Part shown: piece by piece, positions 1-64,000 of the stretch
How positions within the stretch are numbered: position 1 is the first letter of the stretch
How the letters are laid out: each line of letters opens with the position of its first letter
Notes under the pieces: model-generated
What the model was told of the DNA's origin: nothing
Seen by the model: only the letters and a program-made list of their open reading frames with translations
Databases searched by the model: none
Program-made: the position numbers and the translations under genes
NCBI GenBank assembly: GCA_947382625.1
Contig: CANDAG010000004.1
Location: forward strand, 1-64,000
Direction: 5' to 3'
DNA length: 64,000 nucleotides
Origin: an uncultured Lachnospiraceae bacterium
GTDB lineage: Bacteria; Bacillota; Clostridia; Lachnospirales; Lachnospiraceae

Positions 1-1
1 A

Positions 2-193
2 GAAACTTCTACAGAGACCAGCACGGAGACCTCTACGGAGACTAGTACGGAGACCTCTACAGAAACCAGTACAGAGACCTCTACAGAAACCAGTACGGAG
101 ACTTCTACAGAAACCAGTACGGAGACCTCTACAGAGACTAGCACGGAGACCTCTACAGAGACCAGTACAGAAACTTCTACAGAAACCAGTACA
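2..193 (+). repeat. 12-bp tandem repeat encoding (ETST)n
   Basis: About 16 in-frame copies of a 12-base unit alternate GAG/GAA, ACC/ACT, TCT/AGC/AGT and ACG/ACA codons. The synonymous variation shows the array is not freshly expanded along its whole length. It encodes the repetitive stalk of the surface protein. Confidence 0.9.
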
Positions 194-793
194 GCAACCT
201 CCGAATCCACCAGCGAATCAACCTCCGAATCATTCAGTGAGAGCGAAGCGCCTGGTGAAGTACCTGGAGGAGATACTGGTACGGATTTACCTGCCGGAGG
301 AGATACGGATGAAGTGACTGGAGGAGGTACAGGCGCAGTAACCGACACGGAAACAGGTACAGTTACTGGAGTAGTAGCAGGTGCAGCCATAGATGGAGAC
401 GCAGGCGTAGTAGCTATTGATGATACAGTAGTTCCTCTGGCGGCGACAGCAAATACCGTGACAGCGCCAGGAACCAGAGTTCTGCCGAATGCCCCTATTG
501 ATCTGGATGACGAGGAAGCGCTGGATGAAACTGATGAACCGGAAGTGATTGAGGTACCGGATGAAGAGGTTCCGTTAGGAGTTATCGATCCTGAGGCCGA
601 TATGGAAGACACACTGGTAGGAATAGAGGACGAGGAGGTTCCCTTAGCAGATATGACATTGAAAGAGGAAGTACATAGACATTGGTGGTGGTGGATTCCT
701 ATTGTCGGTGCCGGAATAGCCGGGGAGCGTATAGGAGAATATCGGCGGAAAAAGAAAGATGAAAAGGATGCTGAGGAAGATTCTAAGAAATAA
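2..793 (+). CDS. Serine/threonine-rich repeat surface protein, 3' end (partial; probable accessory Sec substrate)
   Basis: The reading frame is open from base 2, so the gene starts outside the window. Sixteen 12-bp units encoding Glu-Thr-Ser-Thr fill about bases 2-193, then Ser/Glu-rich and Gly/Thr/Asp-rich segments follow. Two DEEVPL-like motifs (near bases 560 and 632) precede the end. The C-terminus has four consecutive Trp, a short hydrophobic stretch (IPIVGAGIAG), then a long Arg/Lys/Glu/Asp tail. No LPXTG is visible, so sortase anchoring is not supported. Position directly before secY2-asp-secA2-gtf makes it the likely glycosylated cargo of that system, as known for streptococcal Srr/GspB proteins; this is inferred from neighbourhood and composition. 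The repeat could differ in copy number between strains. Confidence 0.75.
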   Translation, partial: ETSTETSTETSTETSTETSTETSTETSTETSTETSTETSTETSTETSTETSTETSTETSTETSTATSESTSESTSESFSESEAPGEVPGGDTGTDLPAGGDTDEVTGGGTGAVTDTETGTVTGVVAGAAIDGDAGVVAIDDTVVPLAATANTVTAPGTRVLPNAPIDLDDEEALDETDEPEVIEVPDEEVPLGVIDPEADMEDTLVGIEDEEVPLADMTLKEEVHRHWWWWIPIVGAGIAGERIGEYRRKKKDEKDAEEDSKK

Positions 794-823
794 TTGAAGG
801 AATTGTAATTCGGCACAGTAAGT

Positions 824-860
824 GAAATAAGTGGTCATTTTTGAAATGGCCACTTATTTC
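824..860 (+). terminator. 17-bp stem hairpin between the surface protein gene and secY2
   Basis: Bases 824-840 pair with 844-860 across a 3-base loop, with a single G-U pair. There is no T-tract after it, so a classical intrinsic terminator is uncertain. It may instead stabilise the 3' end of the surface-protein mRNA or reduce read-through into secY2. Confidence 0.6.
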
Positions 861-884
861 ATAGGTCAGAAAACAGGAAGATTT

Positions 885-2099
885 ATGGAAAGCAGTATTA
901 CAGAAAGACTCTCTCAAAAAATTTTACCCTATAAATTACTTTATACGGCAGGTATTCTAGCGGTTTATATGCTGGGGAGAGAAATACCCTTATACGGTAT
1001 TGATTTTCACAGAAGCAGGGAAGAAAGATTGGGTGCAGCCGAACTGCTGATGCAGGCAATTGGCGGGGAATCCAGTCAGACATCCTTATTTGCACTTGGT
1101 ATTTCCCCATATATTATGTCAGTTTTAGTGGTACAGCTTTTGGGCATGGCCAAAGGGGCAATCACAAAATCGAAGGCTTCGCCCAAAGCAACTGGCAGAA
1201 TGACGATGGTGGTCACTCTTTTGTATACCTTTGTTCAGGCGTGTGTACATACAAGCCAGCTTCATTTTGCAGAAACCGGAGAAGAGCTTATTTGGCTGAA
1301 GGGACTAGCAGTCCTTGAAATGGTTACTGGAGTTATGCTGATCGTGTGGCTGGTTGAAAGAAATACAAAATATGGGATTGGTGGGAGAGCAGTAATCATT
1401 TATGTGAATATTATGAACGGAATCATATCTACCATAGCTTTTCAACCGGTAAAAGTACTTGTAACTCCCGTACTGATCGGTTTTCTTTTGATGATGGTTA
1501 TGCTTGTTATGGATAATACGGAGATGCGTATTCCGGTACAGAGAATTTCCATTCACAGTATTTATGCGGATAAAAATTATCAGGCGATCAAGCTTTCTCC
1601 TATGGGTGTTATGCCGATCATGTTTTCTACAGCTGTTTTTCGGTTTCCGCAGTTGATCCTTATGTTGCTGCATAGTGTATTTCCGTGGCATGAGAAAATT
1701 GCGTGGTGGAATGGAAATATGGTCATGACAAGGCCTTTGGGAATAATGGTATATCTGGTGATCATTTATATTCTTACTATAGGGTTATCCATGTTGTTTC
1801 TGAGTCCGGGAGATCTTTCGGAGCAACTGCTGAAAAGCGGAGATAGTATCGTAAATCTCCATGCCGGAAAAGATACAAAAAAATATCTTGTCAGGGTGGT
1901 TTTGACCATAAGCTTTTTCAGTGCAACAGTTATGAGCATATGTGTTGGAATTCCTCTGTTTTTGCAGCAGAACGGGCAGCTTGACAGTGCGATCATGATG
2001 CTGCCGACCTCACTTATGATGCTTTCGGGGATATGGTGTAATCTCTATCGGGAATTTGAGACCGTTCGGGGCAGTGATTCTTATCGTCCATTTATTTAG
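885..2099 (+). CDS. secY2: Accessory Sec translocase channel SecY2
   Basis: A 404-residue polytopic membrane protein with about ten hydrophobic segments, beginning MESSITERLSQKILPYK. It resembles SecY but is divergent and sits in the asp/secA2 cluster, which identifies it as the accessory channel that exports the glycosylated repeat protein. I chose ATG 885 because AGGAAG lies just upstream. The longer GTG start at 831 would place the start codon inside the 17-bp hairpin. The gene is followed 11 bases later by asp1. No separate SecE/SecG-like partners (Asp4/Asp5) were found in the window. Confidence 0.88.
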   Translation: MESSITERLSQKILPYKLLYTAGILAVYMLGREIPLYGIDFHRSREERLGAAELLMQAIGGESSQTSLFALGISPYIMSVLVVQLLGMAKGAITKSKASPKATGRMTMVVTLLYTFVQACVHTSQLHFAETGEELIWLKGLAVLEMVTGVMLIVWLVERNTKYGIGGRAVIIYVNIMNGIISTIAFQPVKVLVTPVLIGFLLMMVMLVMDNTEMRIPVQRISIHSIYADKNYQAIKLSPMGVMPIMFSTAVFRFPQLILMLLHSVFPWHEKIAWWNGNMVMTRPLGIMVYLVIIYILTIGLSMLFLSPGDLSEQLLKSGDSIVNLHAGKDTKKYLVRVVLTISFFSATVMSICVGIPLFLQQNGQLDSAIMMLPTSLMMLSGIWCNLYREFETVRGSDSYRPFI

Positions 2100-2110
2100 A
2101 GGAGGAAACT

Positions 2111-3736
2111 ATGATGTATTTTATTCCGGCATGGTATCAGCCGGGAAAATGGTGTGAAAATGAGCAGAACTGGCATACTCGGCGGATGTATACGGAATTT
2201 GACGATACGGTAAAGCAGGTACAGCTTTTCCACCGCAGCGGGGCCTATCCGTTTAAAATTCTTTTGTTGAGCTTTGCACCTAATTTTCGGCATTTCCTTC
2301 ACAGGCAGGGAGTGTTTCATGCGGGGTATTGGTCCTGTTTCGATGCTATCCAGGAAGTAAAACGAAGGAAACCCATGATATTGTCCTTTCACAATCTGAA
2401 TTGGCCGCCCCATATTGAGTTTGTATATTCCCCCTTTGTTGTGATTGCTATGTTGAATGGAGTTAAGTATGCGCAAATTGAGTTCGGGGAAGATGGAAAC
2501 CCTATTCAGGTGGATTTATATGAAAAGGGGATTATATGCCGGCGGAATCTTTATGATGATCGGGGATTTGTAGCTTCTACAATTCTTTATGAGGGAGGCA
2601 GAGAGCAGTATCAGGATTATTTGACGGAAGAGGGAGTCTGGAAGCTGCGGCAATACGAACAGGATGGCCATATTGAGGTCAATCCGTCCTTTCCTGATTA
2701 TCTGCTTAGTTATCAGGGGAAAGAATACAAAAGACCGTTTTCAAAAATGTCTTATCTAAATATGCAGCAGGTTTTGTATGAGGTATTGAATGCTTATCTG
2801 GAATTCACAGATAATTCAGATATATTTTGTGCGGCATTGCATGAACAGCATGCAGAACTGCTCACTATGGCTCTGAATGGACGCAGAGTCATATGGTCTC
2901 TTTTTGGAAATCGATATCTACTGGAAGAACGTCCGGAAGCAAGGAGAATCTTGGGAAATGCTGATTATATCATCACAGATTCCAGGGAATCACTACGAAA
3001 AGCGAGGATACAGACAGGAGCACTTAACATACGTATGACAGATATTTCCCCTTATGATTCGCGGACAGATATCAACATCAGCCTTGAGTTCCAGGTGCAA
3101 AAGCTTCTGGTACCGGTGGATGAACTGTCAGATCAAATGTTTGATGCATTGATACAATGTCTTGGAAAATATCTTGGTTTAAAAGAAGATGTCAGGATCC
3201 ATCTTTTTACCCGGAAGGGGGAGTGGAATCGGAAGGAACAGATTTTGGAGCAGACACGAAAGAGCCTGTACCGGGCGGGAGTGCCGATAGAATTAGCTGG
3301 CAATGAGAGGCAGGAGGACGATTCGGAGAATAAACTGGAGGAGGATGAGATTCCTGTTATCACCAGATTTTTTGTGGAGCAGTGTGTGGATGAACTGGCG
3401 GTAAGTAAGTGTATGCGGGAACAGAGATTGATGATCGATTTGCGGAATAATCCGGAATTGTATCTGCAGATCATGGCGATCAGTCTGGGGATCCCGCAGA
3501 TTGTTCGTACTGGAACACAGTTTGTGGAGGATCGGGAGAATGGGATTATCCTGAAAAACATCAGAGGCCTGCAGGGGGCGTTGGACTATTATTTGAACGG
3601 ATTGACGCACTGGAATGAGGCTCGGATTTATGCTTATGAATTTGGAAAAAGATATACGGCAGACAAGCTGTTGGAAGCATGGAGAGAGGTTATAGAATAT
3701 GTCGGAAGAGATTCGCATCTTACAGCTGGGGGATGA
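2111..3736 (+). CDS. asp1: Accessory Sec system protein Asp1
   Basis: A 541-residue protein starting MMYFIPAWYQPGKWCEN, typical of Asp1, with a glycosyltransferase-like fold but no obvious catalytic signature. In the known streptococcal system Asp1 binds Asp2 and Asp3 and helps bring cargo to SecA2. The start follows GAGGAGGAAACT; either of two adjacent ATG codons could be used. It overlaps asp2 by 38 bases, which points to translational coupling. No signal peptide is visible, so it is probably cytosolic or membrane-associated. Confidence 0.88.
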   Translation: MMYFIPAWYQPGKWCENEQNWHTRRMYTEFDDTVKQVQLFHRSGAYPFKILLLSFAPNFRHFLHRQGVFHAGYWSCFDAIQEVKRRKPMILSFHNLNWPPHIEFVYSPFVVIAMLNGVKYAQIEFGEDGNPIQVDLYEKGIICRRNLYDDRGFVASTILYEGGREQYQDYLTEEGVWKLRQYEQDGHIEVNPSFPDYLLSYQGKEYKRPFSKMSYLNMQQVLYEVLNAYLEFTDNSDIFCAALHEQHAELLTMALNGRRVIWSLFGNRYLLEERPEARRILGNADYIITDSRESLRKARIQTGALNIRMTDISPYDSRTDINISLEFQVQKLLVPVDELSDQMFDALIQCLGKYLGLKEDVRIHLFTRKGEWNRKEQILEQTRKSLYRAGVPIELAGNERQEDDSENKLEEDEIPVITRFFVEQCVDELAVSKCMREQRLMIDLRNNPELYLQIMAISLGIPQIVRTGTQFVEDRENGIILKNIRGLQGALDYYLNGLTHWNEARIYAYEFGKRYTADKLLEAWREVIEYVGRDSHLTAGG

Positions 3737-5204
3737 GGATTGGAGCAGCAAATACAGACTGCCGGAAAAAATTGAATATTTCTATGCAGAGAGCTTTGTT
3801 CAGACGGAGGAGAAACCATATGATCTTGTCTTTCTGGACAGGACGCCAAAAGAGGAAGAAATAGATCCGCTGAGAAAGGTGATAAAGGCGTATTCATTAT
3901 ATGTGACAGAGAGCGTAGTGCTTTCCGACAGAGGAAAGTGGCTCTATGCAGTGAATAAAGGACAACGGCTTCCGGCAAAGGATATCCAGAGGTTTCTTCT
4001 GGAAGAGGTGAAATTTTATTACCCTCATCCTTATGGGGAAAAGTTTAAGCCTGGTAATATTGCGATTGCGCAGGGATTTTCGGGGAAAGTCACATGGAAT
4101 GGAAGCTGTAGCGTGGTTTTGGAAGGAGACTTTGGAGAGGAATTTAACCAGGCTGTATTTTGGAGAAACAACATACCAATTTTTCAGGGAAAAGTGATTG
4201 AATTCTGGCTGGAATATAAAAAGACTCCGGGAATTGATATTTCTATGGTGGTCACACAATTTTCCAGAGGCAGTATATCTAATATATTGAAACGATGGGT
4301 GTTTAGCGAGGAGGAGCTTTCACAGCTGGTACTGATTGATAGTGAATCTCAGGATAGCACTGTTTTTGTATCGCTTCATGCCAGAGGCAGAGGAGAAATT
4401 CAGGTCATTGCTCTGCATGACAGAAATTCCAGAGGCAGCCATGGATGCTTTCTGCCGGGGGGAGAGCGTTATGTGACATCCGAAAGGGAAGAGGTCTTCT
4501 GCTATTTTGATCCGGGAGACTTGAAACCGCCTCTGAATGTGTATTTTTCCGGCTATAAGACAAGACAGGGATTTGAAGGATATTACATGATGAAGAAAAT
4601 GGGAAGCCCATTTCTTTTGATGGCAGAACCGCGGTTGGAGGGCGGAAGCTTTTATGTAGGATCCGGAGAATATGAAAAACTGGAAACGGAAATTATCCGT
4701 GCCCATATGAAGGAACTCGGATTTACATCGGATCAGGTGATACTTTCCGGGATTTCTATGGGCAGCTGCGGCGCCCTATATTGTGGTTGTACGATTCGCC
4801 CTCACGCATTAATTTTGGGAAAGCCGGTGGCCAGTCTGGGAACGATTGTGGCAAACCACAGATATTTGCCGCCAAAGGGAGCCAATCCACTGGATCTGTT
4901 GTTAGCTCTTGAAAAAGATACAGATCAGACGGCGGTGAAGTCATTAGACGCTCATTTTTGGGAAAAGTTTGATGCGGCAGATTGGGGAAAAACCAAGTTT
5001 ATTCTGGCCTATATGATAGAAGATGAGGTGGATCCGGAAGCTTACCCCATGTTGCTCTCCCATTTACATACCAGCGGGGTACAGGTGTATGGTAAAGGAC
5101 TCCATGGCAGACATAACGATAATACCGCGGGTATTGTGGGATGGTTTAGGAGTCAATACCGAAAGGTTTTGCAGGAAGACTTCTTAAGGGAGGTGGAAAG
5201 ATAG
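3699..5204 (+). CDS. asp2: Accessory Sec system protein Asp2 (serine hydrolase fold)
   Basis: A 501-residue protein with a serine hydrolase nucleophile elbow GISMGSCG (candidate Ser353), a candidate Asp around residues 442-445 (EDEVD) and a C-terminal GLHGRHND segment supplying a candidate His469 or His472. Asp2 in streptococci is needed for export and O-acetylates GlcNAc on the cargo. The intact triad-like residues suggest the enzymatic role is kept here. It overlaps asp1 at its 5' end and stops at 5204, directly before the ATG of asp3. Confidence 0.88.
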   Translation: MSEEIRILQLGDEDWSSKYRLPEKIEYFYAESFVQTEEKPYDLVFLDRTPKEEEIDPLRKVIKAYSLYVTESVVLSDRGKWLYAVNKGQRLPAKDIQRFLLEEVKFYYPHPYGEKFKPGNIAIAQGFSGKVTWNGSCSVVLEGDFGEEFNQAVFWRNNIPIFQGKVIEFWLEYKKTPGIDISMVVTQFSRGSISNILKRWVFSEEELSQLVLIDSESQDSTVFVSLHARGRGEIQVIALHDRNSRGSHGCFLPGGERYVTSEREEVFCYFDPGDLKPPLNVYFSGYKTRQGFEGYYMMKKMGSPFLLMAEPRLEGGSFYVGSGEYEKLETEIIRAHMKELGFTSDQVILSGISMGSCGALYCGCTIRPHALILGKPVASLGTIVANHRYLPPKGANPLDLLLALEKDTDQTAVKSLDAHFWEKFDAADWGKTKFILAYMIEDEVDPEAYPMLLSHLHTSGVQVYGKGLHGRHNDNTAGIVGWFRSQYRKVLQEDFLREVER

Positions 5205-5672
5205 ATGGCAGGCCAGAGCTGGATCGTTTATTGGAATGAGTATTCTTCGGAGACTTTTCTTTATGGTTCACGGATACAATATCACAAAAAAGATGATGTG
5301 GAGTATAGTAATCATCTGTTGCCTATCGGCGCTGTGATTAAGCAGTGGTATTCTAGGACCAATTATCAGATGTACAGAATAGAGCCTGCATTGCCAATGA
5401 TTGATGGAGAGAGCGAATATCAGATTACGGCGAATATTACTTTTCCAGAAGGAGAGGAATGCTTTCTGCTGTTGATATTTTATGACAAATATGACGTGGA
5501 AGCAGGCAGAATTGTCATAAGAGGCAGAAAAACACGGTTTCGATGCCCCCTGAAGACTTATTATTATAAGCTTCAATTGGTCAATGGCGGAGTCACACAT
5601 TTCCATTTTCATTGGATTGAAATTCAGGAGCTGACAGATGGGACAGAAGAGTCGTTTGAAAAAACTGTATAA
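5205..5672 (+). CDS. asp3: Accessory Sec system protein Asp3
   Basis: A 155-residue soluble protein rich in aromatic residues and beta strands (for example SWIVYWNEY near the N-terminus, FHFHWIEIQEL near the end), matching the small Asp3 family. Its ATG abuts the asp2 stop codon and follows GGGAGGTGG. Asp3 binds SecA2 and the Asp1-Asp2 pair in the known complex. Its 3' end overlaps secA2 by 35 bases. Confidence 0.85.
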   Translation: MAGQSWIVYWNEYSSETFLYGSRIQYHKKDDVEYSNHLLPIGAVIKQWYSRTNYQMYRIEPALPMIDGESEYQITANITFPEGEECFLLLIFYDKYDVEAGRIVIRGRKTRFRCPLKTYYYKLQLVNGGVTHFHFHWIEIQELTDGTEESFEKTV

Positions 5673-7971
5673 GATTGTTAAGCAGGTCAGAAGGTATGGG
5701 GAAAAAATGGCGGAATTGACAGATGAAGCACTTTCACATATGACTGTACTGTTTAAGAAGCGTTTGGCAGAAGGAGAGAGCCTGGATGACATTTTACCAG
5801 AAGCGTTTGCAGCAATCTGCGAAGCAGACTACAGGATTCTGGGCATGATGCCTTTTGATGTGCAGGTATTGGGAGGGATTGCGCTTCATCAGGGATGTTT
5901 GGCGGAAATGAATACCGGAGAGGGAAAGACGCTGGCAGCCACCATGCCGCTGTATCTCAATGCGCTTAGCGGACGAAGCACCATTCTTTTGACGGCCAAT
6001 GAATATCTGGTCATAAGAGATGCACAGGAAATGGGAAAGGTATATCGTTTTATGGGTCTTTCTGTAGCAGCAGGGGTGCAGGCAAAGGATGAGCAGTTTA
6101 CAAATGAGGAAAAAAAGAAGATTTATGGAGCTGATATTGTCTATACAACTCATGGAGCTCTGGGATTTGATTATTTGTTCAATAACCTTGTGACTACTGC
6201 TAAAGATCGCTTTATGAGGGAGCTTTATTATGTAGTGATCGATGAGGCGGATTCTGTCTTGCTGGATGCGGCCCAGACTCCGCTGGTGATTGCCGGATCG
6301 CCAAGGGTAAGGGCTACTCTGTATCAACTGGCAGATTTTTTTGTGTCAATCCTTGAAGAAGGGGTGGATTATGAACAGGAAGATGGCAAAGTGTGGCTGA
6401 CAGACGAGGGAGTGTGGCATGCGGAGATTTTTTTTCAGATTGATAATTTTTATGGAAGGGAATCCTTCGAGATTAATCGTTATGTGACACTGGCGCTGCG
6501 GGCACATGTGTTGTTTCAGAAGGGAAAGGAATATATGATCACGCATGACGGCAAGCTTTCACTGCTGGATGGCGGGTCGGGACGCATCATGAAGGGGGTA
6601 AAGCTTCATGGAGGACAGCATCAGGCCATTGAGATCAAGGAAGGACTGAAACCATCTGAGGAAAATCGCTCTGTGGCGTCGATCACGTATCAAAATCTTT
6701 TTCAACTTTTTGAAAAAATGTCCGGAATGAGCGGTACTTTGGCAGATGCAGCAGAAGAGCTTCGGGAGATCTATGGGACAGAGGTTCTTGTGATTCCTCC
6801 GAACCTTCCGATTCAAAGGAAAGATTATCCGGATCTGTATTTTAAGGATGCGGACAGCAGGATCCAGAGCGCTATATGGATGACGATGGAGGAACACGAT
6901 ATTGGACGTCCGGTGTTGATCGTTGCGTCTACCATTCAGGAAACAGAACAGATTTCCAGGATTTTGTTGGATAAAAAGATACCCCATAACCTTCTCAATG
7001 CCAACAATATTTATTGGGAGGCTGATATGATCAGGGAAGCAGGGCAGAAAGGAGCGGTGACGGTTTCAACCTCTATTGCCGGCAGGGGAACAGATATCCG
7101 GTTGGGAGAGGGGGTACAGGAACTTGGCGGCCTAGCTGTGATCGGAGTCGGAAGAATGGGAAGTACCCGTTTGGAGAGACAGGCCAGAGGAAGAGCCGGA
7201 AGGCAGGGAGATCCCGGAACCAGCCGCTTCTTGGTATCCATAGAGGATGAGGTGGTCAAAAAAAACGGTCCGTCAAATCTGAAAAAATATATCGAAGGAA
7301 AACGGCATGTGGGGAAACGGAAATTAAGAAGAATGGTGGACAAGGCGCAGGCACTGAGTGAAGAGTTTTCCGCCCTGGGAAGGAAGCAGGCGCTGGACTA
7401 TGACCAGGTTCTGGGACGGCAACGAGAGTTAATGTATACTACCCGCGACAGGCTTTTGGACGGGGGAAGAATGCAGAAGGAAAGGATTGTGGAAATGGCC
7501 AAGGAAAGTATAGAGGACTTTTTGCATACCCGGCCATACATAGATTCCCGGATTTTGAACCGATATGTTTTGGACAACATTTCATACTCTCTGGATGATG
7601 AACTGGCAAACCTCCCAGGGAATGACAGAGAAGCCATAGAAGCGTGTCTGATGCGAAAGGTGGAAGAGGGATTGGAGCAGCAGGAGAAAAGGCTCGGAGG
7701 GAATTCGCCTATGAGTGATTTCATGCGTGTAGCCACGCTTCAGGCAATTGACAGCGCGTGGGTCGAGCAGGTGGACTACCTTCAGCAGCTTCGGTCAGCA
7801 GTCAGCGGCAGGGCTTCAGCACAGAGGAATCTGCTGTTTGAGTATCAGGATGAGGCATTGGAGTCCTTTCATAAAATGGAGAAGATGATTCGTTGCAATG
7901 CGGTGAGAAATATTTTACTTAGTGATGTGTATGTAGATGGGGATCACAAGCTCCATATTGTATTTCCATAG
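5638..7971 (+). CDS. secA2: Accessory Sec ATPase SecA2
   Basis: A 777-residue SecA-type motor. Walker A is MNTGEGKT (residues 91-98), the DEAD-box motif is IDEAD (201-205), and the helicase-like arginine region includes RQARGRAGRQGDPG. It ends with HKLHIVFP and lacks the cysteine-rich SecB/zinc-binding tail of housekeeping SecA, as expected for SecA2. It should drive export of the repeat glycoprotein through SecY2 together with Asp1-3. The ATG at 5638 lies inside asp3, with AGGAGCT upstream. gtfA starts 10 bases after its stop. Confidence 0.92.
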   Translation: MGQKSRLKKLYKIVKQVRRYGEKMAELTDEALSHMTVLFKKRLAEGESLDDILPEAFAAICEADYRILGMMPFDVQVLGGIALHQGCLAEMNTGEGKTLAATMPLYLNALSGRSTILLTANEYLVIRDAQEMGKVYRFMGLSVAAGVQAKDEQFTNEEKKKIYGADIVYTTHGALGFDYLFNNLVTTAKDRFMRELYYVVIDEADSVLLDAAQTPLVIAGSPRVRATLYQLADFFVSILEEGVDYEQEDGKVWLTDEGVWHAEIFFQIDNFYGRESFEINRYVTLALRAHVLFQKGKEYMITHDGKLSLLDGGSGRIMKGVKLHGGQHQAIEIKEGLKPSEENRSVASITYQNLFQLFEKMSGMSGTLADAAEELREIYGTEVLVIPPNLPIQRKDYPDLYFKDADSRIQSAIWMTMEEHDIGRPVLIVASTIQETEQISRILLDKKIPHNLLNANNIYWEADMIREAGQKGAVTVSTSIAGRGTDIRLGEGVQELGGLAVIGVGRMGSTRLERQARGRAGRQGDPGTSRFLVSIEDEVVKKNGPSNLKKYIEGKRHVGKRKLRRMVDKAQALSEEFSALGRKQALDYDQVLGRQRELMYTTRDRLLDGGRMQKERIVEMAKESIEDFLHTRPYIDSRILNRYVLDNISYSLDDELANLPGNDREAIEACLMRKVEEGLEQQEKRLGGNSPMSDFMRVATLQAIDSAWVEQVDYLQQLRSAVSGRASAQRNLLFEYQDEALESFHKMEKMIRCNAVRNILLSDVYVDGDHKLHIVFP

Positions 7972-7981
7972 GAGGAACAAA

Positions 7982-9472
7982 ATGATTTATTGTTTTAACA
8001 GGTCTGTTGGATGGGCAAGCAGCGGTGTGGAATATGCCCAGGCTTACCGGGCAAAAATGCTGCGTGATATTGGTGCAGATGCAAAATTTGTTTTTACGGA
8101 CATGTTTCCGGGAGAAAATATCCAGCATGTCACAAAAAATATCGGATTTCTGGATTCGGAAGTATTGTGGCTGTATACCTTTTTTACGGATTTCGAAATC
8201 GCTCCGGTAACTTACACTCTGCGGCAATTGCAGGATTCCTTTGGGGAAAAGAAGTTTACCTTCACCCGGACAGGCAAAACGGGAAAATATGTCTTTCCGG
8301 GCACGAACCAGTATTTTATGGTCTATCTGGTAAACGAGAACAGCAATCATGTGCACCGAGTGGAAATGGTGTCAAATGGACGTCTGATCCGGAAGGACTA
8401 TTATACCTATGGACGGATTTATTCGGAGTATTATGCACCATTGGATCGGAAAGCGCATCTCTACCAGCGCCGCTTTTTTAATCAGGATGGGACAGTGGCG
8501 TATGAGGAGATCATTGACGGAGAAGCGGTAATGTATCGATTCCCGGACAGGTTGCTCTGCCGAAAAGAAGAACTGGTTGGCTATATGGTTTCAAAGTTGA
8601 AGCTGACCAAAGAGGATGTTCTGCTCGTAGACAGGGCAACTGAGATTGGGCGGGCTGTCCTTCAAAACGCCGGTCCGGCCAGAGTGGGGGTCGTTATCCA
8701 TGCAGATCACTTTGTTGAAGGCAGTACGGATGAGAAGAACATTTTGTGGAATAACTTTTATGAATATATGTTTTCTCAATACATGCATGTGAGCTTTTAC
8801 ATCGCATCAACTGATGCCCAGAGTAATTTATTGAGAGAACAGTTTAAGCGGTATAAAGGAAATACACCGAAGATTGTTACTGCCCCGGTGGGAAGCCTTG
8901 ATAGTTTAAAGATACCTGAAAAAAGCAGAAAGAACTATTCATTGATCACTGCATCTCGTTTTGCAAAAGAAAAACATATAAATTGGCTGATCGAGGCAGT
9001 GGCAGAGGCCAAAAATCAGGTGCCGGATGTAACCCTTGACATTTACGGAAAGGGTGCGGAAGAGAGTAACCTGCGCAAGCAGATAGAAAAACTGAATTGT
9101 GGCAGCTATGTGAAACTTATGGGACAAAGGAAACTGGATGAGGTGTATCAGAATTACGAGGCCTATGTGTCAGGCTCAACAAGCGAAGGATTTGGGCTGA
9201 CGTTGATGGAAGCGGTTGGCTCAGGCCTTCCGATTATCGGTTTTGATGTGCGCTATGGAAATCCTACATTTATTGATGATGGAGAAAACGGATATCTTAT
9301 TTCTGTCAATGAAAGAATGGAAGAGCGGGAGCGCATCCATCAACTTGCGCAATGTATTGTCCGACTGTTTACGGAGGCGGATTTGGAGGCTTTTCATAAA
9401 CATTCCTACGAAAAAGCGAGAAATTATCTTACGGAGGAGGTGGAAAAGAAGTGGCAGAGGATTTTGGAGTAA
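7982..9472 (+). CDS. gtfA: Accessory Sec glycosyltransferase GtfA
   Basis: A 496-residue GT-B protein of the GtfA type. The N-terminal MIYCFNRSVGWASSGVEYAQ contains the conserved acceptor-side pattern. The C-terminal half has the EX7E signature (Glu402 and Glu410 in SEGFGLTLME). In streptococci GtfA with GtfB adds the first GlcNAc to Ser/Thr of the repeat protein in the cytosol. ATG 7982 was chosen because it follows AGGAGGAAC; a longer start at 7937 would overlap secA2 and has no comparable site. Confidence 0.9.
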   Translation: MIYCFNRSVGWASSGVEYAQAYRAKMLRDIGADAKFVFTDMFPGENIQHVTKNIGFLDSEVLWLYTFFTDFEIAPVTYTLRQLQDSFGEKKFTFTRTGKTGKYVFPGTNQYFMVYLVNENSNHVHRVEMVSNGRLIRKDYYTYGRIYSEYYAPLDRKAHLYQRRFFNQDGTVAYEEIIDGEAVMYRFPDRLLCRKEELVGYMVSKLKLTKEDVLLVDRATEIGRAVLQNAGPARVGVVIHADHFVEGSTDEKNILWNNFYEYMFSQYMHVSFYIASTDAQSNLLREQFKRYKGNTPKIVTAPVGSLDSLKIPEKSRKNYSLITASRFAKEKHINWLIEAVAEAKNQVPDVTLDIYGKGAEESNLRKQIEKLNCGSYVKLMGQRKLDEVYQNYEAYVSGSTSEGFGLTLMEAVGSGLPIIGFDVRYGNPTFIDDGENGYLISVNERMEERERIHQLAQCIVRLFTEADLEAFHKHSYEKARNYLTEEVEKKWQRILE

Positions 9473-10803
9473 ATGAAAGTGTCCTGCTTCTGGATAATTA
9501 TTCTGAGGATGGTAAAAATTTGTATCTGTCATTCCGGCAGGCAGGAAATAAAATCCCGACAGTAGTGATCAACGATGAAGGATTCCTTCCGGAGGAGATT
9601 ATGTCGGTATACGGATTCTTTTTGGGGGATTATAAAGGGACGCCTGGAAGAAGAGCTGAGCCGAGATACTTTGATGAAATCACAGTACCGGACTATTGGG
9701 AGATCAGTGGAACTAATAGTATGGGAAATATCTATGATCTTTACCGGGAGCGTGGCAGGATATTCTATACGGAGCCAAAGCATAAGCGTCTGGTGAGGGT
9801 AGTTGACTGGTATGATGATAAGGGAGTTGCCCGGTTCAGTGATCATTATAATTGCTATGGAGCGATTTATGCCAGAACCGCTTTTGACGCAAAGGGTAAA
9901 AAATTTAATAAATCCTATTTTTCAGCAGAAGGAGAAGAGGTTATCGTAGAGAATTATGTGACAGGGGATATCATTCTTAATGAAAAGGGTAAAATACATA
10001 TTTTTCATACCAAAACCGATTTCGTAATCTATTTTTTGAAAAGAGCAGACTTGCTCAGAGACAGGATTTTTTTTAATTCGCTTTCGACCCCCTTTTTTGT
10101 GTCAGAGAAGCTTAAGGCACCGGAGAAAAAGGATGTATTGTTCTGGCAGGAGCCGATTGGGACAGAAATTCCCGGGAATATGCAGATTATTTTGAGAGGA
10201 CAGGCCAGCAGAACATCCTCTATTGTTGTACAAAAGCGAAGCGCCTATGAGAGACTGTTGGCACTTGGAGCAGAAAGAGATTTATTGCGAAAAATGGGGT
10301 TTTGCTATTCCTTCGAGAGAAGTAATTCCTATGGAACAGAAGCGCTTATCTGTACCAATTCTGACAGGATCGAACATTGCCGTGAGATTGTGGAAGCATT
10401 GCCTGAAATGCATTTTCACATTGCAGCGTTGACAGAAATGTCTTCCAAGCTTACAGAGATGGGAGGTTATCCGAATGTGAGTCTCTATCCAAATGTGAGG
10501 ATGGATATTTTAGACGAACTGTTTGGCAAGTGCGATTATTATCTGGATATCAATTATGGGGCAGAAATTGTATCTGCCATCCGCAGGGCGTTTTTGCAGA
10601 ATCAGCTTATCTTTGCATTTCAGGAGACGATGCATAGCCGGGATTTCGTGGCACAGGAGCATATCTTTACAGCAGAAACAGCGGGAAAAATGATTCGGGA
10701 AATCAAAAATATGATGGAAAACAAAGAAAAAATGGATGATCATCTGAAGCTTCAACATGAAATGGCAATGGCGGAAGTACCAGAGGCATATCTGCAGGTA
10801 TAG
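9451..10803 (+). CDS. gtfB: Accessory Sec glycosylation chaperone GtfB
   Basis: A 450-residue GtfB-type co-glycosyltransferase. GtfB holds the unglycosylated substrate and activates GtfA. The start is GTG 9451 preceded by GAGGAGGTGG, overlapping gtfA by 22 bases. A downstream ATG at 9473 is in another frame and is not the start. Landmarks include GNMQIILRGQAS, the EHCREIVE segment and a C-terminal DYYLDINYGAEIVSA segment. It shares these with the next gene, so the two are paralogues. Confidence 0.87.
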   Translation: MAEDFGVNESVLLLDNYSEDGKNLYLSFRQAGNKIPTVVINDEGFLPEEIMSVYGFFLGDYKGTPGRRAEPRYFDEITVPDYWEISGTNSMGNIYDLYRERGRIFYTEPKHKRLVRVVDWYDDKGVARFSDHYNCYGAIYARTAFDAKGKKFNKSYFSAEGEEVIVENYVTGDIILNEKGKIHIFHTKTDFVIYFLKRADLLRDRIFFNSLSTPFFVSEKLKAPEKKDVLFWQEPIGTEIPGNMQIILRGQASRTSSIVVQKRSAYERLLALGAERDLLRKMGFCYSFERSNSYGTEALICTNSDRIEHCREIVEALPEMHFHIAALTEMSSKLTEMGGYPNVSLYPNVRMDILDELFGKCDYYLDINYGAEIVSAIRRAFLQNQLIFAFQETMHSRDFVAQEHIFTAETAGKMIREIKNMMENKEKMDDHLKLQHEMAMAEVPEAYLQV

Positions 10804-10836
10804 TTAAGAGGATGTTTACACAGGGAGGAAAACAGT

Positions 10837-12252
10837 ATGGCTGAAAAAGAGGATAAGGTAATACTTTTTTTTGAAAAGTATTCCGAAAAAGGCCGAAAAC
10901 TGCATGAATCTTTCAAAGTGGCGGGATGCGAATATCCGGTTTTGGTGGTGGAGGAAGATGGATTTCTTCCGGATGGCGTGGAATCTATCTATGGATTTTA
11001 TCTGGACGATTCCAAATTTCAGCCAGGTGTGAAAGCAAAGCCAAAGCATAAGGAAGACATTTCGTTGGAGCAGGAATTTCAGGAAAATCATTTGACTGGA
11101 AGAGTCATTATGCTGGATAGGGATCGGGAAGAATTGCTTTATGGGTGGCCGGTATGGCCACAGATTGTGAAAGCTGTAGATTGGTTGGATAAGAATAATG
11201 TGATCCGGATATCAGAGCACTATAACCGTTATGGAATGCGGTATGCGAGAACATTATATGACGGGAATGGCAGAAGAATCAGCAAGTCCTATTATTCGGT
11301 GAGCGGACAGGAAGTGATTCTGGAAAACTGCATTGAGGGAAGTATTGTCCTGCAAGTAGAAGATAAAAAGATTTTTTTCAATACAAAGGCAGATTTTGCA
11401 GCATTCTATTTTCAGAAAGAGGATATGGAGTATACAAGGCTTTTTTATAATACTCTCGCGATACCTTATCTTGTATCCCTGAAGATTGGACAACCGGCAA
11501 AAAAAGATATTTTATTCTGGGTAGATCCTTTAGGAGAGGGCATTCCGGGAAATATGCAGATGATTTTGAAAGGACAGGCCGGAAGAACTGCGCAGATTAT
11601 CGTGCAGGGAAAGCAAATTTATAACAGACTTATGGAATTGGGAGTGGATTCAGGAAAGGTGCATCAGCTTGGATTTCTCTATCCATTTAACCAAAAGCAT
11701 TCTTGCGAGAGGGGAAAACTAATCCGCACCCTGAAAACAGAATATGCACACAGATCAGAAGCATTGATCTGCACGAATTCCGAACAGATAGAGCATTGCC
11801 GTGAAATAGTGGAGAGGTTGCCGCAGATACAATTCCATATTGCTGCGCGAACGTCAATGTCAGCGAAACTAATGGCAATGGGAGATTATGAAAATGTGAG
11901 ATTGTGGCCGAATATCACAAGAAAGAATCTGGAGGAGTTGTATGCATCATGTGATTTCTTCTTAGATATTAATCATGGAATAGAAATTGTCTCAGCTGTT
12001 CGCAGGGCTTTCCTCAATGATTTGCTGATCTTTGCCTTTTATGAGACAGTACATAATAGAGAATATGTGGCAGAGGAATACATTTATCCAGCAGCAGATA
12101 CAGAAGGAATGGTTGCAGAGATAGAGAAGGTTATGAAAGACGAAAAATTGTTAGCCGCAGGACTGGCTTTGCAGCATGCCGCGGCAATGGCTGAAAATGA
12201 TGACCCTGCAGGAATGTTGAAATATCAGATGGCTCGGTATTTGACAGATTGA
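10837..12252 (+). CDS. gtfB: Second GtfB-like glycosylation chaperone (tandem paralogue)
   Basis: A 471-residue protein with the same architecture as the preceding gene. Shared segments include EDGFLPDGVESIYGF versus DEGFLPEEIMSVYGF, GNMQMILKGQAG versus GNMQIILRGQAS, EHCREIVE and DINHGIEIVSA versus DINYGAEIVSA. It carries small insertions, for example near residues 85-110. It starts at ATG 10837 after GGGAGGAAAACAGT, 33 bases after gtfB. Known loci normally have one gtfB, so this copy may form an alternative GtfA complex or act on different repeats; that is inference. Confidence 0.85.
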   Translation: MAEKEDKVILFFEKYSEKGRKLHESFKVAGCEYPVLVVEEDGFLPDGVESIYGFYLDDSKFQPGVKAKPKHKEDISLEQEFQENHLTGRVIMLDRDREELLYGWPVWPQIVKAVDWLDKNNVIRISEHYNRYGMRYARTLYDGNGRRISKSYYSVSGQEVILENCIEGSIVLQVEDKKIFFNTKADFAAFYFQKEDMEYTRLFYNTLAIPYLVSLKIGQPAKKDILFWVDPLGEGIPGNMQMILKGQAGRTAQIIVQGKQIYNRLMELGVDSGKVHQLGFLYPFNQKHSCERGKLIRTLKTEYAHRSEALICTNSEQIEHCREIVERLPQIQFHIAARTSMSAKLMAMGDYENVRLWPNITRKNLEELYASCDFFLDINHGIEIVSAVRRAFLNDLLIFAFYETVHNREYVAEEYIYPAADTEGMVAEIEKVMKDEKLLAAGLALQHAAAMAENDDPAGMLKYQMARYLTD

Positions 12253-12296
12253 CTTTTAGAGTTGAGAAACATAAAAAAGTTTGTACATATTAGAAA

Positions 12297-12353
12297 GCAG
12301 TAAACAATCTATCAAAAGTATCTATTGAGAACTTATGATAGGTTGTTTACTGC
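12297..12353. terminator. Bidirectional terminator between gtfB paralogue and GT2 gene
   Basis: An 18-bp near-perfect stem: 12297-12314 pairs with 12336-12353, with one G-U pair and a 21-base loop. AT-rich flanks (ATTTTAT on the right) and the position between convergent genes fit a shared terminator. Confidence 0.75.
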
Positions 12354-12363
12354 ATTTTATAAA

Positions 12364-13440
12364 TCAACTGGCCTTCTGCTGTGCTTCCGGCAGAAGCCTG
12401 CTGATAATATATTGACATCGTGCGATATCATCTGGCTGGCTGATCCGGTTTTCAAAAAGCTGGCGTGACAGCCAATGAAGCATCTTGGCGGTTTGCTGGC
12501 GTACCATGTCGGGGCAGATCTTCAGAAGATATATTATGGTATCCTGTGAAAGGGCTCTCTGGATCTCAGCAAGGCATTCTGTAAGAGGTACATCACTGAT
12601 AGAAAGCCTATACCATGTATAGGACAGACTACTGTACAAATACTGTAATGTAACAGCGTACAGGCTTTTTTCATGGCAATCTCCTAGTCGATCCAGCATG
12701 GAACAGGCAAAGAGAAAAATGTTCCTGTTATTATCAATAAGTGCAGGATAATACTTGGTAGTGACAGAACCCGCACGATAACGATAATACAACAAATAAT
12801 GGGGGGTGAGACCGATTCGCTGACACTGTTCGTAATTGGCAAGAGTAAATGCAGTGTCCTCCGAGACATAATCCGGAGCGTTCAATCGATAGACAGAATA
12901 GTCGGCAATTCTTAAAATATCCATGCGGATCAGTCTTCCCCAGAGAGGCTGCAAGAATGGATATATTTGTGAAAAATAAGTACTATTTTCTGATATATGG
13001 TATACAATTTCTTTTTGAAGATTATAGGAGGGAGAAATCTTTCCACTTGACTCAAAGAAACTGTAATAGCCCGTGATAGCCATATCTAAATCGTTCTCCT
13101 CAGTAAAAGGCACAAGTGTTTCCAGATAATCAGATGCCCAGTAGTCATCGCTGTCTAACATGGTGAAATATTTGCCATTTCCATATTCTTTGATAAGTTC
13201 AGGGAGAAATCCGCGTTCGGAATTTGGTTTTTCCAAAATGCGAATACGGATGTCTTTGTCAGCATATTGCTTAATGATATCAAAAGTGCCGTCGGTAGAA
13301 CCATGGTTGCAGATAATATATTCAAAATAGGGATATGTCTGATTCAAAACACTCTCAATACATTCGCTGATATATTTTTCAGTGTTATAGGCCTGCGTAT
13401 AAACAGTGATTAAAGGGTGGTTTTCTTTTAGGTTTGTCAT
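12364..13440 (-). CDS. Family 2 glycosyltransferase
   Basis: A 358-residue GT-A enzyme with the GT2 opening (PLITVYTQAYN), the ENxxxY-like NTEKYI segment and a nucleotide-sugar-binding LDSDDY (DXD-like) motif. The start at 13440 (MTNLKENHPL) follows AAAGGAAA; a longer frame upstream to 13530 lacks a good site. The C-terminal third is helical and unassigned. It lies convergent to the accessory Sec genes and could extend the O-glycan on the repeat protein, as extra Gtf enzymes do in streptococcal loci, but its acceptor cannot be read from sequence. Confidence 0.8.
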   Translation of the reverse strand: MTNLKENHPLITVYTQAYNTEKYISECIESVLNQTYPYFEYIICNHGSTDGTFDIIKQYADKDIRIRILEKPNSERGFLPELIKEYGNGKYFTMLDSDDYWASDYLETLVPFTEENDLDMAITGYYSFFESSGKISPSYNLQKEIVYHISENSTYFSQIYPFLQPLWGRLIRMDILRIADYSVYRLNAPDYVSEDTAFTLANYEQCQRIGLTPHYLLYYRYRAGSVTTKYYPALIDNNRNIFLFACSMLDRLGDCHEKSLYAVTLQYLYSSLSYTWYRLSISDVPLTECLAEIQRALSQDTIIYLLKICPDMVRQQTAKMLHWLSRQLFENRISQPDDIARCQYIISRLLPEAQQKAS

Positions 13441-13595
13441 AGATTTTCCTTTCAAGAGATTGATTAGCATGTAACGGTCTACGAGTAGTTTTATATATTT
13501 ATTGAAGCATGATACTACTGGAATTGTCAAGGATTCTGTCAGTTTTGTATCGCTATTGCCTGGAATTTATGATTTATTAAATTCTACAAAACAGA

Positions 13596-13625
13596 TTGAC
13601 AATATGCCGAAGGTCCTGCTACACT
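13596..13625 (+). promoter_or_regulatory. Candidate sigma-A promoter upstream of nuclease remnant
   Basis: TTGACA (13596-13601) and TACACT (13620-13625) are separated by 18 bases. The intergenic stretch 13441-13707 holds nothing else I recognise. Confidence 0.35.
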
Positions 13626-13707
13626 TTAATTAAAGTTAAGAACTTCTTACGGAAATCCGTTCAAGTGATTTATCTGGATCATATCTTATCATCATAGTCT
13701 GAGTTTC

Positions 13708-14106
13708 TTGCTTTCAACATCACACTACAATTATATGGAAAGCTGGGAATGCATTGCCCGGAACATTCTGAAGGATTTCCTGACTGCACAGAAAGCAGAG
13801 GTAATAGCCATGTCGATTTATGAATATAACGAAGAATATGTGAAAAAGACTATTTATGAAGATGCACTGACAGAAGGAAAAGTAACAGTGAGAGCAGCAA
13901 TGATTGCTTCCATAAAGAAAATGCATTCCAAGGGCTTTTCATCAGAAGAGATTGCAGATTTGCTGGATCAGGAAAAGGAAGCGGTAGAGCAGATTCTGGA
14001 ATTGATAGAGGAAGATCCCCATGCGGATAATCTGACCATTGCGAGGAAAGCGATCGAAAGGGAGTCCCAGACAGAAAAAGCCGGAATACACACCGTTAAA
14101 GATTAG
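13708..14106 (+). pseudogene. C-terminal remnant of a PD-(D/E)XK (Rpn-like) transposase/nuclease
   Basis: A 132-residue frame containing DFLTAQKAEVIAMSIYEYNE and a following helical segment with KGFSSEEIADLL. These resemble the C-terminal tails of Rpn-type recombination-promoting nucleases common in Lachnospiraceae. The catalytic N-terminal nuclease domain is absent and no good ribosome site precedes the TTG at 13708 or the ATG at 13735. It is therefore most likely a truncated relic rather than a functional gene. A second tiny relic lies at 15280-15378, beyond metQ. Confidence 0.55.
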
Positions 14107-14153
14107 TACCATGGCAATAGGATATACCTATAACCAGTAAAATTTTTTAGATA

Positions 14154-14183
14154 TTGTACAAATATAAGGATTGATGCTATACT
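14154..14183 (+). promoter_or_regulatory. metQ promoter
   Basis: TTGTAC (14154-14159) and TATACT (14178-14183) with an 18-base spacer sit about 130 bases before metQ, leaving a long 5' leader that contains the 12-bp repeat array. Confidence 0.6.
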
Positions 14184-14198
14184 CTGTACTTGAACAAA

Positions 14199-14258
14199 CG
14201 CAGTAGCGTTCGTAGCAACGTTCGCAGTAGCGTTCACAGCAGTGCTCGTCGTTACGTT
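14199..14258 (+). repeat. Five phased 12-bp imperfect repeats in the metQ leader
   Basis: Units at 14199, 14211, 14223, 14235 and 14247; the first and third are identical (CGCAGTAGCGTT). AACG/CGTT ends make several short hairpins possible. ACAAACG before and CGTTTGT at the end form outer arms. The array lies in the predicted 5' UTR and does not match a SAM riboswitch or T-box that I recognise. Confidence 0.75.
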
Positions 14259-14316
14259 TGTATCAACATAACAAAAGCGGAGTTTTATCAGAGCTTTAAA
14301 TGAGGAGGAAAGTATC

Positions 14317-15129
14317 ATGAAAAAATTTTTAGGATTATTACTGACAGGAGCGCTTGCCGTAGGGGCCTTAAGTGGTTGCGGAGCAGGTGGCGGAGATGAG
14401 AAGGTGATCAAGGTGGCCGCATCTGCCACGCCCCATGCAGAGGTGCTTGAGCAGGCCAAGGCAATTTTGACAGAGCAGGGATATGATCTGCAGGTGACGG
14501 TTTTTGATGATTATGTACAGCCCAACGAGGTAGTGGAAAGCGGCGATTTTGATGCCAATTATTTTCAGCATATTCCTTACCTGGACAGCTTTAACGAGGA
14601 AAAGGGCACCCATCTGGTAAATGCAGGCGGTATCCACTATGAGCCCTTTGGGATTTATCCCGGAACCAAGAGCAGCCTTTCAGACGTGGCGGACGGCGAC
14701 AGCGTAGCGGTTCCCAACGATACCACCAATGAGGCGAGAGCGCTTCTGCTTTTGCAGGATAACGGACTTATTACCTTAAAGGACGGTGCCGGTCTTAACG
14801 CAACGGTAAATGATATCGCAGAAAATCCGCACAACCTTGAGATCGTTGAGCTGGAAGCCGCACAGGTGCCCAGAGTAGTGGATGAGGTAGCCTTTGTGGT
14901 ATTAAACGGCAATTATGCGTTGGAAGCAGGATTCTCCGTGGCAAAGGATGCCATTGCTTACGAGCAGTCAGATTCAGAGGCAGCCAAAACCTATGTGAAT
15001 GTGATCGCAGTAAAGGAAGGAAACGAGAATGCTGCCAAGATCAAGGCACTGGTGGATGTGCTTAAGTCGGATGATATTAAGAACTACATAAACGATACCT
15101 ATGATGGAGCAGTGATACCTTTTGCATAA
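14317..15129 (+). CDS. metQ: MetQ/NlpA-family methionine-type ABC substrate-binding lipoprotein
   Basis: A 270-residue lipoprotein: signal peptide MKKFLGLLLTGALAVGALSG with lipobox ALSGC (Cys21), then the NlpA fold with landmarks such as FDANYFQHIPYLD and VPNDTTNEARALLLLQ. The family binds D/L-methionine and feeds the MetNI importer. No metN or metI is nearby, so the permease and ATPase must be elsewhere or this is an orphan binding protein. ATG 14317 follows GGAGGAAAG. A LysR gene lies downstream on the same strand. Confidence 0.88.
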   Translation: MKKFLGLLLTGALAVGALSGCGAGGGDEKVIKVAASATPHAEVLEQAKAILTEQGYDLQVTVFDDYVQPNEVVESGDFDANYFQHIPYLDSFNEEKGTHLVNAGGIHYEPFGIYPGTKSSLSDVADGDSVAVPNDTTNEARALLLLQDNGLITLKDGAGLNATVNDIAENPHNLEIVELEAAQVPRVVDEVAFVVLNGNYALEAGFSVAKDAIAYEQSDSEAAKTYVNVIAVKEGNENAAKIKALVDVLKSDDIKNYINDTYDGAVIPFA

Positions 15130-15158
15130 AAATATTTTTTAAGAGAATAAAGCAGCTA

Positions 15159-15201
15159 TTCAGCCCAGGACTTTGCAGAAGGTGCAAAAGCCTGGGCTGA
15201 A
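15159..15201 (+). terminator. Stem-loop downstream of metQ
   Basis: TTCAGCCCAGG pairs with CCTGGGCTGAA, and an inner CTTTGCA/TGCAAAAG arm extends the stem. There is no strong T-run after it. It probably ends or stabilises the metQ transcript. Confidence 0.6.
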
Positions 15202-15279
15202 CTGATAGAGTAGTACTCTATTGGGGGAAAAGCAGGATGGCTTGACGAACAGGGAATTAAAGAGGAGGATGAAATTACC

Positions 15280-15378
15280 ATGTGTGAATTATTTGACCAG
15301 TATGAGCGGAAAGGCAGAAGCGAGGGTCTGGGGACGACTGTCAGTAAATATGAGGAAGCTCTTAAAGCTGTGAAGTGA
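15280..15378 (+). pseudogene. 32-codon remnant resembling an Rpn-type nuclease tail
   Basis: ATG 15280 follows AGAGGAGGATGAAATTACC and encodes MCELFDQYERKGRSEG and 16 further residues. The Cys-Glu-Leu-Phe-Asp-x-Tyr-Glu pattern followed by a Gly/Glu-rich stretch is typical of the end region of PD-(D/E)XK transposase-type proteins. The good ribosome site means a short peptide may still be made. It could also be a genuine small leader ORF for the LysR gene, which starts 22 bases on. Confidence 0.4.
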
Positions 15379-15400
15379 CAGAAAGGAGGCCAAAACCCAC

Positions 15401-16309
15401 ATGACACTGACACAACTCAGATATGTACTTGCGGTAGCGGATACCCATTCCATGAATGAAGCGGCCAGAACCCTTTTTATTGCCCAGCCCAGCCTTTCTC
15501 AGGCGGTGAAGGAGCTGGAGGAGGAGATCGGGATCACTCTTTTTAACAGAAGCAACAGAGGCGTCAGGATCACTCCGGAAGGAGAGGAGTTTCTGGGCTA
15601 TGCCAGGCAGGTGGTGGAGCAGTACCGGCTGGTGGAGGACCGTTATATCGAAAAAAGGAACAGTAAGAAGAAGTTCAGCGTCTCCATGCAGCACTATACC
15701 TTTGCGGTAAAGGCCTTTGTGGAAATGGTAAAGCAGTTCGGCATGGATGAATATGAGTTTGCCGCTCATGAGACCAAGACCTATGAGGTGATCGAGGATG
15801 TAAAGAATTTCAGGAGCGAGATCGGCGTCCTTTATCTGAATGATTTTAACAGAGCCGTGCTGACCAAGCTTTTTCAGGAGTCAGAGGTGGAATTCCACGA
15901 GATATTGAAGTGTGGGATTTACGTCTATATGTGGAAGGGGCATCCTCTTGCAAATAAAAAAGAAATTGCCATGGAGGAGCTGGACGAGTATCCCTGCCTT
16001 TCCTTTGACCAGGGCGTCAACAACTCCTTTTATTTTGCGGAGGAGGTGCTGAGCACCTATGCATACAAACGGCTGATCAAGGCTAATGACAGAGCTACTC
16101 TGTTAAATCTGATGGTAGGGCTCAACGGTTTTACCCTGTGCTCCGGTATTATCTGCGAAAGCTTAAACGGCTCCGATTACTGTGCGGTAAAGCTAAAATC
16201 CGATGAGGTTATGACCATCGGATACCTGAAAAGAAAAGGGGCCGCCATCAGCCCCTTAGGACAAAAATACTTAGAAGAGATTGAAAAATTCAGGGAGAGT
16301 GTGATGTAG
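15401..16309 (+). CDS. LysR-family transcriptional regulator
   Basis: A 302-residue regulator: N-terminal winged helix-turn-helix (MTLTQLRYVLAVADTHSMNE, then AARTLFIAQPSLSQAVKELE) and a LysR substrate-binding domain from about residue 90. It starts after AAAGGAGGCC. It follows metQ on the same strand and may regulate sulphur amino-acid uptake, but the effector is unknown. Its stop is 15 bases before the first 36-bp repeat. Confidence 0.87.
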   Translation: MTLTQLRYVLAVADTHSMNEAARTLFIAQPSLSQAVKELEEEIGITLFNRSNRGVRITPEGEEFLGYARQVVEQYRLVEDRYIEKRNSKKKFSVSMQHYTFAVKAFVEMVKQFGMDEYEFAAHETKTYEVIEDVKNFRSEIGVLYLNDFNRAVLTKLFQESEVEFHEILKCGIYVYMWKGHPLANKKEIAMEELDEYPCLSFDQGVNNSFYFAEEVLSTYAYKRLIKANDRATLLNLMVGLNGFTLCSGIICESLNGSDYCAVKLKSDEVMTIGYLKRKGAAISPLGQKYLEEIEKFRESVM

Positions 16310-16324
16310 AGCCGCAAAGCGCTT

Positions 16325-16440
16325 TTTGATCAATAAGCCAGTTCAGGAAGCGTGGCGGCGTTTGATCAATAAGCTGGTTCAGGAAGCGTGGCGGCGTTTG
16401 ATCAATAAGCTGGCCAGCGAAGCGTGACAGCGTTTGATGA
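16325..16440. repeat. 36-bp direct repeat array, left of exosortase gene
   Basis: TTTGATCAATAAGC occurs at 16325, 16361 and 16397, with a partial copy at 16433, so the spacing is exactly 36 bases. Each unit carries a GAAGCGTG(G/A)C core and ATCAA/TTTGAT arms that could pair. The array runs into the 3' end of the exosortase CDS. Confidence 0.9.
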
Positions 16441-17293
16441 TATTGGGAAAAGCGGCCAGCATAAGTATCACGGCACATACAAAGCTGACCAGTGCGGCAT
16501 AATCCCGGAATTGTCCGGATTCGCTTCCGGAAGCTCTGTTTAAGAGGGGAATCCCCAGCACAAAAAAGAAATACCAGCAGGCGGGGCGAAGAAGCCCTGG
16601 CACAAAACCGGCGTCTGGGTGACAATGGGCAGTCCGGGAAATCCTGAGGGTTACCCTGTCAGCAAGCTGATAAATGATCAGAAGGGAAGAAAAGTAGACC
16701 ACAGTTCCGATCAGAGTGTGAAGAAGGGAGTCTCCGGCGCCACCGGGTTCCCAGACACCCCATCCTTCCAGAAGCATGGGAAGCTCAATGGATACAATGA
16801 TGCGCAGTCCGTTGACCAAAATGGTCAGAAGATAGGAAATTCCGAAGCCTCCTAACATAAAGGTTAAACCGGAAGAAATCCTTTTTTCCGGTACAATTCG
16901 GTGGAGAAAAGAGAAAATAAGGGCGGCGGCAGTAATGAGCATGAACTGAAAGCCGCTACAGGAGCGGGCAATGATAAAACGAAGGTCATGGTTTACATAG
17001 CCGATATGGGGAATGTTCTTGAAGGAAATCCCGCTAAGGACCCGCACCCACCATGCGGTGGGTGCAAGGAGCCACTTAAGGTCAGTGCTGTCGGCATTCC
17101 GGTAAAAAAGCTTAAGGAAGAATAAAGCGGTCAACGTGACCAGATAGATCCGGCCATATTGCTGTATCCGGTTTTTTATATCAATAAGCTGTCTCGCGGA
17201 GTGTGGCAGCGTTTGATCAATAAGCCGGTTTGCGGAGCATGACAGCGTTTGATGATCTTCAGAAAAGATTTTCCAGGTCTTAAAAGGCTTCAT
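16379..17293 (-). CDS. Exosortase-family transmembrane cysteine protease
   Basis: A 304-residue polytopic membrane protein with the exosortase catalytic triad: Cys112 in ARSCSGFQF, Arg164 in NGLRIIVSI and His192 in LHTLIGTV. Exosortases cleave and sort proteins bearing a C-terminal short motif, one transmembrane helix and a basic tail. The gene lies 28 bases after a VIT/vWA protein with exactly such a tail, so the two form a dedicated enzyme-substrate pair. The start at 17293 follows AAAGGAT. Residues about 14-39 and 285-304 are encoded by 36-bp repeats, and the stop codon also falls in a repeat, so the termini are atypical. The subtype is not certain. Confidence 0.8.
   Translation of the reverse strand: MKPFKTWKIFSEDHQTLSCSANRLIDQTLPHSARQLIDIKNRIQQYGRIYLVTLTALFFLKLFYRNADSTDLKWLLAPTAWWVRVLSGISFKNIPHIGYVNHDLRFIIARSCSGFQFMLITAAALIFSFLHRIVPEKRISSGLTFMLGGFGISYLLTILVNGLRIIVSIELPMLLEGWGVWEPGGAGDSLLHTLIGTVVYFSSLLIIYQLADRVTLRISRTAHCHPDAGFVPGLLRPACWYFFFVLGIPLLNRASGSESGQFRDYAALVSFVCAVILMLAAFPNIIKRCHASLASLLIKRRHAS
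17176..17255. repeat. 36-bp direct repeats, right end of exosortase gene
   Basis: Units are phased at 17176 (degenerate), 17212 and 17248 (partial). They share the ATCAATAAGC...GCAGCGTTTGAT layout and the orientation of the 16.3-kb array. They lie inside the 5' part of the exosortase coding region. Confidence 0.85.
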
Positions 17294-17321
17294 GTTCGCA
17301 TATCCTTTCTACGTTTTTTCA

Positions 17322-19412
17322 TCAGCAGGAGGATTTTCTCCTGCTGTAGTTACGTTTTAAGAGAGTAAGTACAATTGCCAATCCCGCGGCCAGAGCCAGG
17401 ATCAGATCTCCGGGCTCCGAGCCGATCCGGTATCCTCCGGCGGCAAGGTCGGAAACCTGCAGAGGAAGGGGAAGCGGCTGGTTAACATCCTTGCTTTCCT
17501 TTTCCGGATTACGGATGGTGTCGATCACTGCGATAAAGGATGTGTAAGGAGTCATCATGCTGTATGTAAGACCGATCTGAGTGACTTCCTTCCTGATTTC
17601 CGGGTTGTTTTCATTGATTCCATAGTCTGTAAGACGTTCGATCCTTTTGCGGGCCCACAGATAGCGGATGGCGTCGTTGGCTGGGAGAGGCTTGATCTGA
17701 TCCACAGGAATCTCCTGTACAAACTTTGCAGTGCCGTTGTTTCCGGTTACCTTGATGGTACCCGAAGGCTCTCCTTTCCATTTTCCATACACCACAATGG
17801 GCCTTTGGGCAAAAAGGGTGGGGAGCTTTGCAGGCTCCACATCGTAAACCTCAAAGCCGTCGTAGCTTACCTGGATATCCGTCAGGATGGGAGATTCAAT
17901 GTAGGTGCGGAAGCGTTCTGCTGTTTCGGCAGCCTCGGAGGAGTCGGTGACCACAAAGGATTCTCCGATCCCGGCTTTGGCAATGCCGTCAATGAGATAG
18001 CGGTTCACAGAGGTTCCGATACCGAAGGAGAAAAAGCTTACCTTGTCTAAGTTATCGTCAATGATGTCAAAGATTTCTGTCTCACCGGAAATGTATCCGT
18101 CAGTGATGATGACAACGCTGCGAGCCTCATTCTGATCGCCCAAGAAGGAAAGGGCGCCCTTTAGGGCCGGGGCAAGCTCCGTTCCGCCGCCTCCCTCCTG
18201 TTCATCGATCAGGCGGAGGGCCGTCTTGATATTATCTTCAGTGGCGGCCACAGAGGCAGGTGCCATGAGGAAGGCATCGTTTGCAAACATCATCAGGTTA
18301 AAGGAATCTGTTTCCCGCAGATTGCCCACCAGATTTTTGATCAGATCCTTGGCGGTGTCTAAGGGAAAGCCGGACATGGAGCCGGATACATCTAAGACAA
18401 ACATGTACTCGCGGGGTGGGATGTCCTCGGCCTCGCAACGCTCCGGAGGCTGAACCATCAGCATAAAGTAATTTTCATCCTCCTCGGATTGTACCCTGTT
18501 GAGCATCAGGCCGCAGTTTACTTCCTCACCGTTTAGCTTGTACTCAAGGATAAAGTCTCTGTTTCCCGCGTAATCTGCAGCGGTGTTGCCGGAAGTCTGA
18601 CCGGCAGGATCTGCAAGTGTGATCTTAGCCGAGCTGTTTCCGTTTTGGGCAACACGGATGTCGTGGGATTTGCAGCTGATATCGGCGATCGGTACGCCGG
18701 CAGAAAGATTGACGGTAATATTGTAGTTTCCCGGAGGCGTTGTCCCTTCTGTAAGGTAAGGGGTTTCCACCCAGTCATTTTCTGATGTACCGCCATCTGA
18801 GTTACCCTCTGCGGCATCTTCTTCTTCGCTTTCGGCCTCAGGGATGCTGGCATATCGGGGGCCCACCACTGTGGGAAAGACAAACTGATAGACATTTTCC
18901 TCCGGCTCTACCAGCTCTGTGTAGTGAAGCTCAATACGCACATCGTCTCCCGGCATGATATTTGCGATATCCATGGTAAAGACATTAGGACGCTGCTGCT
19001 CTAACAGAGATGCGCTTTTGCCTTCGCTTTTGGCTTCCTGGAATTCCTCCTTCGCCTCTTCCTTTTCCTTGATCTGTGCAGTGACGATGTTGTCGCCTAT
19101 GATCATCTGCATGCCATGGATGGTCACATTGGCAGAGGCGGGGAAGACATAGCTGGCGTTAATGGGAGCTTCCCCCTCATTGGCGTAGGTCTGTACCACA
19201 TAGGTCTCGGCGATGATACCGTCAATGTTGGTGGTCACAGAGGTTTCCTTTAAGGGGAAACGATCCACGGAAGGGTCTCCGCTCAAAATAACAATATATG
19301 GGGCAATAACCTTTTCCTCATCGGTCGCTTCCTCCGCATAGACAGAAGAAGGACTTAAGAGAAAAGCAAGCATTGTGAAGATCATGCACAAAAAAGCGTG
19401 TTTCTTTTTCAT
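17322..19412 (-). CDS. Secreted VIT and von Willebrand factor A domain protein with exosortase-type tail
   Basis: A 696-residue protein. It has a signal peptide (cleavage near residue 26, VYAEE), a VIT domain (about 30-175), a linker rich in Glu/Ser/Gly (190-225) and a vWA domain with MIDAS motif DVSGSM at residues 341-346. The C-terminus has motif SEPGD (665-669), a 16-residue hydrophobic helix and a basic tail KRNYSRRK. That layout matches sorting signals cut by exosortases. VIT-vWA proteins are known single targets of dedicated sortase or exosortase systems in other phyla. The domain probably binds extracellular ligands through a metal ion. It is first in the operon and the exosortase follows. 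Confidence 0.85.
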   Translation of the reverse strand: MKKKHAFLCMIFTMLAFLLSPSSVYAEEATDEEKVIAPYIVILSGDPSVDRFPLKETSVTTNIDGIIAETYVVQTYANEGEAPINASYVFPASANVTIHGMQMIIGDNIVTAQIKEKEEAKEEFQEAKSEGKSASLLEQQRPNVFTMDIANIMPGDDVRIELHYTELVEPEENVYQFVFPTVVGPRYASIPEAESEEEDAAEGNSDGGTSENDWVETPYLTEGTTPPGNYNITVNLSAGVPIADISCKSHDIRVAQNGNSSAKITLADPAGQTSGNTAADYAGNRDFILEYKLNGEEVNCGLMLNRVQSEEDENYFMLMVQPPERCEAEDIPPREYMFVLDVSGSMSGFPLDTAKDLIKNLVGNLRETDSFNLMMFANDAFLMAPASVAATEDNIKTALRLIDEQEGGGGTELAPALKGALSFLGDQNEARSVVIITDGYISGETEIFDIIDDNLDKVSFFSFGIGTSVNRYLIDGIAKAGIGESFVVTDSSEAAETAERFRTYIESPILTDIQVSYDGFEVYDVEPAKLPTLFAQRPIVVYGKWKGEPSGTIKVTGNNGTAKFVQEIPVDQIKPLPANDAIRYLWARKRIERLTDYGINENNPEIRKEVTQIGLTYSMMTPYTSFIAVIDTIRNPEKESKDVNQPLPLPLQVSDLAAGGYRIGSEPGDLILALAAGLAIVLTLLKRNYSRRKSSC

Positions 19413-19470
19413 TTTTCCCTCTCATTCCGCTGCCGGAGCAGCCTGTTGTTTATGTAAGTCCGTGTCTTTG

Positions 19471-19552
19471 ATAGTAATTTATCGCACCCGGGCATCAAAC
19501 TGGCATCAAAGTCCCATCAGATTTCCATCAAAGTTGTATCATTTTTGCATCA
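19471..19552 (-). promoter_or_regulatory. Six 11-bp-phased TTTGATG repeats upstream of VIT/vWA gene
   Basis: On the plus strand CATCA(AA) or a close variant begins at 19493, 19504, 19515, 19526, 19537 and 19548, exactly 11 bases apart. Read on the minus strand this is a TTTGATG direct-repeat array. A TACTAT -10-like hexamer at 19471-19476 lies 16 bases from the nearest repeat, which occupies the -35 position. Direct repeats at 11 bp are typical of OmpR/PhoB-class response regulator sites. Confidence 0.65.
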
Positions 19553-19619
19553 TTCTATTTCCTTTTGAAAGGGAATCGTTTAAAATAGAAAAGCACAGAC
19601 AAAGAAGATGAGGCTGAAT

Positions 19620-20291
19620 ATGGAACTATTGCATGATAAGGATATCAGGGAGCCGCTTTTTGATTTTCTGGAGGAGGTTTACGGAAAAGTCAGGATCCTG
19701 GAGGAAAAGACCATGGGAAGGTCCAGGGCAGATGCCGTGATGGTTACGGAAGAAGGCTTGTATGGGATCGAGATCAAAAGTGATGCGGACACCTATGCCA
19801 GACTTAAGCGCCAGGTAAAGGACTATGATCTGTATTACGACTATAATTATGCAGTGATCGGGACAAGCCATGCCGCACATATCCATGAGCATCTTCCAAA
19901 ATGGTGGGGGATCATTACCGCAGAGCTGGTGGAGGGAGAAGCGGATTTTTATATCCTGCGAAAGCCTCTTCCCAACCCGGAAGTGGACTGGTTAAGGAAG
20001 ATCAGTATTTTGTGGAGGCCTGAGCTTGTCCATATCCAGCGCCTGAACGGCCTGCCCGAATACAAGGAAAAGAGCAAGCTGTTTGTACAAAAAAAGCTTC
20101 TTGAAAAGGTACCGGCCCAGGTTCTGCACCGGCAGCTTTGCCAGGAGCTGTTTGAGCGGGATTACACTATGATCGCAGATAAGATCAGCGAATTCCGCAG
20201 GCAGAGTGCAGCAGGCAGACTCCGGGAGCAGGGGACGTTTGGTGAAAAGCCGGTGAAGCCGGTGAGAAGAAAAAGAAGGAAGCGGAGATAG
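19620..20291 (+). CDS. sce7726-like protein with PD-(D/E)XK nuclease-type core
   Basis: A 223-residue protein. The core RADAVMVTEEGLYGIEIKSD has the Asp...Glu-x-Lys arrangement of PD-(D/E)XK nucleases, and the set resembles the sce7726 family of unknown function. The C-terminus is very basic (RRKRRKRR), which suggests nucleic-acid binding. ATG 19620 is preferred because GAGG lies 6 bases upstream; ATG 19608 is in frame but has a purine run directly against it. It is divergent from the VIT/vWA operon and shares its regulatory region. Confidence 0.6.
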   Translation: MELLHDKDIREPLFDFLEEVYGKVRILEEKTMGRSRADAVMVTEEGLYGIEIKSDADTYARLKRQVKDYDLYYDYNYAVIGTSHAAHIHEHLPKWWGIITAELVEGEADFYILRKPLPNPEVDWLRKISILWRPELVHIQRLNGLPEYKEKSKLFVQKKLLEKVPAQVLHRQLCQELFERDYTMIADKISEFRRQSAAGRLREQGTFGEKPVKPVRRKRRKRR

Positions 20292-20342
20292 AACATAGTC
20301 TGTTTAAAAAGTACTGTGTAAAAATAAAGGAGGAAAATTACA

Positions 20343-21041
20343 ATGGAACTTAGTTATCCTGAGCTCAGAGAGCAGATCTGTGACATTTGCCACAAAATGT
20401 GGCAGCTTGGATGGGTGGCGGCCAATGACGGGAACATTTCCGTGAAGCTGGAGGACGGTACCTTTCTGGCAACGCCTACAGGCATCAGCAAAAGCTTCAT
20501 CACCCCCGAAAAGCTGGTTCACATCGACAAGGAGGGAAAGGTGTTAGAGGCCATAGAGGGGTATCGTCCCTCTTCGGAGATCAAAATGCATATGCGCTGT
20601 TATGAGGAGAGAGAGGATGTAGGCGCTGTGCTCCATGCCCATCCGCCGGTAGCCACCGGTTATGCGGTAGCCAATATTCCTCTTGATGAGTATTCCATGA
20701 TAGAAACGGTGCTGACCTTAGGCTCCATCCCGGTGACGCCCTATGGCACTCCTTCTACTTATGAGGTACCTGACGCCATCGCGCCTTATCTGGGGGAGCA
20801 CGATGCGGTGCTTTTACAGAATCACGGGGCACTTACCGTAGGCGCCGATGTAGTGACTGCTTACTACCGGATGGAAACCCTGGAGCTTTTTGCCAAGATC
20901 AGCTTAAATGCGCATTTACTGGGCGGAGCAAAGGAGATTTCCAGAGAAAATATTGACCGTCTGATCTCCATGCGCCAGGGATATGGGATTACAGGGAGGC
21001 ATCCGGGATATAAGAAGTATTCCGGAGAAAATAAAGATTAA
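20343..21041 (+). CDS. Class II aldolase/adducin family protein (L-fuculose-phosphate aldolase-like)
   Basis: A 232-residue zinc-dependent aldolase. Candidate metal ligands are His98 and His100 (HAHPP) and His161 (QNHGAL), with Glu79 in PSSEIKMH as the catalytic acid. The TGISKSFITPEKL phosphate-binding segment supports a sugar-phosphate substrate such as L-fuculose-1-phosphate or ribulose-phosphate. Start ATG 20343 follows AAAGGAGGAAAATTACA. It is convergent with the HAD gene, overlapping it by four bases. Exact substrate is not determined. Confidence 0.85.
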   Translation: MELSYPELREQICDICHKMWQLGWVAANDGNISVKLEDGTFLATPTGISKSFITPEKLVHIDKEGKVLEAIEGYRPSSEIKMHMRCYEEREDVGAVLHAHPPVATGYAVANIPLDEYSMIETVLTLGSIPVTPYGTPSTYEVPDAIAPYLGEHDAVLLQNHGALTVGADVVTAYYRMETLELFAKISLNAHLLGGAKEISRENIDRLISMRQGYGITGRHPGYKKYSGENKD

Positions 21042-21715
21042 CCGAAAATCTGTTTTTCAAGAAAATCCCTTACCTCCAGCAGATCGTCAAATCTGCGGAA
21101 AAACAACCGGCTGATCTCTTCGTCCGGCGCAACCAGATCCGGCACCATGAGAGGCTTCATTCCGGCAGCATGGGCGGAGCGGATTCCGTTAGGAGAATCC
21201 TCAACGGCATAGCAGTCCGCAGGGGAAGCGCCTAAGAGCTCACAGGCCTTCAGATAGATTTCGGGGTGAGGCTTGCTGTGGGAAACCATATCCCCGCATA
21301 CAATAATATGAAAGTATTTAAGGAGACCTAAGCTTTCCATTTCGCTGCGGACCACTGCCTCCCTGGTGGAGGAGGCCAGCCCGATCCGAAACTGATTTTT
21401 TTCTAAAAAGTCGAAAAGCTCATAAACGCCGGGCTTGACCGGCAGTCCCCCTGCGTCAGCCTGTGCATGGAAGGCTTCCGAAGCCTGCCTGTGCAGCCTT
21501 TCGTAGGGAAAATCGTCCCCGTATACCCGTAAAAATAAGGCTTCTGTTTCCGGCGCGGTAATCCCGATACATTGAAGCAGGGTACTCTCAATATTTTCGA
21601 TGCCCTCCCGAAGGGCAATTTCCTTCCAGATCTTCATGATCAGAGCTTCCGAATCGATCAGAACTCCGTCCATATCAAATACAATATTTTTATTCTTTGT
21701 TTGCATCTGTTCCAC
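21038..21715 (-). CDS. HAD-superfamily hydrolase (beta-phosphoglucomutase-like)
   Basis: A 225-residue HAD phosphatase: motif I DMDGVLIDSE (Asp14 and Asp16), motif II near LASST, motif III lysine in HSKPHPE and motif IV EDSPNG. The helical cap between residues 20 and 90 is type C1, as in beta-phosphoglucomutases and sugar-phosphate phosphatases. The start is GTG 21715 or ATG 21706; neither has a strong ribosome site. Substrate unknown. Confidence 0.82.
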   Translation of the reverse strand: MEQMQTKNKNIVFDMDGVLIDSEALIMKIWKEIALREGIENIESTLLQCIGITAPETEALFLRVYGDDFPYERLHRQASEAFHAQADAGGLPVKPGVYELFDFLEKNQFRIGLASSTREAVVRSEMESLGLLKYFHIIVCGDMVSHSKPHPEIYLKACELLGASPADCYAVEDSPNGIRSAHAAGMKPLMVPDLVAPDEEISRLFFRRFDDLLEVRDFLEKQIFG

Positions 21716-21823
21716 TTGTCGTCATACCTTTATCAAATCTTTTCTTTTATCATCTTTCATTAACCAAACTTCTGTTACGTTTTCATTATAACCGAAGACA
21801 GAAACGGTGTAAACAAATCTGCT

Positions 21824-21860
21824 CAATTGTTTTGCTCAATTGTTTTGGCCAAAACAATTG
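21824..21860. promoter_or_regulatory. 24-bp perfect palindromic operator with an extra half-site
   Basis: Bases 21837-21860 are a perfect palindrome (CAATTGTTTTGG and its reverse complement). A further copy of GCTCAATTGTTTT starts 13 bases upstream. The palindrome overlaps the first bases of the -35 hexamer at 21858, so a bound protein should repress the PHP operon. The regulator is unknown. Confidence 0.75.
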
Positions 21861-21886
21861 ACTTTTTATACTCCGCTTGCTAGAAT
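21858..21886 (+). promoter_or_regulatory. Promoter of the PHP/FAD/foldase operon
   Basis: TTGACT (21858-21863) and TAGAAT (21881-21886) with the ideal 17-base spacer. Confidence 0.75.
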
Positions 21887-21904
21887 AAAAAACAGGTAAA
21901 ATCT

Positions 21905-21933
21905 ATCCTTCACCGAAAGGTGGGGGATTTTTT
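21905..21933 (+). terminator. Intrinsic terminator (attenuator-like) in the leader of the PHP gene
   Basis: A 10-bp stem (21905-21914 with 21919-21928, two G-U pairs) with a GAAA loop is followed by six T residues. It lies only about 15 bases past the expected start site and just before the PHP ribosome site, so most transcripts may stop here. Confidence 0.65.
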
Positions 21934-21954
21934 GCGAAAGGACAGATACACGGC

Positions 21955-22704
21955 ATGAGAAGAGAAGATTATCCTTATTTGTATGAAACACACATGCACA
22001 CCAGCGAAAGCAGCGCCTGTGCCGAAAGCACCGGCAGGGAAATGGCCCGGGCGGCCAAGGACATGGGGTATACGGGGATCATCATCACCGACCATAGCTG
22101 GTATGGTAACAATTGTATTGACTCGTCGCTTCCCTGGAAGGAATGGGTGGAACAGTTCTGTAAGGGCTATGAAAATGCCAAAGCCCAGGGAGACGAGATC
22201 GGGCTGGATGTGTTTTTCGGTTATGAGTCCGGCTATCACGGGACAGAATTTCTGGTTTACGGTGTGGACAAGGAATGGCTGATCGCTCATCCTGAGATCA
22301 AGGATGCCTCTGTGGAAGAGCAATATTGTCTGATCCATGAGGCAGGCGGAATGGTGATCCAGGCACATCCCTTCCGGGTAGCAGGCTACATTGAGCAGTT
22401 CCGTCAGTTCCCGAAGGATGTGGATGGAGTGGAGGGGATCAATGGCGCCCATTCCTCGCCCTTAAGTGTAAGCCACAACCATCCGGAATTTGATGCCAGG
22501 GCTATCGCTTACGCCGGCGAAAACCATCTGCCGTTGACATGTGGCTCAGATATCCATAGAAAGCAGCTTTTCGGATGCGGCATGGCGTTTAAAAGAAAGC
22601 TTTCGTCAATACAGGATTTTAAACAGGCAGTGCTTGGGGGAGAAGACTATCTGCTGACAGACGGCGTCCGCTGGTATGACAGGACCGGGAAGCCGCTTGA
22701 CTAA
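21955..22704 (+). CDS. PHP-domain phosphoesterase
   Basis: A 249-residue PHP protein with metal-binding motifs HMHT (His13, His15), TDHSW (near residue 46), AHPF, and GSDIH near the end. The family includes histidinol phosphatases, polymerase proofreading domains and nucleoside 3',5'-bisphosphate phosphatases; substrate here is unknown. ATG 21955 follows AAAGGACAGAT. It is first in a run of three plus-strand genes. Confidence 0.85.
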   Translation: MRREDYPYLYETHMHTSESSACAESTGREMARAAKDMGYTGIIITDHSWYGNNCIDSSLPWKEWVEQFCKGYENAKAQGDEIGLDVFFGYESGYHGTEFLVYGVDKEWLIAHPEIKDASVEEQYCLIHEAGGMVIQAHPFRVAGYIEQFRQFPKDVDGVEGINGAHSSPLSVSHNHPEFDARAIAYAGENHLPLTCGSDIHRKQLFGCGMAFKRKLSSIQDFKQAVLGGEDYLLTDGVRWYDRTGKPLD

Positions 22705-22726
22705 ACGAAAAAGAGGAGGTATGTAA

Positions 22727-24133
22727 ATGGAGAAAAATCAATTTGACGTGATCATCATCGGGGCGGGACCCGGAGGGATTTTTTGCGCCTATGAGCTTCT
22801 GGATAAAAAGAAGGACTTAAAGGTATTAATGCTTGAGAAAGGGCGCTCCATTGAAAAACGTCAGTGTCCCAAAAGGGTGACGAAGCAGTGTGTGGGCTGT
22901 AAGCCCTGTTCGATCACTACAGGATTTGCAGGGGCAGGAGCCTTTTCGGACGGGAAGCTTTCTCTTTCCCCGGATGTAGGTGGAAACCTTCCTTCTATCC
23001 TGGGATACGATAAGACTCAGGAGCTGATCGGGGAGTCTGACAGTATTTATTTGAAGTTCGGGGCGGATACCAGGGTCTATGGCGTGGATAAGCAGGCGGA
23101 GATCCGGGAGACCAGGCTCAAGGCTATTAACGCCAATCTGAAGCTGGTGGAGTGTCCCATCCGTCATCTGGGAACCGAGGAAGGGTATAAGATTTACGAA
23201 AAGCTCCAGCATCATTTAATGGAACAGGGGGCAGAGCTTTTGTTCAACACCATGGTGGACAGGATCCTGGTGGAGGACGGCCGGGCGATTGGTGTTCAGA
23301 CCGACAAAGGGGAAACCTTCTATGGAAAAGAGATCATTTCGGCCGTAGGCCGCGAGGGCGCTGACTGGTTCCGGGAAAAGTGCGAGGAGATCGGCATCGA
23401 GACTACGCCGGGAACGGTGGATATCGGCGTGCGGGTGGAGGTTCGGGACGAGGTGATGCAGTTCCTCAACGAAAACCTCTATGAAGCCAAGCTGATCTAC
23501 CATACGCCGACCTTTGATGATAAGGTGAGAACCTTCTGTACCAACCCCTCCGGGGAGGTGGCTACAGAGTACTATGAAGGCGGACTGGCAGTGGTAAACG
23601 GACACGCTTACAAGTCTCAGGACTATAAGACCAATAATACCAACTTTGCCATCCTGGTCAGCAAGAACTTCACCAAGCCCTTTAAGACGCCCATTGAATA
23701 TGGAAAGCATATCGCCCAGCTCTCTAACATGCTCTGCGGAGGCAAGATACTGGTACAGACCTTCGGGGACTTTAAGAGAGGGCGGAGGACCACGGAGGAG
23801 CGTCTTAGCCGGAATAACCTGATCCCTACTCTGAAGGATGCGGTGCCGGGGGATCTGTCGTTGGTGTTCCCTCACAGGATCATGGTGGATATTGAAGAAA
23901 TGCTGGTGGCCCTTGACAAGATCACTCCCGGGATTGCGGCGGACGAGACCCTTCTTTATGGCGTGGAGGTGAAATTCTATTCCAATAAGGTGATCGTAAA
24001 CAAGGATTTTGAGACCAGCATCAAGGGACTTCGGGCAATCGGCGACGGGGCCGGAGTGACCCGGGGGCTTCAGCAGGCCTCCGCCAACGGGATCAGCGTG
24101 GCCAGAAGTATTTTGAGGACAATGGAAGCATGA
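22727..24133 (+). CDS. FAD-dependent NAD(P)-oxidoreductase of uncharacterised COG2509 type
   Basis: A 468-residue flavoprotein with an N-terminal dinucleotide-binding GAGPGG (12-17) and a C-terminal FAD motif (RAIGDGAGVTRGLQQA). A four-cysteine patch at 47-61 (C47, C55, C58, C61: CPKRVTKQCVGCKPC) could bind metal or a disulfide. Such proteins are widespread in anaerobic Firmicutes, with unknown substrate. It starts 22 bases after the PHP gene with GAGGAGGTATGTAA upstream and overlaps the next gene by ATGA. Confidence 0.85.
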   Translation: MEKNQFDVIIIGAGPGGIFCAYELLDKKKDLKVLMLEKGRSIEKRQCPKRVTKQCVGCKPCSITTGFAGAGAFSDGKLSLSPDVGGNLPSILGYDKTQELIGESDSIYLKFGADTRVYGVDKQAEIRETRLKAINANLKLVECPIRHLGTEEGYKIYEKLQHHLMEQGAELLFNTMVDRILVEDGRAIGVQTDKGETFYGKEIISAVGREGADWFREKCEEIGIETTPGTVDIGVRVEVRDEVMQFLNENLYEAKLIYHTPTFDDKVRTFCTNPSGEVATEYYEGGLAVVNGHAYKSQDYKTNNTNFAILVSKNFTKPFKTPIEYGKHIAQLSNMLCGGKILVQTFGDFKRGRRTTEERLSRNNLIPTLKDAVPGDLSLVFPHRIMVDIEEMLVALDKITPGIAADETLLYGVEVKFYSNKVIVNKDFETSIKGLRAIGDGAGVTRGLQQASANGISVARSILRTMEA

Positions 24134-25191
24134 AAAACGCAAAAAAGTGGGGCGTACTTTTCCTTTGTATCACGTTGCTTTTGACAGTGACAGGCTGTGA
24201 AAAAAAGGACGGGGAGCTCAAGTTGGTGCTGACTACCGGCTTTAAGAAGGATGAGATCTTCCGGATCGAGACCATGTCCTGCACTCTGCCGGAGGTCATG
24301 GTATACCTGACCAATACCCAGGACCAGTACGAGAGCGTTTACGGGGCGGAAATATGGAAGACAAATCTGAACGGGATAACCTTAGAGGAAAGCATTAAGG
24401 AGACTGTGCTTGCCCAGCTGGCCCAGATCAAAACCATGAACCTTCTTGCCCGGCAGCACGGCGTTACCCTGGACGAAGGCGAGCTGGAAAGGGCAGGGGA
24501 AGCAGCCGCAGCTTACTTTGGCTCTTTGAACGACACAGAGCGGGAAGCGATGCAGGTGACAGAGGAGATCATCAAACAGCTGTATGCGGAGCTGGCACTT
24601 GCCAATAAGGTGTATGAATATATCATCAAGGATATCAATCCGGAGATCAGTGATGACGAGGCCAGGAGTATTACCGTGCAGGATATTATGCTAAGAACCT
24701 ATACCCAGGACGGTACGGGCAAAAGGATCCCATATGATGAAAATGCCAGGGAGGATGCCAGGAGGCGGGCAGAGGAGATCCTGCTTCTTGCCAGGGATGA
24801 GGAAAATGATTTTGAAAGCCTGTTACTCCAATACAGCGAAGGAGAAAAGGGCACTTATTCCTTTGGTAAGGGAGAGGTGGAGGAATCCTTTGAAAACGCC
24901 GCCTTCAATCTGGAAACCGGCGAGATCAGCGATGTTGTGGAGACAGAGGACGGTTTCCATATCATCAAATGTATCAGCACCTTCAACCGTGAAGAGACAG
25001 ACGCCAATAAGGTGAAGATCGTTGAAAAGAGAAGAGAGGAAGTGTTTGGCCAGGAATACGACGATTTTGTGGAGTCCCTGACCAGGACCCTGAATGAGGA
25101 GCTTTGGAATTCAGTAGCCTTTCTGGAGGAGGACGGGATCGTCACCAGGGACTTTTTTGAGGTATATCAACAGTATTTTATAAAAATTTAA
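24130..25191 (+). CDS. PrsA/PpiC-like peptidyl-prolyl isomerase lipoprotein
   Basis: A 353-residue lipoprotein with lipobox TVTGC (Cys23), SurA/PrsA-type helical N-domain and a parvulin (rotamase) region around residues 180-285 (TVQDIMLRTY, GTYSFGKGEVEESFENA, EDGFHIIKC). It should help fold exported proteins outside the membrane. Its start overlaps the FAD gene stop by four bases, so the two are translated together. Confidence 0.8.
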   Translation: MKNAKKWGVLFLCITLLLTVTGCEKKDGELKLVLTTGFKKDEIFRIETMSCTLPEVMVYLTNTQDQYESVYGAEIWKTNLNGITLEESIKETVLAQLAQIKTMNLLARQHGVTLDEGELERAGEAAAAYFGSLNDTEREAMQVTEEIIKQLYAELALANKVYEYIIKDINPEISDDEARSITVQDIMLRTYTQDGTGKRIPYDENAREDARRRAEEILLLARDEENDFESLLLQYSEGEKGTYSFGKGEVEESFENAAFNLETGEISDVVETEDGFHIIKCISTFNREETDANKVKIVEKRREEVFGQEYDDFVESLTRTLNEELWNSVAFLEEDGIVTRDFFEVYQQYFIKI

Positions 25192-25245
25192 TAATCCCTG
25201 AAAACCCCGTAAATACTGGATATTTTCAGGTTTCTGGACAAATTG

Positions 25246-25272
25246 CTAGCACTCATCATAGATGAGTGCTAA
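25246..25272. promoter_or_regulatory. CIRCE element (HrcA operator)
   Basis: TAGCACTC (25247-25254), nine bases, GAGTGCTA (25264-25271): the classical CIRCE inverted repeat bound by HrcA. It places htpG in the HrcA heat-shock regulon. Confidence 0.92.
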
Positions 25273-25279
25273 TTTGTTC

Positions 25280-25308
25280 TTGACTTTTAAATCAAAGGGA
25301 ATTAAACT
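25280..25308 (+). promoter_or_regulatory. htpG promoter
   Basis: TTGACT (25280-25285), 17-base spacer, TAAACT (25303-25308), just after CIRCE. Confidence 0.6.
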
Positions 25309-25375
25309 TTTATTGATGAAAAGGGGAGACTCCCCTGCAGTTGCAAATTATCGGAAAGAAGAAGGAGTGATCATC

Positions 25376-27577
25376 GTGGCAGAGAAACACGGAAATTTAT
25401 CTATCAACAGTGAAAACATATTCCCGATCATCAAAAAGTGGCTGTATTCAGACCATGACATCTTTTTCAGGGAATTGATATCCAACGGATGCGACGCCAT
25501 CACCAAGCTCAAGAAGCTGGATATGATGGGCGAGTATTCTTTACCCGAGGGCTACAAGGGCAAGATCCAGGTACTGGTCAGCCCTGAGGAGAAGACCCTT
25601 AAGTTTATCGATAACGGTATCGGAATGACGGCGGATGAGGTGGAGGAGTATATTAACCAGATCGCCTTTTCCGGGGCAACGGATTTTATTGCAAAGTATA
25701 AGGACAAGACCAATGAAGACCAGATCATCGGCCATTTCGGTTTAGGCTTTTACTCAGCGTTTATGGTAGCGGACGAGGTGCATATCGATACCCTTTCCTG
25801 GCAGCCGGATGCTAAGCCCGTACATTGGGAGTGCGATGGCGGCACGGAATTTGATATGAAGGAAGGGGACAGGACAGAGGTCGGTACTACCATTACCCTT
25901 TTTGTAAATGAAGATGTGCTGGAGTTCTGCAATGAATATAAGGCAAGAGAAGTGATCAAAAAATATTGTTCCTTCATGCCTATGGAAATTTATCTTTCCA
26001 AAGAAAACACCACGGATACCCAGACCATTGATGCGGATGAGAAGTTAGATACCGACACGGTGGTTGAGGAGATCAAACCGGAGAAGGAAGAGGACAAATT
26101 AAGATATAAGATCATCAGACGTCCCGAGCTGTTGAATGAGACCGCGCCTCTCTGGACTAAGCATCCTAATGACTGTACCAGAGAAGAATATCTTGAATTT
26201 TACCGCAAGGTATTCCAGGATTACAAGGAGCCTTTGTTCTGGATCCACCTGAATATGGATTATCCCTTTAATCTGAAGGGAATTCTGTATTTCCCCAAGA
26301 TCAATATGGAATACGAGTCCATTGAAGGAGTGATCAAGCTTTACAATAATCAGGTATTTATCGCAGATAATATCAAGGAGGTTATTCCTGAATTCCTGAT
26401 GCTGCTTAAGGGTGTGATTGACTGTCCGGATCTGCCGCTGAATGTATCCAGAAGCGCCCTTCAGAATGACGGTTTTGTGAGAAAGATTTCAGACTATATC
26501 AGCAAAAAGGTTGCGGATAAGCTTTCCGGCATGTGCAAGACCGAAAAAGAAGAATATGACAAATATTGGGATGACATCAGTCCCTTCATTAAGTTTGGCT
26601 GCTTAAAGGATGACAAGTTCTGTGAGAAGATGACAGATTATATCCTCTTTAAGAACTTAGAGGGCAAATATCTGACCCTTCCTGAATGTCTGGAGGTCAA
26701 TAAGAGCGACCCGGATGAAGCCGGTGAAGAAAATACGGAAGGAGCTTCTGAGAATGCTTCCGAAAACGAAGGAACCGGAGAGGCTGAGGCCGAAAGTCCG
26801 GCACCGGAGGTAGTGGACGCAGACGGGAATGTGGTAAGCGGAGAAGAAACGGACGCAGAAGAAGGTGCAGAAGCAGATTCCGAGGATACTTCCGAAAAAG
26901 CAGAAGTGATCGATGCAGACGGAAACGTGGTAAATGCAGAGGATGATGACGAGGAAGAAAAGAAGGAGAAGGTCATCTACTATGTAACAGACGAGAAGCA
27001 GCAGGGACAGTATATCCAGATGTTCAAGGCTGCCAAGATGGATGCCGTTATCCTGACTCACAATATCGATCAGCCCTTTATTTCCCAGCTGGAGTCCAAA
27101 AATGAGGGCATTAAGTTCCAGAGGATCGATGCGGACTTAACAGATACCTTTAAGGCAAAGACCAGCAAGAAGACTGAGAAGGAGTTGGAAGCAGCAGCTG
27201 AGGCTGTGGGCAAGGTGATGAAGAAGGTCTTAAAGAAGGACAAGATCACCATCAAGGTGGAGAAGCTCAAGAACAAGAAGATCTCTTCCATGATCACCCT
27301 TTCCGAGGAAAGCAGAAGGATGCAGGACATGATGAAGATGTACTCCATGCCCGGAATGGATATGGGGGGCTTTGGCAAGGAAGGCGAGACCCTGATCTTA
27401 AATGCCAACCATCCGCTGGTACAGTATGTGATGGATCACACAGAGGACAAGAACACCAACATGATCTGCGAGCAGCTCTATGATCTGGCGCTTCTGCAGC
27501 ATTCTCCGTTAGAGCCGGAGGCAATGAGCAAGTTCGTGGCCAGAAGCAATGATATTATGATGCTTTTGACGAAATAG
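25376..27577 (+). CDS. htpG: Molecular chaperone HtpG (Hsp90) with acidic insertion
   Basis: A 733-residue Hsp90: N-terminal GHKL ATPase motifs (FFRELISNGCDA, DNGIGM, GHFGLGFYS), middle domain (RGV-like region, PLNVSRSALQ) and a C-terminal dimerisation region. About residues 441-530 form a very acidic Ser/Glu/Asp/Ala-rich insert with two copies of DADGNVV, not found in model HtpG proteins. I chose GTG 25376 because AAGGAG lies 8 bases upstream and the promoter -10 ends at 25308. An earlier in-frame start at 25262 would lie inside the CIRCE operator. Heat-shock control by HrcA is expected. Confidence 0.93.
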   Translation: MAEKHGNLSINSENIFPIIKKWLYSDHDIFFRELISNGCDAITKLKKLDMMGEYSLPEGYKGKIQVLVSPEEKTLKFIDNGIGMTADEVEEYINQIAFSGATDFIAKYKDKTNEDQIIGHFGLGFYSAFMVADEVHIDTLSWQPDAKPVHWECDGGTEFDMKEGDRTEVGTTITLFVNEDVLEFCNEYKAREVIKKYCSFMPMEIYLSKENTTDTQTIDADEKLDTDTVVEEIKPEKEEDKLRYKIIRRPELLNETAPLWTKHPNDCTREEYLEFYRKVFQDYKEPLFWIHLNMDYPFNLKGILYFPKINMEYESIEGVIKLYNNQVFIADNIKEVIPEFLMLLKGVIDCPDLPLNVSRSALQNDGFVRKISDYISKKVADKLSGMCKTEKEEYDKYWDDISPFIKFGCLKDDKFCEKMTDYILFKNLEGKYLTLPECLEVNKSDPDEAGEENTEGASENASENEGTGEAEAESPAPEVVDADGNVVSGEETDAEEGAEADSEDTSEKAEVIDADGNVVNAEDDDEEEKKEKVIYYVTDEKQQGQYIQMFKAAKMDAVILTHNIDQPFISQLESKNEGIKFQRIDADLTDTFKAKTSKKTEKELEAAAEAVGKVMKKVLKKDKITIKVEKLKNKKISSMITLSEESRRMQDMMKMYSMPGMDMGGFGKEGETLILNANHPLVQYVMDHTEDKNTNMICEQLYDLALLQHSPLEPEAMSKFVARSNDIMMLLTK

Positions 27578-27633
27578 CACGGTACAGTGGTTTGCCTGTC
27601 AGGGAAACCGAAGGAACAAAAATATAGAAGAGG

Positions 27634-27669
27634 AAAAGCCCCGGCGCTGTAAATGGCTCTGGGGCTTTT
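27634..27669. terminator. Bidirectional terminator after htpG
   Basis: AAAAGCCCC pairs with GGGGCTTTT around an 18-base loop, flanked by A and T runs suited to both strands. Confidence 0.8.
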
Positions 27670-27717
27670 ACTGTAATTTGGCGGTGGTCACATATTCCTG
27701 TATGCAGGTGATGAACA

Positions 27718-28554
27718 TCAGGGGAGAGAGTACGGATCGGCTTTCTTTTTGCACCCCACCGTGATCATTGTGATATAATCATCCTGGCCTTTCAGGGCCA
27801 TCTCATTGAGCCCTTCTTCGTAAGCATAGCCATATAGTTCCAGACAGTTTCTTTCCGCATAAGCACAGAGGGTGCGGTATACGTCCTCGAGTCTTTCCCA
27901 TTCCCCGATACAGAAGGTCCGCAGATAAGTTCCGGCAGGCATTAACGTGTCATAAATTTCCATATCCTGTCTGCCATAGGCAAAAAAGCAGTCATAATTA
28001 CTGTGGTCACCTTGTAAGATATTTTCTGACAAAATCCGGCTTCCAAAATTATCGTAGAGACCAAAGGCTGATTTCAGCCGAAGGGAAAAGTCTGCGGCAA
28101 CTGCAAAGTCATCATCGTCATAAGCGCCTGTAATGGGAGCACTGAGCAGAATTTTCTGTTCGGGCAGCGTAACCGCTTCTATTTTTCCATGTTCGGCTGT
28201 AAGGCTAAGGGACAGCTTTTCTGATTTTTTTTCCAGAAAGGATTTTGTGTTTAACAGTTCCTGGATTGATTGATCTATTACGGCTTTCTTTTCGGAAATC
28301 AGATCAGAAAAAGAATCGTCAGAAGGGTTTTTCTGATAACGGATGATCTCTTCAATGGATAAACCGATCTTTCGGAATGCTATGATCATTTCCAGCTGCA
28401 CTGTCTGGAAACAGGTGTAATACCGGTAGCCGTTTTCTTCTTTAAATGCAGGGGAAAATAAGCCGATTTCATCATAATAGTGCAGGGTGCGTTTATTGAT
28501 CCCGGTGAGCTTCGCAAATTGTCCTGTGGTATATAAATAATTTTTATTTTTCAT
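27718..28554 (-). CDS. MerR-family regulator with GyrI-like effector domain
   Basis: A 278-residue protein: N-terminal MerR helix-turn-helix (YTTGQFAKLTGINKRTLHYY), dimerisation coiled coil (about 85-125) and a C-terminal effector-binding GyrI-like domain. Such regulators often respond to multiple drugs. It follows the TetR gene on the same strand. Confidence 0.82.
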   Translation of the reverse strand: MKNKNYLYTTGQFAKLTGINKRTLHYYDEIGLFSPAFKEENGYRYYTCFQTVQLEMIIAFRKIGLSIEEIIRYQKNPSDDSFSDLISEKKAVIDQSIQELLNTKSFLEKKSEKLSLSLTAEHGKIEAVTLPEQKILLSAPITGAYDDDDFAVAADFSLRLKSAFGLYDNFGSRILSENILQGDHSNYDCFFAYGRQDMEIYDTLMPAGTYLRTFCIGEWERLEDVYRTLCAYAERNCLELYGYAYEEGLNEMALKGQDDYITMITVGCKKKADPYSLP

Positions 28555-28631
28555 AAAAGCCTCTTAACTTTACAGTTATAGTATAGATCACATTTAGGTG
28601 AAGGCATATGGATGGTACGCCTGTTTCCCGA

Positions 28632-29168
28632 TTACCTCCACATAGGCTGCAACAGCTTTACCATATTGCTGATGGTTTCGGTCAAAAGCTCCGGAGACAG
28701 GGTCTGGTTATTGAGATAGGCGTGATAGCCGCCCTGGATACAGTAGGAGAGCAGGATGTTTTTTTCTGGATCTGCTTCGTAGGCGGGATATAGCCGGAAG
28801 ATGGCTTTTTTGAGTTCACGCTCCAGCTTATCCGCCATCCGGCTGCGCTCCTTGCCGGAGAAAAGGGTATTGATGATAGCACTGTGGGACATAAAAGCCA
28901 GACATAGCTCCCTGGTAAAAATGTCAGGATTTTTCATGGAATCCTCATGGGTAAGGGAGATGCCCCGCAGCATGGAAAGAATGGTTTCTGTTTCCAGGGC
29001 ATCGGAAAGCCGGTAAATATCCTCATAGTGGGAATAAAAGGTGGACTTGTTGATACAGGCTAAGGCGCACAGCTCCCGGACAGAAATTTTTTCCAGAGGC
29101 TTTTTGGAACGCAGCTCCATAAACGCGTTTTTGATTGCTTTTTCGGTTTTCTCGATTCTCAGATCCAT
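28632..29168 (-). CDS. TetR/AcrR-family regulator
   Basis: A 178-residue protein with an N-terminal TetR helix-turn-helix (ISVRELCALACINKSTFYSHY) and an all-helical ligand domain resembling the TetR C-terminal type common in Firmicutes. It is divergent from the secreted protein at 29257 and upstream of the MerR gene; target unknown. Confidence 0.82.
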   Translation of the reverse strand: MDLRIEKTEKAIKNAFMELRSKKPLEKISVRELCALACINKSTFYSHYEDIYRLSDALETETILSMLRGISLTHEDSMKNPDIFTRELCLAFMSHSAIINTLFSGKERSRMADKLERELKKAIFRLYPAYEADPEKNILLSYCIQGGYHAYLNNQTLSPELLTETISNMVKLLQPMWR

Positions 29169-29256
29169 GGCAAATCTCCCGGTTTTTTATTATCAGGTAT
29201 GGAAAAAGTTTTCAGATAGAGATATTATACTTCCAGAGGAAAGGAACTACAAGCTT

Positions 29257-29940
29257 ATGGGAAACATTATAACAATAGCAATCGGTCTGACCATGGCCTT
29301 TGTCTCTATAAAAGCCGCCGCCCCGGCTTCTTTTGAGACCGTTGCCGCGCAAATCCCTCCCGTGAAGGAGTGCCGGTGTGAGTATCCGTGGCAGCATGCT
29401 TACGCAGAATATATCAATGATCAGATCTGTTATTCAGGACTTTATATTGGCGATGTTAATGGGGATGAAATCCCGGAGGCGGTGATCGACGTCAATACGT
29501 TGGGAAGTACCATTGTGCTCTATTACACGGAAAGCGGCATGCAGGTACTTAATCTTGAAACGGTATCGGCCTGGGGAAGTGTGACCTATATTCCCTCTAC
29601 CGGACAATTCCTGTACAGTCCTTTTTACGGTCATACCACAGGTACTTGGGGATATGAGGAATACTATCTTTATGACTGGACGAGAACAGAGTATGTTCAG
29701 ACCTTCTCCATGCTCCGTGACAGCGGTTATTACTGGGATGAGGAGCATTACGAATATGGAGAGAGTTGTATCAACGGAGATCCAACTGACAATGAAAGCT
29801 TTGAGGAAAAGCTCAGGGAGATCGAAAAGTTAAGGGATGAAAACAGTGGGAGCCTTCCTTTCTGGTATTTAGAGGAAGAGGCTTTTGAAAATAAGGTGAA
29901 AGAGCTTTTGCCGTGCTTTCAAATGCTGAATTTGGATTAA
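29257..29940 (+). CDS. Secreted hypothetical protein with calcium-loop-like motif
   Basis: A 227-residue protein with a hydrophobic N-terminal signal (IITIAIGLTMAFVSIKAAAP) and a GDVNGDEIPEAVID loop that resembles calcium-binding repeats seen in dockerin or FG-GAP-type proteins. It is rich in Tyr and Trp. I chose ATG 29257, which follows AGAGGAAAGGAAC; longer in-frame starts run into the antisense TetR gene. Function unknown. Confidence 0.6.
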   Translation: MGNIITIAIGLTMAFVSIKAAAPASFETVAAQIPPVKECRCEYPWQHAYAEYINDQICYSGLYIGDVNGDEIPEAVIDVNTLGSTIVLYYTESGMQVLNLETVSAWGSVTYIPSTGQFLYSPFYGHTTGTWGYEEYYLYDWTRTEYVQTFSMLRDSGYYWDEEHYEYGESCINGDPTDNESFEEKLREIEKLRDENSGSLPFWYLEEEAFENKVKELLPCFQMLNLD

Positions 29941-30156
29941 CCGAAGGAATGCAGTAATTTTTGCCCTTTGCGTATTCGTTGAAAATATGGCGAATATATC
30001 GTTACCGACATTTTTCCCAAAAAGTTGTTTAACCGCCAATTCCTCCAGAATGTCGGTGGACATCAGAGCTTCTGAAGAATAAAATTAAAATAACAAATTA
30101 AGCAACTGCTGTCTGTTTTCTCGTAGCTTAAATGTATTTTATAAAAGGAGGAAGCC
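29941..30156. other. Intergenic stretch without recognised features
   Basis: AT-rich spacer before glgB. No clear promoter or hairpin was identified apart from the glgB ribosome site AAAGGAGGAAGCC at its right end. Confidence 0.4.
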
Positions 30157-31944
30157 ATGGACTTTTACGGATTTTACACAGGAAAAATATTTGACGCTTA
30201 TAAGTATTTGGGAGCCCACATGGATGGGCAGGGAGTTACTTTCCGCACCTTTGCTCCCAGCGCGGAGAGGGTTTCTCTGATCGGGGAATTTAACGGCTGG
30301 CAGGAACAGCCCATGAATAAAGCCTATGACGGCAATTTCTGGGAGTGCCATGTGGAGAATGCAAAGGCAGGAGAAATGTACAAGTACCGTATTTACAGGA
30401 GAGACGGGCAGTGCCGGGATCACTGCGATCCTTATGGATTTGGCGCGGAGCTTCGTCCCAACACGGCGTCCTTTATTCGGGATATGGACAAGTATGTGTT
30501 TTCGGATGAAGCCTGGATGCAGGCTCGGAGCGATTGCAGAAACAAACCGTTAAATATTTATGAGGCGCATCTGGGATCTTTCCGTAAGCCTGGTGAGGAG
30601 GCGGACGCCTGGTACAGCTATGAGGAGCTGGGAGAAATTTTGATTCCTTATTTGAAGGAAAAAGGATATAATTATCTGGAAGTGATGCCCTTAAATGAAT
30701 ACCCCAGCGATGAGTCATGGGGATATCAGGGAACCGGCTTTTTCAGTCCCACGGCCAGATATGGGACTGCTGATCAGCTGAAAGTCTTTGTGGATAAGTG
30801 CCATCAAAACGGAATCGGCGTGATCATGGATTTTGTTCCGGTGCATTTTGCGGTGGATGATTACGCCCTGGCGCAATATGACGGCACAGCGTTATATGAG
30901 TACCCCAACTCTGCGGTAGGCGTCAGTGAATGGGGGAGCTGCAATTTCATGCATTCCCGGGGAGAGGTGCGGAGCTTTCTGCAGTCTGCAGCAAATTACT
31001 GGCTGACGGAATATCATATGGACGGTTTGCGCATGGATGCCATCAGCCGTGCAATCTACTGGCAGGGAAGCCCGGAACGGGGCGTGAATATGAATGCGGT
31101 GGATTTTTTAAAGTATATGAATCAGGGATTGAAGCGTCTCCATCCCACAGCAATCCTTGCAGCGGAGGATTCCACTTCTTATCCCGGCGTCACAAAGGCA
31201 GTGTCAGAGGGAGGACTCGGGTTTGACTACAAGTGGGATATGGGGTGGATGAACGATACCCTGAATTATTTCCGCATGGCGCCGGAATACCGGAGCAGGA
31301 ATTACCACAAGCTGACCTTTTCCATGATGTATTATTACGATGACAGATTCATTCTTCCCCTGTCCCATGACGAGGTGGTTCATGGGAAGGCAACGATCCT
31401 GCAGAAAATGAGTGGCCAATATGAGGAAAAGTTTCCTCAGGCAAGGGCTTTTTACATGTACATGTATGCCCACCCCGGCAAAAAGCTGAATTTCATGGGA
31501 AATGAGATCGGTCAGTTTCGGGAATGGGATGAAAAGCGGGAGCAGGACTGGAATCTGCTGGATTACCCCATTCACCAGTCATTCCTTCGCTTTATGGAGG
31601 ACTTGAACGGGATTTACAGGGATCATCCGGCTCTTTATGAGAAGGACTATGAAACCGAGGGCTTCCGGTGGCTGGACTGCCATCAGGAGGAAAAATGTAT
31701 CTATGCCTTTGAACGGGTAAGCCGTAAGGAGCGGATTGCGGCGGTATTTAATTTTTCGGACAGGGAGCAGAAGGAATATTTGCTGACGGTTCCAGGAGCA
31801 AAGGCCTTACAGCCATTGCTTTTGAGTGAATGGAAGGTTTACGGTGGCGGGGAGCAAAATAGCAGCAAAAAGCTGCAGGGAACAGAGGGAAGGTTTTTGC
31901 TTTCTCTGCAGCCTTATTCTGCCAGGTATTATCTGGTAGAGTGA
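30157..31944 (+). CDS. glgB: 1,4-alpha-glucan branching enzyme
   Basis: A 595-residue GH13 enzyme with an N-terminal CBM48 domain (about 20-105) and the catalytic triad Asp294 (DGLRMDAIS), Glu337 (AAEDST) and Asp405 (LSHDEVVHG). It makes alpha-1,6 branches in glycogen. It is shorter at the N-terminus than E. coli GlgB and is not next to other glycogen genes. ATG 30157 follows AAAGGAGGAAGCC. Confidence 0.9.
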   Translation: MDFYGFYTGKIFDAYKYLGAHMDGQGVTFRTFAPSAERVSLIGEFNGWQEQPMNKAYDGNFWECHVENAKAGEMYKYRIYRRDGQCRDHCDPYGFGAELRPNTASFIRDMDKYVFSDEAWMQARSDCRNKPLNIYEAHLGSFRKPGEEADAWYSYEELGEILIPYLKEKGYNYLEVMPLNEYPSDESWGYQGTGFFSPTARYGTADQLKVFVDKCHQNGIGVIMDFVPVHFAVDDYALAQYDGTALYEYPNSAVGVSEWGSCNFMHSRGEVRSFLQSAANYWLTEYHMDGLRMDAISRAIYWQGSPERGVNMNAVDFLKYMNQGLKRLHPTAILAAEDSTSYPGVTKAVSEGGLGFDYKWDMGWMNDTLNYFRMAPEYRSRNYHKLTFSMMYYYDDRFILPLSHDEVVHGKATILQKMSGQYEEKFPQARAFYMYMYAHPGKKLNFMGNEIGQFREWDEKREQDWNLLDYPIHQSFLRFMEDLNGIYRDHPALYEKDYETEGFRWLDCHQEEKCIYAFERVSRKERIAAVFNFSDREQKEYLLTVPGAKALQPLLLSEWKVYGGGEQNSSKKLQGTEGRFLLSLQPYSARYYLVE

Positions 31945-32023
31945 AAAATTTTTCGGGTTTATGTTTGCGCGGTATCTGAAAGCATGAATGTGAAAGAGCA
32001 GGGCAGAAATGAGGTGATTGCTT

Positions 32024-32953
32024 ATGAAGAATAAGGATGAACAAAATATAATTCTTGTGATAGGAAGCTTAAATATGGATCTGGTGGCGGAGGTTGACCA
32101 CATACCAGCCGTAGGTGAGACCATTTTAAGCGATAGCTTCACAACGGTACCCGGGGGAAAAGGAGCCAATCAGGCCTGTGCGGCAGGAAGGGTTGCCGGG
32201 GGATGTTCCTTTATCGGGGCTATAGGAAATGACGGATACGGAAAAATTTTGCAGGAAAGCCTGCAAAATTTTCAGGTGGATACCAAAGGCCTGGTGGTGA
32301 AGCAGGGGAAAGCGTCGGGTATGGCTGTGGTTATGGTAAACAAAGAGGGAAACAACAGCATTGTGGTGATACCTGGAGCCAATGGGGCTCTTACACCGGA
32401 GGACATTGCCAGCCATCAGAAGCTGATCGAAGAGTGTGAGATCCTGGTAATGCAGCTTGAAATTCCATTGGAGACTGTGCTTTACGCTGCAAAGCTGGCA
32501 AAATCCATGGGAAAGACAGTGTTGCTTGACCCGGCTCCTGTGCCGGAGGCTTTTCCTGAAGAGCTGTATCGGTACATAGATCTCATTAAGCCCAATGAAA
32601 CGGAGCTGGAGCGGCTTACCGGCCTGGGGACGCAGGGAGAAGACTATATTTCAGGGGCGGCCTTTTTGCGGCAAAAGGGTGTTAAGAATGTATTGGTTAC
32701 TCTGGGGGAAAAGGGCGCTTACTTTGATTCGGAGACAGAAGGAAAGGGTTTTGTTGCTGCCTGTCCGGTAGAGGCAGTGGACACCACGGCAGCAGGAGAC
32801 GCCTTTACCGCAGCAGTTGCGGCAAAGCTTAGTGAGGGAGCATGCCTTCGGGAGGCGGCGGAGTTTGCATCAAGGGTTTCCTCTATTGTGGTCACAAGGA
32901 AAGGGGCACAGTCGTCCATTCCGACCAGAGAGGAGTTAATATTTTCCTTATAA
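32024..32953 (+). CDS. rbsK: Ribokinase
   Basis: A 309-residue PfkB-family sugar kinase: N-terminal GSLNMDLV, substrate motif PGGKGANQA, and the C-terminal DTTAAGDAF signature with the catalytic Asp. It should phosphorylate D-ribose to ribose-5-phosphate, though other pentoses are possible. I chose ATG 32024 after GAGGTGA; a TTG two codons earlier is less likely. It lies alone, with no rbs transporter genes nearby. Confidence 0.85.
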   Translation: MKNKDEQNIILVIGSLNMDLVAEVDHIPAVGETILSDSFTTVPGGKGANQACAAGRVAGGCSFIGAIGNDGYGKILQESLQNFQVDTKGLVVKQGKASGMAVVMVNKEGNNSIVVIPGANGALTPEDIASHQKLIEECEILVMQLEIPLETVLYAAKLAKSMGKTVLLDPAPVPEAFPEELYRYIDLIKPNETELERLTGLGTQGEDYISGAAFLRQKGVKNVLVTLGEKGAYFDSETEGKGFVAACPVEAVDTTAAGDAFTAAVAAKLSEGACLREAAEFASRVSSIVVTRKGAQSSIPTREELIFSL

Positions 32954-33019
32954 CTGCTTTATAAAATATGAAGGAAGTGAACACAGTTTTGTCACACTTT
33001 AACCCTATGATAAAGACAA

Positions 33020-33042
33020 CAGCTCAGCCGGAGGCTGAACTG
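33020..33042 (+). other. Leader hairpin upstream of acidic lipoprotein gene
   Basis: CAGCTCAGCC pairs with GGCTGAACTG around GGA, with one mismatch. It may affect mRNA stability or translation of the small lipoprotein. Confidence 0.4.
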
Positions 33043-33083
33043 CTACAGTCGAAAGACAAGTACTTATTATAGGAGGAGAAGTT

Positions 33084-33476
33084 ATGAAGAAAAAAATTGT
33101 AATGCTATTGACAGGTGTGGCAGTATGTTCACTTTTGATGATGGGCTGCCAGGGTAAGGAGGAAGCTGCTCCCACAGATGGCGTGCAGACGGAAGGAGCG
33201 GATTCTGCAGGCGATGTGGCTGAGCCCGAGGCAGAGCCGATCCCCGAGGCAACCACAGCTCCGGATGAGGCAGGGGCCGAAACAGAGTCCGGGGAAGAAG
33301 CCGATCCTGAGGCAACTGCCGAGCCCGAGGCAGAGAATCCGGAAACAGAGGCTGACGGAGAAGGAACAGAAGCAGACGCTGACGGAAAAGAGGATGGGAC
33401 AGATACGTCCGCTGAGAATGCTGAAGGCGGAGAAACAGAAGATGCTTCCGAAGGAGAGGAAAAGGAAGCAGAATAA
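33084..33476 (+). CDS. Small acidic low-complexity lipoprotein
   Basis: A 130-residue protein: a lipoprotein signal ending MMGCQG (Cys22), then about 105 residues made almost only of Glu, Ala, Asp, Thr, Gly and Pro. There is no recognisable domain. ATG 33084 follows AGGAGGAGAAGTT. It may be a surface spacer or a charged cell-envelope protein; function is unknown. Confidence 0.7.
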   Translation: MKKKIVMLLTGVAVCSLLMMGCQGKEEAAPTDGVQTEGADSAGDVAEPEAEPIPEATTAPDEAGAETESGEEADPEATAEPEAENPETEADGEGTEADADGKEDGTDTSAENAEGGETEDASEGEEKEAE

Positions 33477-33485
33477 TACAGGCCA

Positions 33486-33520
33486 GTAAACGTCATAAAG
33501 AAAGGATTTATGACGTTTAC
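33486..33520. terminator. Bidirectional terminator
   Basis: A 14-bp perfect stem (GTAAACGTCATAAA with its reverse complement) around a 7-base loop, between convergent genes. Confidence 0.75.
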
Positions 33521-33526
33521 TATATA

Positions 33527-34063
33527 CTAAAGCACATACTCCATCTGCACGTCACAGGGCTCCTTTTCGGCCAGAATCCGGTTGATCTCCAGGGCTTCCA
33601 CGCAGCCAAGCCGGTAGTAGGCCGCCATGGAGTCCTTTGCGGAATGGGCGGAGATGTAGAGCTTTTGGGCTCCGGCTTCTTTTGCACCCTGACAGGCCAT
33701 TCGGAACAGCTCTTTACCAATGCCCATTTGCCGGAATGGCTCTGAGACATAAAATAATGACAGATCCATGTACTGCTCCCGGCTGCCAAAAAGGGCGGCG
33801 GCGAGTACTGCAAACCCTACAATTTCGCCATCACAAAGGGCACCGTAAGCAAGGCCGCCTTTTTGAAGCTCTTCTAAAATTTCTTTCGCCGTTTCTCTGC
33901 GTTCCCCAAGATCCCAATCTTCAATATAAGTAACAGGAAGAAGGGTCAAAGCGCCGTTTACCCGCCGCCAGCACTCCTTCACATCCTGTCGGCGGACGAA
34001 GTTGTCCAGTGAATGAAGATAGAAGTTTTGGTCGGTTAAGGCGTGATAGATGATCGATCTCAT
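33527..34063 (-). CDS. GNAT-family N-acetyltransferase
   Basis: A 178-residue protein with the GNAT core: beta strands around GEIVGFAVLA, the acetyl-CoA-binding motif QMGIGKELFRMA, and a C-terminal AYYRLGCVEA segment. Acceptor unknown. It is downstream of the GH32 gene on the same strand, with REP-like hairpins between them. Confidence 0.8.
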   Translation of the reverse strand: MRSIIYHALTDQNFYLHSLDNFVRRQDVKECWRRVNGALTLLPVTYIEDWDLGERRETAKEILEELQKGGLAYGALCDGEIVGFAVLAAALFGSREQYMDLSLFYVSEPFRQMGIGKELFRMACQGAKEAGAQKLYISAHSAKDSMAAYYRLGCVEALEINRILAEKEPCDVQMEYVL

Positions 34064-34086
34064 AATAGAATTCCTTTGCTGTTAAC

Positions 34087-34187
34087 GGGGCCGCCATAGG
34101 CGGCAGCCCCCTTGATCAACGGATGTCGGCGAAGCCTGGCATCCGTTGATTGATATATGGATGCCTTGTAAAGCCTGGCAGCCATAT
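34087..34187. repeat. Three consecutive intergenic hairpins (REP-like family)
   Basis: Hairpin one: GGGGCCGCC...GGCGGCAGCCCC (34087-34110). Hairpin two: ATCAACGGATG pairs with CATCCGTTGAT (34115-34150) with a GCGAAGCCTGG loop. Hairpin three: ATATGGATGCC...GGCAGCCATAT (34154-34187), loop containing AAAGCCT. The last two share the AAGCCTGGCA core with other copies in the window. Confidence 0.75.
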
Positions 34188-34193
34188 GAATAT

Positions 34194-35624
34194 TTAATCT
34201 ACAGAATAATATTCTACCTCTAAATCCCCGGTAATGCAAATCTTTTCATAGGGTCTTGTGGGATATACACTGGCAGTGACAGGTACAAGCCCATCGTCAG
34301 CCAATACCTCCAAAATACATTTATCCAGAATGATCTCCATGGTAGAAGCCTGTTGCTTCGATATCTGTCTTGGCGCGTGAGTACGTCCATAGGCAGGATG
34401 AGCGTAGGGCTCGCTGAAATCGTTCTGGCCTGCAGCTGTCCGGTCAACAATGATTTCAGAATCCGTGACCTTGATGGCAAGAACTTCTCCGCACTGGTTT
34501 TTGAGCAGAATAGAACCCGGCCCTTTTACAGTCACTTTAAGACCAAAGCTCTGGGAACGGAGCCTGTTTTCTCCACAGGGGAGAGGATAGGAGCAAGCTC
34601 GAAGGCTCTCAAGCCCTTCAAATGAATAAGCAAGACGGTAACCATCGGCGGTTTTGACCAGCTTTGTTTTCCGTGCAAGGGTCATTTTGCCACGGAACCC
34701 GTTTCCATCGCTGGGAGCAAAGTTGGCATAATCCCAGTTGTCGGCCCAGCCGATCATAACCTTTTCCTCCAGATTCTGGAAGGTGACGGCGGCGTAATTG
34801 TCAGTTCCGTAATCAAGAAGAAGCGGAATATCGGCCTCCTCCGTGTCGTGGAAGGTATTCCCGTCAAAATCTCCTACATAATACTGGGTGATATGGCTCA
34901 TTCTGTCGTAGACATCGTTGTTTACGCCAATCTGTTCCCTGGGAAGGATCATGCTGATGACGAGTACCCACTTATCCCCGTCCGGTGTGGGGAGAGGGAA
35001 GCAGTCAGGGCATTCGCAGATACCGCCAAGGCCATGGACGCCGGCTTTAAACTCTCCGGTTTTCTCCCATTCCTTTAAGTTATGGGAAGCATAAAATTCT
35101 ACGTGGTCACCGGCAGCGAGAACTAAAGAATAACATTTCCTTACAGGGTTCCAGAAAACCTTGGGATCCCGGAAGTCCTTCTGGCCGGGATTGGGGATGA
35201 TGGGGTTTCCGTAAAATTTTTCAAAATGCTCATAATCGGTGCTGTAAGCCAGCCCCTGATGTTCCGTATGTTTTCCATCCATGCTGTGAAGAGTAAAGAC
35301 TGCCAGAAGAGGCGGCTTTTCTTCACTGCCCAGACCGGAAAGATTGTCTTTGTCATAGACACAGGAGCCGGAGAAGATACAGCCCAGTTCATCCGGGTAC
35401 AGGGCAATGGGAAGATGCTTCCAGTGAAGGAGATCTTCGGAAACAGCATGTCCCCAATGCATAGGACCCCAATGGGGAGCAAGAGGGTAGTGCTGATAAA
35501 AAAGATGATATTTACCGTCTATGTACACCATACCATTGGGATCATTGATCCAGTTTTTGGGCGGAACAAAATGGATGACGGGTTTGTAGTCGTAGATTTC
35601 TTTTGGCTGTGGAAATTTGCTCAT
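34194..35624 (-). CDS. GH32 beta-fructosidase (sucrose/fructan hydrolase)
   Basis: A 476-residue glycoside hydrolase family 32 enzyme. Catalytic residues: nucleophile Asp28 (NWINDPNG), transition-state Asp153 (FRDPKV) and acid/base Glu204 (ICECPD). No signal peptide is visible, so it acts on imported sucrose, sucrose-phosphate or short fructo-oligosaccharides in the cytosol. I chose ATG 35624 (MSKFPQPKEI), since the longer frame starting at 35717 adds residues unlike the family. It follows the solute-binding protein gene and, with the LacI regulator and importer, forms a fructan-type locus. Confidence 0.87.
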   Translation of the reverse strand: MSKFPQPKEIYDYKPVIHFVPPKNWINDPNGMVYIDGKYHLFYQHYPLAPHWGPMHWGHAVSEDLLHWKHLPIALYPDELGCIFSGSCVYDKDNLSGLGSEEKPPLLAVFTLHSMDGKHTEHQGLAYSTDYEHFEKFYGNPIIPNPGQKDFRDPKVFWNPVRKCYSLVLAAGDHVEFYASHNLKEWEKTGEFKAGVHGLGGICECPDCFPLPTPDGDKWVLVISMILPREQIGVNNDVYDRMSHITQYYVGDFDGNTFHDTEEADIPLLLDYGTDNYAAVTFQNLEEKVMIGWADNWDYANFAPSDGNGFRGKMTLARKTKLVKTADGYRLAYSFEGLESLRACSYPLPCGENRLRSQSFGLKVTVKGPGSILLKNQCGEVLAIKVTDSEIIVDRTAAGQNDFSEPYAHPAYGRTHAPRQISKQQASTMEIILDKCILEVLADDGLVPVTASVYPTRPYEKICITGDLEVEYYSVD

Positions 35625-35745
35625 GTTAATATAACCTTGTTCCTTTCTATACGGCTTTTGTATTTTAATAATTGCCTGAGTAATATCAAGTATAGGTAGA
35701 ATCGGCCGGGGAGTCAATTCTTTTTTTAAAAAGCGAGCATGTGGG

Positions 35746-35770
35746 GGATGTCAGGCTTTGACAGCCATCC
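35746..35770. repeat. REP-like hairpin, inverted copy
   Basis: GGATGTCAGGCTTTGACAGCCATCC; its reverse complement carries the AAAGCCTGACA core seen in the 34.1-kb hairpins. Confidence 0.6.
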
Positions 35771-35782
35771 GTATATAAAAAG

Positions 35783-35814
35783 CATCCGGGTAAGTCCGAA
35801 GACCTACCCGGATG
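35783..35814 (-). terminator. Terminator after solute-binding protein gene
   Basis: A 14-bp stem (one mismatch) with CGAA loop, CATCCGGGTAAGTC/GACCTACCCGGATG. On the minus strand it is followed by CTTTTTATA, so it acts as an intrinsic terminator between the lipoprotein gene and GH32. Confidence 0.75.
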
Positions 35815-35846
35815 TTGGCAAGTTTATCAATTAATTTGAGTTCATA

Positions 35847-37682
35847 CTAGTTAGCAGACTTTGTACTTCTGTCTACAGCTGTCTGATAAATATTTACAAT
35901 ATCGTTTACACCGGCAGCTTCAAGCTCACTTAAGTAAGAATTCCAGTTGTCATCAGTCACACCATTCGTTACCCATGTGTTGATATATCTGTCAACGATA
36001 TCGGATACGGTAGGCTGGATCTGAGCCAATCTGGTCAACTCTTCTACAGTCATCATTACACGGGGGATAGTGTCGTACTCTTCCAGAACTTCATCCTTAC
36101 CGTTTACTCTCTGCCACTCAAGAAGCTGTACAGCATCGTAAGCGTAACCAGCAACGGTCTCATAGTACTCGTTCAATACGATCATGGAGCCGCGCGCTGT
36201 GGTAGAATTGGTACGTGCCTTACCGAAATCTGCGTAATCAGCACCTTCCTGCTGTGCTACATATCTGCCCTGGTCATCAAGAGGTGTTCTTAAGATGCCA
36301 TTCTCATCCAGTTTGTAGTTGTAACCTTCTGCACCCCAGTTAGACTGAACGGAGATAGCAGGATCGCCTACCATGTAGTCTACGAATCTTGCGATCACGT
36401 GAGGGAACTTGCAAGTGGTGGTGATAGCGGTATCAGAGGAATCCTGTAATTCAGAGTAGTTGTTTGCAAAGCCCATCTTACCGGCTTCGCCTTCCAGACG
36501 AGGAAGAGGAACATACTCATCATGTACATCTAAGTTAGTGATCTCCTGATCGGTCCAGGTACCGAAGCATCCAATCCTTGCAACATCTTCCTTGATCAGG
36601 GAAGTTTTGTAAGAAGCACTTTCATCAGCTTCGAAGGAACCATTCCAGATCAGACCTTCATTGTAGAGCATATTGAAGAACTCAGCAGTCTTTCTGAAAG
36701 CCTCGTCCATAGCGGTGAAGGTAACCTTACCGTCGATCAGTCTTAAGTGGTCTGCATATGCATTACCACCGCAGTAGGAGTCGGCACATCCAAATGTACC
36801 GGTAAAGCGGTAGAACATGTTGTAGGAACCAAAGCTGTCGGTTGCGCCAAACCATGTTGCCATAGGAATTTCATCGGCTTCGCCGTTTCCGTTTAAGTCA
36901 CCGCCGTCACGGAAAGCTTTCAGACAATCAACCCACTCATCAACGGTTGTGGGAACCTCTTTGCCTACCTGATCCAGCCAGGTCTTGTTGATCAGAAGAG
37001 GACCGCCGGTAAGTACCAGACCATACATCTCCTCGATGTAAGGGAATCCATAAGTATGTCCGTTAGGAGCGGTGATCTCTGCACGATAGTTAGGATGATC
37101 GTCAAGGATCTTCTTTAAGTTGGGCATATAGTCGTTGATCAGACCTTCGGTGGGAAGGAAAATATCCTGATCTGCATACTGAACAACGATATTACCGGAT
37201 TTACCATCGCCAAAGTTCCAGAATGCATCGGGAAGATCCTCGCCGGAAGCCAACATCAGGTTGATTTTTTCCTGAGCGCCCTCACCGGGAATGGACTGCC
37301 AGTCAAAAGCTACGCCGGTATCTTCATACCACTTCTGAGCCATGGCTAACTCACCTACAGGGATTACACGGTCTGCGCTGTTGATAAAGAGCATGGAAAT
37401 TTTGCCGTACTTTTCTTCAAAAGCTGCAGGATCCTTGATAATAGGAAGGGAACCGTCCAGAGCGATAAGTCCTGCGTCAACAGCTTCCTGTTCCTCGGGA
37501 GTAAGTCCCTCGTCTGTTGCAGATGCAGTTGCATCAACGGCTTCCTGAATGTCCTCTACATTTTCCTGAGGTTCGGAACTGCTACTGCTGCTTCCGCTGC
37601 CGCTTCCGCCACCACCGCAGCCTGAGAGCAGGCCTGCAACCATAGTGAGGGAGAGCAGAATTGAAATTACTTTCTTTTTCAT
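35847..37682 (-). CDS. Carbohydrate ABC transporter substrate-binding lipoprotein
   Basis: A 611-residue lipoprotein of the large LplA-type extracellular solute-binding family. Signal peptide with lipobox LLSGC (Cys22), then a Ser/Gly linker. A DLNGNGEADEIP loop resembles a calcium site seen in this family. ATG 37682 follows AAAGGAGGATACA; in-frame codons upstream to 37820 run through the hairpin region and are not used. It is third in the importer operon after two permeases. It probably binds fructo-oligosaccharides, judged by the GH32 neighbour. Confidence 0.85.
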   Translation of the reverse strand: MKKKVISILLSLTMVAGLLSGCGGGGSGSGSSSSSSEPQENVEDIQEAVDATASATDEGLTPEEQEAVDAGLIALDGSLPIIKDPAAFEEKYGKISMLFINSADRVIPVGELAMAQKWYEDTGVAFDWQSIPGEGAQEKINLMLASGEDLPDAFWNFGDGKSGNIVVQYADQDIFLPTEGLINDYMPNLKKILDDHPNYRAEITAPNGHTYGFPYIEEMYGLVLTGGPLLINKTWLDQVGKEVPTTVDEWVDCLKAFRDGGDLNGNGEADEIPMATWFGATDSFGSYNMFYRFTGTFGCADSYCGGNAYADHLRLIDGKVTFTAMDEAFRKTAEFFNMLYNEGLIWNGSFEADESASYKTSLIKEDVARIGCFGTWTDQEITNLDVHDEYVPLPRLEGEAGKMGFANNYSELQDSSDTAITTTCKFPHVIARFVDYMVGDPAISVQSNWGAEGYNYKLDENGILRTPLDDQGRYVAQQEGADYADFGKARTNSTTARGSMIVLNEYYETVAGYAYDAVQLLEWQRVNGKDEVLEEYDTIPRVMMTVEELTRLAQIQPTVSDIVDRYINTWVTNGVTDDNWNSYLSELEAAGVNDIVNIYQTAVDRSTKSAN

Positions 37683-37710
37683 TGTATCCTCCTTTATGTG
37701 GGTTAGTTTA

Positions 37711-37846
37711 TAAAAAACATCCCGGCTCCCATAGAACAGGGATGCCTTTATCATGAATAGGTTTTTGAGGTTTGGCAGCATGCCCTGTGGCATGCCGCCG
37801 GGGAGTATTTGAACAAACATCGGATAACACGCTCTGTGGGTTATCC
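37711..37846 (-). repeat. Three hairpins between permease and solute-binding protein genes
   Basis: Hairpins at 37718-37744 (CATCCC/GGGATG), 37774-37799 (GGCAGCATGCC arm, one mismatch) and 37822-37846 (GGATAAC/GTTATCC-like). The first is followed on the minus strand by six T residues, which gives it intrinsic-terminator form inside the operon. They may set the ratio of binding protein to permease. Confidence 0.65.
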
Positions 37847-37856
37847 TTGCGCCTGA

Positions 37857-38774
37857 TTAACCTTTAACAGCGCCGATGGTAACACCCTTTGCAAAGTATT
37901 TCTGAATGAAAGGATATACTGCTAAAAGGGGAGCAGCGGATACAACCACGATACAGTATTTAAGCTGTTCTGCCAGCTTCTGCTTAGCGATCATGGCATC
38001 ACCTGAAGATCCCATCTGGTTGGCCTGATTCATCAGAACCAGATTACGGAGTACTACCTGCAGGGGCATCTTGCTGTCATCCTGTAAGTACATCAAAGCG
38101 TTAAAGAACTGATTCCACATAGCGGTGGCATAGAACAGAGCCATAACTGCGATGATGGTACTGGAAAGAGGAATAGCTATCTTAAAGAAGAAGCCAAAGT
38201 CGGAACATCCGTCTACCTTGGATGCCTCCAGCAATTCGTCAGGAATACCGGATTCAAAGAAGGAACGGCATACGATCAGGTTGTAAGCGGATACTGCTAC
38301 CGGAAGTACCATAGCCCAGATGGAATTGTAAATACCAAGGCTCCTGATGGTCAGGTAAAGAGGGATGATACCGCCGCTGAAGAACATGGTAAAGGTAAAT
38401 ACGAAGATCAGTCCGCGCCTGCCTACCAGATCCTTTCTGGAGAGGGCATAACCTGCGGGGATGGTGGCAATCAGGGATACGATCGTGCCAACCACAGTGT
38501 AAATAATCGTGTTTTTGTAAGAAGTCCACAGAGGTGTATAAGATAAGGTGGTCTTATAACCCTCAAAGTAAGGCTTCACAGGATAAAACAGCACCCGTCC
38601 GGAACTTACGATAACCGGGTCTGTCATAGAAGCGATCACTACATAATATAAGGGATATACAATGACGATACAGATGATCGCCATGATCGCTATATTCACA
38701 CCGTTGAAAATCTTATCACCGGTTGATAACTTCATTTTCGTCTTGTGGACGGCCATGTCTTTGTTTTTGCTCAT
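37857..38774 (-). CDS. Carbohydrate ABC transporter permease (LplC/AraQ-type)
   Basis: A 305-residue inner-membrane permease with six predicted helices and the EAA-type loop ELLEASKVDGCSDFGFFFKI. The C-terminus KYFAKGVTIGAVKG is typical of this subfamily. ATG 38774 follows AGGAGGAAATTTCA. It pairs with the permease encoded just upstream. Confidence 0.87.
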   Translation of the reverse strand: MSKNKDMAVHKTKMKLSTGDKIFNGVNIAIMAIICIVIVYPLYYVVIASMTDPVIVSSGRVLFYPVKPYFEGYKTTLSYTPLWTSYKNTIIYTVVGTIVSLIATIPAGYALSRKDLVGRRGLIFVFTFTMFFSGGIIPLYLTIRSLGIYNSIWAMVLPVAVSAYNLIVCRSFFESGIPDELLEASKVDGCSDFGFFFKIAIPLSSTIIAVMALFYATAMWNQFFNALMYLQDDSKMPLQVVLRNLVLMNQANQMGSSGDAMIAKQKLAEQLKYCIVVVSAAPLLAVYPFIQKYFAKGVTIGAVKG

Positions 38775-38818
38775 TGAAATTTCCTCCTATTTCTAAATAT
38801 GGATCAAATGCATTTCAT

Positions 38819-39751
38819 TTAGAAGATACTGATATCGCTGACTTTCTTGGCAACCTTATTTGCAATTACCAGAATGATAAAGTTGGCAACTGAGTTAAAT
38901 AAACCTACTGCGGTAGCGAAGCTGTACTGGGCGGTCTGGAGACCAACCTTATATACATAGGTAGAAATCAATTCGCTGACGATGGTGTTGGAACCGTTCT
39001 GCATCAGGTATGCTTTTTCATATCCAACGTTCATGATGTTACCGACCTGAAGGATCAGCATCAGGATAACGGTGGGCATGATCATGGGAATATCTATGTA
39101 GAGTACTCTCTGGAACCGGGATGCTCCGTCGATGGTAGCTGCTTCATAGTAGTCCGGACTGATGGCGGTCAATGCAGCAATGTAGATAACTGCGTTAAAT
39201 CCCATGGTCTGCCAGATGTTGGTACCGATGAACAGTGTACGGAACCATTCTGGAACAGAGGTAAAGAGGATCTCACTTCCGCCTGTGGAACGGATGATCC
39301 CGTTTATAACGCCGTTGGCGGAAAAGAATACGGTGATCAAGCTTACTACAACTACGTTTGACATAAAGTAAGGAGCGTAGCTGATGGTCTGAATGGCCTT
39401 GGAGGCTTTCTTGCTTCTGACCTGGTTAAGCAACAGAGCGAAGATGACCGGAATGGGGAAAGCGAATACAAGGCTTTCCAGGCTGACCACGAGGGTGTTC
39501 TTGATCGCGTTCACGGCGATACTGGTGCTGAAGAACTCCGTGAAATACTTGAACAGCGGGCTCGCCCAGGGGCTTCCCATAATACCTTCTCTGATCTTAT
39601 AATCCTTGAAGGCAATGATGACGCCGTACATGGGGTAGTATGCAAAGATGATCGCCCACAGCAGAGCGGGGATCAGAAGCACATACAACTGCCAGCACTT
39701 CGACGCCTCTTTCAGATAGTACTTGAACATTCCACTCTTTTTTTGTTTCAT
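38819..39751 (-). CDS. Carbohydrate ABC transporter permease (LplB-type)
   Basis: A 310-residue permease with six predicted helices and EAA loop YYEAATIDGASRFQRVLYID. ATG 39751 (MKQKKSGMFK) follows GAGGAGGATATACTTT; earlier in-frame starts up to 39817 overlap the promoter. First gene of the importer operon. No ATPase gene is in the locus, so a shared MsmX-type ATPase is expected elsewhere. Confidence 0.87.
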   Translation of the reverse strand: MKQKKSGMFKYYLKEASKCWQLYVLLIPALLWAIIFAYYPMYGVIIAFKDYKIREGIMGSPWASPLFKYFTEFFSTSIAVNAIKNTLVVSLESLVFAFPIPVIFALLLNQVRSKKASKAIQTISYAPYFMSNVVVVSLITVFFSANGVINGIIRSTGGSEILFTSVPEWFRTLFIGTNIWQTMGFNAVIYIAALTAISPDYYEAATIDGASRFQRVLYIDIPMIMPTVILMLILQVGNIMNVGYEKAYLMQNGSNTIVSELISTYVYKVGLQTAQYSFATAVGLFNSVANFIILVIANKVAKKVSDISIF

Positions 39752-39799
39752 AAAGTATATCCTCCTCATTTCATAATGTGGAACAGAGCTTATATTTGT

Positions 39800-39828
39800 A
39801 TGATAGGGAATGAACAAAGAGTTGTCAA
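39800..39828 (-). promoter_or_regulatory. Promoter of the fructan-type importer operon
   Basis: On the minus strand TTGACA (39823-39828), 17 bases, TATCAT (39800-39805), about 50 bases before the first permease. Confidence 0.7.
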
Positions 39829-39922
39829 CAAAAAATAAAGATTTCGTGCTTGTTACCAGTTTTTATTGTTTATTTTTGTGAAAAATGACGAAAGAATTGT
39901 AAAAAAAATATAAAGAAAAAAA

Positions 39923-39934
39923 GTGAACCGATTC
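39923..39934. promoter_or_regulatory. Candidate LacI-type operator
   Basis: TGAACCGATTCA is a 12-bp near-palindrome with a central CG, as in LacI-family sites. It lies about 95 bases upstream of the -35 of the importer promoter and 43 bases after the lacI stop. Confidence 0.5.
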
Positions 39935-39976
39935 AAGTTTTTATGAAACAGTCCACTTTTTGTGCAAGATGGGTTT

Positions 39977-40939
39977 TTAGGTTGTTCCACGCTTTTTCCA
40001 TATTACTGGAACGGTTGTTTCCATTTCAACAGATTTCCCCTCCAACAGTTCCACAATCCTGTCTGTGCAGGCTCTGGCCAGTGTGGGGCAGTCCTGTTCC
40101 ACAACGGAAAGGGCGGGGTAGGAAAGCTTGGTGATCTCTGTGCCGTCATAGCCGATGATCCGGAGCTGCTCAGGAACTTTGATCCCCATTTCAAGGGCAA
40201 TGGAAAGGCAGCTTAAGGCGGCGATATCGTTGGTCATGCAGCCGTCCATATCCCGGATCACATTCCAGTAATCCTTCACCACATTCCTGTCGTAGGAGTA
40301 GCCCATGAAATTCCATGGTGTGTGGACAGATGTGACCTGGCAGCCGTTGCTGCGCAGTATTTTTTCGAGAGCAGTATGGCGGGAATTGACGCTTACACTT
40401 AAATTGCCGCCCATAAACTGGATGACCCTGCGGCAGCCGCTTTCCAGAAAGGCTTCAGCTGCCAGACGTCCGCCCTGGACATGGTCGGAATGGATCAGGG
40501 GAACATCCTCTCCCCATCGCCTGTCCATGGAAACAATGGCTTTTCCATCACGTCCCTTAAAGTCAGGAGGCGGGTCGCCTAAGGCGATCAGGCCGCTGAT
40601 CGTGCCTTCATCCAGCATATCAATGGCTTCTCTCTGGTGAATGCTGTTGTTGCAGTTATCATAGATCAGACAATTATAACCTTGCTGATGCAATTCCGTT
40701 TCAATGGCATCGGTCATTCTGGAAAAAAAAGGATGCCGCAGCAGGGGGAGCATGATGCCTATGGTGATGGCCTTGACAGGTGCCTTGGCAGCCTGCTCAT
40801 ATTCATATCCCATTTCGTCAGCGGCAGCTAATATTTTTTCGCGGGTTGCTTTTGCCGTATAGCCGGTGTCACTTAAGGCTCTTGATACGGTACCCACTCC
40901 GACACCGGCTTTTCTGGCAACGTCTCTCATCGTTGTCAT
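39977..40939 (-). CDS. LacI-family transcriptional regulator
   Basis: A 320-residue regulator with N-terminal helix-turn-helix (TMRDVARKAGVGVGTVSRAL), hinge and periplasmic-binding-like effector domain. It likely senses an imported sugar and controls the importer and GH32 genes, which follow on the same strand. Confidence 0.87.
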   Translation of the reverse strand: MTTMRDVARKAGVGVGTVSRALSDTGYTAKATREKILAAADEMGYEYEQAAKAPVKAITIGIMLPLLRHPFFSRMTDAIETELHQQGYNCLIYDNCNNSIHQREAIDMLDEGTISGLIALGDPPPDFKGRDGKAIVSMDRRWGEDVPLIHSDHVQGGRLAAEAFLESGCRRVIQFMGGNLSVSVNSRHTALEKILRSNGCQVTSVHTPWNFMGYSYDRNVVKDYWNVIRDMDGCMTNDIAALSCLSIALEMGIKVPEQLRIIGYDGTEITKLSYPALSVVEQDCPTLARACTDRIVELLEGKSVEMETTVPVIWKKRGTT

Positions 40940-41185
40940 GTGGTATCCCTCTTTTCTTGTTCCATATACTTCTGCCCTTAATATATCATACTATATCTGG
41001 TATAAGCAATCACAAAAAGGAACAAATAATGTGTGTTCCATCTATGCATTTTGACGTATGGAAACGGAAAATACACTTTGCTTCAGCAGCAGAAACAGCC
41101 CCGGTCTTTTATACAGTGCCCTTTGGATGAACCGCCTGATAAAATCTGCATAAGATATGATAAGCGTAAAAGCAGAGGTAATGCC

Positions 41186-42454
41186 ATGCCCCAGAATATT
41201 TTACACAGCAGCCAGACGGATAATACTTATACAGGAAAGCTGCAGATCAATGTGACCTCCACACTGGGTCTTATCCCTATACAGGATGCCACCATAACCA
41301 TTTCTTATACAGGCGTGCCGGATGTAACCATAGAAAAATTGAACACGGACTCTTCCGGACAGACCGAAGCGGTTGATCTACCGGCACCGCCTCCGGAATA
41401 CAGCTTAAACCCGGTGGAACAGCAGCCCTATTCGGAATACAATATCCGGGTGGAGGCTCCCGGGTATGAACCGGTGATGGTCTCCGGGACGGAGATCCTG
41501 CCGGGCGTTACGGCAACCCAGCCCATAGAGCTGGCACCGCTTGAAACCACAGAGGAGCCGGATGAGGTAGTGGTGATCCCGGATCATACCCTTTATGGAG
41601 AGTATCCGCCCAAGATTCCGGAGGATGAGATCAAGCCTGTGGATGAGAGCGGGGAGATTGTTTTAAGCAGGGTGGTGATCCCTGAATACGTTGTGGTCCA
41701 CGATGGATCGCCTGATGACACCACAGCGGGCAACTATTATGTGAGGTACAGGGATTATATCAAAAATGTGGTTTCGTCGGAAATATATGCCACCTGGCCG
41801 GAGACAGCGATCTACGCCAATACGCTGGCGATCATGTCCTTTACGCTGAACAGGGTATATACGGAGTGGTACCGGAACAAGGGCTACAACTTTACGATCA
41901 CCTCATCTACGGCCTATGATCAGAAATGGATACGGGGAAGGAATTATTATGAAAATATTGACAGGATCGTGGACAGTATCTTTGCCAATTACTTATCCCG
42001 GCCGGGAGTGCGTCAGCCCATCTTTACCTCCTACTGCGACGGGAGACGTGTGACATGCGACGGGCTGAGCCAGTGGGGCTCCAAGTATTTGGGAGAGGAA
42101 GGGTATTCCGCCATTGATATTATCAGATATTATTATGGCAGTGATATGTATATCAATACGGCCCAGAGTATTGCGGGAGTGCCTTCCTCCTGGCCGGGGT
42201 ATGATCTGGCCATCGGTTCCACCGGGGAAAAGGTCAGACAGATGCAGCAGCAGCTGAACCGCATTGCAAGGAATTATCCGGCCATTCCTACAATTACGGC
42301 TGACGGGATCTTCGGCTCAGCCACGGCGGAGGCAGTGCGGACATTCCAGAGGATCTTTAACCTGCCGGCCAATGGGATCGTGGATTTTCCTACCTGGTAC
42401 AGCATTTCCAATATTTATGTAGGAGTAAGCCGGATCTCGGAGCCGGGAACCTAA
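41186..42454 (+). CDS. sleC: SleC-like spore cortex-lytic protein (SpoIID domain, peptidoglycan-binding domain)
   Basis: A 422-residue protein, close to the length of clostridial SleC. Order: a carboxypeptidase-regulatory-like N-terminal part (1-120), a SpoIID/LytB-like lytic transglycosylase region with candidate catalytic Glu199 (VVSSEIYATWP) and GLSQWGSKYLGEEGY (293-307), then a PG_binding_1 domain (341-410). No signal peptide, as expected for a protein made in the mother cell. I chose ATG 41186 after AGAGGTAATGCC; the longer frame from 41033 lacks a site. SleC degrades cortex peptidoglycan in germination, so the host should form spores. The Csp protease genes that activate SleC are not adjacent. 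Confidence 0.75.
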   Translation: MPQNILHSSQTDNTYTGKLQINVTSTLGLIPIQDATITISYTGVPDVTIEKLNTDSSGQTEAVDLPAPPPEYSLNPVEQQPYSEYNIRVEAPGYEPVMVSGTEILPGVTATQPIELAPLETTEEPDEVVVIPDHTLYGEYPPKIPEDEIKPVDESGEIVLSRVVIPEYVVVHDGSPDDTTAGNYYVRYRDYIKNVVSSEIYATWPETAIYANTLAIMSFTLNRVYTEWYRNKGYNFTITSSTAYDQKWIRGRNYYENIDRIVDSIFANYLSRPGVRQPIFTSYCDGRRVTCDGLSQWGSKYLGEEGYSAIDIIRYYYGSDMYINTAQSIAGVPSSWPGYDLAIGSTGEKVRQMQQQLNRIARNYPAIPTITADGIFGSATAEAVRTFQRIFNLPANGIVDFPTWYSISNIYVGVSRISEPGT

Positions 42455-42484
42455 GTCCCGGGGAGGCTGACAGCAGACGCATAT

Positions 42485-44104
42485 TCAATTGTCCGGACCG
42501 ATAAGCCGGCCCTCAGAACGTATCGGCGTTTCATTTTCTCCAGAAGGCGCAGGGATATACATCTTGGCAAAAATATCTTTTTTTACAATATAAACGTCGG
42601 CAGGATCCTCCAGCCGGCTCACCAGCCAGTCACCGGGAAGGCCCAGCAGATAGCTGTCGCTCCAGGGTACGAATACCTTGGTGCGGCGGGTAAGTCTTCG
42701 TGCGCGGATAAAGGAGATGTCCTTGGGGATACAGGTTTTGGCAAAATCCTTCAGATTCTTCCGTGTCCCGGGTTCTGTTTCCAGATCCATTGCGCTGACG
42801 GCTTCGTGGATGGTGGGAGCATATTCTCCATGGAACTGATAAGGGATGTCTGAGGGGTCATTGTGGGAGAGAAAGTACGCCTCGTCGTTTGTGTAGACCT
42901 CGGCTTCCACTCCAATGATAAAGTAGGTGTCCGCCCTGATGGTAAAGGGGGCGTCTCCTTCCAGCATACGGACCTCCACTCTGGTTCCGACCGGATAGAG
43001 GTCTGCGGCGCGGACATATCCGATGGGAAGCCGCTTTTTCTGGTAAACCGGTTCGCCCGAAAGATCCGGTATATCCCCTGAATCTGCATGGATCAGATCC
43101 TGTTCCCTGAAATAGCGGGCCATCCGTTCCGCAAGGAGACGGCGCACCAAAACGCCGGGCTGTGCCGGCTTCAGGGAACCATACTGGCTTTCATAGGCAG
43201 AGATCAAAAGATCTTCTCTGAGGAAACCGCCGGACTTTCGGATATGTCCGCCGCCGGAACCTAATCCCTCTGCCACATAGGCGGTCAGTTCATCCGCACG
43301 GGTCTGTTTTACACAGCTTCGGACCGAGAGTTTTGCACCGTCATCCAACATACAGTAGGCAATACAGACATCCACTGTGTCTGCCTCGATCAGCATGTCG
43401 CTGATAACGCCCAGAATATTAGGATCACACCGCTCGGCCTCCACAATGGCGAAACGGTAGTCCGGATGATAATCGTAGCCGGCCAGCGCCTGCCCGGCGA
43501 TCCGCAGCTCCTCCAGTGACAGATTGCTGTTCTGGAACAGGAAAAGGCTGCTCTTGTTGCACCGGAATTCCAGAGCATCCCGCAGGTCCTTGTCCTTTGG
43601 ATGGCGGAGCTCCTGCAATTTGCCGGTATCCATGAACAGACCATAGTACAGTGCAGTAGACAGCTCTTCGTCTTCGCCGGCATCAAAGCCTTCCCCGCAG
43701 AGCATATCCCAGACGATGGTGGCGCAGGCGCCATAGTTGTCACGAACTTCCCCCATAGCAGGGAGCTCGCTCAGCTGTGCCTTGTGATGGTCAATGACAG
43801 CCGTCTTTTTGGCAGGGAAATGCTGAACATTTTTTTCTCCATACCGGCAGTCTGCGGTCAGCAGAAGATCCGGTTCCTCCTCCAGACTTTGTACATATTC
43901 GACAGGGATGTGCAGCATTTCCACCATCAGTACCAGGTTGCTTTTTTGAATGGGGTTCCGGCCGCCGTAGATCAGCCGGGGATGTTTTCCCTGTGCCTGA
44001 AGATACTTAAAGATGCCATAGCCGCTGGCGATGGCATCTGCATCAGGATTGTCGTGGCATTGGATCACAATGCGGTCAAATTGCAGTAATTCCGTTAGTT
44101 TCAT
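42485..44104 (-). CDS. DHH-family phosphoesterase with C-terminal PGD-motif domain
   Basis: A 539-residue protein. The N-terminal DHH domain carries metal motifs HDNPDADA (17-24), a central Asp (TADCRYG) and DHH (105-107). The DHHA1 domain has GSGGGHIRKSGGF (282-294). Residues about 320-539 add an unusual region ending LGLPGDWLVSRLEDPADVYI (488-507), then KKDIFAKMY, which resembles the PGDYG type of module. DHH-DHHA1 enzymes cut pAp, oligoribonucleotides or cyclic dinucleotides. It starts at ATG 44104 with AGGAGGATTCCT upstream, overlapping the preceding gene by 29 bases. It is the fourth gene of the RyR/TIR operon. Confidence 0.8.
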   Translation of the reverse strand: MKLTELLQFDRIVIQCHDNPDADAIASGYGIFKYLQAQGKHPRLIYGGRNPIQKSNLVLMVEMLHIPVEYVQSLEEEPDLLLTADCRYGEKNVQHFPAKKTAVIDHHKAQLSELPAMGEVRDNYGACATIVWDMLCGEGFDAGEDEELSTALYYGLFMDTGKLQELRHPKDKDLRDALEFRCNKSSLFLFQNSNLSLEELRIAGQALAGYDYHPDYRFAIVEAERCDPNILGVISDMLIEADTVDVCIAYCMLDDGAKLSVRSCVKQTRADELTAYVAEGLGSGGGHIRKSGGFLREDLLISAYESQYGSLKPAQPGVLVRRLLAERMARYFREQDLIHADSGDIPDLSGEPVYQKKRLPIGYVRAADLYPVGTRVEVRMLEGDAPFTIRADTYFIIGVEAEVYTNDEAYFLSHNDPSDIPYQFHGEYAPTIHEAVSAMDLETEPGTRKNLKDFAKTCIPKDISFIRARRLTRRTKVFVPWSDSYLLGLPGDWLVSRLEDPADVYIVKKDIFAKMYIPAPSGENETPIRSEGRLIGPDN

Positions 44105-44660
44105 AGGAATCCTCCTGGAGAATATAATCACGTTCAAAATCCCGGCGGGCCACAAAGTTGAAGCCGATATCTTTGATGCGGCCACAGCCGTCCCGGTCAA
44201 TCTGATAAAATACCACCGTGGCGTCCCGGCAGGCGCTTAAGGGTGCACCGCAAAGACAGGCATTAAAATAATGGTCATGATCCTGGGGGCACAGGGTCAG
44301 GCGTCCGGAGGACAGCAAAAAATCTATTTCCTCACAGGGGGCATCCCCGTCCTGCCAGATGGCATAGGTATTGCCGGCCTGTTCATAGGTATCGCCTTCT
44401 ATGTGACGGTGGTTTGCCTCAAAATATGCCCTGCTGTTGGGATAGGGATAACGTTTCCCCTCCACAACATCCACCTTGAAGAAGTCTCCCGGCAGAGCGA
44501 TTTCCCCGGCCCCGTTCACTGCCTCCTGGGAAAAAAGGGCATAGCTGCCGTCGGGGAGAACCTGTATCGCGCCTTCCTGTATCAACTCCCTTTCCATGGA
44601 CGTGTGGGCTCCAAGCCGGTATGCAGACAGGATTTTTTGTCTTTTCTTTGCATGCTTCAT
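44076..44660 (-). CDS. Uncharacterised protein with PGD-motif module
   Basis: A 194-residue soluble protein. LPGDFFKVDVVEGKRYPYPN (56-75) followed by RAYFEANH resembles the PGD-type end of the DHH protein next to it. A second half carries several Cys and His residues (CPQDHDHYFNACLCGAPLSAC, starting at 124) that could bind metal. ATG 44660 follows AAAGGAGCGCTTTGT, 20 bases after the TIR gene. I do not recognise the family beyond the PGD resemblance. Confidence 0.65.
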   Translation of the reverse strand: MKHAKKRQKILSAYRLGAHTSMERELIQEGAIQVLPDGSYALFSQEAVNGAGEIALPGDFFKVDVVEGKRYPYPNSRAYFEANHRHIEGDTYEQAGNTYAIWQDGDAPCEEIDFLLSSGRLTLCPQDHDHYFNACLCGAPLSACRDATVVFYQIDRDGCGRIKDIGFNFVARRDFERDYILQEDSYETNGITAI

Positions 44661-44680
44661 ACAAAGCGCTCCTTTGCCGG

Positions 44681-46120
44681 CTAGTCTATGAACTGGCCGT
44701 TTTGCCAGGTGCCTGTGAGCACAGTGCCATCAGTGTAAGTCATAGTGCCCTGTCCGTTGGGGTAATTATCCTTCCATTCTCCGGTATAGGTGCTTCCGTC
44801 CGCGTAGGTGTTAGTGCCCTGTCCCTGGATCAGTCCGTCCTTCCATTCTCCGACATAAACGCTGCCGTCACTGCCGCGGTAAGTACCCTGTCCGTTTGCA
44901 AGCCCGTTTACCAGCTCTCCGGTATAAGTATCACCGTTTGTGTAGGTATAGGTGCCCTGTCCGTTTTCCAGGCCATCCTTCCATTCTCCGGTATAAATAC
45001 TGCCGTCGTTGTCCCAGACGATAGTGCCCTGGCCATTGGGGGCGTCGTTTTTCCATTCACCGGAATAGACGCCGGTGGTGGTGCCGGATCTGTAGGCAAC
45101 GTCTTTTACGTTTTTGGAGGATCCGGAAAGCGCTATAACGCCGATCACCAGCAGAAGAACTATGGCGGCAGCGGCGATCAGTTTGATTTTGTTGTTTTGT
45201 AAAGGAAGCTTTGGCCCGGCCATGCTTTTGGGGGCAGGGGCAGACTGCTCACGGGCAGGCGCCTTCTCCTGCACGGGGATAGTCTCAGGATAAGGTGCGG
45301 CAGAGTGCCGGACCGGTTCCTCCTGCAAAGGTGCAGAGCTCCACCCGGCAGGCTCGGCCTGTTCCGTGTACTGTTCGGCGGATTGCTGACGCTGTGCTGC
45401 TGCGCTGCGGGATGGCTTCATGATCCCCGATGAGGGCCAGTCTACCAGCGACGGGTCAAACACCTGGGAGCTGACCGACTCTATTGTGCCCTTCACGGCA
45501 TTAAGGTCATGGATGGTCTTCCGGTTGATGGATGCGTCCCGGAAAAAGTTGATGAACGCATCGGAAATATCATACTTGGACAGTGCGTCCTGCTCCAACA
45601 GAGTGGAAAGGCTTGTAAAGGCGGATTTCATGGCCCGCATCAGATCGTTGGAGGTATTATTGGTATTTGTGGCGATGTTGGCTCCCTGGTTTAAGATCTC
45701 GCTCTTGACGCCCCGTTCCACCTCCGGCTGGTCGGTGGTATCCCCCAGATGAAGCTGCTCTTCCAGGGAGACGAATACGATGGGCTTTTTGTTGTTGACT
45801 GCAGTTAAAAGCTCCAGAAAGCAGGCGTAGCTCTCGATGTAGCTCTGGCTTACAAAGGCGACTATGACATCAGCGCCGCGGACGTTCCTGAGCATAGGCA
45901 CGATCCATTTGTCGTTCACCTTATCGAAGGCTTTGTCTGCGTATACCCGCAGTCCGTACTGGATCTGCATGGGCACGATTGCGGATTTAAACACGGTTTC
46001 CCAGTTGTCACTGGCATAGCTGATAAAAACGTAGGGCTTTTTTTGAGAACATTCTGTTATGAACAGATTGTTTTCAAGATACTCCGAACGTTCCTTTTTT
46101 TGCATTTGATTCAGTCCCAT
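44681..46120 (-). CDS. TIR-domain membrane protein with MORN repeats
   Basis: A 479-residue protein in three parts. A TIR domain (about 28-170) starts YVFISYASDN and has a candidate catalytic Glu103 in ESYACFLELL, in the position used by NADase TIRs. A Gln/Pro/Ala-rich linker (235-308) leads to one transmembrane helix (313-332). Six MORN repeats (351-479, pattern YxGEWKxGxxxGQGT) follow. The positive-inside rule puts TIR in the cytosol and MORN outside. ATG 46120 follows AAGGAGTAAAAGACC, 18 bases after the RyR gene. It likely makes an NAD-derived signal or depletes NAD upon activation; that is inference. Confidence 0.87.
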   Translation of the reverse strand: MGLNQMQKKERSEYLENNLFITECSQKKPYVFISYASDNWETVFKSAIVPMQIQYGLRVYADKAFDKVNDKWIVPMLRNVRGADVIVAFVSQSYIESYACFLELLTAVNNKKPIVFVSLEEQLHLGDTTDQPEVERGVKSEILNQGANIATNTNNTSNDLMRAMKSAFTSLSTLLEQDALSKYDISDAFINFFRDASINRKTIHDLNAVKGTIESVSSQVFDPSLVDWPSSGIMKPSRSAAAQRQQSAEQYTEQAEPAGWSSAPLQEEPVRHSAAPYPETIPVQEKAPAREQSAPAPKSMAGPKLPLQNNKIKLIAAAAIVLLLVIGVIALSGSSKNVKDVAYRSGTTTGVYSGEWKNDAPNGQGTIVWDNDGSIYTGEWKDGLENGQGTYTYTNGDTYTGELVNGLANGQGTYRGSDGSVYVGEWKDGLIQGQGTNTYADGSTYTGEWKDNYPNGQGTMTYTDGTVLTGTWQNGQFID

Positions 46121-46138
46121 GGTCTTTTACTCCTTATT

Positions 46139-47509
46139 TTACATTTTGCTTTTGATGGCTTCGATATCCTTTTGTTTTTCTGCTTCGCTGAGCTGTGAAA
46201 ACGGTATGAGACAGTTATGGATGCGTTTGCTGCTGTCTGTTTCCGACCCGTATTTCCAGTTGTGTATGTAATGATACCGGCACCACCTGATATGCTCAAG
46301 CTCTGCAATAGATTCTACCGGGGTTCCTTTTTCAAGGAGCCGGTCTATGGTGAACATATAGTCTGAGGAGCTCACATTTGAGTAACGCTTGAAGCTGTCC
46401 AGCTTTTCCCAGGGGGTTCCGCCGTATTGCCTGTAATAAAATTCATGCTGTCTGCGGGCGGCCTCCATTGACCTTTCATTAAAAATGATATCGGCAGAAG
46501 CCGTTTCCTTTGCGGCTCCGAAGCAGATCAGCCGGTCGTTTCCAAAAAGGTTTGTTACGATATCCCCGTTAGGGGCGTAAACATGAAGCGGATGGCTGAC
46601 AGCGGAGGAGACCAGCAGCTTGCTTATAACAGAAATATTACTGTTCCCGTCCTTGCCGCCGCAAATGATGATACGGTCAAAGCCGGGCATTTCTCCGTAG
46701 TCCAGGATTCCCTCATCGTGAAAGATGATCTGATCGGGAGCCATCCGGTCAAGCTCTGTATGCTCCCGCCGGAAGGCGGTTCCGTCACCGTAAATATGGT
46801 ATTCGAAATGCTGTCCGGGATCGAGCAGGTTTATCTGGAGCCCGTAGAGCAGGATGTTTTTGCCTATATTATCAAAGCCGATGATAGCGATCCTCTCATT
46901 CAGGGTGACAGGATGCTCCTTCCAGTATTGTCTTGCGCAGTTTTCCGCAATGCTGAAGACGGTAAGCAGGGGATTCTCGATATTTTGCCTTGCCACATCC
47001 TCTAACATAATATATACGTTTTTGTCCTTCAGAGATTCGTAATGCTTGTTGTAAAATTCCAGATTTGCAGTATCGCCTGAAAACATAAGGAGATATCGGG
47101 AGCCTCCGCTTATGAATTTTTCTTCTCCCCGTATCCTGATCTTAGGGCGCAGGCTTTCAAAAATATATTCCGCATAGCCTGAATCGCCGTAAACGATGGT
47201 GGAGCCTGAATCAAGGAGTTTGATTCCGTTGATCATATCGTTTACCTTATTGAGCAGATTGACCAGGATGCTCAAGGTAGCAGCAAGCGCCAGAAAACGG
47301 GCAAGCTGAAGAAGTCCGCCAACTGCGATCCCGCTTTCGGTGGTGCCGGAATAAAGCTTGATGGATGCATAAAGAGAATCCAGAAAAGGATAAATACGAT
47401 TATCCTGGGTGATAAAAACAGGATAATAGCAGTACATTCCGATAAAAAACGGAAGGATTTTGTATAAGATACTTAATAACCTGGCAATAGCTTGAAGAAT
47501 TTTTTTCAT
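46139..47509 (-). CDS. Two-TM, Rossmann (RCK-like) and RyR-domain protein
   Basis: A 456-residue protein. Two hydrophobic helices (about 10-33 and 62-86) are followed by two nucleotide-binding-like segments, STIVYGDSGYAEYI (103-116) and RIAIIGFDNIGKNIL (206-220), as in TrkA-N/RCK regulators of ion channels. The C-terminus (401-450) has a RyR domain: AELEHIRWCRYHYIHNWKYG and NCLIPFSQLSEAEKQKD. A K+-type selectivity filter is not seen between the helices. ATG 47509 is preferred to TTG 47530 on the better purine spacing. It is first in a four-gene operon. Confidence 0.8.
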   Translation of the reverse strand: MKKILQAIARLLSILYKILPFFIGMYCYYPVFITQDNRIYPFLDSLYASIKLYSGTTESGIAVGGLLQLARFLALAATLSILVNLLNKVNDMINGIKLLDSGSTIVYGDSGYAEYIFESLRPKIRIRGEEKFISGGSRYLLMFSGDTANLEFYNKHYESLKDKNVYIMLEDVARQNIENPLLTVFSIAENCARQYWKEHPVTLNERIAIIGFDNIGKNILLYGLQINLLDPGQHFEYHIYGDGTAFRREHTELDRMAPDQIIFHDEGILDYGEMPGFDRIIICGGKDGNSNISVISKLLVSSAVSHPLHVYAPNGDIVTNLFGNDRLICFGAAKETASADIIFNERSMEAARRQHEFYYRQYGGTPWEKLDSFKRYSNVSSSDYMFTIDRLLEKGTPVESIAELEHIRWCRYHYIHNWKYGSETDSSKRIHNCLIPFSQLSEAEKQKDIEAIKSKM

Positions 47510-47540
47510 AATCGGCTCTTTATCTGACAAATTTTCTTAA

Positions 47541-47570
47541 ATTGTACCATTTTATCCGCCGTACTGTCAA
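47541..47570 (-). promoter_or_regulatory. Promoter of the RyR/TIR operon
   Basis: On the minus strand TTGACA (47565-47570), 18 bases, TACAAT (47541-47546), about 32 bases before the RyR gene start. Confidence 0.75.
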
Positions 47571-47641
47571 CGGTAACTGCGGGCTTTGGGGCTTTAGAGC
47601 AGGCGCAGGGTTCCAGGCTGTCTGTTACCGTACAGTTACAA

Positions 47642-47670
47642 TTGAATTTGCCGAAAGTATATGTTAGAAT
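47642..47670 (+). promoter_or_regulatory. Promoter of the sodium symporter gene
   Basis: TTGAAT (47642-47647), 17 bases, TAGAAT (47665-47670). It is divergent from the RyR operon promoter. Confidence 0.7.
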
Positions 47671-47753
47671 GAATACCATTGTCATAGGATTACGAATCCA
47701 AAACGACAGATATTTAAAAAGGTACGGAATGATTTGCAAGGAGGATAAGAGAT

Positions 47754-49112
47754 TTGGAAAGAGAAAAATTAGGGTCGCGGATGGGTTTTATCCTTTTGTC
47801 CGCAGGATGCGCCATCGGGATCGGAAACGTGTGGAGATTTCCTTATATTACAGGGCTGTACGGCGGAAGCGCCTTTGTGCTTTTTTATCTGTTCTTTCTG
47901 GTTACCATGGGGATACCGGTGATGACCATGGAGTTTGCCGTGGGGCGGGCCAGCAGAAAGAGCATCATTAAGAGCTATACAAAGCTTGAAAAGCCCGGAC
48001 AGAAATGGCATCTTCACGGCTATCTGGGCATGGCCGGGAATTATCTGCTGATGATGTTCTATACCACTGTGGCGGGCTGGATGCTGTATTATTTTTATCA
48101 GATGCTCACAGGCAGATTCGCGGGCAAGGATGCAGAGCAGGTAGGGGTTATGTTTCAGGATATGCTGGGAGATCCTCTGGTGCTCACGGTTTCCATGGTC
48201 ATCATTGTGGTCTCCGGTATCCTGATCTGTTCTGCCGGTCTGCAGAAGGGGGTGGAGCGGATCACCAAGATCATGATGAGCCTTCTGCTTCTGATCATTG
48301 TCATACTGGCGATCCATGGCATGACCTTAGAAGGCGGTATGGAGGGATTGAAATTCTATCTGAAGCCGGATTTTAAGAGAATGAAGGAGATCGGGATCTG
48401 GGAGACGGTGACTGCGGCCATGAATCAGGCATTTTTTACCTTAAGTCTCGGGATCGGGGCCATGGCTATTTTTGGAAGCTACATTGACAAGAAGCGTACC
48501 CTGCTGGGAGAAGCGGTAAATATTGCGGTGCTGGATACCTTCGTGGCGCTGGTATCTGGCCTGATCATCTTTCCCACCTGCTTTGCCTTCGGTATCAGTC
48601 CGGATGCGGGCCCACAGCTTATTTTTGTTACCCTGCCCAATGTGTTCAACAGTATGGCGGGAGGAAGGATATGGGGAACCCTGTTCTTTATATTTATGAC
48701 CTTTGCGGCATTTTCCACCATACTTGCAGTGTTCGAAAATATTATTTCCTGCTGTATGGATCTGTTCCACTGGGACAGGAAAAGGGCCTGTATGGTAAAT
48801 CTGGTGGTACTCATAGTCTTGTCTCTTCCCTGTGTGTTCGGCTATAATATCTGGTCCTCCTTCCAGCCTTTCGGGGAGGGCACTGCCGTTCTGGATCTGG
48901 AGGATTTTGCCGTGAGTAATGTGATCCTGCCCATCGGCTCTCTGTGCTATCTTTTGTTCTGCGTGACCCGGTATGGCTGGGGCTTTGACGCCTATCTGGA
49001 GGAGGCCAATACCGGCACAGGGCTGAAAATGCCCAAGTGGATCCGGTTTTACGTGTCGTATATCCTGCCGGTGCTGCTGGTGCTTTTGATCATACTGGGA
49101 TGGATCGGTTAA
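47754..49112 (+). CDS. Neurotransmitter:sodium symporter (SNF) family transporter
   Basis: A 452-residue membrane protein with about eleven helices. The N-terminal motif GCAIGIGNVWRFPYI is diagnostic of the NSS/SNF family; bacterial members such as LeuT and MhsT carry amino acids with Na+. The start is TTG 47754 after AAGGAGGATAAGAGAT. It sits alone and its substrate is unknown. Confidence 0.9.
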   Translation: MEREKLGSRMGFILLSAGCAIGIGNVWRFPYITGLYGGSAFVLFYLFFLVTMGIPVMTMEFAVGRASRKSIIKSYTKLEKPGQKWHLHGYLGMAGNYLLMMFYTTVAGWMLYYFYQMLTGRFAGKDAEQVGVMFQDMLGDPLVLTVSMVIIVVSGILICSAGLQKGVERITKIMMSLLLLIIVILAIHGMTLEGGMEGLKFYLKPDFKRMKEIGIWETVTAAMNQAFFTLSLGIGAMAIFGSYIDKKRTLLGEAVNIAVLDTFVALVSGLIIFPTCFAFGISPDAGPQLIFVTLPNVFNSMAGGRIWGTLFFIFMTFAAFSTILAVFENIISCCMDLFHWDRKRACMVNLVVLIVLSLPCVFGYNIWSSFQPFGEGTAVLDLEDFAVSNVILPIGSLCYLLFCVTRYGWGFDAYLEEANTGTGLKMPKWIRFYVSYILPVLLVLLIILGWIG

Positions 49113-49370
49113 AAGAGGCATAAGGTTGGTTGAAAGACGGCATAATCCTGACTTATTAGCTATACATCTTATGAAAACGGGAACTATGGGGCAGCTCATG
49201 TATGGAAAGTTATTGCAGAACGATAAGCTTCATTGTATGATTAAGAAGAGGAACAAAAGGAGAATACCATTAAAAACCGGAACTGGAAAGGCTATGAAAT
49301 TCTCAGTACATCGCGCTTTTCCATTTTCTGATGGACAACAGCGAAATTAAGAAGTGCGTCAGAAAACGGC

Positions 49371-51203
49371 ATGGTAACAAGTATGGGAGCAGGAAAGAAA
49401 TTTGTGGTACATTTGAAAAGCCTTCGGATTCGACAGCAGATACTGTTATTATCTGTATTATCTGTCTTCATTCCGCTCTTTATTATTGGCCTGTTTTCTG
49501 TGCTGCAGGCTAGAGGGCAACTGTCGGAGCGGTATCGTGCCCAAGTTGAAGATGCAGCTCTGCGCATTAATTCCACGGTGTTTGATATAACCACTTCTTT
49601 GTACAGTTCTTGCGATAGTCTGGCGAAGGCATCTTATCTGTCTTCTCTGCTTGGAATGGATGTTCCGGTTTCTCCCCGGAACAGTCTCTATGAGCAGGCA
49701 GAGGATACACTTTCGGCCATGCGCGTTTCCAACGCCGCTATTTCAACGATATGCATTTATACCAATAATCCAAATCTGCCCAAAGGAACGCACATTATTC
49801 CGGTAAAGAATTATGAGGATATGCCATGGATTCTTACCACGGACAATAAATTCAGGGGAGACTGGCAGTGTCTGCCGATGAAAGACAGCTGGGAGAATCC
49901 CATCTATGAGCTGTCCCTGATTCGGCAGCTGTCGCCTAAAACCGCCAAATATTCGGCGTTCCTGGTCGTGAGTCTGGATCACAATTATGTCAAAAACCGG
50001 CTTCTTGACAGTGAGTATCTGGTGATGGCTTCTGTGGATAATACCCCTACATTTTACGCCTCAGAGTCAGACTGGATGCAGGAGTTTATTCCGTTCCCAG
50101 AAGACTTTTCGGGGGATTACTATCATTATACAGGGGAACTGCGTCTGAACGGAGTCAGGCAGCTGGCGCGTATCATTACGTTTCTTCCTTACCGTACTGC
50201 CAACCGGTTTTATATCTGTGTGGCGGATGACAAAGCCTATGGCAATATCAACAGGATTACCGCCACCTATATCTTTATTCTGGTTATGGTCACATTGCTT
50301 CCCGTTTTTTCCGTCTGGATTTTCTCCGTCTATTTTGATAGGAGGCTGCAGAGGCTGAAGACAGTTATGCACCAGGTGCGGATGGGAGATTATAATATCA
50401 GCCGTTTTTTAGGAGGGGATGACGAGTTAAATGAAATTTATTCGGATTTGACCGCTACGGTAGAAAAGATCGAACAGGACGAGGCGAGATTTTACCAGGG
50501 GCAGATAGACAGGCAGAAGTTGATTAACCGTCAGCAGGAAATGGAATTTAAGATGCTGTCAAATCAGATAAACCCCCATTTTCTCTACAATACTTTGGAA
50601 ACCATCAGGATGCAAGCTCTGGCCGCTGGCTGCAGGGAAGTGGTATCCTCCATTAAGCTTCTGGGACAGTCCATGCATTATGTTCTGGAAAATACGGGTA
50701 CGGATTTTACCACCTTAGAAAAGGAGCTTCTCTATACGGAGAATTATCTGTCGATTCAGAAGCTGCGTTTCGGGAACAGAATCAACTGGCGCATTTCCCT
50801 GCCGGAGGGATTTTGTCTTGAGGCGTATAAGATTTTGCCTTTGCTGGTGCAGCCTGTGGTTGAAAATGCGGTGGTACATGGGTTGGAGAAGAGAAAAGCG
50901 GATGGGATGATTGTCATTGAAATCGGGGAGGAATCGCCGGGACTGCTGACGATCAGAGTGGCGGATAACGGAAAAGGCATGATGGCTCGGGAACTTGCCC
51001 GGGTGCGTGAGCGAATTGCCCTGGTTGAGCCTGATTCTGCGGAGAGCATCGGCCTGTATAATATCAGCCAGCGCATCCGGCTGATGTATGGCATCGCATG
51101 CGGACTTATCATTAACAGCAGGCAGGGGGAGGGAACGGAGGTGCTTCTGACGATTCCCTCCCGAAAGGATGAGGAGAGTGGCTATGGAACAGGAAATGAT
51201 TAA
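49371..51203 (+). CDS. YesM-type sensor histidine kinase
   Basis: A 610-residue kinase with transmembrane helices near 24-46 and 300-322 around an extracellular sensor domain, a HAMP-like linker and a His_kinase domain with phospho-acceptor NPHFLYNTLE, then a GHKL ATPase with VENAVVHGLE and ADNGKGM. It pairs with the next gene. The ribosome site before ATG 49371 is weak, so the start may differ by a few codons (ATG 49383 is an alternative). Such pairs sense sugars and control importers. Confidence 0.87.
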   Translation: MVTSMGAGKKFVVHLKSLRIRQQILLLSVLSVFIPLFIIGLFSVLQARGQLSERYRAQVEDAALRINSTVFDITTSLYSSCDSLAKASYLSSLLGMDVPVSPRNSLYEQAEDTLSAMRVSNAAISTICIYTNNPNLPKGTHIIPVKNYEDMPWILTTDNKFRGDWQCLPMKDSWENPIYELSLIRQLSPKTAKYSAFLVVSLDHNYVKNRLLDSEYLVMASVDNTPTFYASESDWMQEFIPFPEDFSGDYYHYTGELRLNGVRQLARIITFLPYRTANRFYICVADDKAYGNINRITATYIFILVMVTLLPVFSVWIFSVYFDRRLQRLKTVMHQVRMGDYNISRFLGGDDELNEIYSDLTATVEKIEQDEARFYQGQIDRQKLINRQQEMEFKMLSNQINPHFLYNTLETIRMQALAAGCREVVSSIKLLGQSMHYVLENTGTDFTTLEKELLYTENYLSIQKLRFGNRINWRISLPEGFCLEAYKILPLLVQPVVENAVVHGLEKRKADGMIVIEIGEESPGLLTIRVADNGKGMMARELARVRERIALVEPDSAESIGLYNISQRIRLMYGIACGLIINSRQGEGTEVLLTIPSRKDEESGYGTGND

Positions 51204-52725
51204 AATCGTAATAGCCGATGATGAAGATATCGTCAGGGAGGGACTCAAACATATCATTGACTGGAGAGAACTGGGATTCTATATCTGCGGAGAAGCAGCC
51301 GATGGAGACGAGGCATTGGCGCAAATCAACCGTTATCAGCCGGGAGTAGTTTTGCTGGATGTGAGGATGCCGTCCATGAACGGCACAGAGCTGATTCAGG
51401 CGGCGAGAGAAGAGGGCTTTGAGGGAGATTTCATCTTCCTCAGCGGATATTCCGATTTTACTTATGCACAGACTGCGCTTCAATACGGTGCTTCCTATTA
51501 CCTCACAAAGCCGATTAACGAGGAAGAGCTGGAAAAAGCGGTACTGGCGGTACGGGAAAAGATCCTGCACACTCATGAAAAAGAAAGCAATTATAATCAA
51601 TATATAGAGAAAGCAAGATTGGCGGTAATACGGGATCTTTTACTGGGAAATAAAATGCAGGAAAGGATGAATTATTCCGAATTGGGGCTGTATGCTTCCG
51701 TTTATCAGGTGGTTATTTATTGCAGTTATATGCCGTTTTACCCGGCCTACGATTTTGCCGGACTTCTGCGGACTGCGAACAGGGATCATATTGCCTTTGA
51801 AGAAGTGTCTCTTGGTTCCCGGAAAGTGATCCTGCTGAAAGGAAGCTACGCGCTGGATAAGTTCCGGAACTGTATTATGCACTATGAAAGGGGAACCCAG
51901 AAAGGGTCTCCTTTGGATTCGGTGTTTGTGGTTTACGGCAGAACGGTTTCGTCCATTCAGGATATCTGTCTCTCCTATCAGGATTGCAGGCGGCTTATGG
52001 AACGCAGGTTTTATTGCAGGCCCAACCAGCATGTGCTGGCGCCTGAGGAAATCTCTGAGCTGACAGGGGAGCAGGGAATGGATGGCAAGGCAATGGAGGC
52101 GTACAGAGACAGGCTTCTGGACAGTATTTGGGCGAAAAAGCGCAGTCTTCTTTTCCAGACTCTGGAGGAGATGGAGCAGGCTCTGGCCTCTAACAATGAG
52201 AACGAGGAAAAAGCAAAGCATTTCCTGATTGACATTTTTCTGCAGGTGAAACAGGCGGTTGCGGACCGATATCCGCACATTTCTATTCCCTTTGCACCCA
52301 ATGCTTCCATCATGGCACTGATTGAGAAGAAAAGCTATCTGTTTGAGATTATTCAGTATTTTGCGGAACAGACGGACATGATTCTGCGCGCGGTGGGAGA
52401 ATCGTCTAATGATGTGATTTTTAATGATATAGTGGATTACATTGACCATAATTACGATCATTCCCTAAGGCTGGAAGAGCTGGCCTCTCTTTTTGGATAT
52501 AATGCTTCTTATCTGGGAAAGCTTTTTACGAAGAAAATGGGGAAGAACTTTAACGCCTATCTGGACGAGGTGAGAATAAGACATGCGGTCCGGCTTTTAG
52601 AGTCTACAGATTTGAAAATATATGAGATTTCCGCCAGAGTGGGTTATGGCAATGTGAATTATTTTTATCAGAAGTTTCACAATATCATGGGAGATAGCCC
52701 TTCCGGATACAAGAGAAAAAGCTGA
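51184..52725 (+). CDS. AraC-type response regulator (YesN-like)
   Basis: A 513-residue regulator: receiver domain with Asp59 (VVLLDVRMP), a middle domain of about 280 residues, and two C-terminal AraC helix-turn-helices (LRLEELASLFGYNASYLGKL and YEISARVGYGNVNYFYQKF). ATG 51184 is preferred because GAGGAGA lies upstream; it overlaps the kinase by 20 bases. The likely target is the convergent importer operon or the GH-A hydrolase. Confidence 0.88.
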   Translation: MEQEMIKIVIADDEDIVREGLKHIIDWRELGFYICGEAADGDEALAQINRYQPGVVLLDVRMPSMNGTELIQAAREEGFEGDFIFLSGYSDFTYAQTALQYGASYYLTKPINEEELEKAVLAVREKILHTHEKESNYNQYIEKARLAVIRDLLLGNKMQERMNYSELGLYASVYQVVIYCSYMPFYPAYDFAGLLRTANRDHIAFEEVSLGSRKVILLKGSYALDKFRNCIMHYERGTQKGSPLDSVFVVYGRTVSSIQDICLSYQDCRRLMERRFYCRPNQHVLAPEEISELTGEQGMDGKAMEAYRDRLLDSIWAKKRSLLFQTLEEMEQALASNNENEEKAKHFLIDIFLQVKQAVADRYPHISIPFAPNASIMALIEKKSYLFEIIQYFAEQTDMILRAVGESSNDVIFNDIVDYIDHNYDHSLRLEELASLFGYNASYLGKLFTKKMGKNFNAYLDEVRIRHAVRLLESTDLKIYEISARVGYGNVNYFYQKFHNIMGDSPSGYKRKS

Positions 52726-52730
52726 TACTT

Positions 52731-52761
52731 AAAAAGGGACGGCGTTATGCCCTCCCTTTTT
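52731..52761. terminator. Terminator after response regulator gene
   Basis: AAAAAGGGACGGC pairs with GCCCTCCCTTTTT (one mismatch), with a T-run on the plus strand. Confidence 0.8.
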
Positions 52762-52806
52762 ATCAGTAAGCTGTCTCGAGAAGCGTGGCAGCGTTTGATC
52801 AGCTTT
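52758..52806. repeat. Isolated copy of the 36-bp repeat
   Basis: ATCAGTAAGCTGTCTCGAGAAGCGTGGCAGCGTTTGATCAGC (given in parts): AAGCTGTCTCG, AAGCGTGGCAGCG and TTTGAT at 52794 match the arrays near 16.3 and 17.2 kb, with the same 36-bp frame. Confidence 0.8.
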
Positions 52807-52815
52807 GGCAGACGA

Positions 52816-54669
52816 TCAGGTATGCTTTGCCTTATACTGTCTTACTGCTTCGAAGCGGTTTTCGGTATTTTGCTTATCGAAAGCATACACATCTTCATAG
52901 CCCAGACCCATGGCAGTATCCTGCATTTCTTTCAGCAGACTTTCAAATTCCGCATCGTCCTTTGCAAATACCATCTGCCAGGAATACTGTACGATAATCT
53001 GTTTGCACTGTTCCTTTACTGCGCTTAAATCCAGAGAGTAATCTTCATTTACAAAATATACGGCCGGAAATACATTGATCAATCCCTTTTCTTCAAAGTA
53101 CTTTATGGGTACCAGAGCGCCTTCGTTATGTTCGGACCAGTCCTTGGAGAGCGGCGTCTCGGTTTGCCTTGCATAGTCATCCCAGCGGGTAAAGTTGTAA
53201 TCGATTCCCGTTTCAGGATCCGCATCCGTAATGCCTACGGCTGGATAATTCAGGGCGGACAGGCCGTCTTTCCAGGTTCCGGTGCCCCATTCCTCTGGAA
53301 CGGTGGTGTCCAGCTTCTTCTCCACCAGTACCTGGCGTCCGAAGTCGGTAAATATGGGCTTCCCATCCTGATTTTCCCAGGTCAGTCCTTCGGGACCGCC
53401 GGCGCCTCCTGTCTGGGAAGTGGACATCATGATGCCCTCTGTAGAGTAAAGCCAGTCGATGAAGTCTACCATTCTCTGGGGATCCTTTGCCTTGCTGCCT
53501 ACCATCACCGCATAAGAAGCGTCTCCCAGGGGAGAGTTGCCAAAGCAGAGATACTCGCCGTCTTTCAGGATTGCCGAAGCGAATCCTTTTCCCTCGTTTA
53601 CATGCTCTGTGGTATTGTAGTAGCCAGTACCCAGCCAGGGCCACAGGGAGTAAATGATGGAGCCATCGGTATACTTGGCGGATACGGTGTCAAAATTCTG
53701 GGTGGTGGATTCTGGATCCACCAGTCCCATCTGATTTGCCTGATATAAGAAACGTAGCCCTCTGATATAAGAAGAATCCTTGTCTATGGCGCTCTGAATC
53801 TCTTCCGTAATGGAATTGTACAGTGCGAAACCGTTTGTATAGTAGCCGTACAGGGCTGTCAGAGCCACGGCGTTCTGCATCATATCGCCGTCCCAGTCTT
53901 TAAACAGAGATAACCCGTAGACCTTTTTGCCAGAATCACTTTCTCCGGCGGCTTCCTGCATTTGCTGTAGAATAGGAAGCAAATCTTCTAATGTGCCGAT
54001 TTCAGGATACCCAATCTGTCCATATAAGTCCCAGCGAACACTGGGGGCATTGGTGGGTTCTGTGGCTTCACAGGGATCAAAGGGAGATTTGGCAGAAATC
54101 TGGCTGGGAACGACCCAAAGTCCCTCTTTTTCGGCCAGTTGGCTGGCATTTTCAATCTGGGGCCTGTATCTTTGCAGATTAGGGCATCCGTCCATATAAT
54201 CCGTCATGTCCAGAATCAATTCTGTGGCAACCAAATCTTTTAAGCGATTGTCGCCAGTTCCGGCAAAAATCAGGTCGCCCAGATTTCCGTTGGCACATCG
54301 GGTCTGATAAAGAGAATCTCCGCCACCTGCCACATTGGGCGCGATGATATTCAGTTCCATATTAAATTTGTCTTTGACGACCTTTGCAAACCATCCGGGC
54401 TGGATTCCCTGAAAATTAGACTGGCTGCCAAATACGTCTACCGTGAGGAACTCCGGATATTTGCTACTTCCCTCGGAATCGCTTTCTGTAGCGGAGGCGC
54501 TTCCCTCTTCGAGGGAGGCGTTTTCCGCGACGGAATTGCCATCATCAGTGGCTTCGCTACCGTTTTCCTGACTGCCCGTGTTGTCGCCACAGCCCATTAG
54601 GGCCGCTGCCAGCATAGCCGTGCTCATGACGGCACATACTGTTTGTTTCCACATTTTTCTGCGTTTCAT
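52816..54669 (-). CDS. Carbohydrate ABC transporter substrate-binding lipoprotein (second locus)
   Basis: A 617-residue lipoprotein with signal and lipobox ALMGC (Cys27), a Glu/Ser/Asp-rich linker, then a type-2 solute-binding fold. It starts at ATG 54669 after AGGAGGAAAAA. It is the last gene of a three-gene importer operon and is convergent with the response regulator. Ligand unknown; the nearby hydrolase suggests a plant or algal-type oligosaccharide. Confidence 0.85.
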   Translation of the reverse strand: MKRRKMWKQTVCAVMSTAMLAAALMGCGDNTGSQENGSEATDDGNSVAENASLEEGSASATESDSEGSSKYPEFLTVDVFGSQSNFQGIQPGWFAKVVKDKFNMELNIIAPNVAGGGDSLYQTRCANGNLGDLIFAGTGDNRLKDLVATELILDMTDYMDGCPNLQRYRPQIENASQLAEKEGLWVVPSQISAKSPFDPCEATEPTNAPSVRWDLYGQIGYPEIGTLEDLLPILQQMQEAAGESDSGKKVYGLSLFKDWDGDMMQNAVALTALYGYYTNGFALYNSITEEIQSAIDKDSSYIRGLRFLYQANQMGLVDPESTTQNFDTVSAKYTDGSIIYSLWPWLGTGYYNTTEHVNEGKGFASAILKDGEYLCFGNSPLGDASYAVMVGSKAKDPQRMVDFIDWLYSTEGIMMSTSQTGGAGGPEGLTWENQDGKPIFTDFGRQVLVEKKLDTTVPEEWGTGTWKDGLSALNYPAVGITDADPETGIDYNFTRWDDYARQTETPLSKDWSEHNEGALVPIKYFEEKGLINVFPAVYFVNEDYSLDLSAVKEQCKQIIVQYSWQMVFAKDDAEFESLLKEMQDTAMGLGYEDVYAFDKQNTENRFEAVRQYKAKHT

Positions 54670-54702
54670 TTTTTCCTCCTTTTTGCGGATATAGTTATAT
54701 AG

Positions 54703-55605
54703 TTACCCCTTTACCGCGCCAATCATGATACCCTTTACAAAATATTTCTGAAACATGGGATATACAAATAAAATCGGCAGAACGACAATAACTGAAATTG
54801 TCATTCGTATGGATGTGGGGGTCTGAGCGGTTACAATATTGGCAATGGTGGTCATGGTTCCCGCTGACTTGATGAGAGCGGCCAAAGAGCTTGCCTGGTT
54901 AAAATAAGTGTACAGAATATACTGTAATGTGTACAGCTTTTGATCTGTTACATATAGGAGCGTATCTTGGAAAGAATTCCATTGTCCCACTGCAGCCCAA
55001 ATGGATATGGTGGCCAGAATCGGCTTGCAGAGCGGCAGTATTACCTTGAAGAAGCAGGTCAGCACGTCTGCTCCGTCCACCTTTGCGGCATCCTCCAAGG
55101 AAGAAGGCAGGGATTCTACATAAGTTTTTACCATGATGATATTGAAAGGCTGTACGATTGCCGGAATAATATACACCAAAAAACGGTTGGTCAGTCCTAG
55201 ATTTTTCATGGTCATAAACATAGGGATTAATCCCGCGTTGAAATACATGGTGACCACCATGAGCCGGTACCAAAGCTTTCTGTGCCAGAGCCTTTGCTGG
55301 GTGAACATAAAGCCCAGAAAGGCGGATGCCATTACGGTACAGACGGTTCCGATAGCGGTTCTGGACACAGAGACAAGGGCAGCGTCCGCGAGGCCTGTAA
55401 GCTTCAGGGCATCGACATAGTTCTGGAAATGAATATGTCTGGGAAGAAAATTAATGTCTCCGTTGGCACTTAAGGCGTTGGAGCTGATGGAGTTGATAAT
55501 CAGGTAGTAAAAGGGATAGGCGCAGAGTATGGTAAAAATGGCGAATACCCCATAATTGATCATGTGAAAGAGGATTTCCCGTGGTTGTTTTTTTGGTTTG
55601 TTCAT
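54703..55605 (-). CDS. Carbohydrate ABC transporter permease (LplC-type, second locus)
   Basis: A 300-residue permease with six helices, EAA loop SSLEDAAKVDGADVLTCFFK and the typical C-terminus KGIMIGAVKG. It lies between the partner permease and the binding protein. Confidence 0.87.
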   Translation of the reverse strand: MNKPKKQPREILFHMINYGVFAIFTILCAYPFYYLIINSISSNALSANGDINFLPRHIHFQNYVDALKLTGLADAALVSVSRTAIGTVCTVMASAFLGFMFTQQRLWHRKLWYRLMVVTMYFNAGLIPMFMTMKNLGLTNRFLVYIIPAIVQPFNIIMVKTYVESLPSSLEDAAKVDGADVLTCFFKVILPLCKPILATISIWAAVGQWNSFQDTLLYVTDQKLYTLQYILYTYFNQASSLAALIKSAGTMTTIANIVTAQTPTSIRMTISVIVVLPILFVYPMFQKYFVKGIMIGAVKG

Positions 55606-55618
55606 ATGGATGCCTCCT

Positions 55619-56539
55619 TTATATAATGCTTTCGCCTCTTGTTTTTTTAGAGGTTTGGTTCACTAGCATGAGCAGCGTGACGCTTACCAGACTTTTCATA
55701 ATGCCTACCGCGGTGGCTAAAGACATGCTTTTTCCGGTGATGCCGAGATTATACACATATAGATCCAAGACCTGGATGCTTTGCTTGTTGAAAGAGTTCT
55801 GGAATACATAGTACTGATCCATGCCGTTAGACAGAATGTTAGATACAGCGAACATCAGCATCACCAGGTAAGTCGGCATCAGGGAAGGAATGGTGATATC
55901 CTTTATTATCCGAAATCGTCCCGCGCCGTCAACTCTGGCAGCCTCGAACATTTCCTGGTCGATGCCGGAAATGGCAGCCAGATAGATGATAGAGCCCCAG
56001 CCCAGCCCCTTCCAGGTGCCCCATAGAAGCATGGAGAGCCATACATGGCGGCTGCTGTCCAGTATTTTCAGCGGTTCTGTGATGAGCCCCAGTTGTTGCA
56101 GTACGGAATTGAGCATGCCTGTAGTAGAGAAAAGGCTGAAAGCAACGGCATAAACCAACGTCCAGCTGATAAAATTTGGCAGAGTGGTCAGCGTCTGCAC
56201 GATATTTTTAAAACGGATGCATTTTATCTCGTTTAAAAATATTGCAAAGAGAACTGGTAGAAAGGAAGTGGCCAGTCCCAGAAAACTCATGGCGAAAGTA
56301 TTCTTAAGCACGTTCAGCATCTGCTGGACCTGTGTGGGATTGCGCCAGAGAGTCCTGAACCATTTGAATCCAACGAATTCGCAATGGGACAGAGGCAGTG
56401 GCGACCTGTAGTCATAAAAGGCGTAGATCCATCCGTATAAGGGATAATAGGAAAATAAAAAAACAAGGATCAAAAACGGAAGTATCATCAGGAACATTTT
56501 GAAGCCCTCCGTATTTTTCTTTTTTCCTGTGCGTTGCAT
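55619..56539 (-). CDS. Carbohydrate ABC transporter permease (LplB-type, second locus)
   Basis: A 306-residue permease with six helices and EAA loop MFEAARVDGAGRFRIIKDI. ATG 56539 follows AAGGAGGTAAAATCA. First gene of the operon; no ATPase is encoded. Confidence 0.87.
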   Translation of the reverse strand: MQRTGKKKNTEGFKMFLMILPFLILVFLFSYYPLYGWIYAFYDYRSPLPLSHCEFVGFKWFRTLWRNPTQVQQMLNVLKNTFAMSFLGLATSFLPVLFAIFLNEIKCIRFKNIVQTLTTLPNFISWTLVYAVAFSLFSTTGMLNSVLQQLGLITEPLKILDSSRHVWLSMLLWGTWKGLGWGSIIYLAAISGIDQEMFEAARVDGAGRFRIIKDITIPSLMPTYLVMLMFAVSNILSNGMDQYYVFQNSFNKQSIQVLDLYVYNLGITGKSMSLATAVGIMKSLVSVTLLMLVNQTSKKTRGESII

Positions 56540-56758
56540 TGATTTTACCTCCTTCTTTTTTCGATGCCTTTATTCTAGCGGAATCGGCGTTTTATTTTGA
56601 TATCGAAAATTATACTTTGTTTCATATTATTTTTAGGGATTAGGGAAGAAAAGTAGAATTATCATAGGAATGATGTCTGATTTTTAGATAGATTGGCGGA
56701 GAGGGAGCAGGGTATCATTCATAAGATAAGATGAGGAAATAGAAAGGAGAAAAGCAAC

Positions 56759-58825
56759 ATGGAAGAGAAAATCAGTTTCAGGAACATATTTTTGAAAAAT
56801 GCGGCCGAAGTGCGGCGTGAGGATCATCTGCTGGAAATAGAGGTTTCGCAAAACGGTGGAGGTCTTGTGATCCCCTGTGCACAGTTTGCGGACGGGCAGA
56901 CGCTTGCGGTGGAAATCGAGACTCTGGGAGTGGATTTTGCGCCTTTTTATGTATTCTTTTACAGAAAAGGGGACGGAAGAGGGACAGGGAAGATGCAGCC
57001 AACGGTTCCGGGAGAAGAGCAGACTGCTCTGGAGCCGGCTTTCAGGGCGCGGACCGGTGTGAAGCCGGGACTGAAATCAACATGGACCTTTGAATTCCGG
57101 CTGTTGAGACGTACCGGCGCACCTTTCAGGACTCCGGGGCGGCAGAAGCTGGATTTAACAGGACAGCCTTGCAGAATCGAAGAGATGGATGAGATGTACC
57201 TGCAATTCACACCCAACAGAATGCCTGTCCATGTGCGCTTTTCCGATATGCGGCTTTGCGAGGAAGAACCCGGGTATTTTATTGAACCCAGACCTCTTCT
57301 GGATGAGATGGGGCAGTATATTTCCAAAAGATGGAAGGGAAAGCAGCATTCCGTAGAAGAAATGACAGAAAATATGAAAAAGGAATATGAGCGAAGTGTA
57401 AACGGGGAAGAGGGCTTTGGGGCAAAGGACTGGAATCGATGGGGTGGCTGGAAGCAGAAGAAATTATGTCAGGGAACGGGATTTTTTCAGACCTATTTTG
57501 ACGGGAAGCGATGGTGGCTTGCAGATCCGGAGGGATTTGCTTTCTTCTCCATAGGACCTGACTGTGTGGGAACGGATCGGGAGACCCGAGCCGACAAATG
57601 GGAACATTTGTTGACCTTTCTCCCTGGTGAGGGGGAAGAATACGGAGAAGCTGTCCGCAGGGAGAACTGGGGAGAAGGACAGGAGGCTTTGTTCATTGAC
57701 TATCCGAAGATGAATCTGATGCGGGCATTCGGAGAAAAATGGGAGGAGAAATGGAGTCGAATGACCGCGGCCAGAATGCGGGCATGGGGCTTTAACACCA
57801 TAGCAAATTGGTCGGACGAGGCATTCTGCCACAAAGCGGGGCTGCCTTATGTACTGTCCTTAAACGGCCAGTATCCCTTTCCCTCCACAGAAGAAACCAT
57901 TTATCAGGATTTTCCGGATGTCTTTAGTGAGGAGTATCGGGAAAATGCCCGGTTGTTTGCCCAAGGGCTGCTCCCTTATCGTCAGGACTCTCTGCTGATT
58001 GGGTATTTTATGTGCAATGAGCCGGGATGGGGGTTTGAGCAGGGATTGAATCTGGGGCTGGAGCTTTTGAGGAGCCGGAAAAAGCTGGCCAGCCGAAACA
58101 GGCTCAGGGAATTTCTGCGCAGTCGTTATCAAGAGGATATTCAGAGGCTGAATCTGTGTTGGAACAGCTGCTTTTCATCCTTTGACGTTTTTTTGACTCC
58201 GTGGGAGGGAGAGGTAAGCTTTTCAGAGACCGGATGGAAAGACTTAAGGGATTTTACCGCAGTTTTGATTCGGGAATATGTCTCCGTTCCTGCTGAAGAA
58301 TGCCGTCGAGTGGACAGCCGACATCTGAATCTGGGGATGCGCTGGGCATTTATTCATGATCCGCTGCTGCTGTCCGGCTGGGAAACCTTTGATGTATTCA
58401 GCATAAATTGCTATAAAACGGATCCCAGACCCTCCCTGCAGGCCATGATGGAAGCGGGGGTAAACAAGCCCTTTTTGATTGGAGAGTTTCATCATGGGGC
58501 ACTGGATGCGGCCCATGCGGCTACCGGGATCAGGGGAGTGGCTTCTCAGGAAGAACGGGGAAAGGCGTACCGGTATTATGTGGAAAATGCCGCCTCCTGC
58601 CCAAATCTGGTAGGTTGCCATTATTTTACCTATAACGATCAGTCCGCCTTGGGCAGAATGGATGGAGAATGCTATAATATCGGTTTCGTGGATGCCTGTC
58701 AGATGCCGTATCCTGCCCTGGTAAAGGCTGCCCGGGATACTGCCCGGACGATTTATCGGGTGGCGGAGGGTCTGATTGCCCCGGTATCAGAGGCACCAAG
58801 GGAGATACCGGAAATATATTTGTAA
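56759..58825 (+). CDS. Clan GH-A glycoside hydrolase, distantly agarase/GH50-like
   Basis: A 688-residue protein with an N-terminal beta-rich part (1-200) and a TIM-barrel catalytic region. Candidate acid/base Glu421 lies in FMCNEPGW and candidate nucleophile Glu576 in LIGEFHHG, both at clan GH-A positions. The segment DGKRWWLADPEGFAFFSIG is typical of GH50-like agarases and related uncharacterised families. No signal peptide, so it acts on imported oligosaccharides. Family assignment is tentative. It is divergent from the importer operon and starts at ATG 56759 after AAAGGAG. Confidence 0.7.
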   Translation: MEEKISFRNIFLKNAAEVRREDHLLEIEVSQNGGGLVIPCAQFADGQTLAVEIETLGVDFAPFYVFFYRKGDGRGTGKMQPTVPGEEQTALEPAFRARTGVKPGLKSTWTFEFRLLRRTGAPFRTPGRQKLDLTGQPCRIEEMDEMYLQFTPNRMPVHVRFSDMRLCEEEPGYFIEPRPLLDEMGQYISKRWKGKQHSVEEMTENMKKEYERSVNGEEGFGAKDWNRWGGWKQKKLCQGTGFFQTYFDGKRWWLADPEGFAFFSIGPDCVGTDRETRADKWEHLLTFLPGEGEEYGEAVRRENWGEGQEALFIDYPKMNLMRAFGEKWEEKWSRMTAARMRAWGFNTIANWSDEAFCHKAGLPYVLSLNGQYPFPSTEETIYQDFPDVFSEEYRENARLFAQGLLPYRQDSLLIGYFMCNEPGWGFEQGLNLGLELLRSRKKLASRNRLREFLRSRYQEDIQRLNLCWNSCFSSFDVFLTPWEGEVSFSETGWKDLRDFTAVLIREYVSVPAEECRRVDSRHLNLGMRWAFIHDPLLLSGWETFDVFSINCYKTDPRPSLQAMMEAGVNKPFLIGEFHHGALDAAHAATGIRGVASQEERGKAYRYYVENAASCPNLVGCHYFTYNDQSALGRMDGECYNIGFVDACQMPYPALVKAARDTARTIYRVAEGLIAPVSEAPREIPEIYL

Positions 58826-58860
58826 AACATTTCCGGTCAAAACAGGGAAACCGTAATTCA

Positions 58861-58882
58861 GGGGAGAGCCATCACCCTCCCC
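58861..58882. terminator. Possible hairpin after GH-A hydrolase
   Basis: GGGGAG pairs with CTCCCC around a 10-base loop; weak T content follows. It sits between convergent genes. Confidence 0.45.
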
Positions 58883-58943
58883 TTACTGCTTTCAGCAGAC
58901 CATGCAGTTCAAATATAGATTGGATAAAAGCTATTCCGCAATC

Positions 58944-59663
58944 TTATTTTCCGGGCAGCAGTATTTCGGTTGCAAACACGCCTTCTTCCGACTGTCTGTC
59001 CAGAAAACCGCCGTATTTATCAACGATACGGTCCACTCTTTGAAGCCCGAAGCCATGGAGGCCTGTTCCCTGTTTGGTACTTTTGAACAGAGCCCCCTGC
59101 CTTAGGGCTTTCCCTTCCATTCCGTTCATAATGGAAATATAAAACTGATCCTGCAGGGTATCGATATAGATTTTGATAAAACGGTTCTCCCCGGCGGTTA
59201 CCTTGCGGCAGGCCTCCACGGCGTTATCCAGCAGATTCCCTAAGAGGACACAGAGCTCCGTATCCGTAAGGCATATTTGGGAAGGGACCCGGGCGCTCAC
59301 TTCCGTCCGGATCTGATATTCCTTCATAAGAGCCAGCTTGCTGTTTAAGATGGCGTCGGCCATGAGATTCCCTGTTTTGACCACCTGATCGATCTCATAG
59401 AGGCTTTCATCCAATTGCCGGAGATAGACTGTCAATTCTTTGTATTTTTGCAGTTCCAGGTAAGAGGTGGCGGCCTGGATATGGTTGTGATAATCATGCC
59501 GCCATGCCCGCATGGTACGGTACATATTCTCCACTTCCTCGTAATGGCGTATGACCAGATCGCTTTGAAAGCGTTCAGTTCTCTGGTCGATAAGACGGGG
59601 AAGCAGCAAAAACGCCGCAACCAGTCCCAGGATCAGCAATGTGGCAAGAAAAAGTATCAGCAT
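58944..59663 (-). CDS. GHKL-domain sensor kinase with minimal sensor
   Basis: A 239-residue protein with a single N-terminal hydrophobic helix (about 2-22), a His-containing helix with RAWRHDYHNHIQA and a GHKL ATPase domain (LLGNLLDNAVEAC; LHGFGLQRVDRI). Family members such as AgrC have several membrane helices in the sensor; here only one remains. It starts two bases after the LytTR stop with AAAGGAGCACTGAAA upstream, so it is coupled with that gene. Last gene of the operon. Confidence 0.82.
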   Translation of the reverse strand: MLILFLATLLILGLVAAFLLLPRLIDQRTERFQSDLVIRHYEEVENMYRTMRAWRHDYHNHIQAATSYLELQKYKELTVYLRQLDESLYEIDQVVKTGNLMADAILNSKLALMKEYQIRTEVSARVPSQICLTDTELCVLLGNLLDNAVEACRKVTAGENRFIKIYIDTLQDQFYISIMNGMEGKALRQGALFKSTKQGTGLHGFGLQRVDRIVDKYGGFLDRQSEEGVFATEILLPGK

Positions 59664-59665
59664 TT

Positions 59666-60388
59666 TCAGTGCTCCTTTCGGAAATAACGGATAAACGCCT
59701 GGTTTAAGGAAGGATAAAGCCTGCGGCTTACGGGAACCCTTTGCCCGTTTTTAAGGACGGCAGACTCCTGTTCCACAGCGGTGATTCCGGCCATATTCAC
59801 GAGATAGGAGCGGTGGGTGCGGAATACGGCTACGCCCAGAGCCTTCAGCTGTTCCTCCATATCCGTAATGCCCATTTTTACCAGGAAACTGTCTTCCGAC
59901 AGATACAGCCTGCAGGTATGTCCAAAGGATTCCAGATAAAGAATCTCTTCCAAAACAATGTTTCTTTGCCCCTGAGGCGTTTCCAGTGTCCAGAACCGGG
60001 GCTTTTTCTCTCTGCGCGCCGCAAATTTATCAAAAGAATCCCAGAGCTTTTGCTTTTGCACGGGCTTTAGCAGATACCGGAAAGCCTCCACCTCATACCC
60101 CTCGGCCAGATATTCGTCATAACCCGTAACAAAAAAGATCCCCACATCCGTTTCTGTCTCCCGGAGCCTTCTTGCCACCTGCATTCCATCCTGCCCCTGC
60201 ATCTGGATATCCAAAAGCACCAGATCAAACCTGCCTTCTCCAAAGGCCTTAAGCAAGGCGTCCCCTTCCGAAAAAGAAGAGACAGAAATCTTACGATTCC
60301 TCTGTACTGCCCACTGCCGTACATATCGCTCCAGAAGCTCCCGCTCAATATCCACATCATCACAGACTGCAATCGTCAAAGCATCCAT
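59666..60388 (-). CDS. LytTR-family response regulator
   Basis: A 240-residue regulator with receiver domain (acidic pair Asp10/Asp11, phospho-acceptor Asp60 in LVLLDIQMQG) and a C-terminal LytTR DNA-binding domain (HRSYLVNM). ATG 60388 follows AAGAGGTACAGTCG; ATG 60418 is in frame with no good site. It follows the exporter genes in the same operon. Confidence 0.85.
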   Translation of the reverse strand: MDALTIAVCDDVDIERELLERYVRQWAVQRNRKISVSSFSEGDALLKAFGEGRFDLVLLDIQMQGQDGMQVARRLRETETDVGIFFVTGYDEYLAEGYEVEAFRYLLKPVQKQKLWDSFDKFAARREKKPRFWTLETPQGQRNIVLEEILYLESFGHTCRLYLSEDSFLVKMGITDMEEQLKALGVAVFRTHRSYLVNMAGITAVEQESAVLKNGQRVPVSRRLYPSLNQAFIRYFRKEH

Positions 60389-60449
60389 CGACTGTACCTC
60401 TTCTTGCTTTTCTATCATCTTAGCGCATATTTTTTTTCATTTCAATCCT

Positions 60450-62324
60450 TTATCCTGTATAATACTGGGCCTGGGCCTCCCACATCCTTTGATAAAGTCC
60501 CGGCATATGGCACAGCGCTTCATGGCTTCCCTTCTGCACAATATCCCCGTTCTCAAATACCAGGATCTCTTTGGCGAAGCGGCAGGCGGAAAGACGGTGG
60601 GAGATAAAAAGGGCGGTCTTGTCACCGATGACTTCATGGAAGCTGGTGTAGATCTCATTTTCAGCCACCGGGTCAAGGGCGGCGGTGGGCTCGTCTAAGA
60701 TCACAAAGGGGGCATCCTTGTAGATGGCCCGGGCCATGGCAAGCTTCTGGGCTTCCCCGCCGGAGATCACAAAGCCGTCCTTTGAAAAATCCCTTCCGAT
60801 CATTGTGTGTAAGCCCTGAGGCATTTTGGCAAGGAGTCCCGAAAGGCCTGCCCGTCTGGCGGCGTCTAATGCCCTGTCCTCATCCACCCCGGAACTTCCG
60901 GCAATGTATTCCCCCGTGGGGAAAGAGAATACCTGGAAATCCTGAAAGACAACGGAAAACAGACGCATATATTCCTCATACCGGTATTTCCTGATATCCA
61001 CGTCATTCATCAGGATCACGCCTTCCGTGGGGTCATAAAGCCTGCACAGAAGCTTGACAAAGGTGGTTTTGCCGGAACCGTTAGGTCCTACCAGAGCAAC
61101 CCGTTCCCCGATCTCAAGACGGAGATTTAAATTTTTGAGTATCCAGTTCTCCGTTCCGGGATAGCGGAAGGATACATTTTTAAATTCCACGAGGAACCGG
61201 CCATCCTTACGCTTCTGGACAGGAATGGTTCCTTTTTTCTTTTTCTCCGGCAGGTCAAGGTAAGAGAAAAATTCCTCCATCCGCTCCCGGTAGTTGTGCA
61301 GATGATCCCAGCTTGCCATCAGGTCTGTAATGGCCTGGACCATCTGCTGGATCCCTCCGGCATACCGCACCACACTTCCCACGGGGATAGCACCCCCGTA
61401 GGCCTGCAGTCCCGTATAAAGATAGGCAATGCCTCCTAAGGCCGCTGCCCACAGACTCTGCATGGAGCTGCGCCTGACGCTGAAACCGGAGAGTCTGGAG
61501 AAGAGCTCCTTGCTGTGATCGATCATTTGCTCCCCATATTCCTGGAACATTTCCTCCTGGTGAAACAGCCGGATATCCTTTCCGGCTTCCTTGTCCAGCA
61601 CCACATCAGACATGAGGAAGGTATGGAGCCGTTCTTTGTCCGCATTGTCCCGGTAGAGTCGGGAGATCTTTTTCTCCCAGCGGTTCAGCCTGTGCATAAG
61701 GAAAAGTCCGGCAAAGAGAGAGGCTGCCGTAAGAAGAAGGGCTGACCGGTTGGAGAGGCCTGTTACGGATAAAAGGGCCCGGACGGTCACCACCGCAAAA
61801 ACCAGTTTGAGACAGGCTGTCAAAAATATTTCAAATTTCCAGATAAAGAGTTCAAAAGCGCTTCCCCCGTGCCTGCGGTATTCCTCCTGCCTGGCTCTCA
61901 GCCTTTGGACATCCTCGTCCTCGATCAGCTCATAGTCCATTTCCATGGATTTTTCCATGACGGGTTCCTCGATCCGAAAGCGCAGACTCCACCACAGGGT
62001 ATTTTTATATTTGGCCGCGATATGCCGGATGGTGGTCACGCAAAAGGAAGCCCCGGCACCCAAAAGCGCCAGAAGGATCATTTCCTTTACAGGCTTCCCC
62101 TCATAAAGGGCCTCTAAGAGCATGGCGGAGAGATAGATGCTGATAAAAGGATAAAGACTGTCCATGACAATGGTGATCCCCATGACAGCCCAGTCCCGGC
62201 TGTAGGAAAAGAGCAGCCTGACGGCGCGGATATGACTGGCCACATCCTTTTGGAATTCTGTTCTGTTTTTCTTTAGCATAAGGATAATTCGCTTCCCGCG
62301 GCATTCGCTGTTTGGGATACGCAT
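60450..62324 (-). CDS. ABC exporter half-transporter (membrane and ATPase domains)
   Basis: A 624-residue ABC exporter: six-helix membrane domain (about 30-340), then ATPase with Walker A GPNGSGKTT, signature ISGGEAQKLAMARA and Walker B FVILDEPTAALD. It probably pairs with the preceding half-transporter. ATG 62324 has a strong AGGAGGAACCCCT site and overlaps the previous gene by 52 bases; ATG 62279 is an alternative. Substrate unknown (drug, lipid or peptide). Confidence 0.87.
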   Translation of the reverse strand: MRIPNSECRGKRIILMLKKNRTEFQKDVASHIRAVRLLFSYSRDWAVMGITIVMDSLYPFISIYLSAMLLEALYEGKPVKEMILLALLGAGASFCVTTIRHIAAKYKNTLWWSLRFRIEEPVMEKSMEMDYELIEDEDVQRLRARQEEYRRHGGSAFELFIWKFEIFLTACLKLVFAVVTVRALLSVTGLSNRSALLLTAASLFAGLFLMHRLNRWEKKISRLYRDNADKERLHTFLMSDVVLDKEAGKDIRLFHQEEMFQEYGEQMIDHSKELFSRLSGFSVRRSSMQSLWAAALGGIAYLYTGLQAYGGAIPVGSVVRYAGGIQQMVQAITDLMASWDHLHNYRERMEEFFSYLDLPEKKKKGTIPVQKRKDGRFLVEFKNVSFRYPGTENWILKNLNLRLEIGERVALVGPNGSGKTTFVKLLCRLYDPTEGVILMNDVDIRKYRYEEYMRLFSVVFQDFQVFSFPTGEYIAGSSGVDEDRALDAARRAGLSGLLAKMPQGLHTMIGRDFSKDGFVISGGEAQKLAMARAIYKDAPFVILDEPTAALDPVAENEIYTSFHEVIGDKTALFISHRLSACRFAKEILVFENGDIVQKGSHEALCHMPGLYQRMWEAQAQYYTG

Positions 62325-64000
62325 AGGGGTTCCTCCTCCTTCGTGTAGTACTGACTTTGAATATGATACAATCCGGCGTAGGCGCCGCCTTTTTTCAATA
62401 ATGCCTGATGGTTTCCCTCCTCCAGGATCTTCCCCTTTTCCATAAAAAAGATCCGGTCACAGAAGCAGGTGCTGGAGAGCCTGTGAGAGATAAACAGGGA
62501 GGTGCGTCCGGCGGCCATTTCTTTATATTTTTCGTAGACCTCCTGCTCTGCCAAGGGGTCAAGGGCCGCTGTGGGTTCGTCCAGGATCAGCAGAGGCGCT
62601 TCTTTATAAAAAGCTCTTGCCATCCAGAGCTTCTGGGTTTCGCCTCCGGAAAGATCAATGGCCTTAGGATCCACTCTCCGTCCCAGAGAGGTGCGCTCCT
62701 TTAAGGGGAGAGAGGCCACCTTTTCCCAGAGCCCGGCCAGCTTAAGGCACTTCCTCACCCGGTCATAGTCGATGGCACCTTCGGGGGCAGAGGCCACATT
62801 CTGGGCAATACTTAAAGGAAGCAGCTTTACATTCTGAAAAACGGCGGAGATCATTTGGTAATAGGTTTCCCGGTCATAGTCCCTGATCCTGTGTCCGTTC
62901 ACCAGGATCTCTCCTTCGGTGGGATGGTAGAGCCCGCACAGGAGCTTGACCAGTGTGGTCTTCCCGGCGCCATTTAAACCTACAAGGGCAATCTTTTCTC
63001 CGGGATGTATGGTGAAATTAAGGTCTGTAAGGGTAGGGGTGCTGCTTTCCGGATAAGTGTAGGACACGTGGCGGAATTCAATCTCCGCTTCCTTAATATT
63101 GGGGGAATCACCGGTTGAAAAACATCCCGCAAAAGCAGTGCCGTCCCACCCGTCCAGAAAACGGCGGAGCCGACTGTAGTCCACATTCAGTTTCCCAAGC
63201 CGTTCACCTATGGCAAGAAGCTGATCGCAGGCCTGCTGGCAGTTTGCCACAGCTGCCATATACCATACAAAATCGGAGACTGCCATATTTCCCGCCGCGA
63301 TCTGCAGGATAAGAAATACATAAGCGCATCCGTCTCTTAAAAAATTTAAGAAGGCGTCTGTGCAATTGGCAGCCAGATAGGCGTTTTCCCACCGCTTCAC
63401 GTGGCCCTCGCTGGTATTGCGTTCCTTTTTCAGAATCCCCAGAAGCCATCCGGAAAGGTGGAAGAGCCGGATATCCTTTCCTGCCCGAGGATCTGCGCTG
63501 AGCCGGGAGGTATACTCCATCTTTCTGTTGGAGCTTTCCGCCGACAGGCGCATTTTCTGGTCATAGGCTCTGGCCTTTTGCTGCAAAAAGGCGGCTGTCA
63601 GGGCAGGCAGCAGGGCAAGGATCAGGATTACAACGCTCTGGGTAAGTAAAATACCGCCAAAAAGAACCATTGAGACTGCTGCAGTAAGAAATTCCTTCCA
63701 GATCGCATATCCGTTCCCAATCTCAGAGTGGTGCCGGTAGAGGGAATGATAGGCAGCATATGCTTCATCATGAAAGCTTCTGTTTTCCAGAACCTCGTAG
63801 TCCGCAGCCATCCGTTTCTTTACAATACGCAGATTGTAAACATCCGGCATTACATCTGCAGTAGTTTCCATATAAGAGGCAGCCCCTGACTTGACTATCC
63901 CGGTCAGCGCCAGCAGGAAGACCAGAAAAAGTAGCCGTTCAAGAAACAGGGGCAACGCCCAGCTCTCTTCCAATCCCTGCAGCACCAGCCTGGGCAGCCG
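62273..64000 (-). CDS. ABC exporter half-transporter, 5' end outside window
   Basis: The frame is open to the last base of the window, so the start lies beyond it (575 residues visible). Membrane domain then ATPase with Walker A GLNGAGKTT, signature LSGGETQKLWMARA and Walker B LLILDEPTAALD. It forms the likely heterodimer partner of the next gene. Confidence 0.87.
   Translation of the reverse strand, partial: RLPRLVLQGLEESWALPLFLERLLFLVFLLALTGIVKSGAASYMETTADVMPDVYNLRIVKKRMAADYEVLENRSFHDEAYAAYHSLYRHHSEIGNGYAIWKEFLTAAVSMVLFGGILLTQSVVILILALLPALTAAFLQQKARAYDQKMRLSAESSNRKMEYTSRLSADPRAGKDIRLFHLSGWLLGILKKERNTSEGHVKRWENAYLAANCTDAFLNFLRDGCAYVFLILQIAAGNMAVSDFVWYMAAVANCQQACDQLLAIGERLGKLNVDYSRLRRFLDGWDGTAFAGCFSTGDSPNIKEAEIEFRHVSYTYPESSTPTLTDLNFTIHPGEKIALVGLNGAGKTTLVKLLCGLYHPTEGEILVNGHRIRDYDRETYYQMISAVFQNVKLLPLSIAQNVASAPEGAIDYDRVRKCLKLAGLWEKVASLPLKERTSLGRRVDPKAIDLSGGETQKLWMARAFYKEAPLLILDEPTAALDPLAEQEVYEKYKEMAAGRTSLFISHRLSSTCFCDRIFFMEKGKILEEGNHQALLKKGGAYAGLYHIQSQYYTKEEEPLCVSQTANAAGSELSLC

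Follow-up and report, generated by a model that had tools for sequence, protein, structure and literature searches.

TIR, RyR and DHH genes in a Lachnospiraceae operon: a candidate nucleotide-signaling system

What might join a RyR domain, a TIR domain and a DHH phosphodiesterase in a single operon of an uncultured Lachnospiraceae bacterium? The operon lies in a window of 64,000 nucleotides, the whole stretch analyzed here (GCA_947382625.1, contig CANDAG010000004.1, positions 1 to 64,000), and a preliminary description made from its letters had read it as a four-gene system in which the TIR protein makes a nucleotide, the RyR protein recognizes it and the DHH enzyme removes it.

Genes and domains of the operon

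ORF calling reproduced the described layout of four consecutive genes on the minus strand, separated by gaps of 18 and 20 bases and then overlapping by 29 bases. All four start with ATG, and Shine-Dalgarno-like sequences precede genes 2 to 4. The proposed promoter TTGACA-18-TACAAT (47541..47570, minus strand) is present as well; with 11 of 12 consensus matches and a TG ahead of the second hexamer it is the top-scoring of seven promoter-like sites in the region, the number of sites being uninformative because shuffled sequence averages 5.3. The domain calls held for the most part, since Pfam places RyR, TIR_2, MORN and DHH above cut-off and the DHHA1 part, with a Pfam match of 0.019 below cut-off, is backed by structure; the Rossmann/RCK-like middle region ascribed to gene 1 was confirmed by no search.

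Gene 1 (46139..47509, minus strand) codes for a membrane protein of 456 residues, counted from the ATG, which ends in a RyR domain (aa 398-453; 46151..46318) matching PF02026 at 3.4e-10 and 40.5 bits, the gathering score being 27.4. Its first 100 residues (47210..47509) form a channel-like membrane region, assigned from hydropathy and from the alignment with filter-bearing channels, that carries no TVGYG filter, and Pfam finds no Ion_trans_2 match in the protein. Two membrane helices had been claimed; hydropathy returns a single hydrophobic stretch at threshold (aa 65-83 from the ATG), and the second helix is inferred from the alignment. The channel-like ancestry of gene 1 rests on its relatives, as 8 of 14 aligned RyR proteins match Ion_trans_2 and 8 of 14 possess a VGYGD filter. 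All 14 have the layout known from K+ channels with two helices and a regulatory domain in the cytoplasm; the window protein differs from such channels by the missing filter, the RyR domain at its end and a middle region matching no RCK family. RCK and TrkA_N are absent from the five Pfam families found across these 14 relatives, a PDB sequence search with the middle region of one of them (L052) gave no match, and an AF2 prediction for the full window protein from two sequences was too poor to use (pLDDT 40.6). No relatives of gene 1 were found in the viral contigs searched.

Gene 2 (44681..46120, minus strand) encodes a protein of 479 residues consisting of a TIR domain (aa 31-122; 45755..46030; TIR_2, 8.5e-9), a linker, a predicted transmembrane helix (aa 314-332; 45125..45181; mean hydropathy 3.02) and five MORN repeats (aa 350-478; 44687..45073; Pfam, 2.7e-32). 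The repeats are placed outside the membrane because the TIR domain is taken as cytoplasmic, and membrane helices were counted by plain hydropathy, a procedure by which at least one call (L043) falls within the TIR domain. The proposal of Glu103 as candidate catalytic residue is strengthened by the conservation of this catalytic-type column in 80 of 82 TIR domains.

Gene 3 (44076..44660, minus strand) codes for a PGD-motif protein of 194 residues belonging to no known family; Pfam, PADLOC, NCBIfam and PHROGs all gave no hit. Gene 4 (42485..44104, minus strand) encodes a DHH–DHHA1 phosphodiesterase of 539 residues (DHH, 1.5e-11) in which the active-site motifs HDNPDADA, DC, DHH, MDT and GGGH are all intact. 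The fold of its catalytic core (about aa 1-335; 43100..44104) is borne out by structure and fold searches; these bear largely on residues 1-337 and allow no firm statement on the β-rich tail of about 185 residues (42545..43099), conserved in the family according to the alignment and with weak PHROG matches. This tail, a family-specific CDPNILG motif and the TIR neighbor distinguish the protein from the DHH–DHHA1 phosphodiesterases TmPDE, GdpP and NrnA. A domain common to the tail and to the small PGD protein had been proposed and finds no support at present, the profile alignment giving a probability of 0.9% and an E of 0.064.

Linkage of TIR genes with RyR and DHH genes in other genomes

In the genome sample, 16 of 41 RyR genes have a TIR_2 match within 6 kb, with 0.30 expected, as do 31 of 80 DHH genes, with 0.58 expected; the expected values assume 3.0 Mb per genome, and distances run between matched stretches. 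For this count, RyR genes at most 3 kb apart were merged into one, and 10 TIR rows under the curated cut-off were excluded while two such rows from another TIR search were kept. One search contributed its 22 full-length rows, and its three partial rows, the two with just the tail and every short-DHH row were excluded; from another, five weak short rows were excluded and six partial rows kept. A wider sample of the phylum shows TIR within about 2 kb in four of six newly found RyR genomes. Around the loci nearest to the query, TIR lies at most 3 kb from DHH in 57 of 77, with a median gap of 6 bases and on the same strand in 48 of the 57, and among the remaining 20 several sequences end within 3 kb of the DHH gene. 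Three further loci lost to the motif filter (L106, L125, and L155) also have TIR adjoining, so that 60 of the 80 nearest loci are linked overall; these 80 are the ones most similar to the query and therefore a non-random set, which overlaps the genome sample.

On a DHH tree of 90 rows, of which 87 are distinct (L117, L130, and L161 duplicate L063, L064, and L068) and 13 could not be scored owing to short flanks, the gene arrangement changed at least 22 times, and the TIR link is therefore not a single frozen gene order. In the group containing the window's DHH gene (SH-aLRT 100), 7 of 10 rows are RyR-linked. All three partners occur together in an Oscillospiraceae genome, L083, with RyR (64%/81%), TIR (85%) and DHH (63%/57%), where the RyR domain, as in the window, is joined to a protein of the channel-like membrane type. 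In four further loci (L084, L085, L123, and L143) a stand-alone RyR gene overlaps or abuts the DHH gene with TIR adjoining, and in L082 such a gene likewise lies next to DHH, the TIR match there being weak. In G013, the DHH gene is found on a different contig from the RyR–TIR pair.

Co-occurrence of the families thus recurs elsewhere for TIR–RyR, for TIR–DHH and for the trio, and the PGD member does not follow. Its homologues are present in 5 of 344 genomes, a total that includes the window genome and a partial match that is weak and interrupted by two stops, and among the genomes searched the exact four-gene set was found in the window alone. One conserved four-gene system, as first described, is rejected on these grounds, and we propose an optional, accessory role for the PGD protein. 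The single occurrence of the set and the rarity of its PGD member might also be taken to mean that there is no common pathway at all and that the genes adjoin by chance or through a general clustering of envelope and conflict genes, the more so as a TIR_2 match within 6 kb is absent for 25 of the 41 RyR and 49 of the 80 DHH genes in the genome sample, and five DHH genomes (G031, G137, G045, G094, and G037) have no TIR_2 match whatsoever. Against this stand the TIR enrichments, a linkage kept despite rearrangement and the short-DHH control, in which none of 13 genes has a TIR neighbor although ten of the 13 come from TIR-containing genomes; chance adjacency is already disfavored and appears very improbable.

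A location in a defense island, which the preliminary description had raised, was not borne out as a consistent setting. From 18 DHH loci 72 neighbors were picked and, after exclusion of two RyR genes and four others, 66 were scanned. PADLOC matched 21 families in these neighbors, pAgo, BrxL and HerA models among them, each in one to five proteins and with a best E of 1.7e-25, so that defense genes may lie near some other DHH loci. Mostly housekeeping functions appear among the 25 of 105 Pfam families listed for the same neighbors, and Pfam identified no defense gene among eight of the genes flanking the window operon. Two candidate phage carriers, MT836910 and MT836060, were discarded as unverified fecal scaffolds whose genes look bacterial. 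Among the literature titles searched, drawn largely from open-access papers and, for the larger result sets (32 to 13,210 papers), from the best 12 to 20, none besides the RyDEP paper (PMC13232231) and PMC7824862 concerned TIR–DHH or bacterial TIR–RyR operons; PMC7824862 treats DHH and TIR separately.

The proposed signal, its receptor and its removal

Thoeris, composed of the TIR protein ThsB and an effector, likewise sets next to its TIR enzyme a second protein that binds the ligand, and the likeness extends to the TIR proteins adjoining other DHH genes in L064, L085, L123, and L133, which exceed the ThsB_TIR cut-off. In contrast, the window TIR matches TIR_2 as the only model over cut-off and does not match ThsB_TIR (PF08937); it is predicted to be membrane-anchored with its repeat region outside, its partner is a RyR protein, and a DHH hydrolase is added. 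PADLOC recognized no Thoeris component in gene 2 and gave a weak PD-T4-6 match (E 1.8e-4) at the linker, and a PDB search using the window TIR region alone returned no TIR structure.

The phage protein RyDEP shares the Pfam family PF02026 with the window RyR domain, and its residues H75, W78, H100, and D117 hold ADP-ribose signals (PMC13232231). All four ligand and catalytic residues are kept in the window domain at equal spacing, as H406, W409, H431, and D448; across 30 RyR domains, His and Trp are each conserved in 29 and Asp in 22. Unlike phage RyDEP, the window RyR is bacterially encoded beside a TIR gene and fused to a membrane protein. The RyDEP work found binding or cleavage of cADPR isomers by RyR domains. 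Its tested phage members bound 2'cADPR and 3'cADPR, for which no hydrolyzing protein was known before RyDEP, and the link to RyR channels is deferred to future study (PMC13232231). The stand-alone RyR protein of L082 has a match to animal RyR2 (3.3e-65 as the sum of four repeats). Compared with Repeat12 of the animal ryanodine receptor, the bacterial RyR domains are short proteins or fusions, outside any Ca2+ release channel.

The RyR domain may sense or cleave its ligand. If it were a RyDEP-like glycosidase, it would open a cyclic signal to ADPR and the DHH enzyme would cut the next bond, so that the two would form a module of two-step shut-off and recycling for a TIR protein whose effector lies elsewhere or consists in its own NAD depletion. 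RyDEP itself performs such a reaction (PMC13232231), its catalytic His/Asp pair recurs in the window domain as H406 and D448 and in each of the five stand-alone RyR genes beside DHH (L082, L084, L085, L123, and L143), and small RyR genes that overlap or abut DHH are what a single pathway would predict. However, cleavage was not seen with the other homologues tested, whereas six of eight showed binding (PMC13232231), and RyR is also found fused to the channel-like protein (window and L083), to K+ channels, to RelA/SpoT in L060 with a TIR gene adjoining, and perhaps to a Card1-like nuclease, one protein combining a near-cut-off match to a Card1-type nuclease with a match to the RyR profile built here. 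The RelA/SpoT and possible Card1-like partners appear to be of the effector type, and fusions to membrane and effector proteins therefore fit sensing; we regard the glycosidase as conceivable, yet rather unlikely. RyR resides on a TVGYGD channel adjoining TIR in three genomes (L050, L175, and L180); seven of the eight filter-bearing channels of set A2 do not adjoin TIR, and six of those seven are without the Asp.

The DHH core raises another possibility. Its nearest solved relatives are structures with pApA, AMP or c-di-GMP and no ADP-ribose compounds, and PMC7824862 cites a study whose title concerns DHH enzymes hydrolyzing 2',3'-cAMP, as one might expect if the TIR product were a 2',3'-cyclic or short-oligonucleotide signal, with the DHH enzyme acting like NrnA or GdpP and the RyR domain binding some other adenine ligand. 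Such a scheme leaves the TIR–RyR pairing unexplained, does not sit easily with the ligands bound by the phage RyR members, and seems improbable.

On balance, the operon probably serves TIR-based nucleotide signaling, with a TIR-made signal, a RyR membrane receptor and effector, and removal by DHH, a reading that we favor with modest confidence. The TIR–TM–MORN protein would span the membrane, with TIR on the inner and MORN on the outer side, and a stimulus outside the cell or in the envelope may switch on the TIR domain. From NAD+ this domain would then produce a signal of the ADP-ribose type, with a cADPR isomer as the likeliest candidate; such a product is proposed because the Glu is conserved and TIR is paired with RyR. 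The RyR domain, with its binding residues conserved, would bind the signal and alter the state of the channel-like protein, being receptor and effector in one, and might also cleave the signal slowly, given that the RyDEP His/Asp pair is kept. The DHH–DHHA1 enzyme, its active site being intact, would remove the signal or its linear product. Hence the first outline of making, recognition and removal keeps its support in the linkage, the trios, the TIR Glu, the DHH motifs and the RyDEP paper, having lost the four-gene unit, the common PGD domain and a consistent defense-island setting. The gene structure, the domains, the catalytic-type residues and the recurrent TIR–RyR, TIR–DHH and trio linkage are direct observations, and the recurrence of the partners together in other bacteria points to an uncharacterized signaling system.

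The cADPR isomers made by TIR proteins are known immune signals. More speculatively, membrane receptors carrying a repeat domain outside and a TIR domain inside might make a cADPR-type messenger that gates RyR membrane proteins derived from K+ channels, with a dedicated DHH hydrolase ending the signal; the purpose would be to sense the envelope or nutrients, either in place of phage defense or in addition to it. If true, this rather unlikely pathway would be a prokaryotic counterpart to the control of cADPR over animal RyR channels. Across several families of the phylum, RyR domains adjoin TIR genes, and some of these domains belong to K+ channels whose filter motif is intact. The DHH phosphodiesterase family is TIR-linked in the majority of the closest relatives. 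Receptors and off-switches thereby gain concrete candidates, and a cADPR-gated channel becomes a testable question in bacteria.

The operon and its flanks

The four minus-strand genes of the operon (42485..47509), their spacing and the promoter-like site, as given in the preliminary description, were all confirmed by ORF, spacing and promoter checks of the window. The domains proposed there for the products largely held as well, RyR, TIR_2, MORN and DHH being matched above the Pfam cut-offs and DHHA1 being weak by sequence and clear by structure. With the window proteins, PADLOC gave a single weak match, in the gene 2 linker, and all NCBIfam matches were weak and to DHH enzymes. Pfam assigned families to seven of eight flanking proteins scanned (GH32 hydrolase, solute-binding protein, LacI regulator, SpoIID/peptidoglycan-binding protein, SNF symporter, histidine kinase and response regulator), and defence genes are absent among the eight.

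Linkage of DHH and TIR genes

DHH relatives possessing the tail are common: full-length relatives account for 22 rows in 150 genomes of the family, and at order level 64 of 344 genomes have DHH matches, five weak rows among them lacking the tail. Across 22 aligned proteins no DHH-motif residue varies, and at least 90% have the GGGH His. A TIR gene often directly adjoins the DHH gene (21 fetched loci). With TIR_2 positions taken from 35 and 66 genomes and the family and order samples merged, TIR lies within 6 kb of 31 of 80 DHH genes (expected 0.58) and within 3 kb of 27 (expected 0.32); among short-DHH controls, TIR within 6 kb was found in 0 of 13, 10 of which come from TIR-bearing genomes. 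Of 80 named DHH loci from the genome collection, 77 have a scored DHH ORF, and TIR is situated within 3 kb in 57 of these, with a median gap of 6 bases; it adjoins in all three others. TIR can be encoded downstream, upstream or on the opposite strand. A DHH tree of 90 rows, 87 of them different, shows at least 22 changes of this arrangement; TIR is present in 62 of its 77 scorable rows.

At L080:4241-5269, some 4 kb away from a complete DHH gene, a 342-aa protein also bears a copy of the DHH tail. Two unverified 'phage' records (L171 and L172; MT836910.1 and MT836060.1) carry a DHH-tail gene amid bacterial metabolic genes, one with TIR upstream; they are probably bacterial contamination.

RyR proteins and their partners

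The RyR domain (PF02026) is present in 18/150 family, 25/344 order, and 9/348 phylum genomes. In the merged family and order samples, 16 of 41 RyR genes have TIR within 6 kb (expected 0.30) and 13 within 3 kb (expected 0.15). The phylum sample added six new RyR genomes. In G572, G599, G764, and G780 a TIR lies within about 2 kb, in three cases at most 160 bases from the RyR match, and TIR_2 was not matched in two of the six. No TIR is near the RyR genes that genus g151 carries in G154, G211, G231, G295, G355, and G467, nor near one of the two in G452, which argues against a fixed RyR–TIR pairing.

In an Oscillospiraceae MAG (L083), genes related to the RyR, TIR, and DHH genes of the window are adjacent, and the contig end truncates TIR. 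In L082 (Oscillibacter MAG), L084, L085 (Hungatella MAG), and the close kin L123 and L143, a stand-alone RyR gene (about 100-127 aa) overlaps or abuts DHH and a TIR gene adjoins the pair, the TIR of L082 being weak (E 0.0096, under cut-off). L133 combines DHH and TIR with a 588-aa protein in which the custom RyR profile, not Pfam, detects RyR. In total, 7 of the 80 named loci bear RyR. In a 40-protein DHH tree, the window's group comprises 10 rows (SH-aLRT 100, from a quick tree search), seven of them RyR-linked, and the L133 DHH falls outside it.

Among 14 aligned RyR proteins, Pfam recognizes RyR in all and Ion_trans_2 in eight, and the K+-channel filter VGYGD is visible in eight, not necessarily the same ones, as Ion_trans_2 matches were counted without protein names. 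The proteins of the window, L042, L043, L044, L045, L046, and L083 lack the filter yet align across the same region. Three filter-bearing proteins adjoin TIR. They are TVGYGD K+-channel–RyR proteins in gene runs that also encode TIR proteins and, in each run, a second protein, about 600 aa long, matching the custom RyR profile (L175:5886-11923, L180:7149-13549, and L050:6759-12629); for the second protein of L050, Pfam gives no match. At L060:8391-12532, RyR terminates a RelA/SpoT-type protein with a TIR gene directly adjoining, possibly a TIR-controlled alarmone enzyme. By custom profile, not Pfam, RyR was also detected beside homologues of the small PGD-motif protein, in an adjoining protein of 1051 aa whose Card1-like nuclease match falls barely under cut-off (L170:9220-12375) and, one gene away, in a kinase protein (L169); L168, the third PGD locus examined, has no RyR protein.

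Putative signalling and its setting

The TIR alignment has Glu in the Glu column of 80 of 82 domains, and hydropathy indicates a potential membrane-spanning stretch in 71 of 82 proteins. Behind this stretch follow MORN repeats (window, L042), WD40/PQQ-type propellers (L064, L133), RCC1 repeats (L123) or NPCBM domains (L084, L085), which would be outside if TIR is placed inside; hydropathy and domain order thus suggest that the TIR proteins are receptors. At L043:1519-3996 and L178:2955-7882, TIR proteins some 800 aa long lie close to RyR genes. The one in L043, a TIR–TPR protein adjoining the filterless RyR protein, resembles immune receptors in its TPR repeats and in STAND-like matches that stay under cut-off. 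The Glu column is not Glu in a TIR-like protein adjoining DHH (L122:3192-5393) and in one case in L044.

The simplest account is that TIR would produce a nucleotide signal, the RyR-domain membrane protein would be its putative receptor, and DHH would serve as off-switch. In the main rival account, RyR would be the enzyme that acts first in switching the signal off. The paper on the phage RyR-domain protein RyDEP describes signal binding by six of eight homologues and no cleavage of signals by the other homologues tested (PMC13232231). The window RyR has H406, W409, H431, and D448 in spacing identical to RyDEP, and of 30 RyR domains 29 conserve His, 29 Trp and 22 Asp, all four residues occurring together in 14. 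Of the eight aligned channels with the filter, six no longer have Asp; the two that retain it include the TIR-adjoining L050. In all five stand-alone RyRs from the named loci, Thr occupies the position of RyDEP H100.

The Pfam families most frequent near other DHH–TIR loci are ABC transporters, tRNA synthetases, TatD, and RelA, and from these surroundings we lean towards a physiological role, but with PADLOC matches scattered around other DHH loci, phage defence may also be a role.
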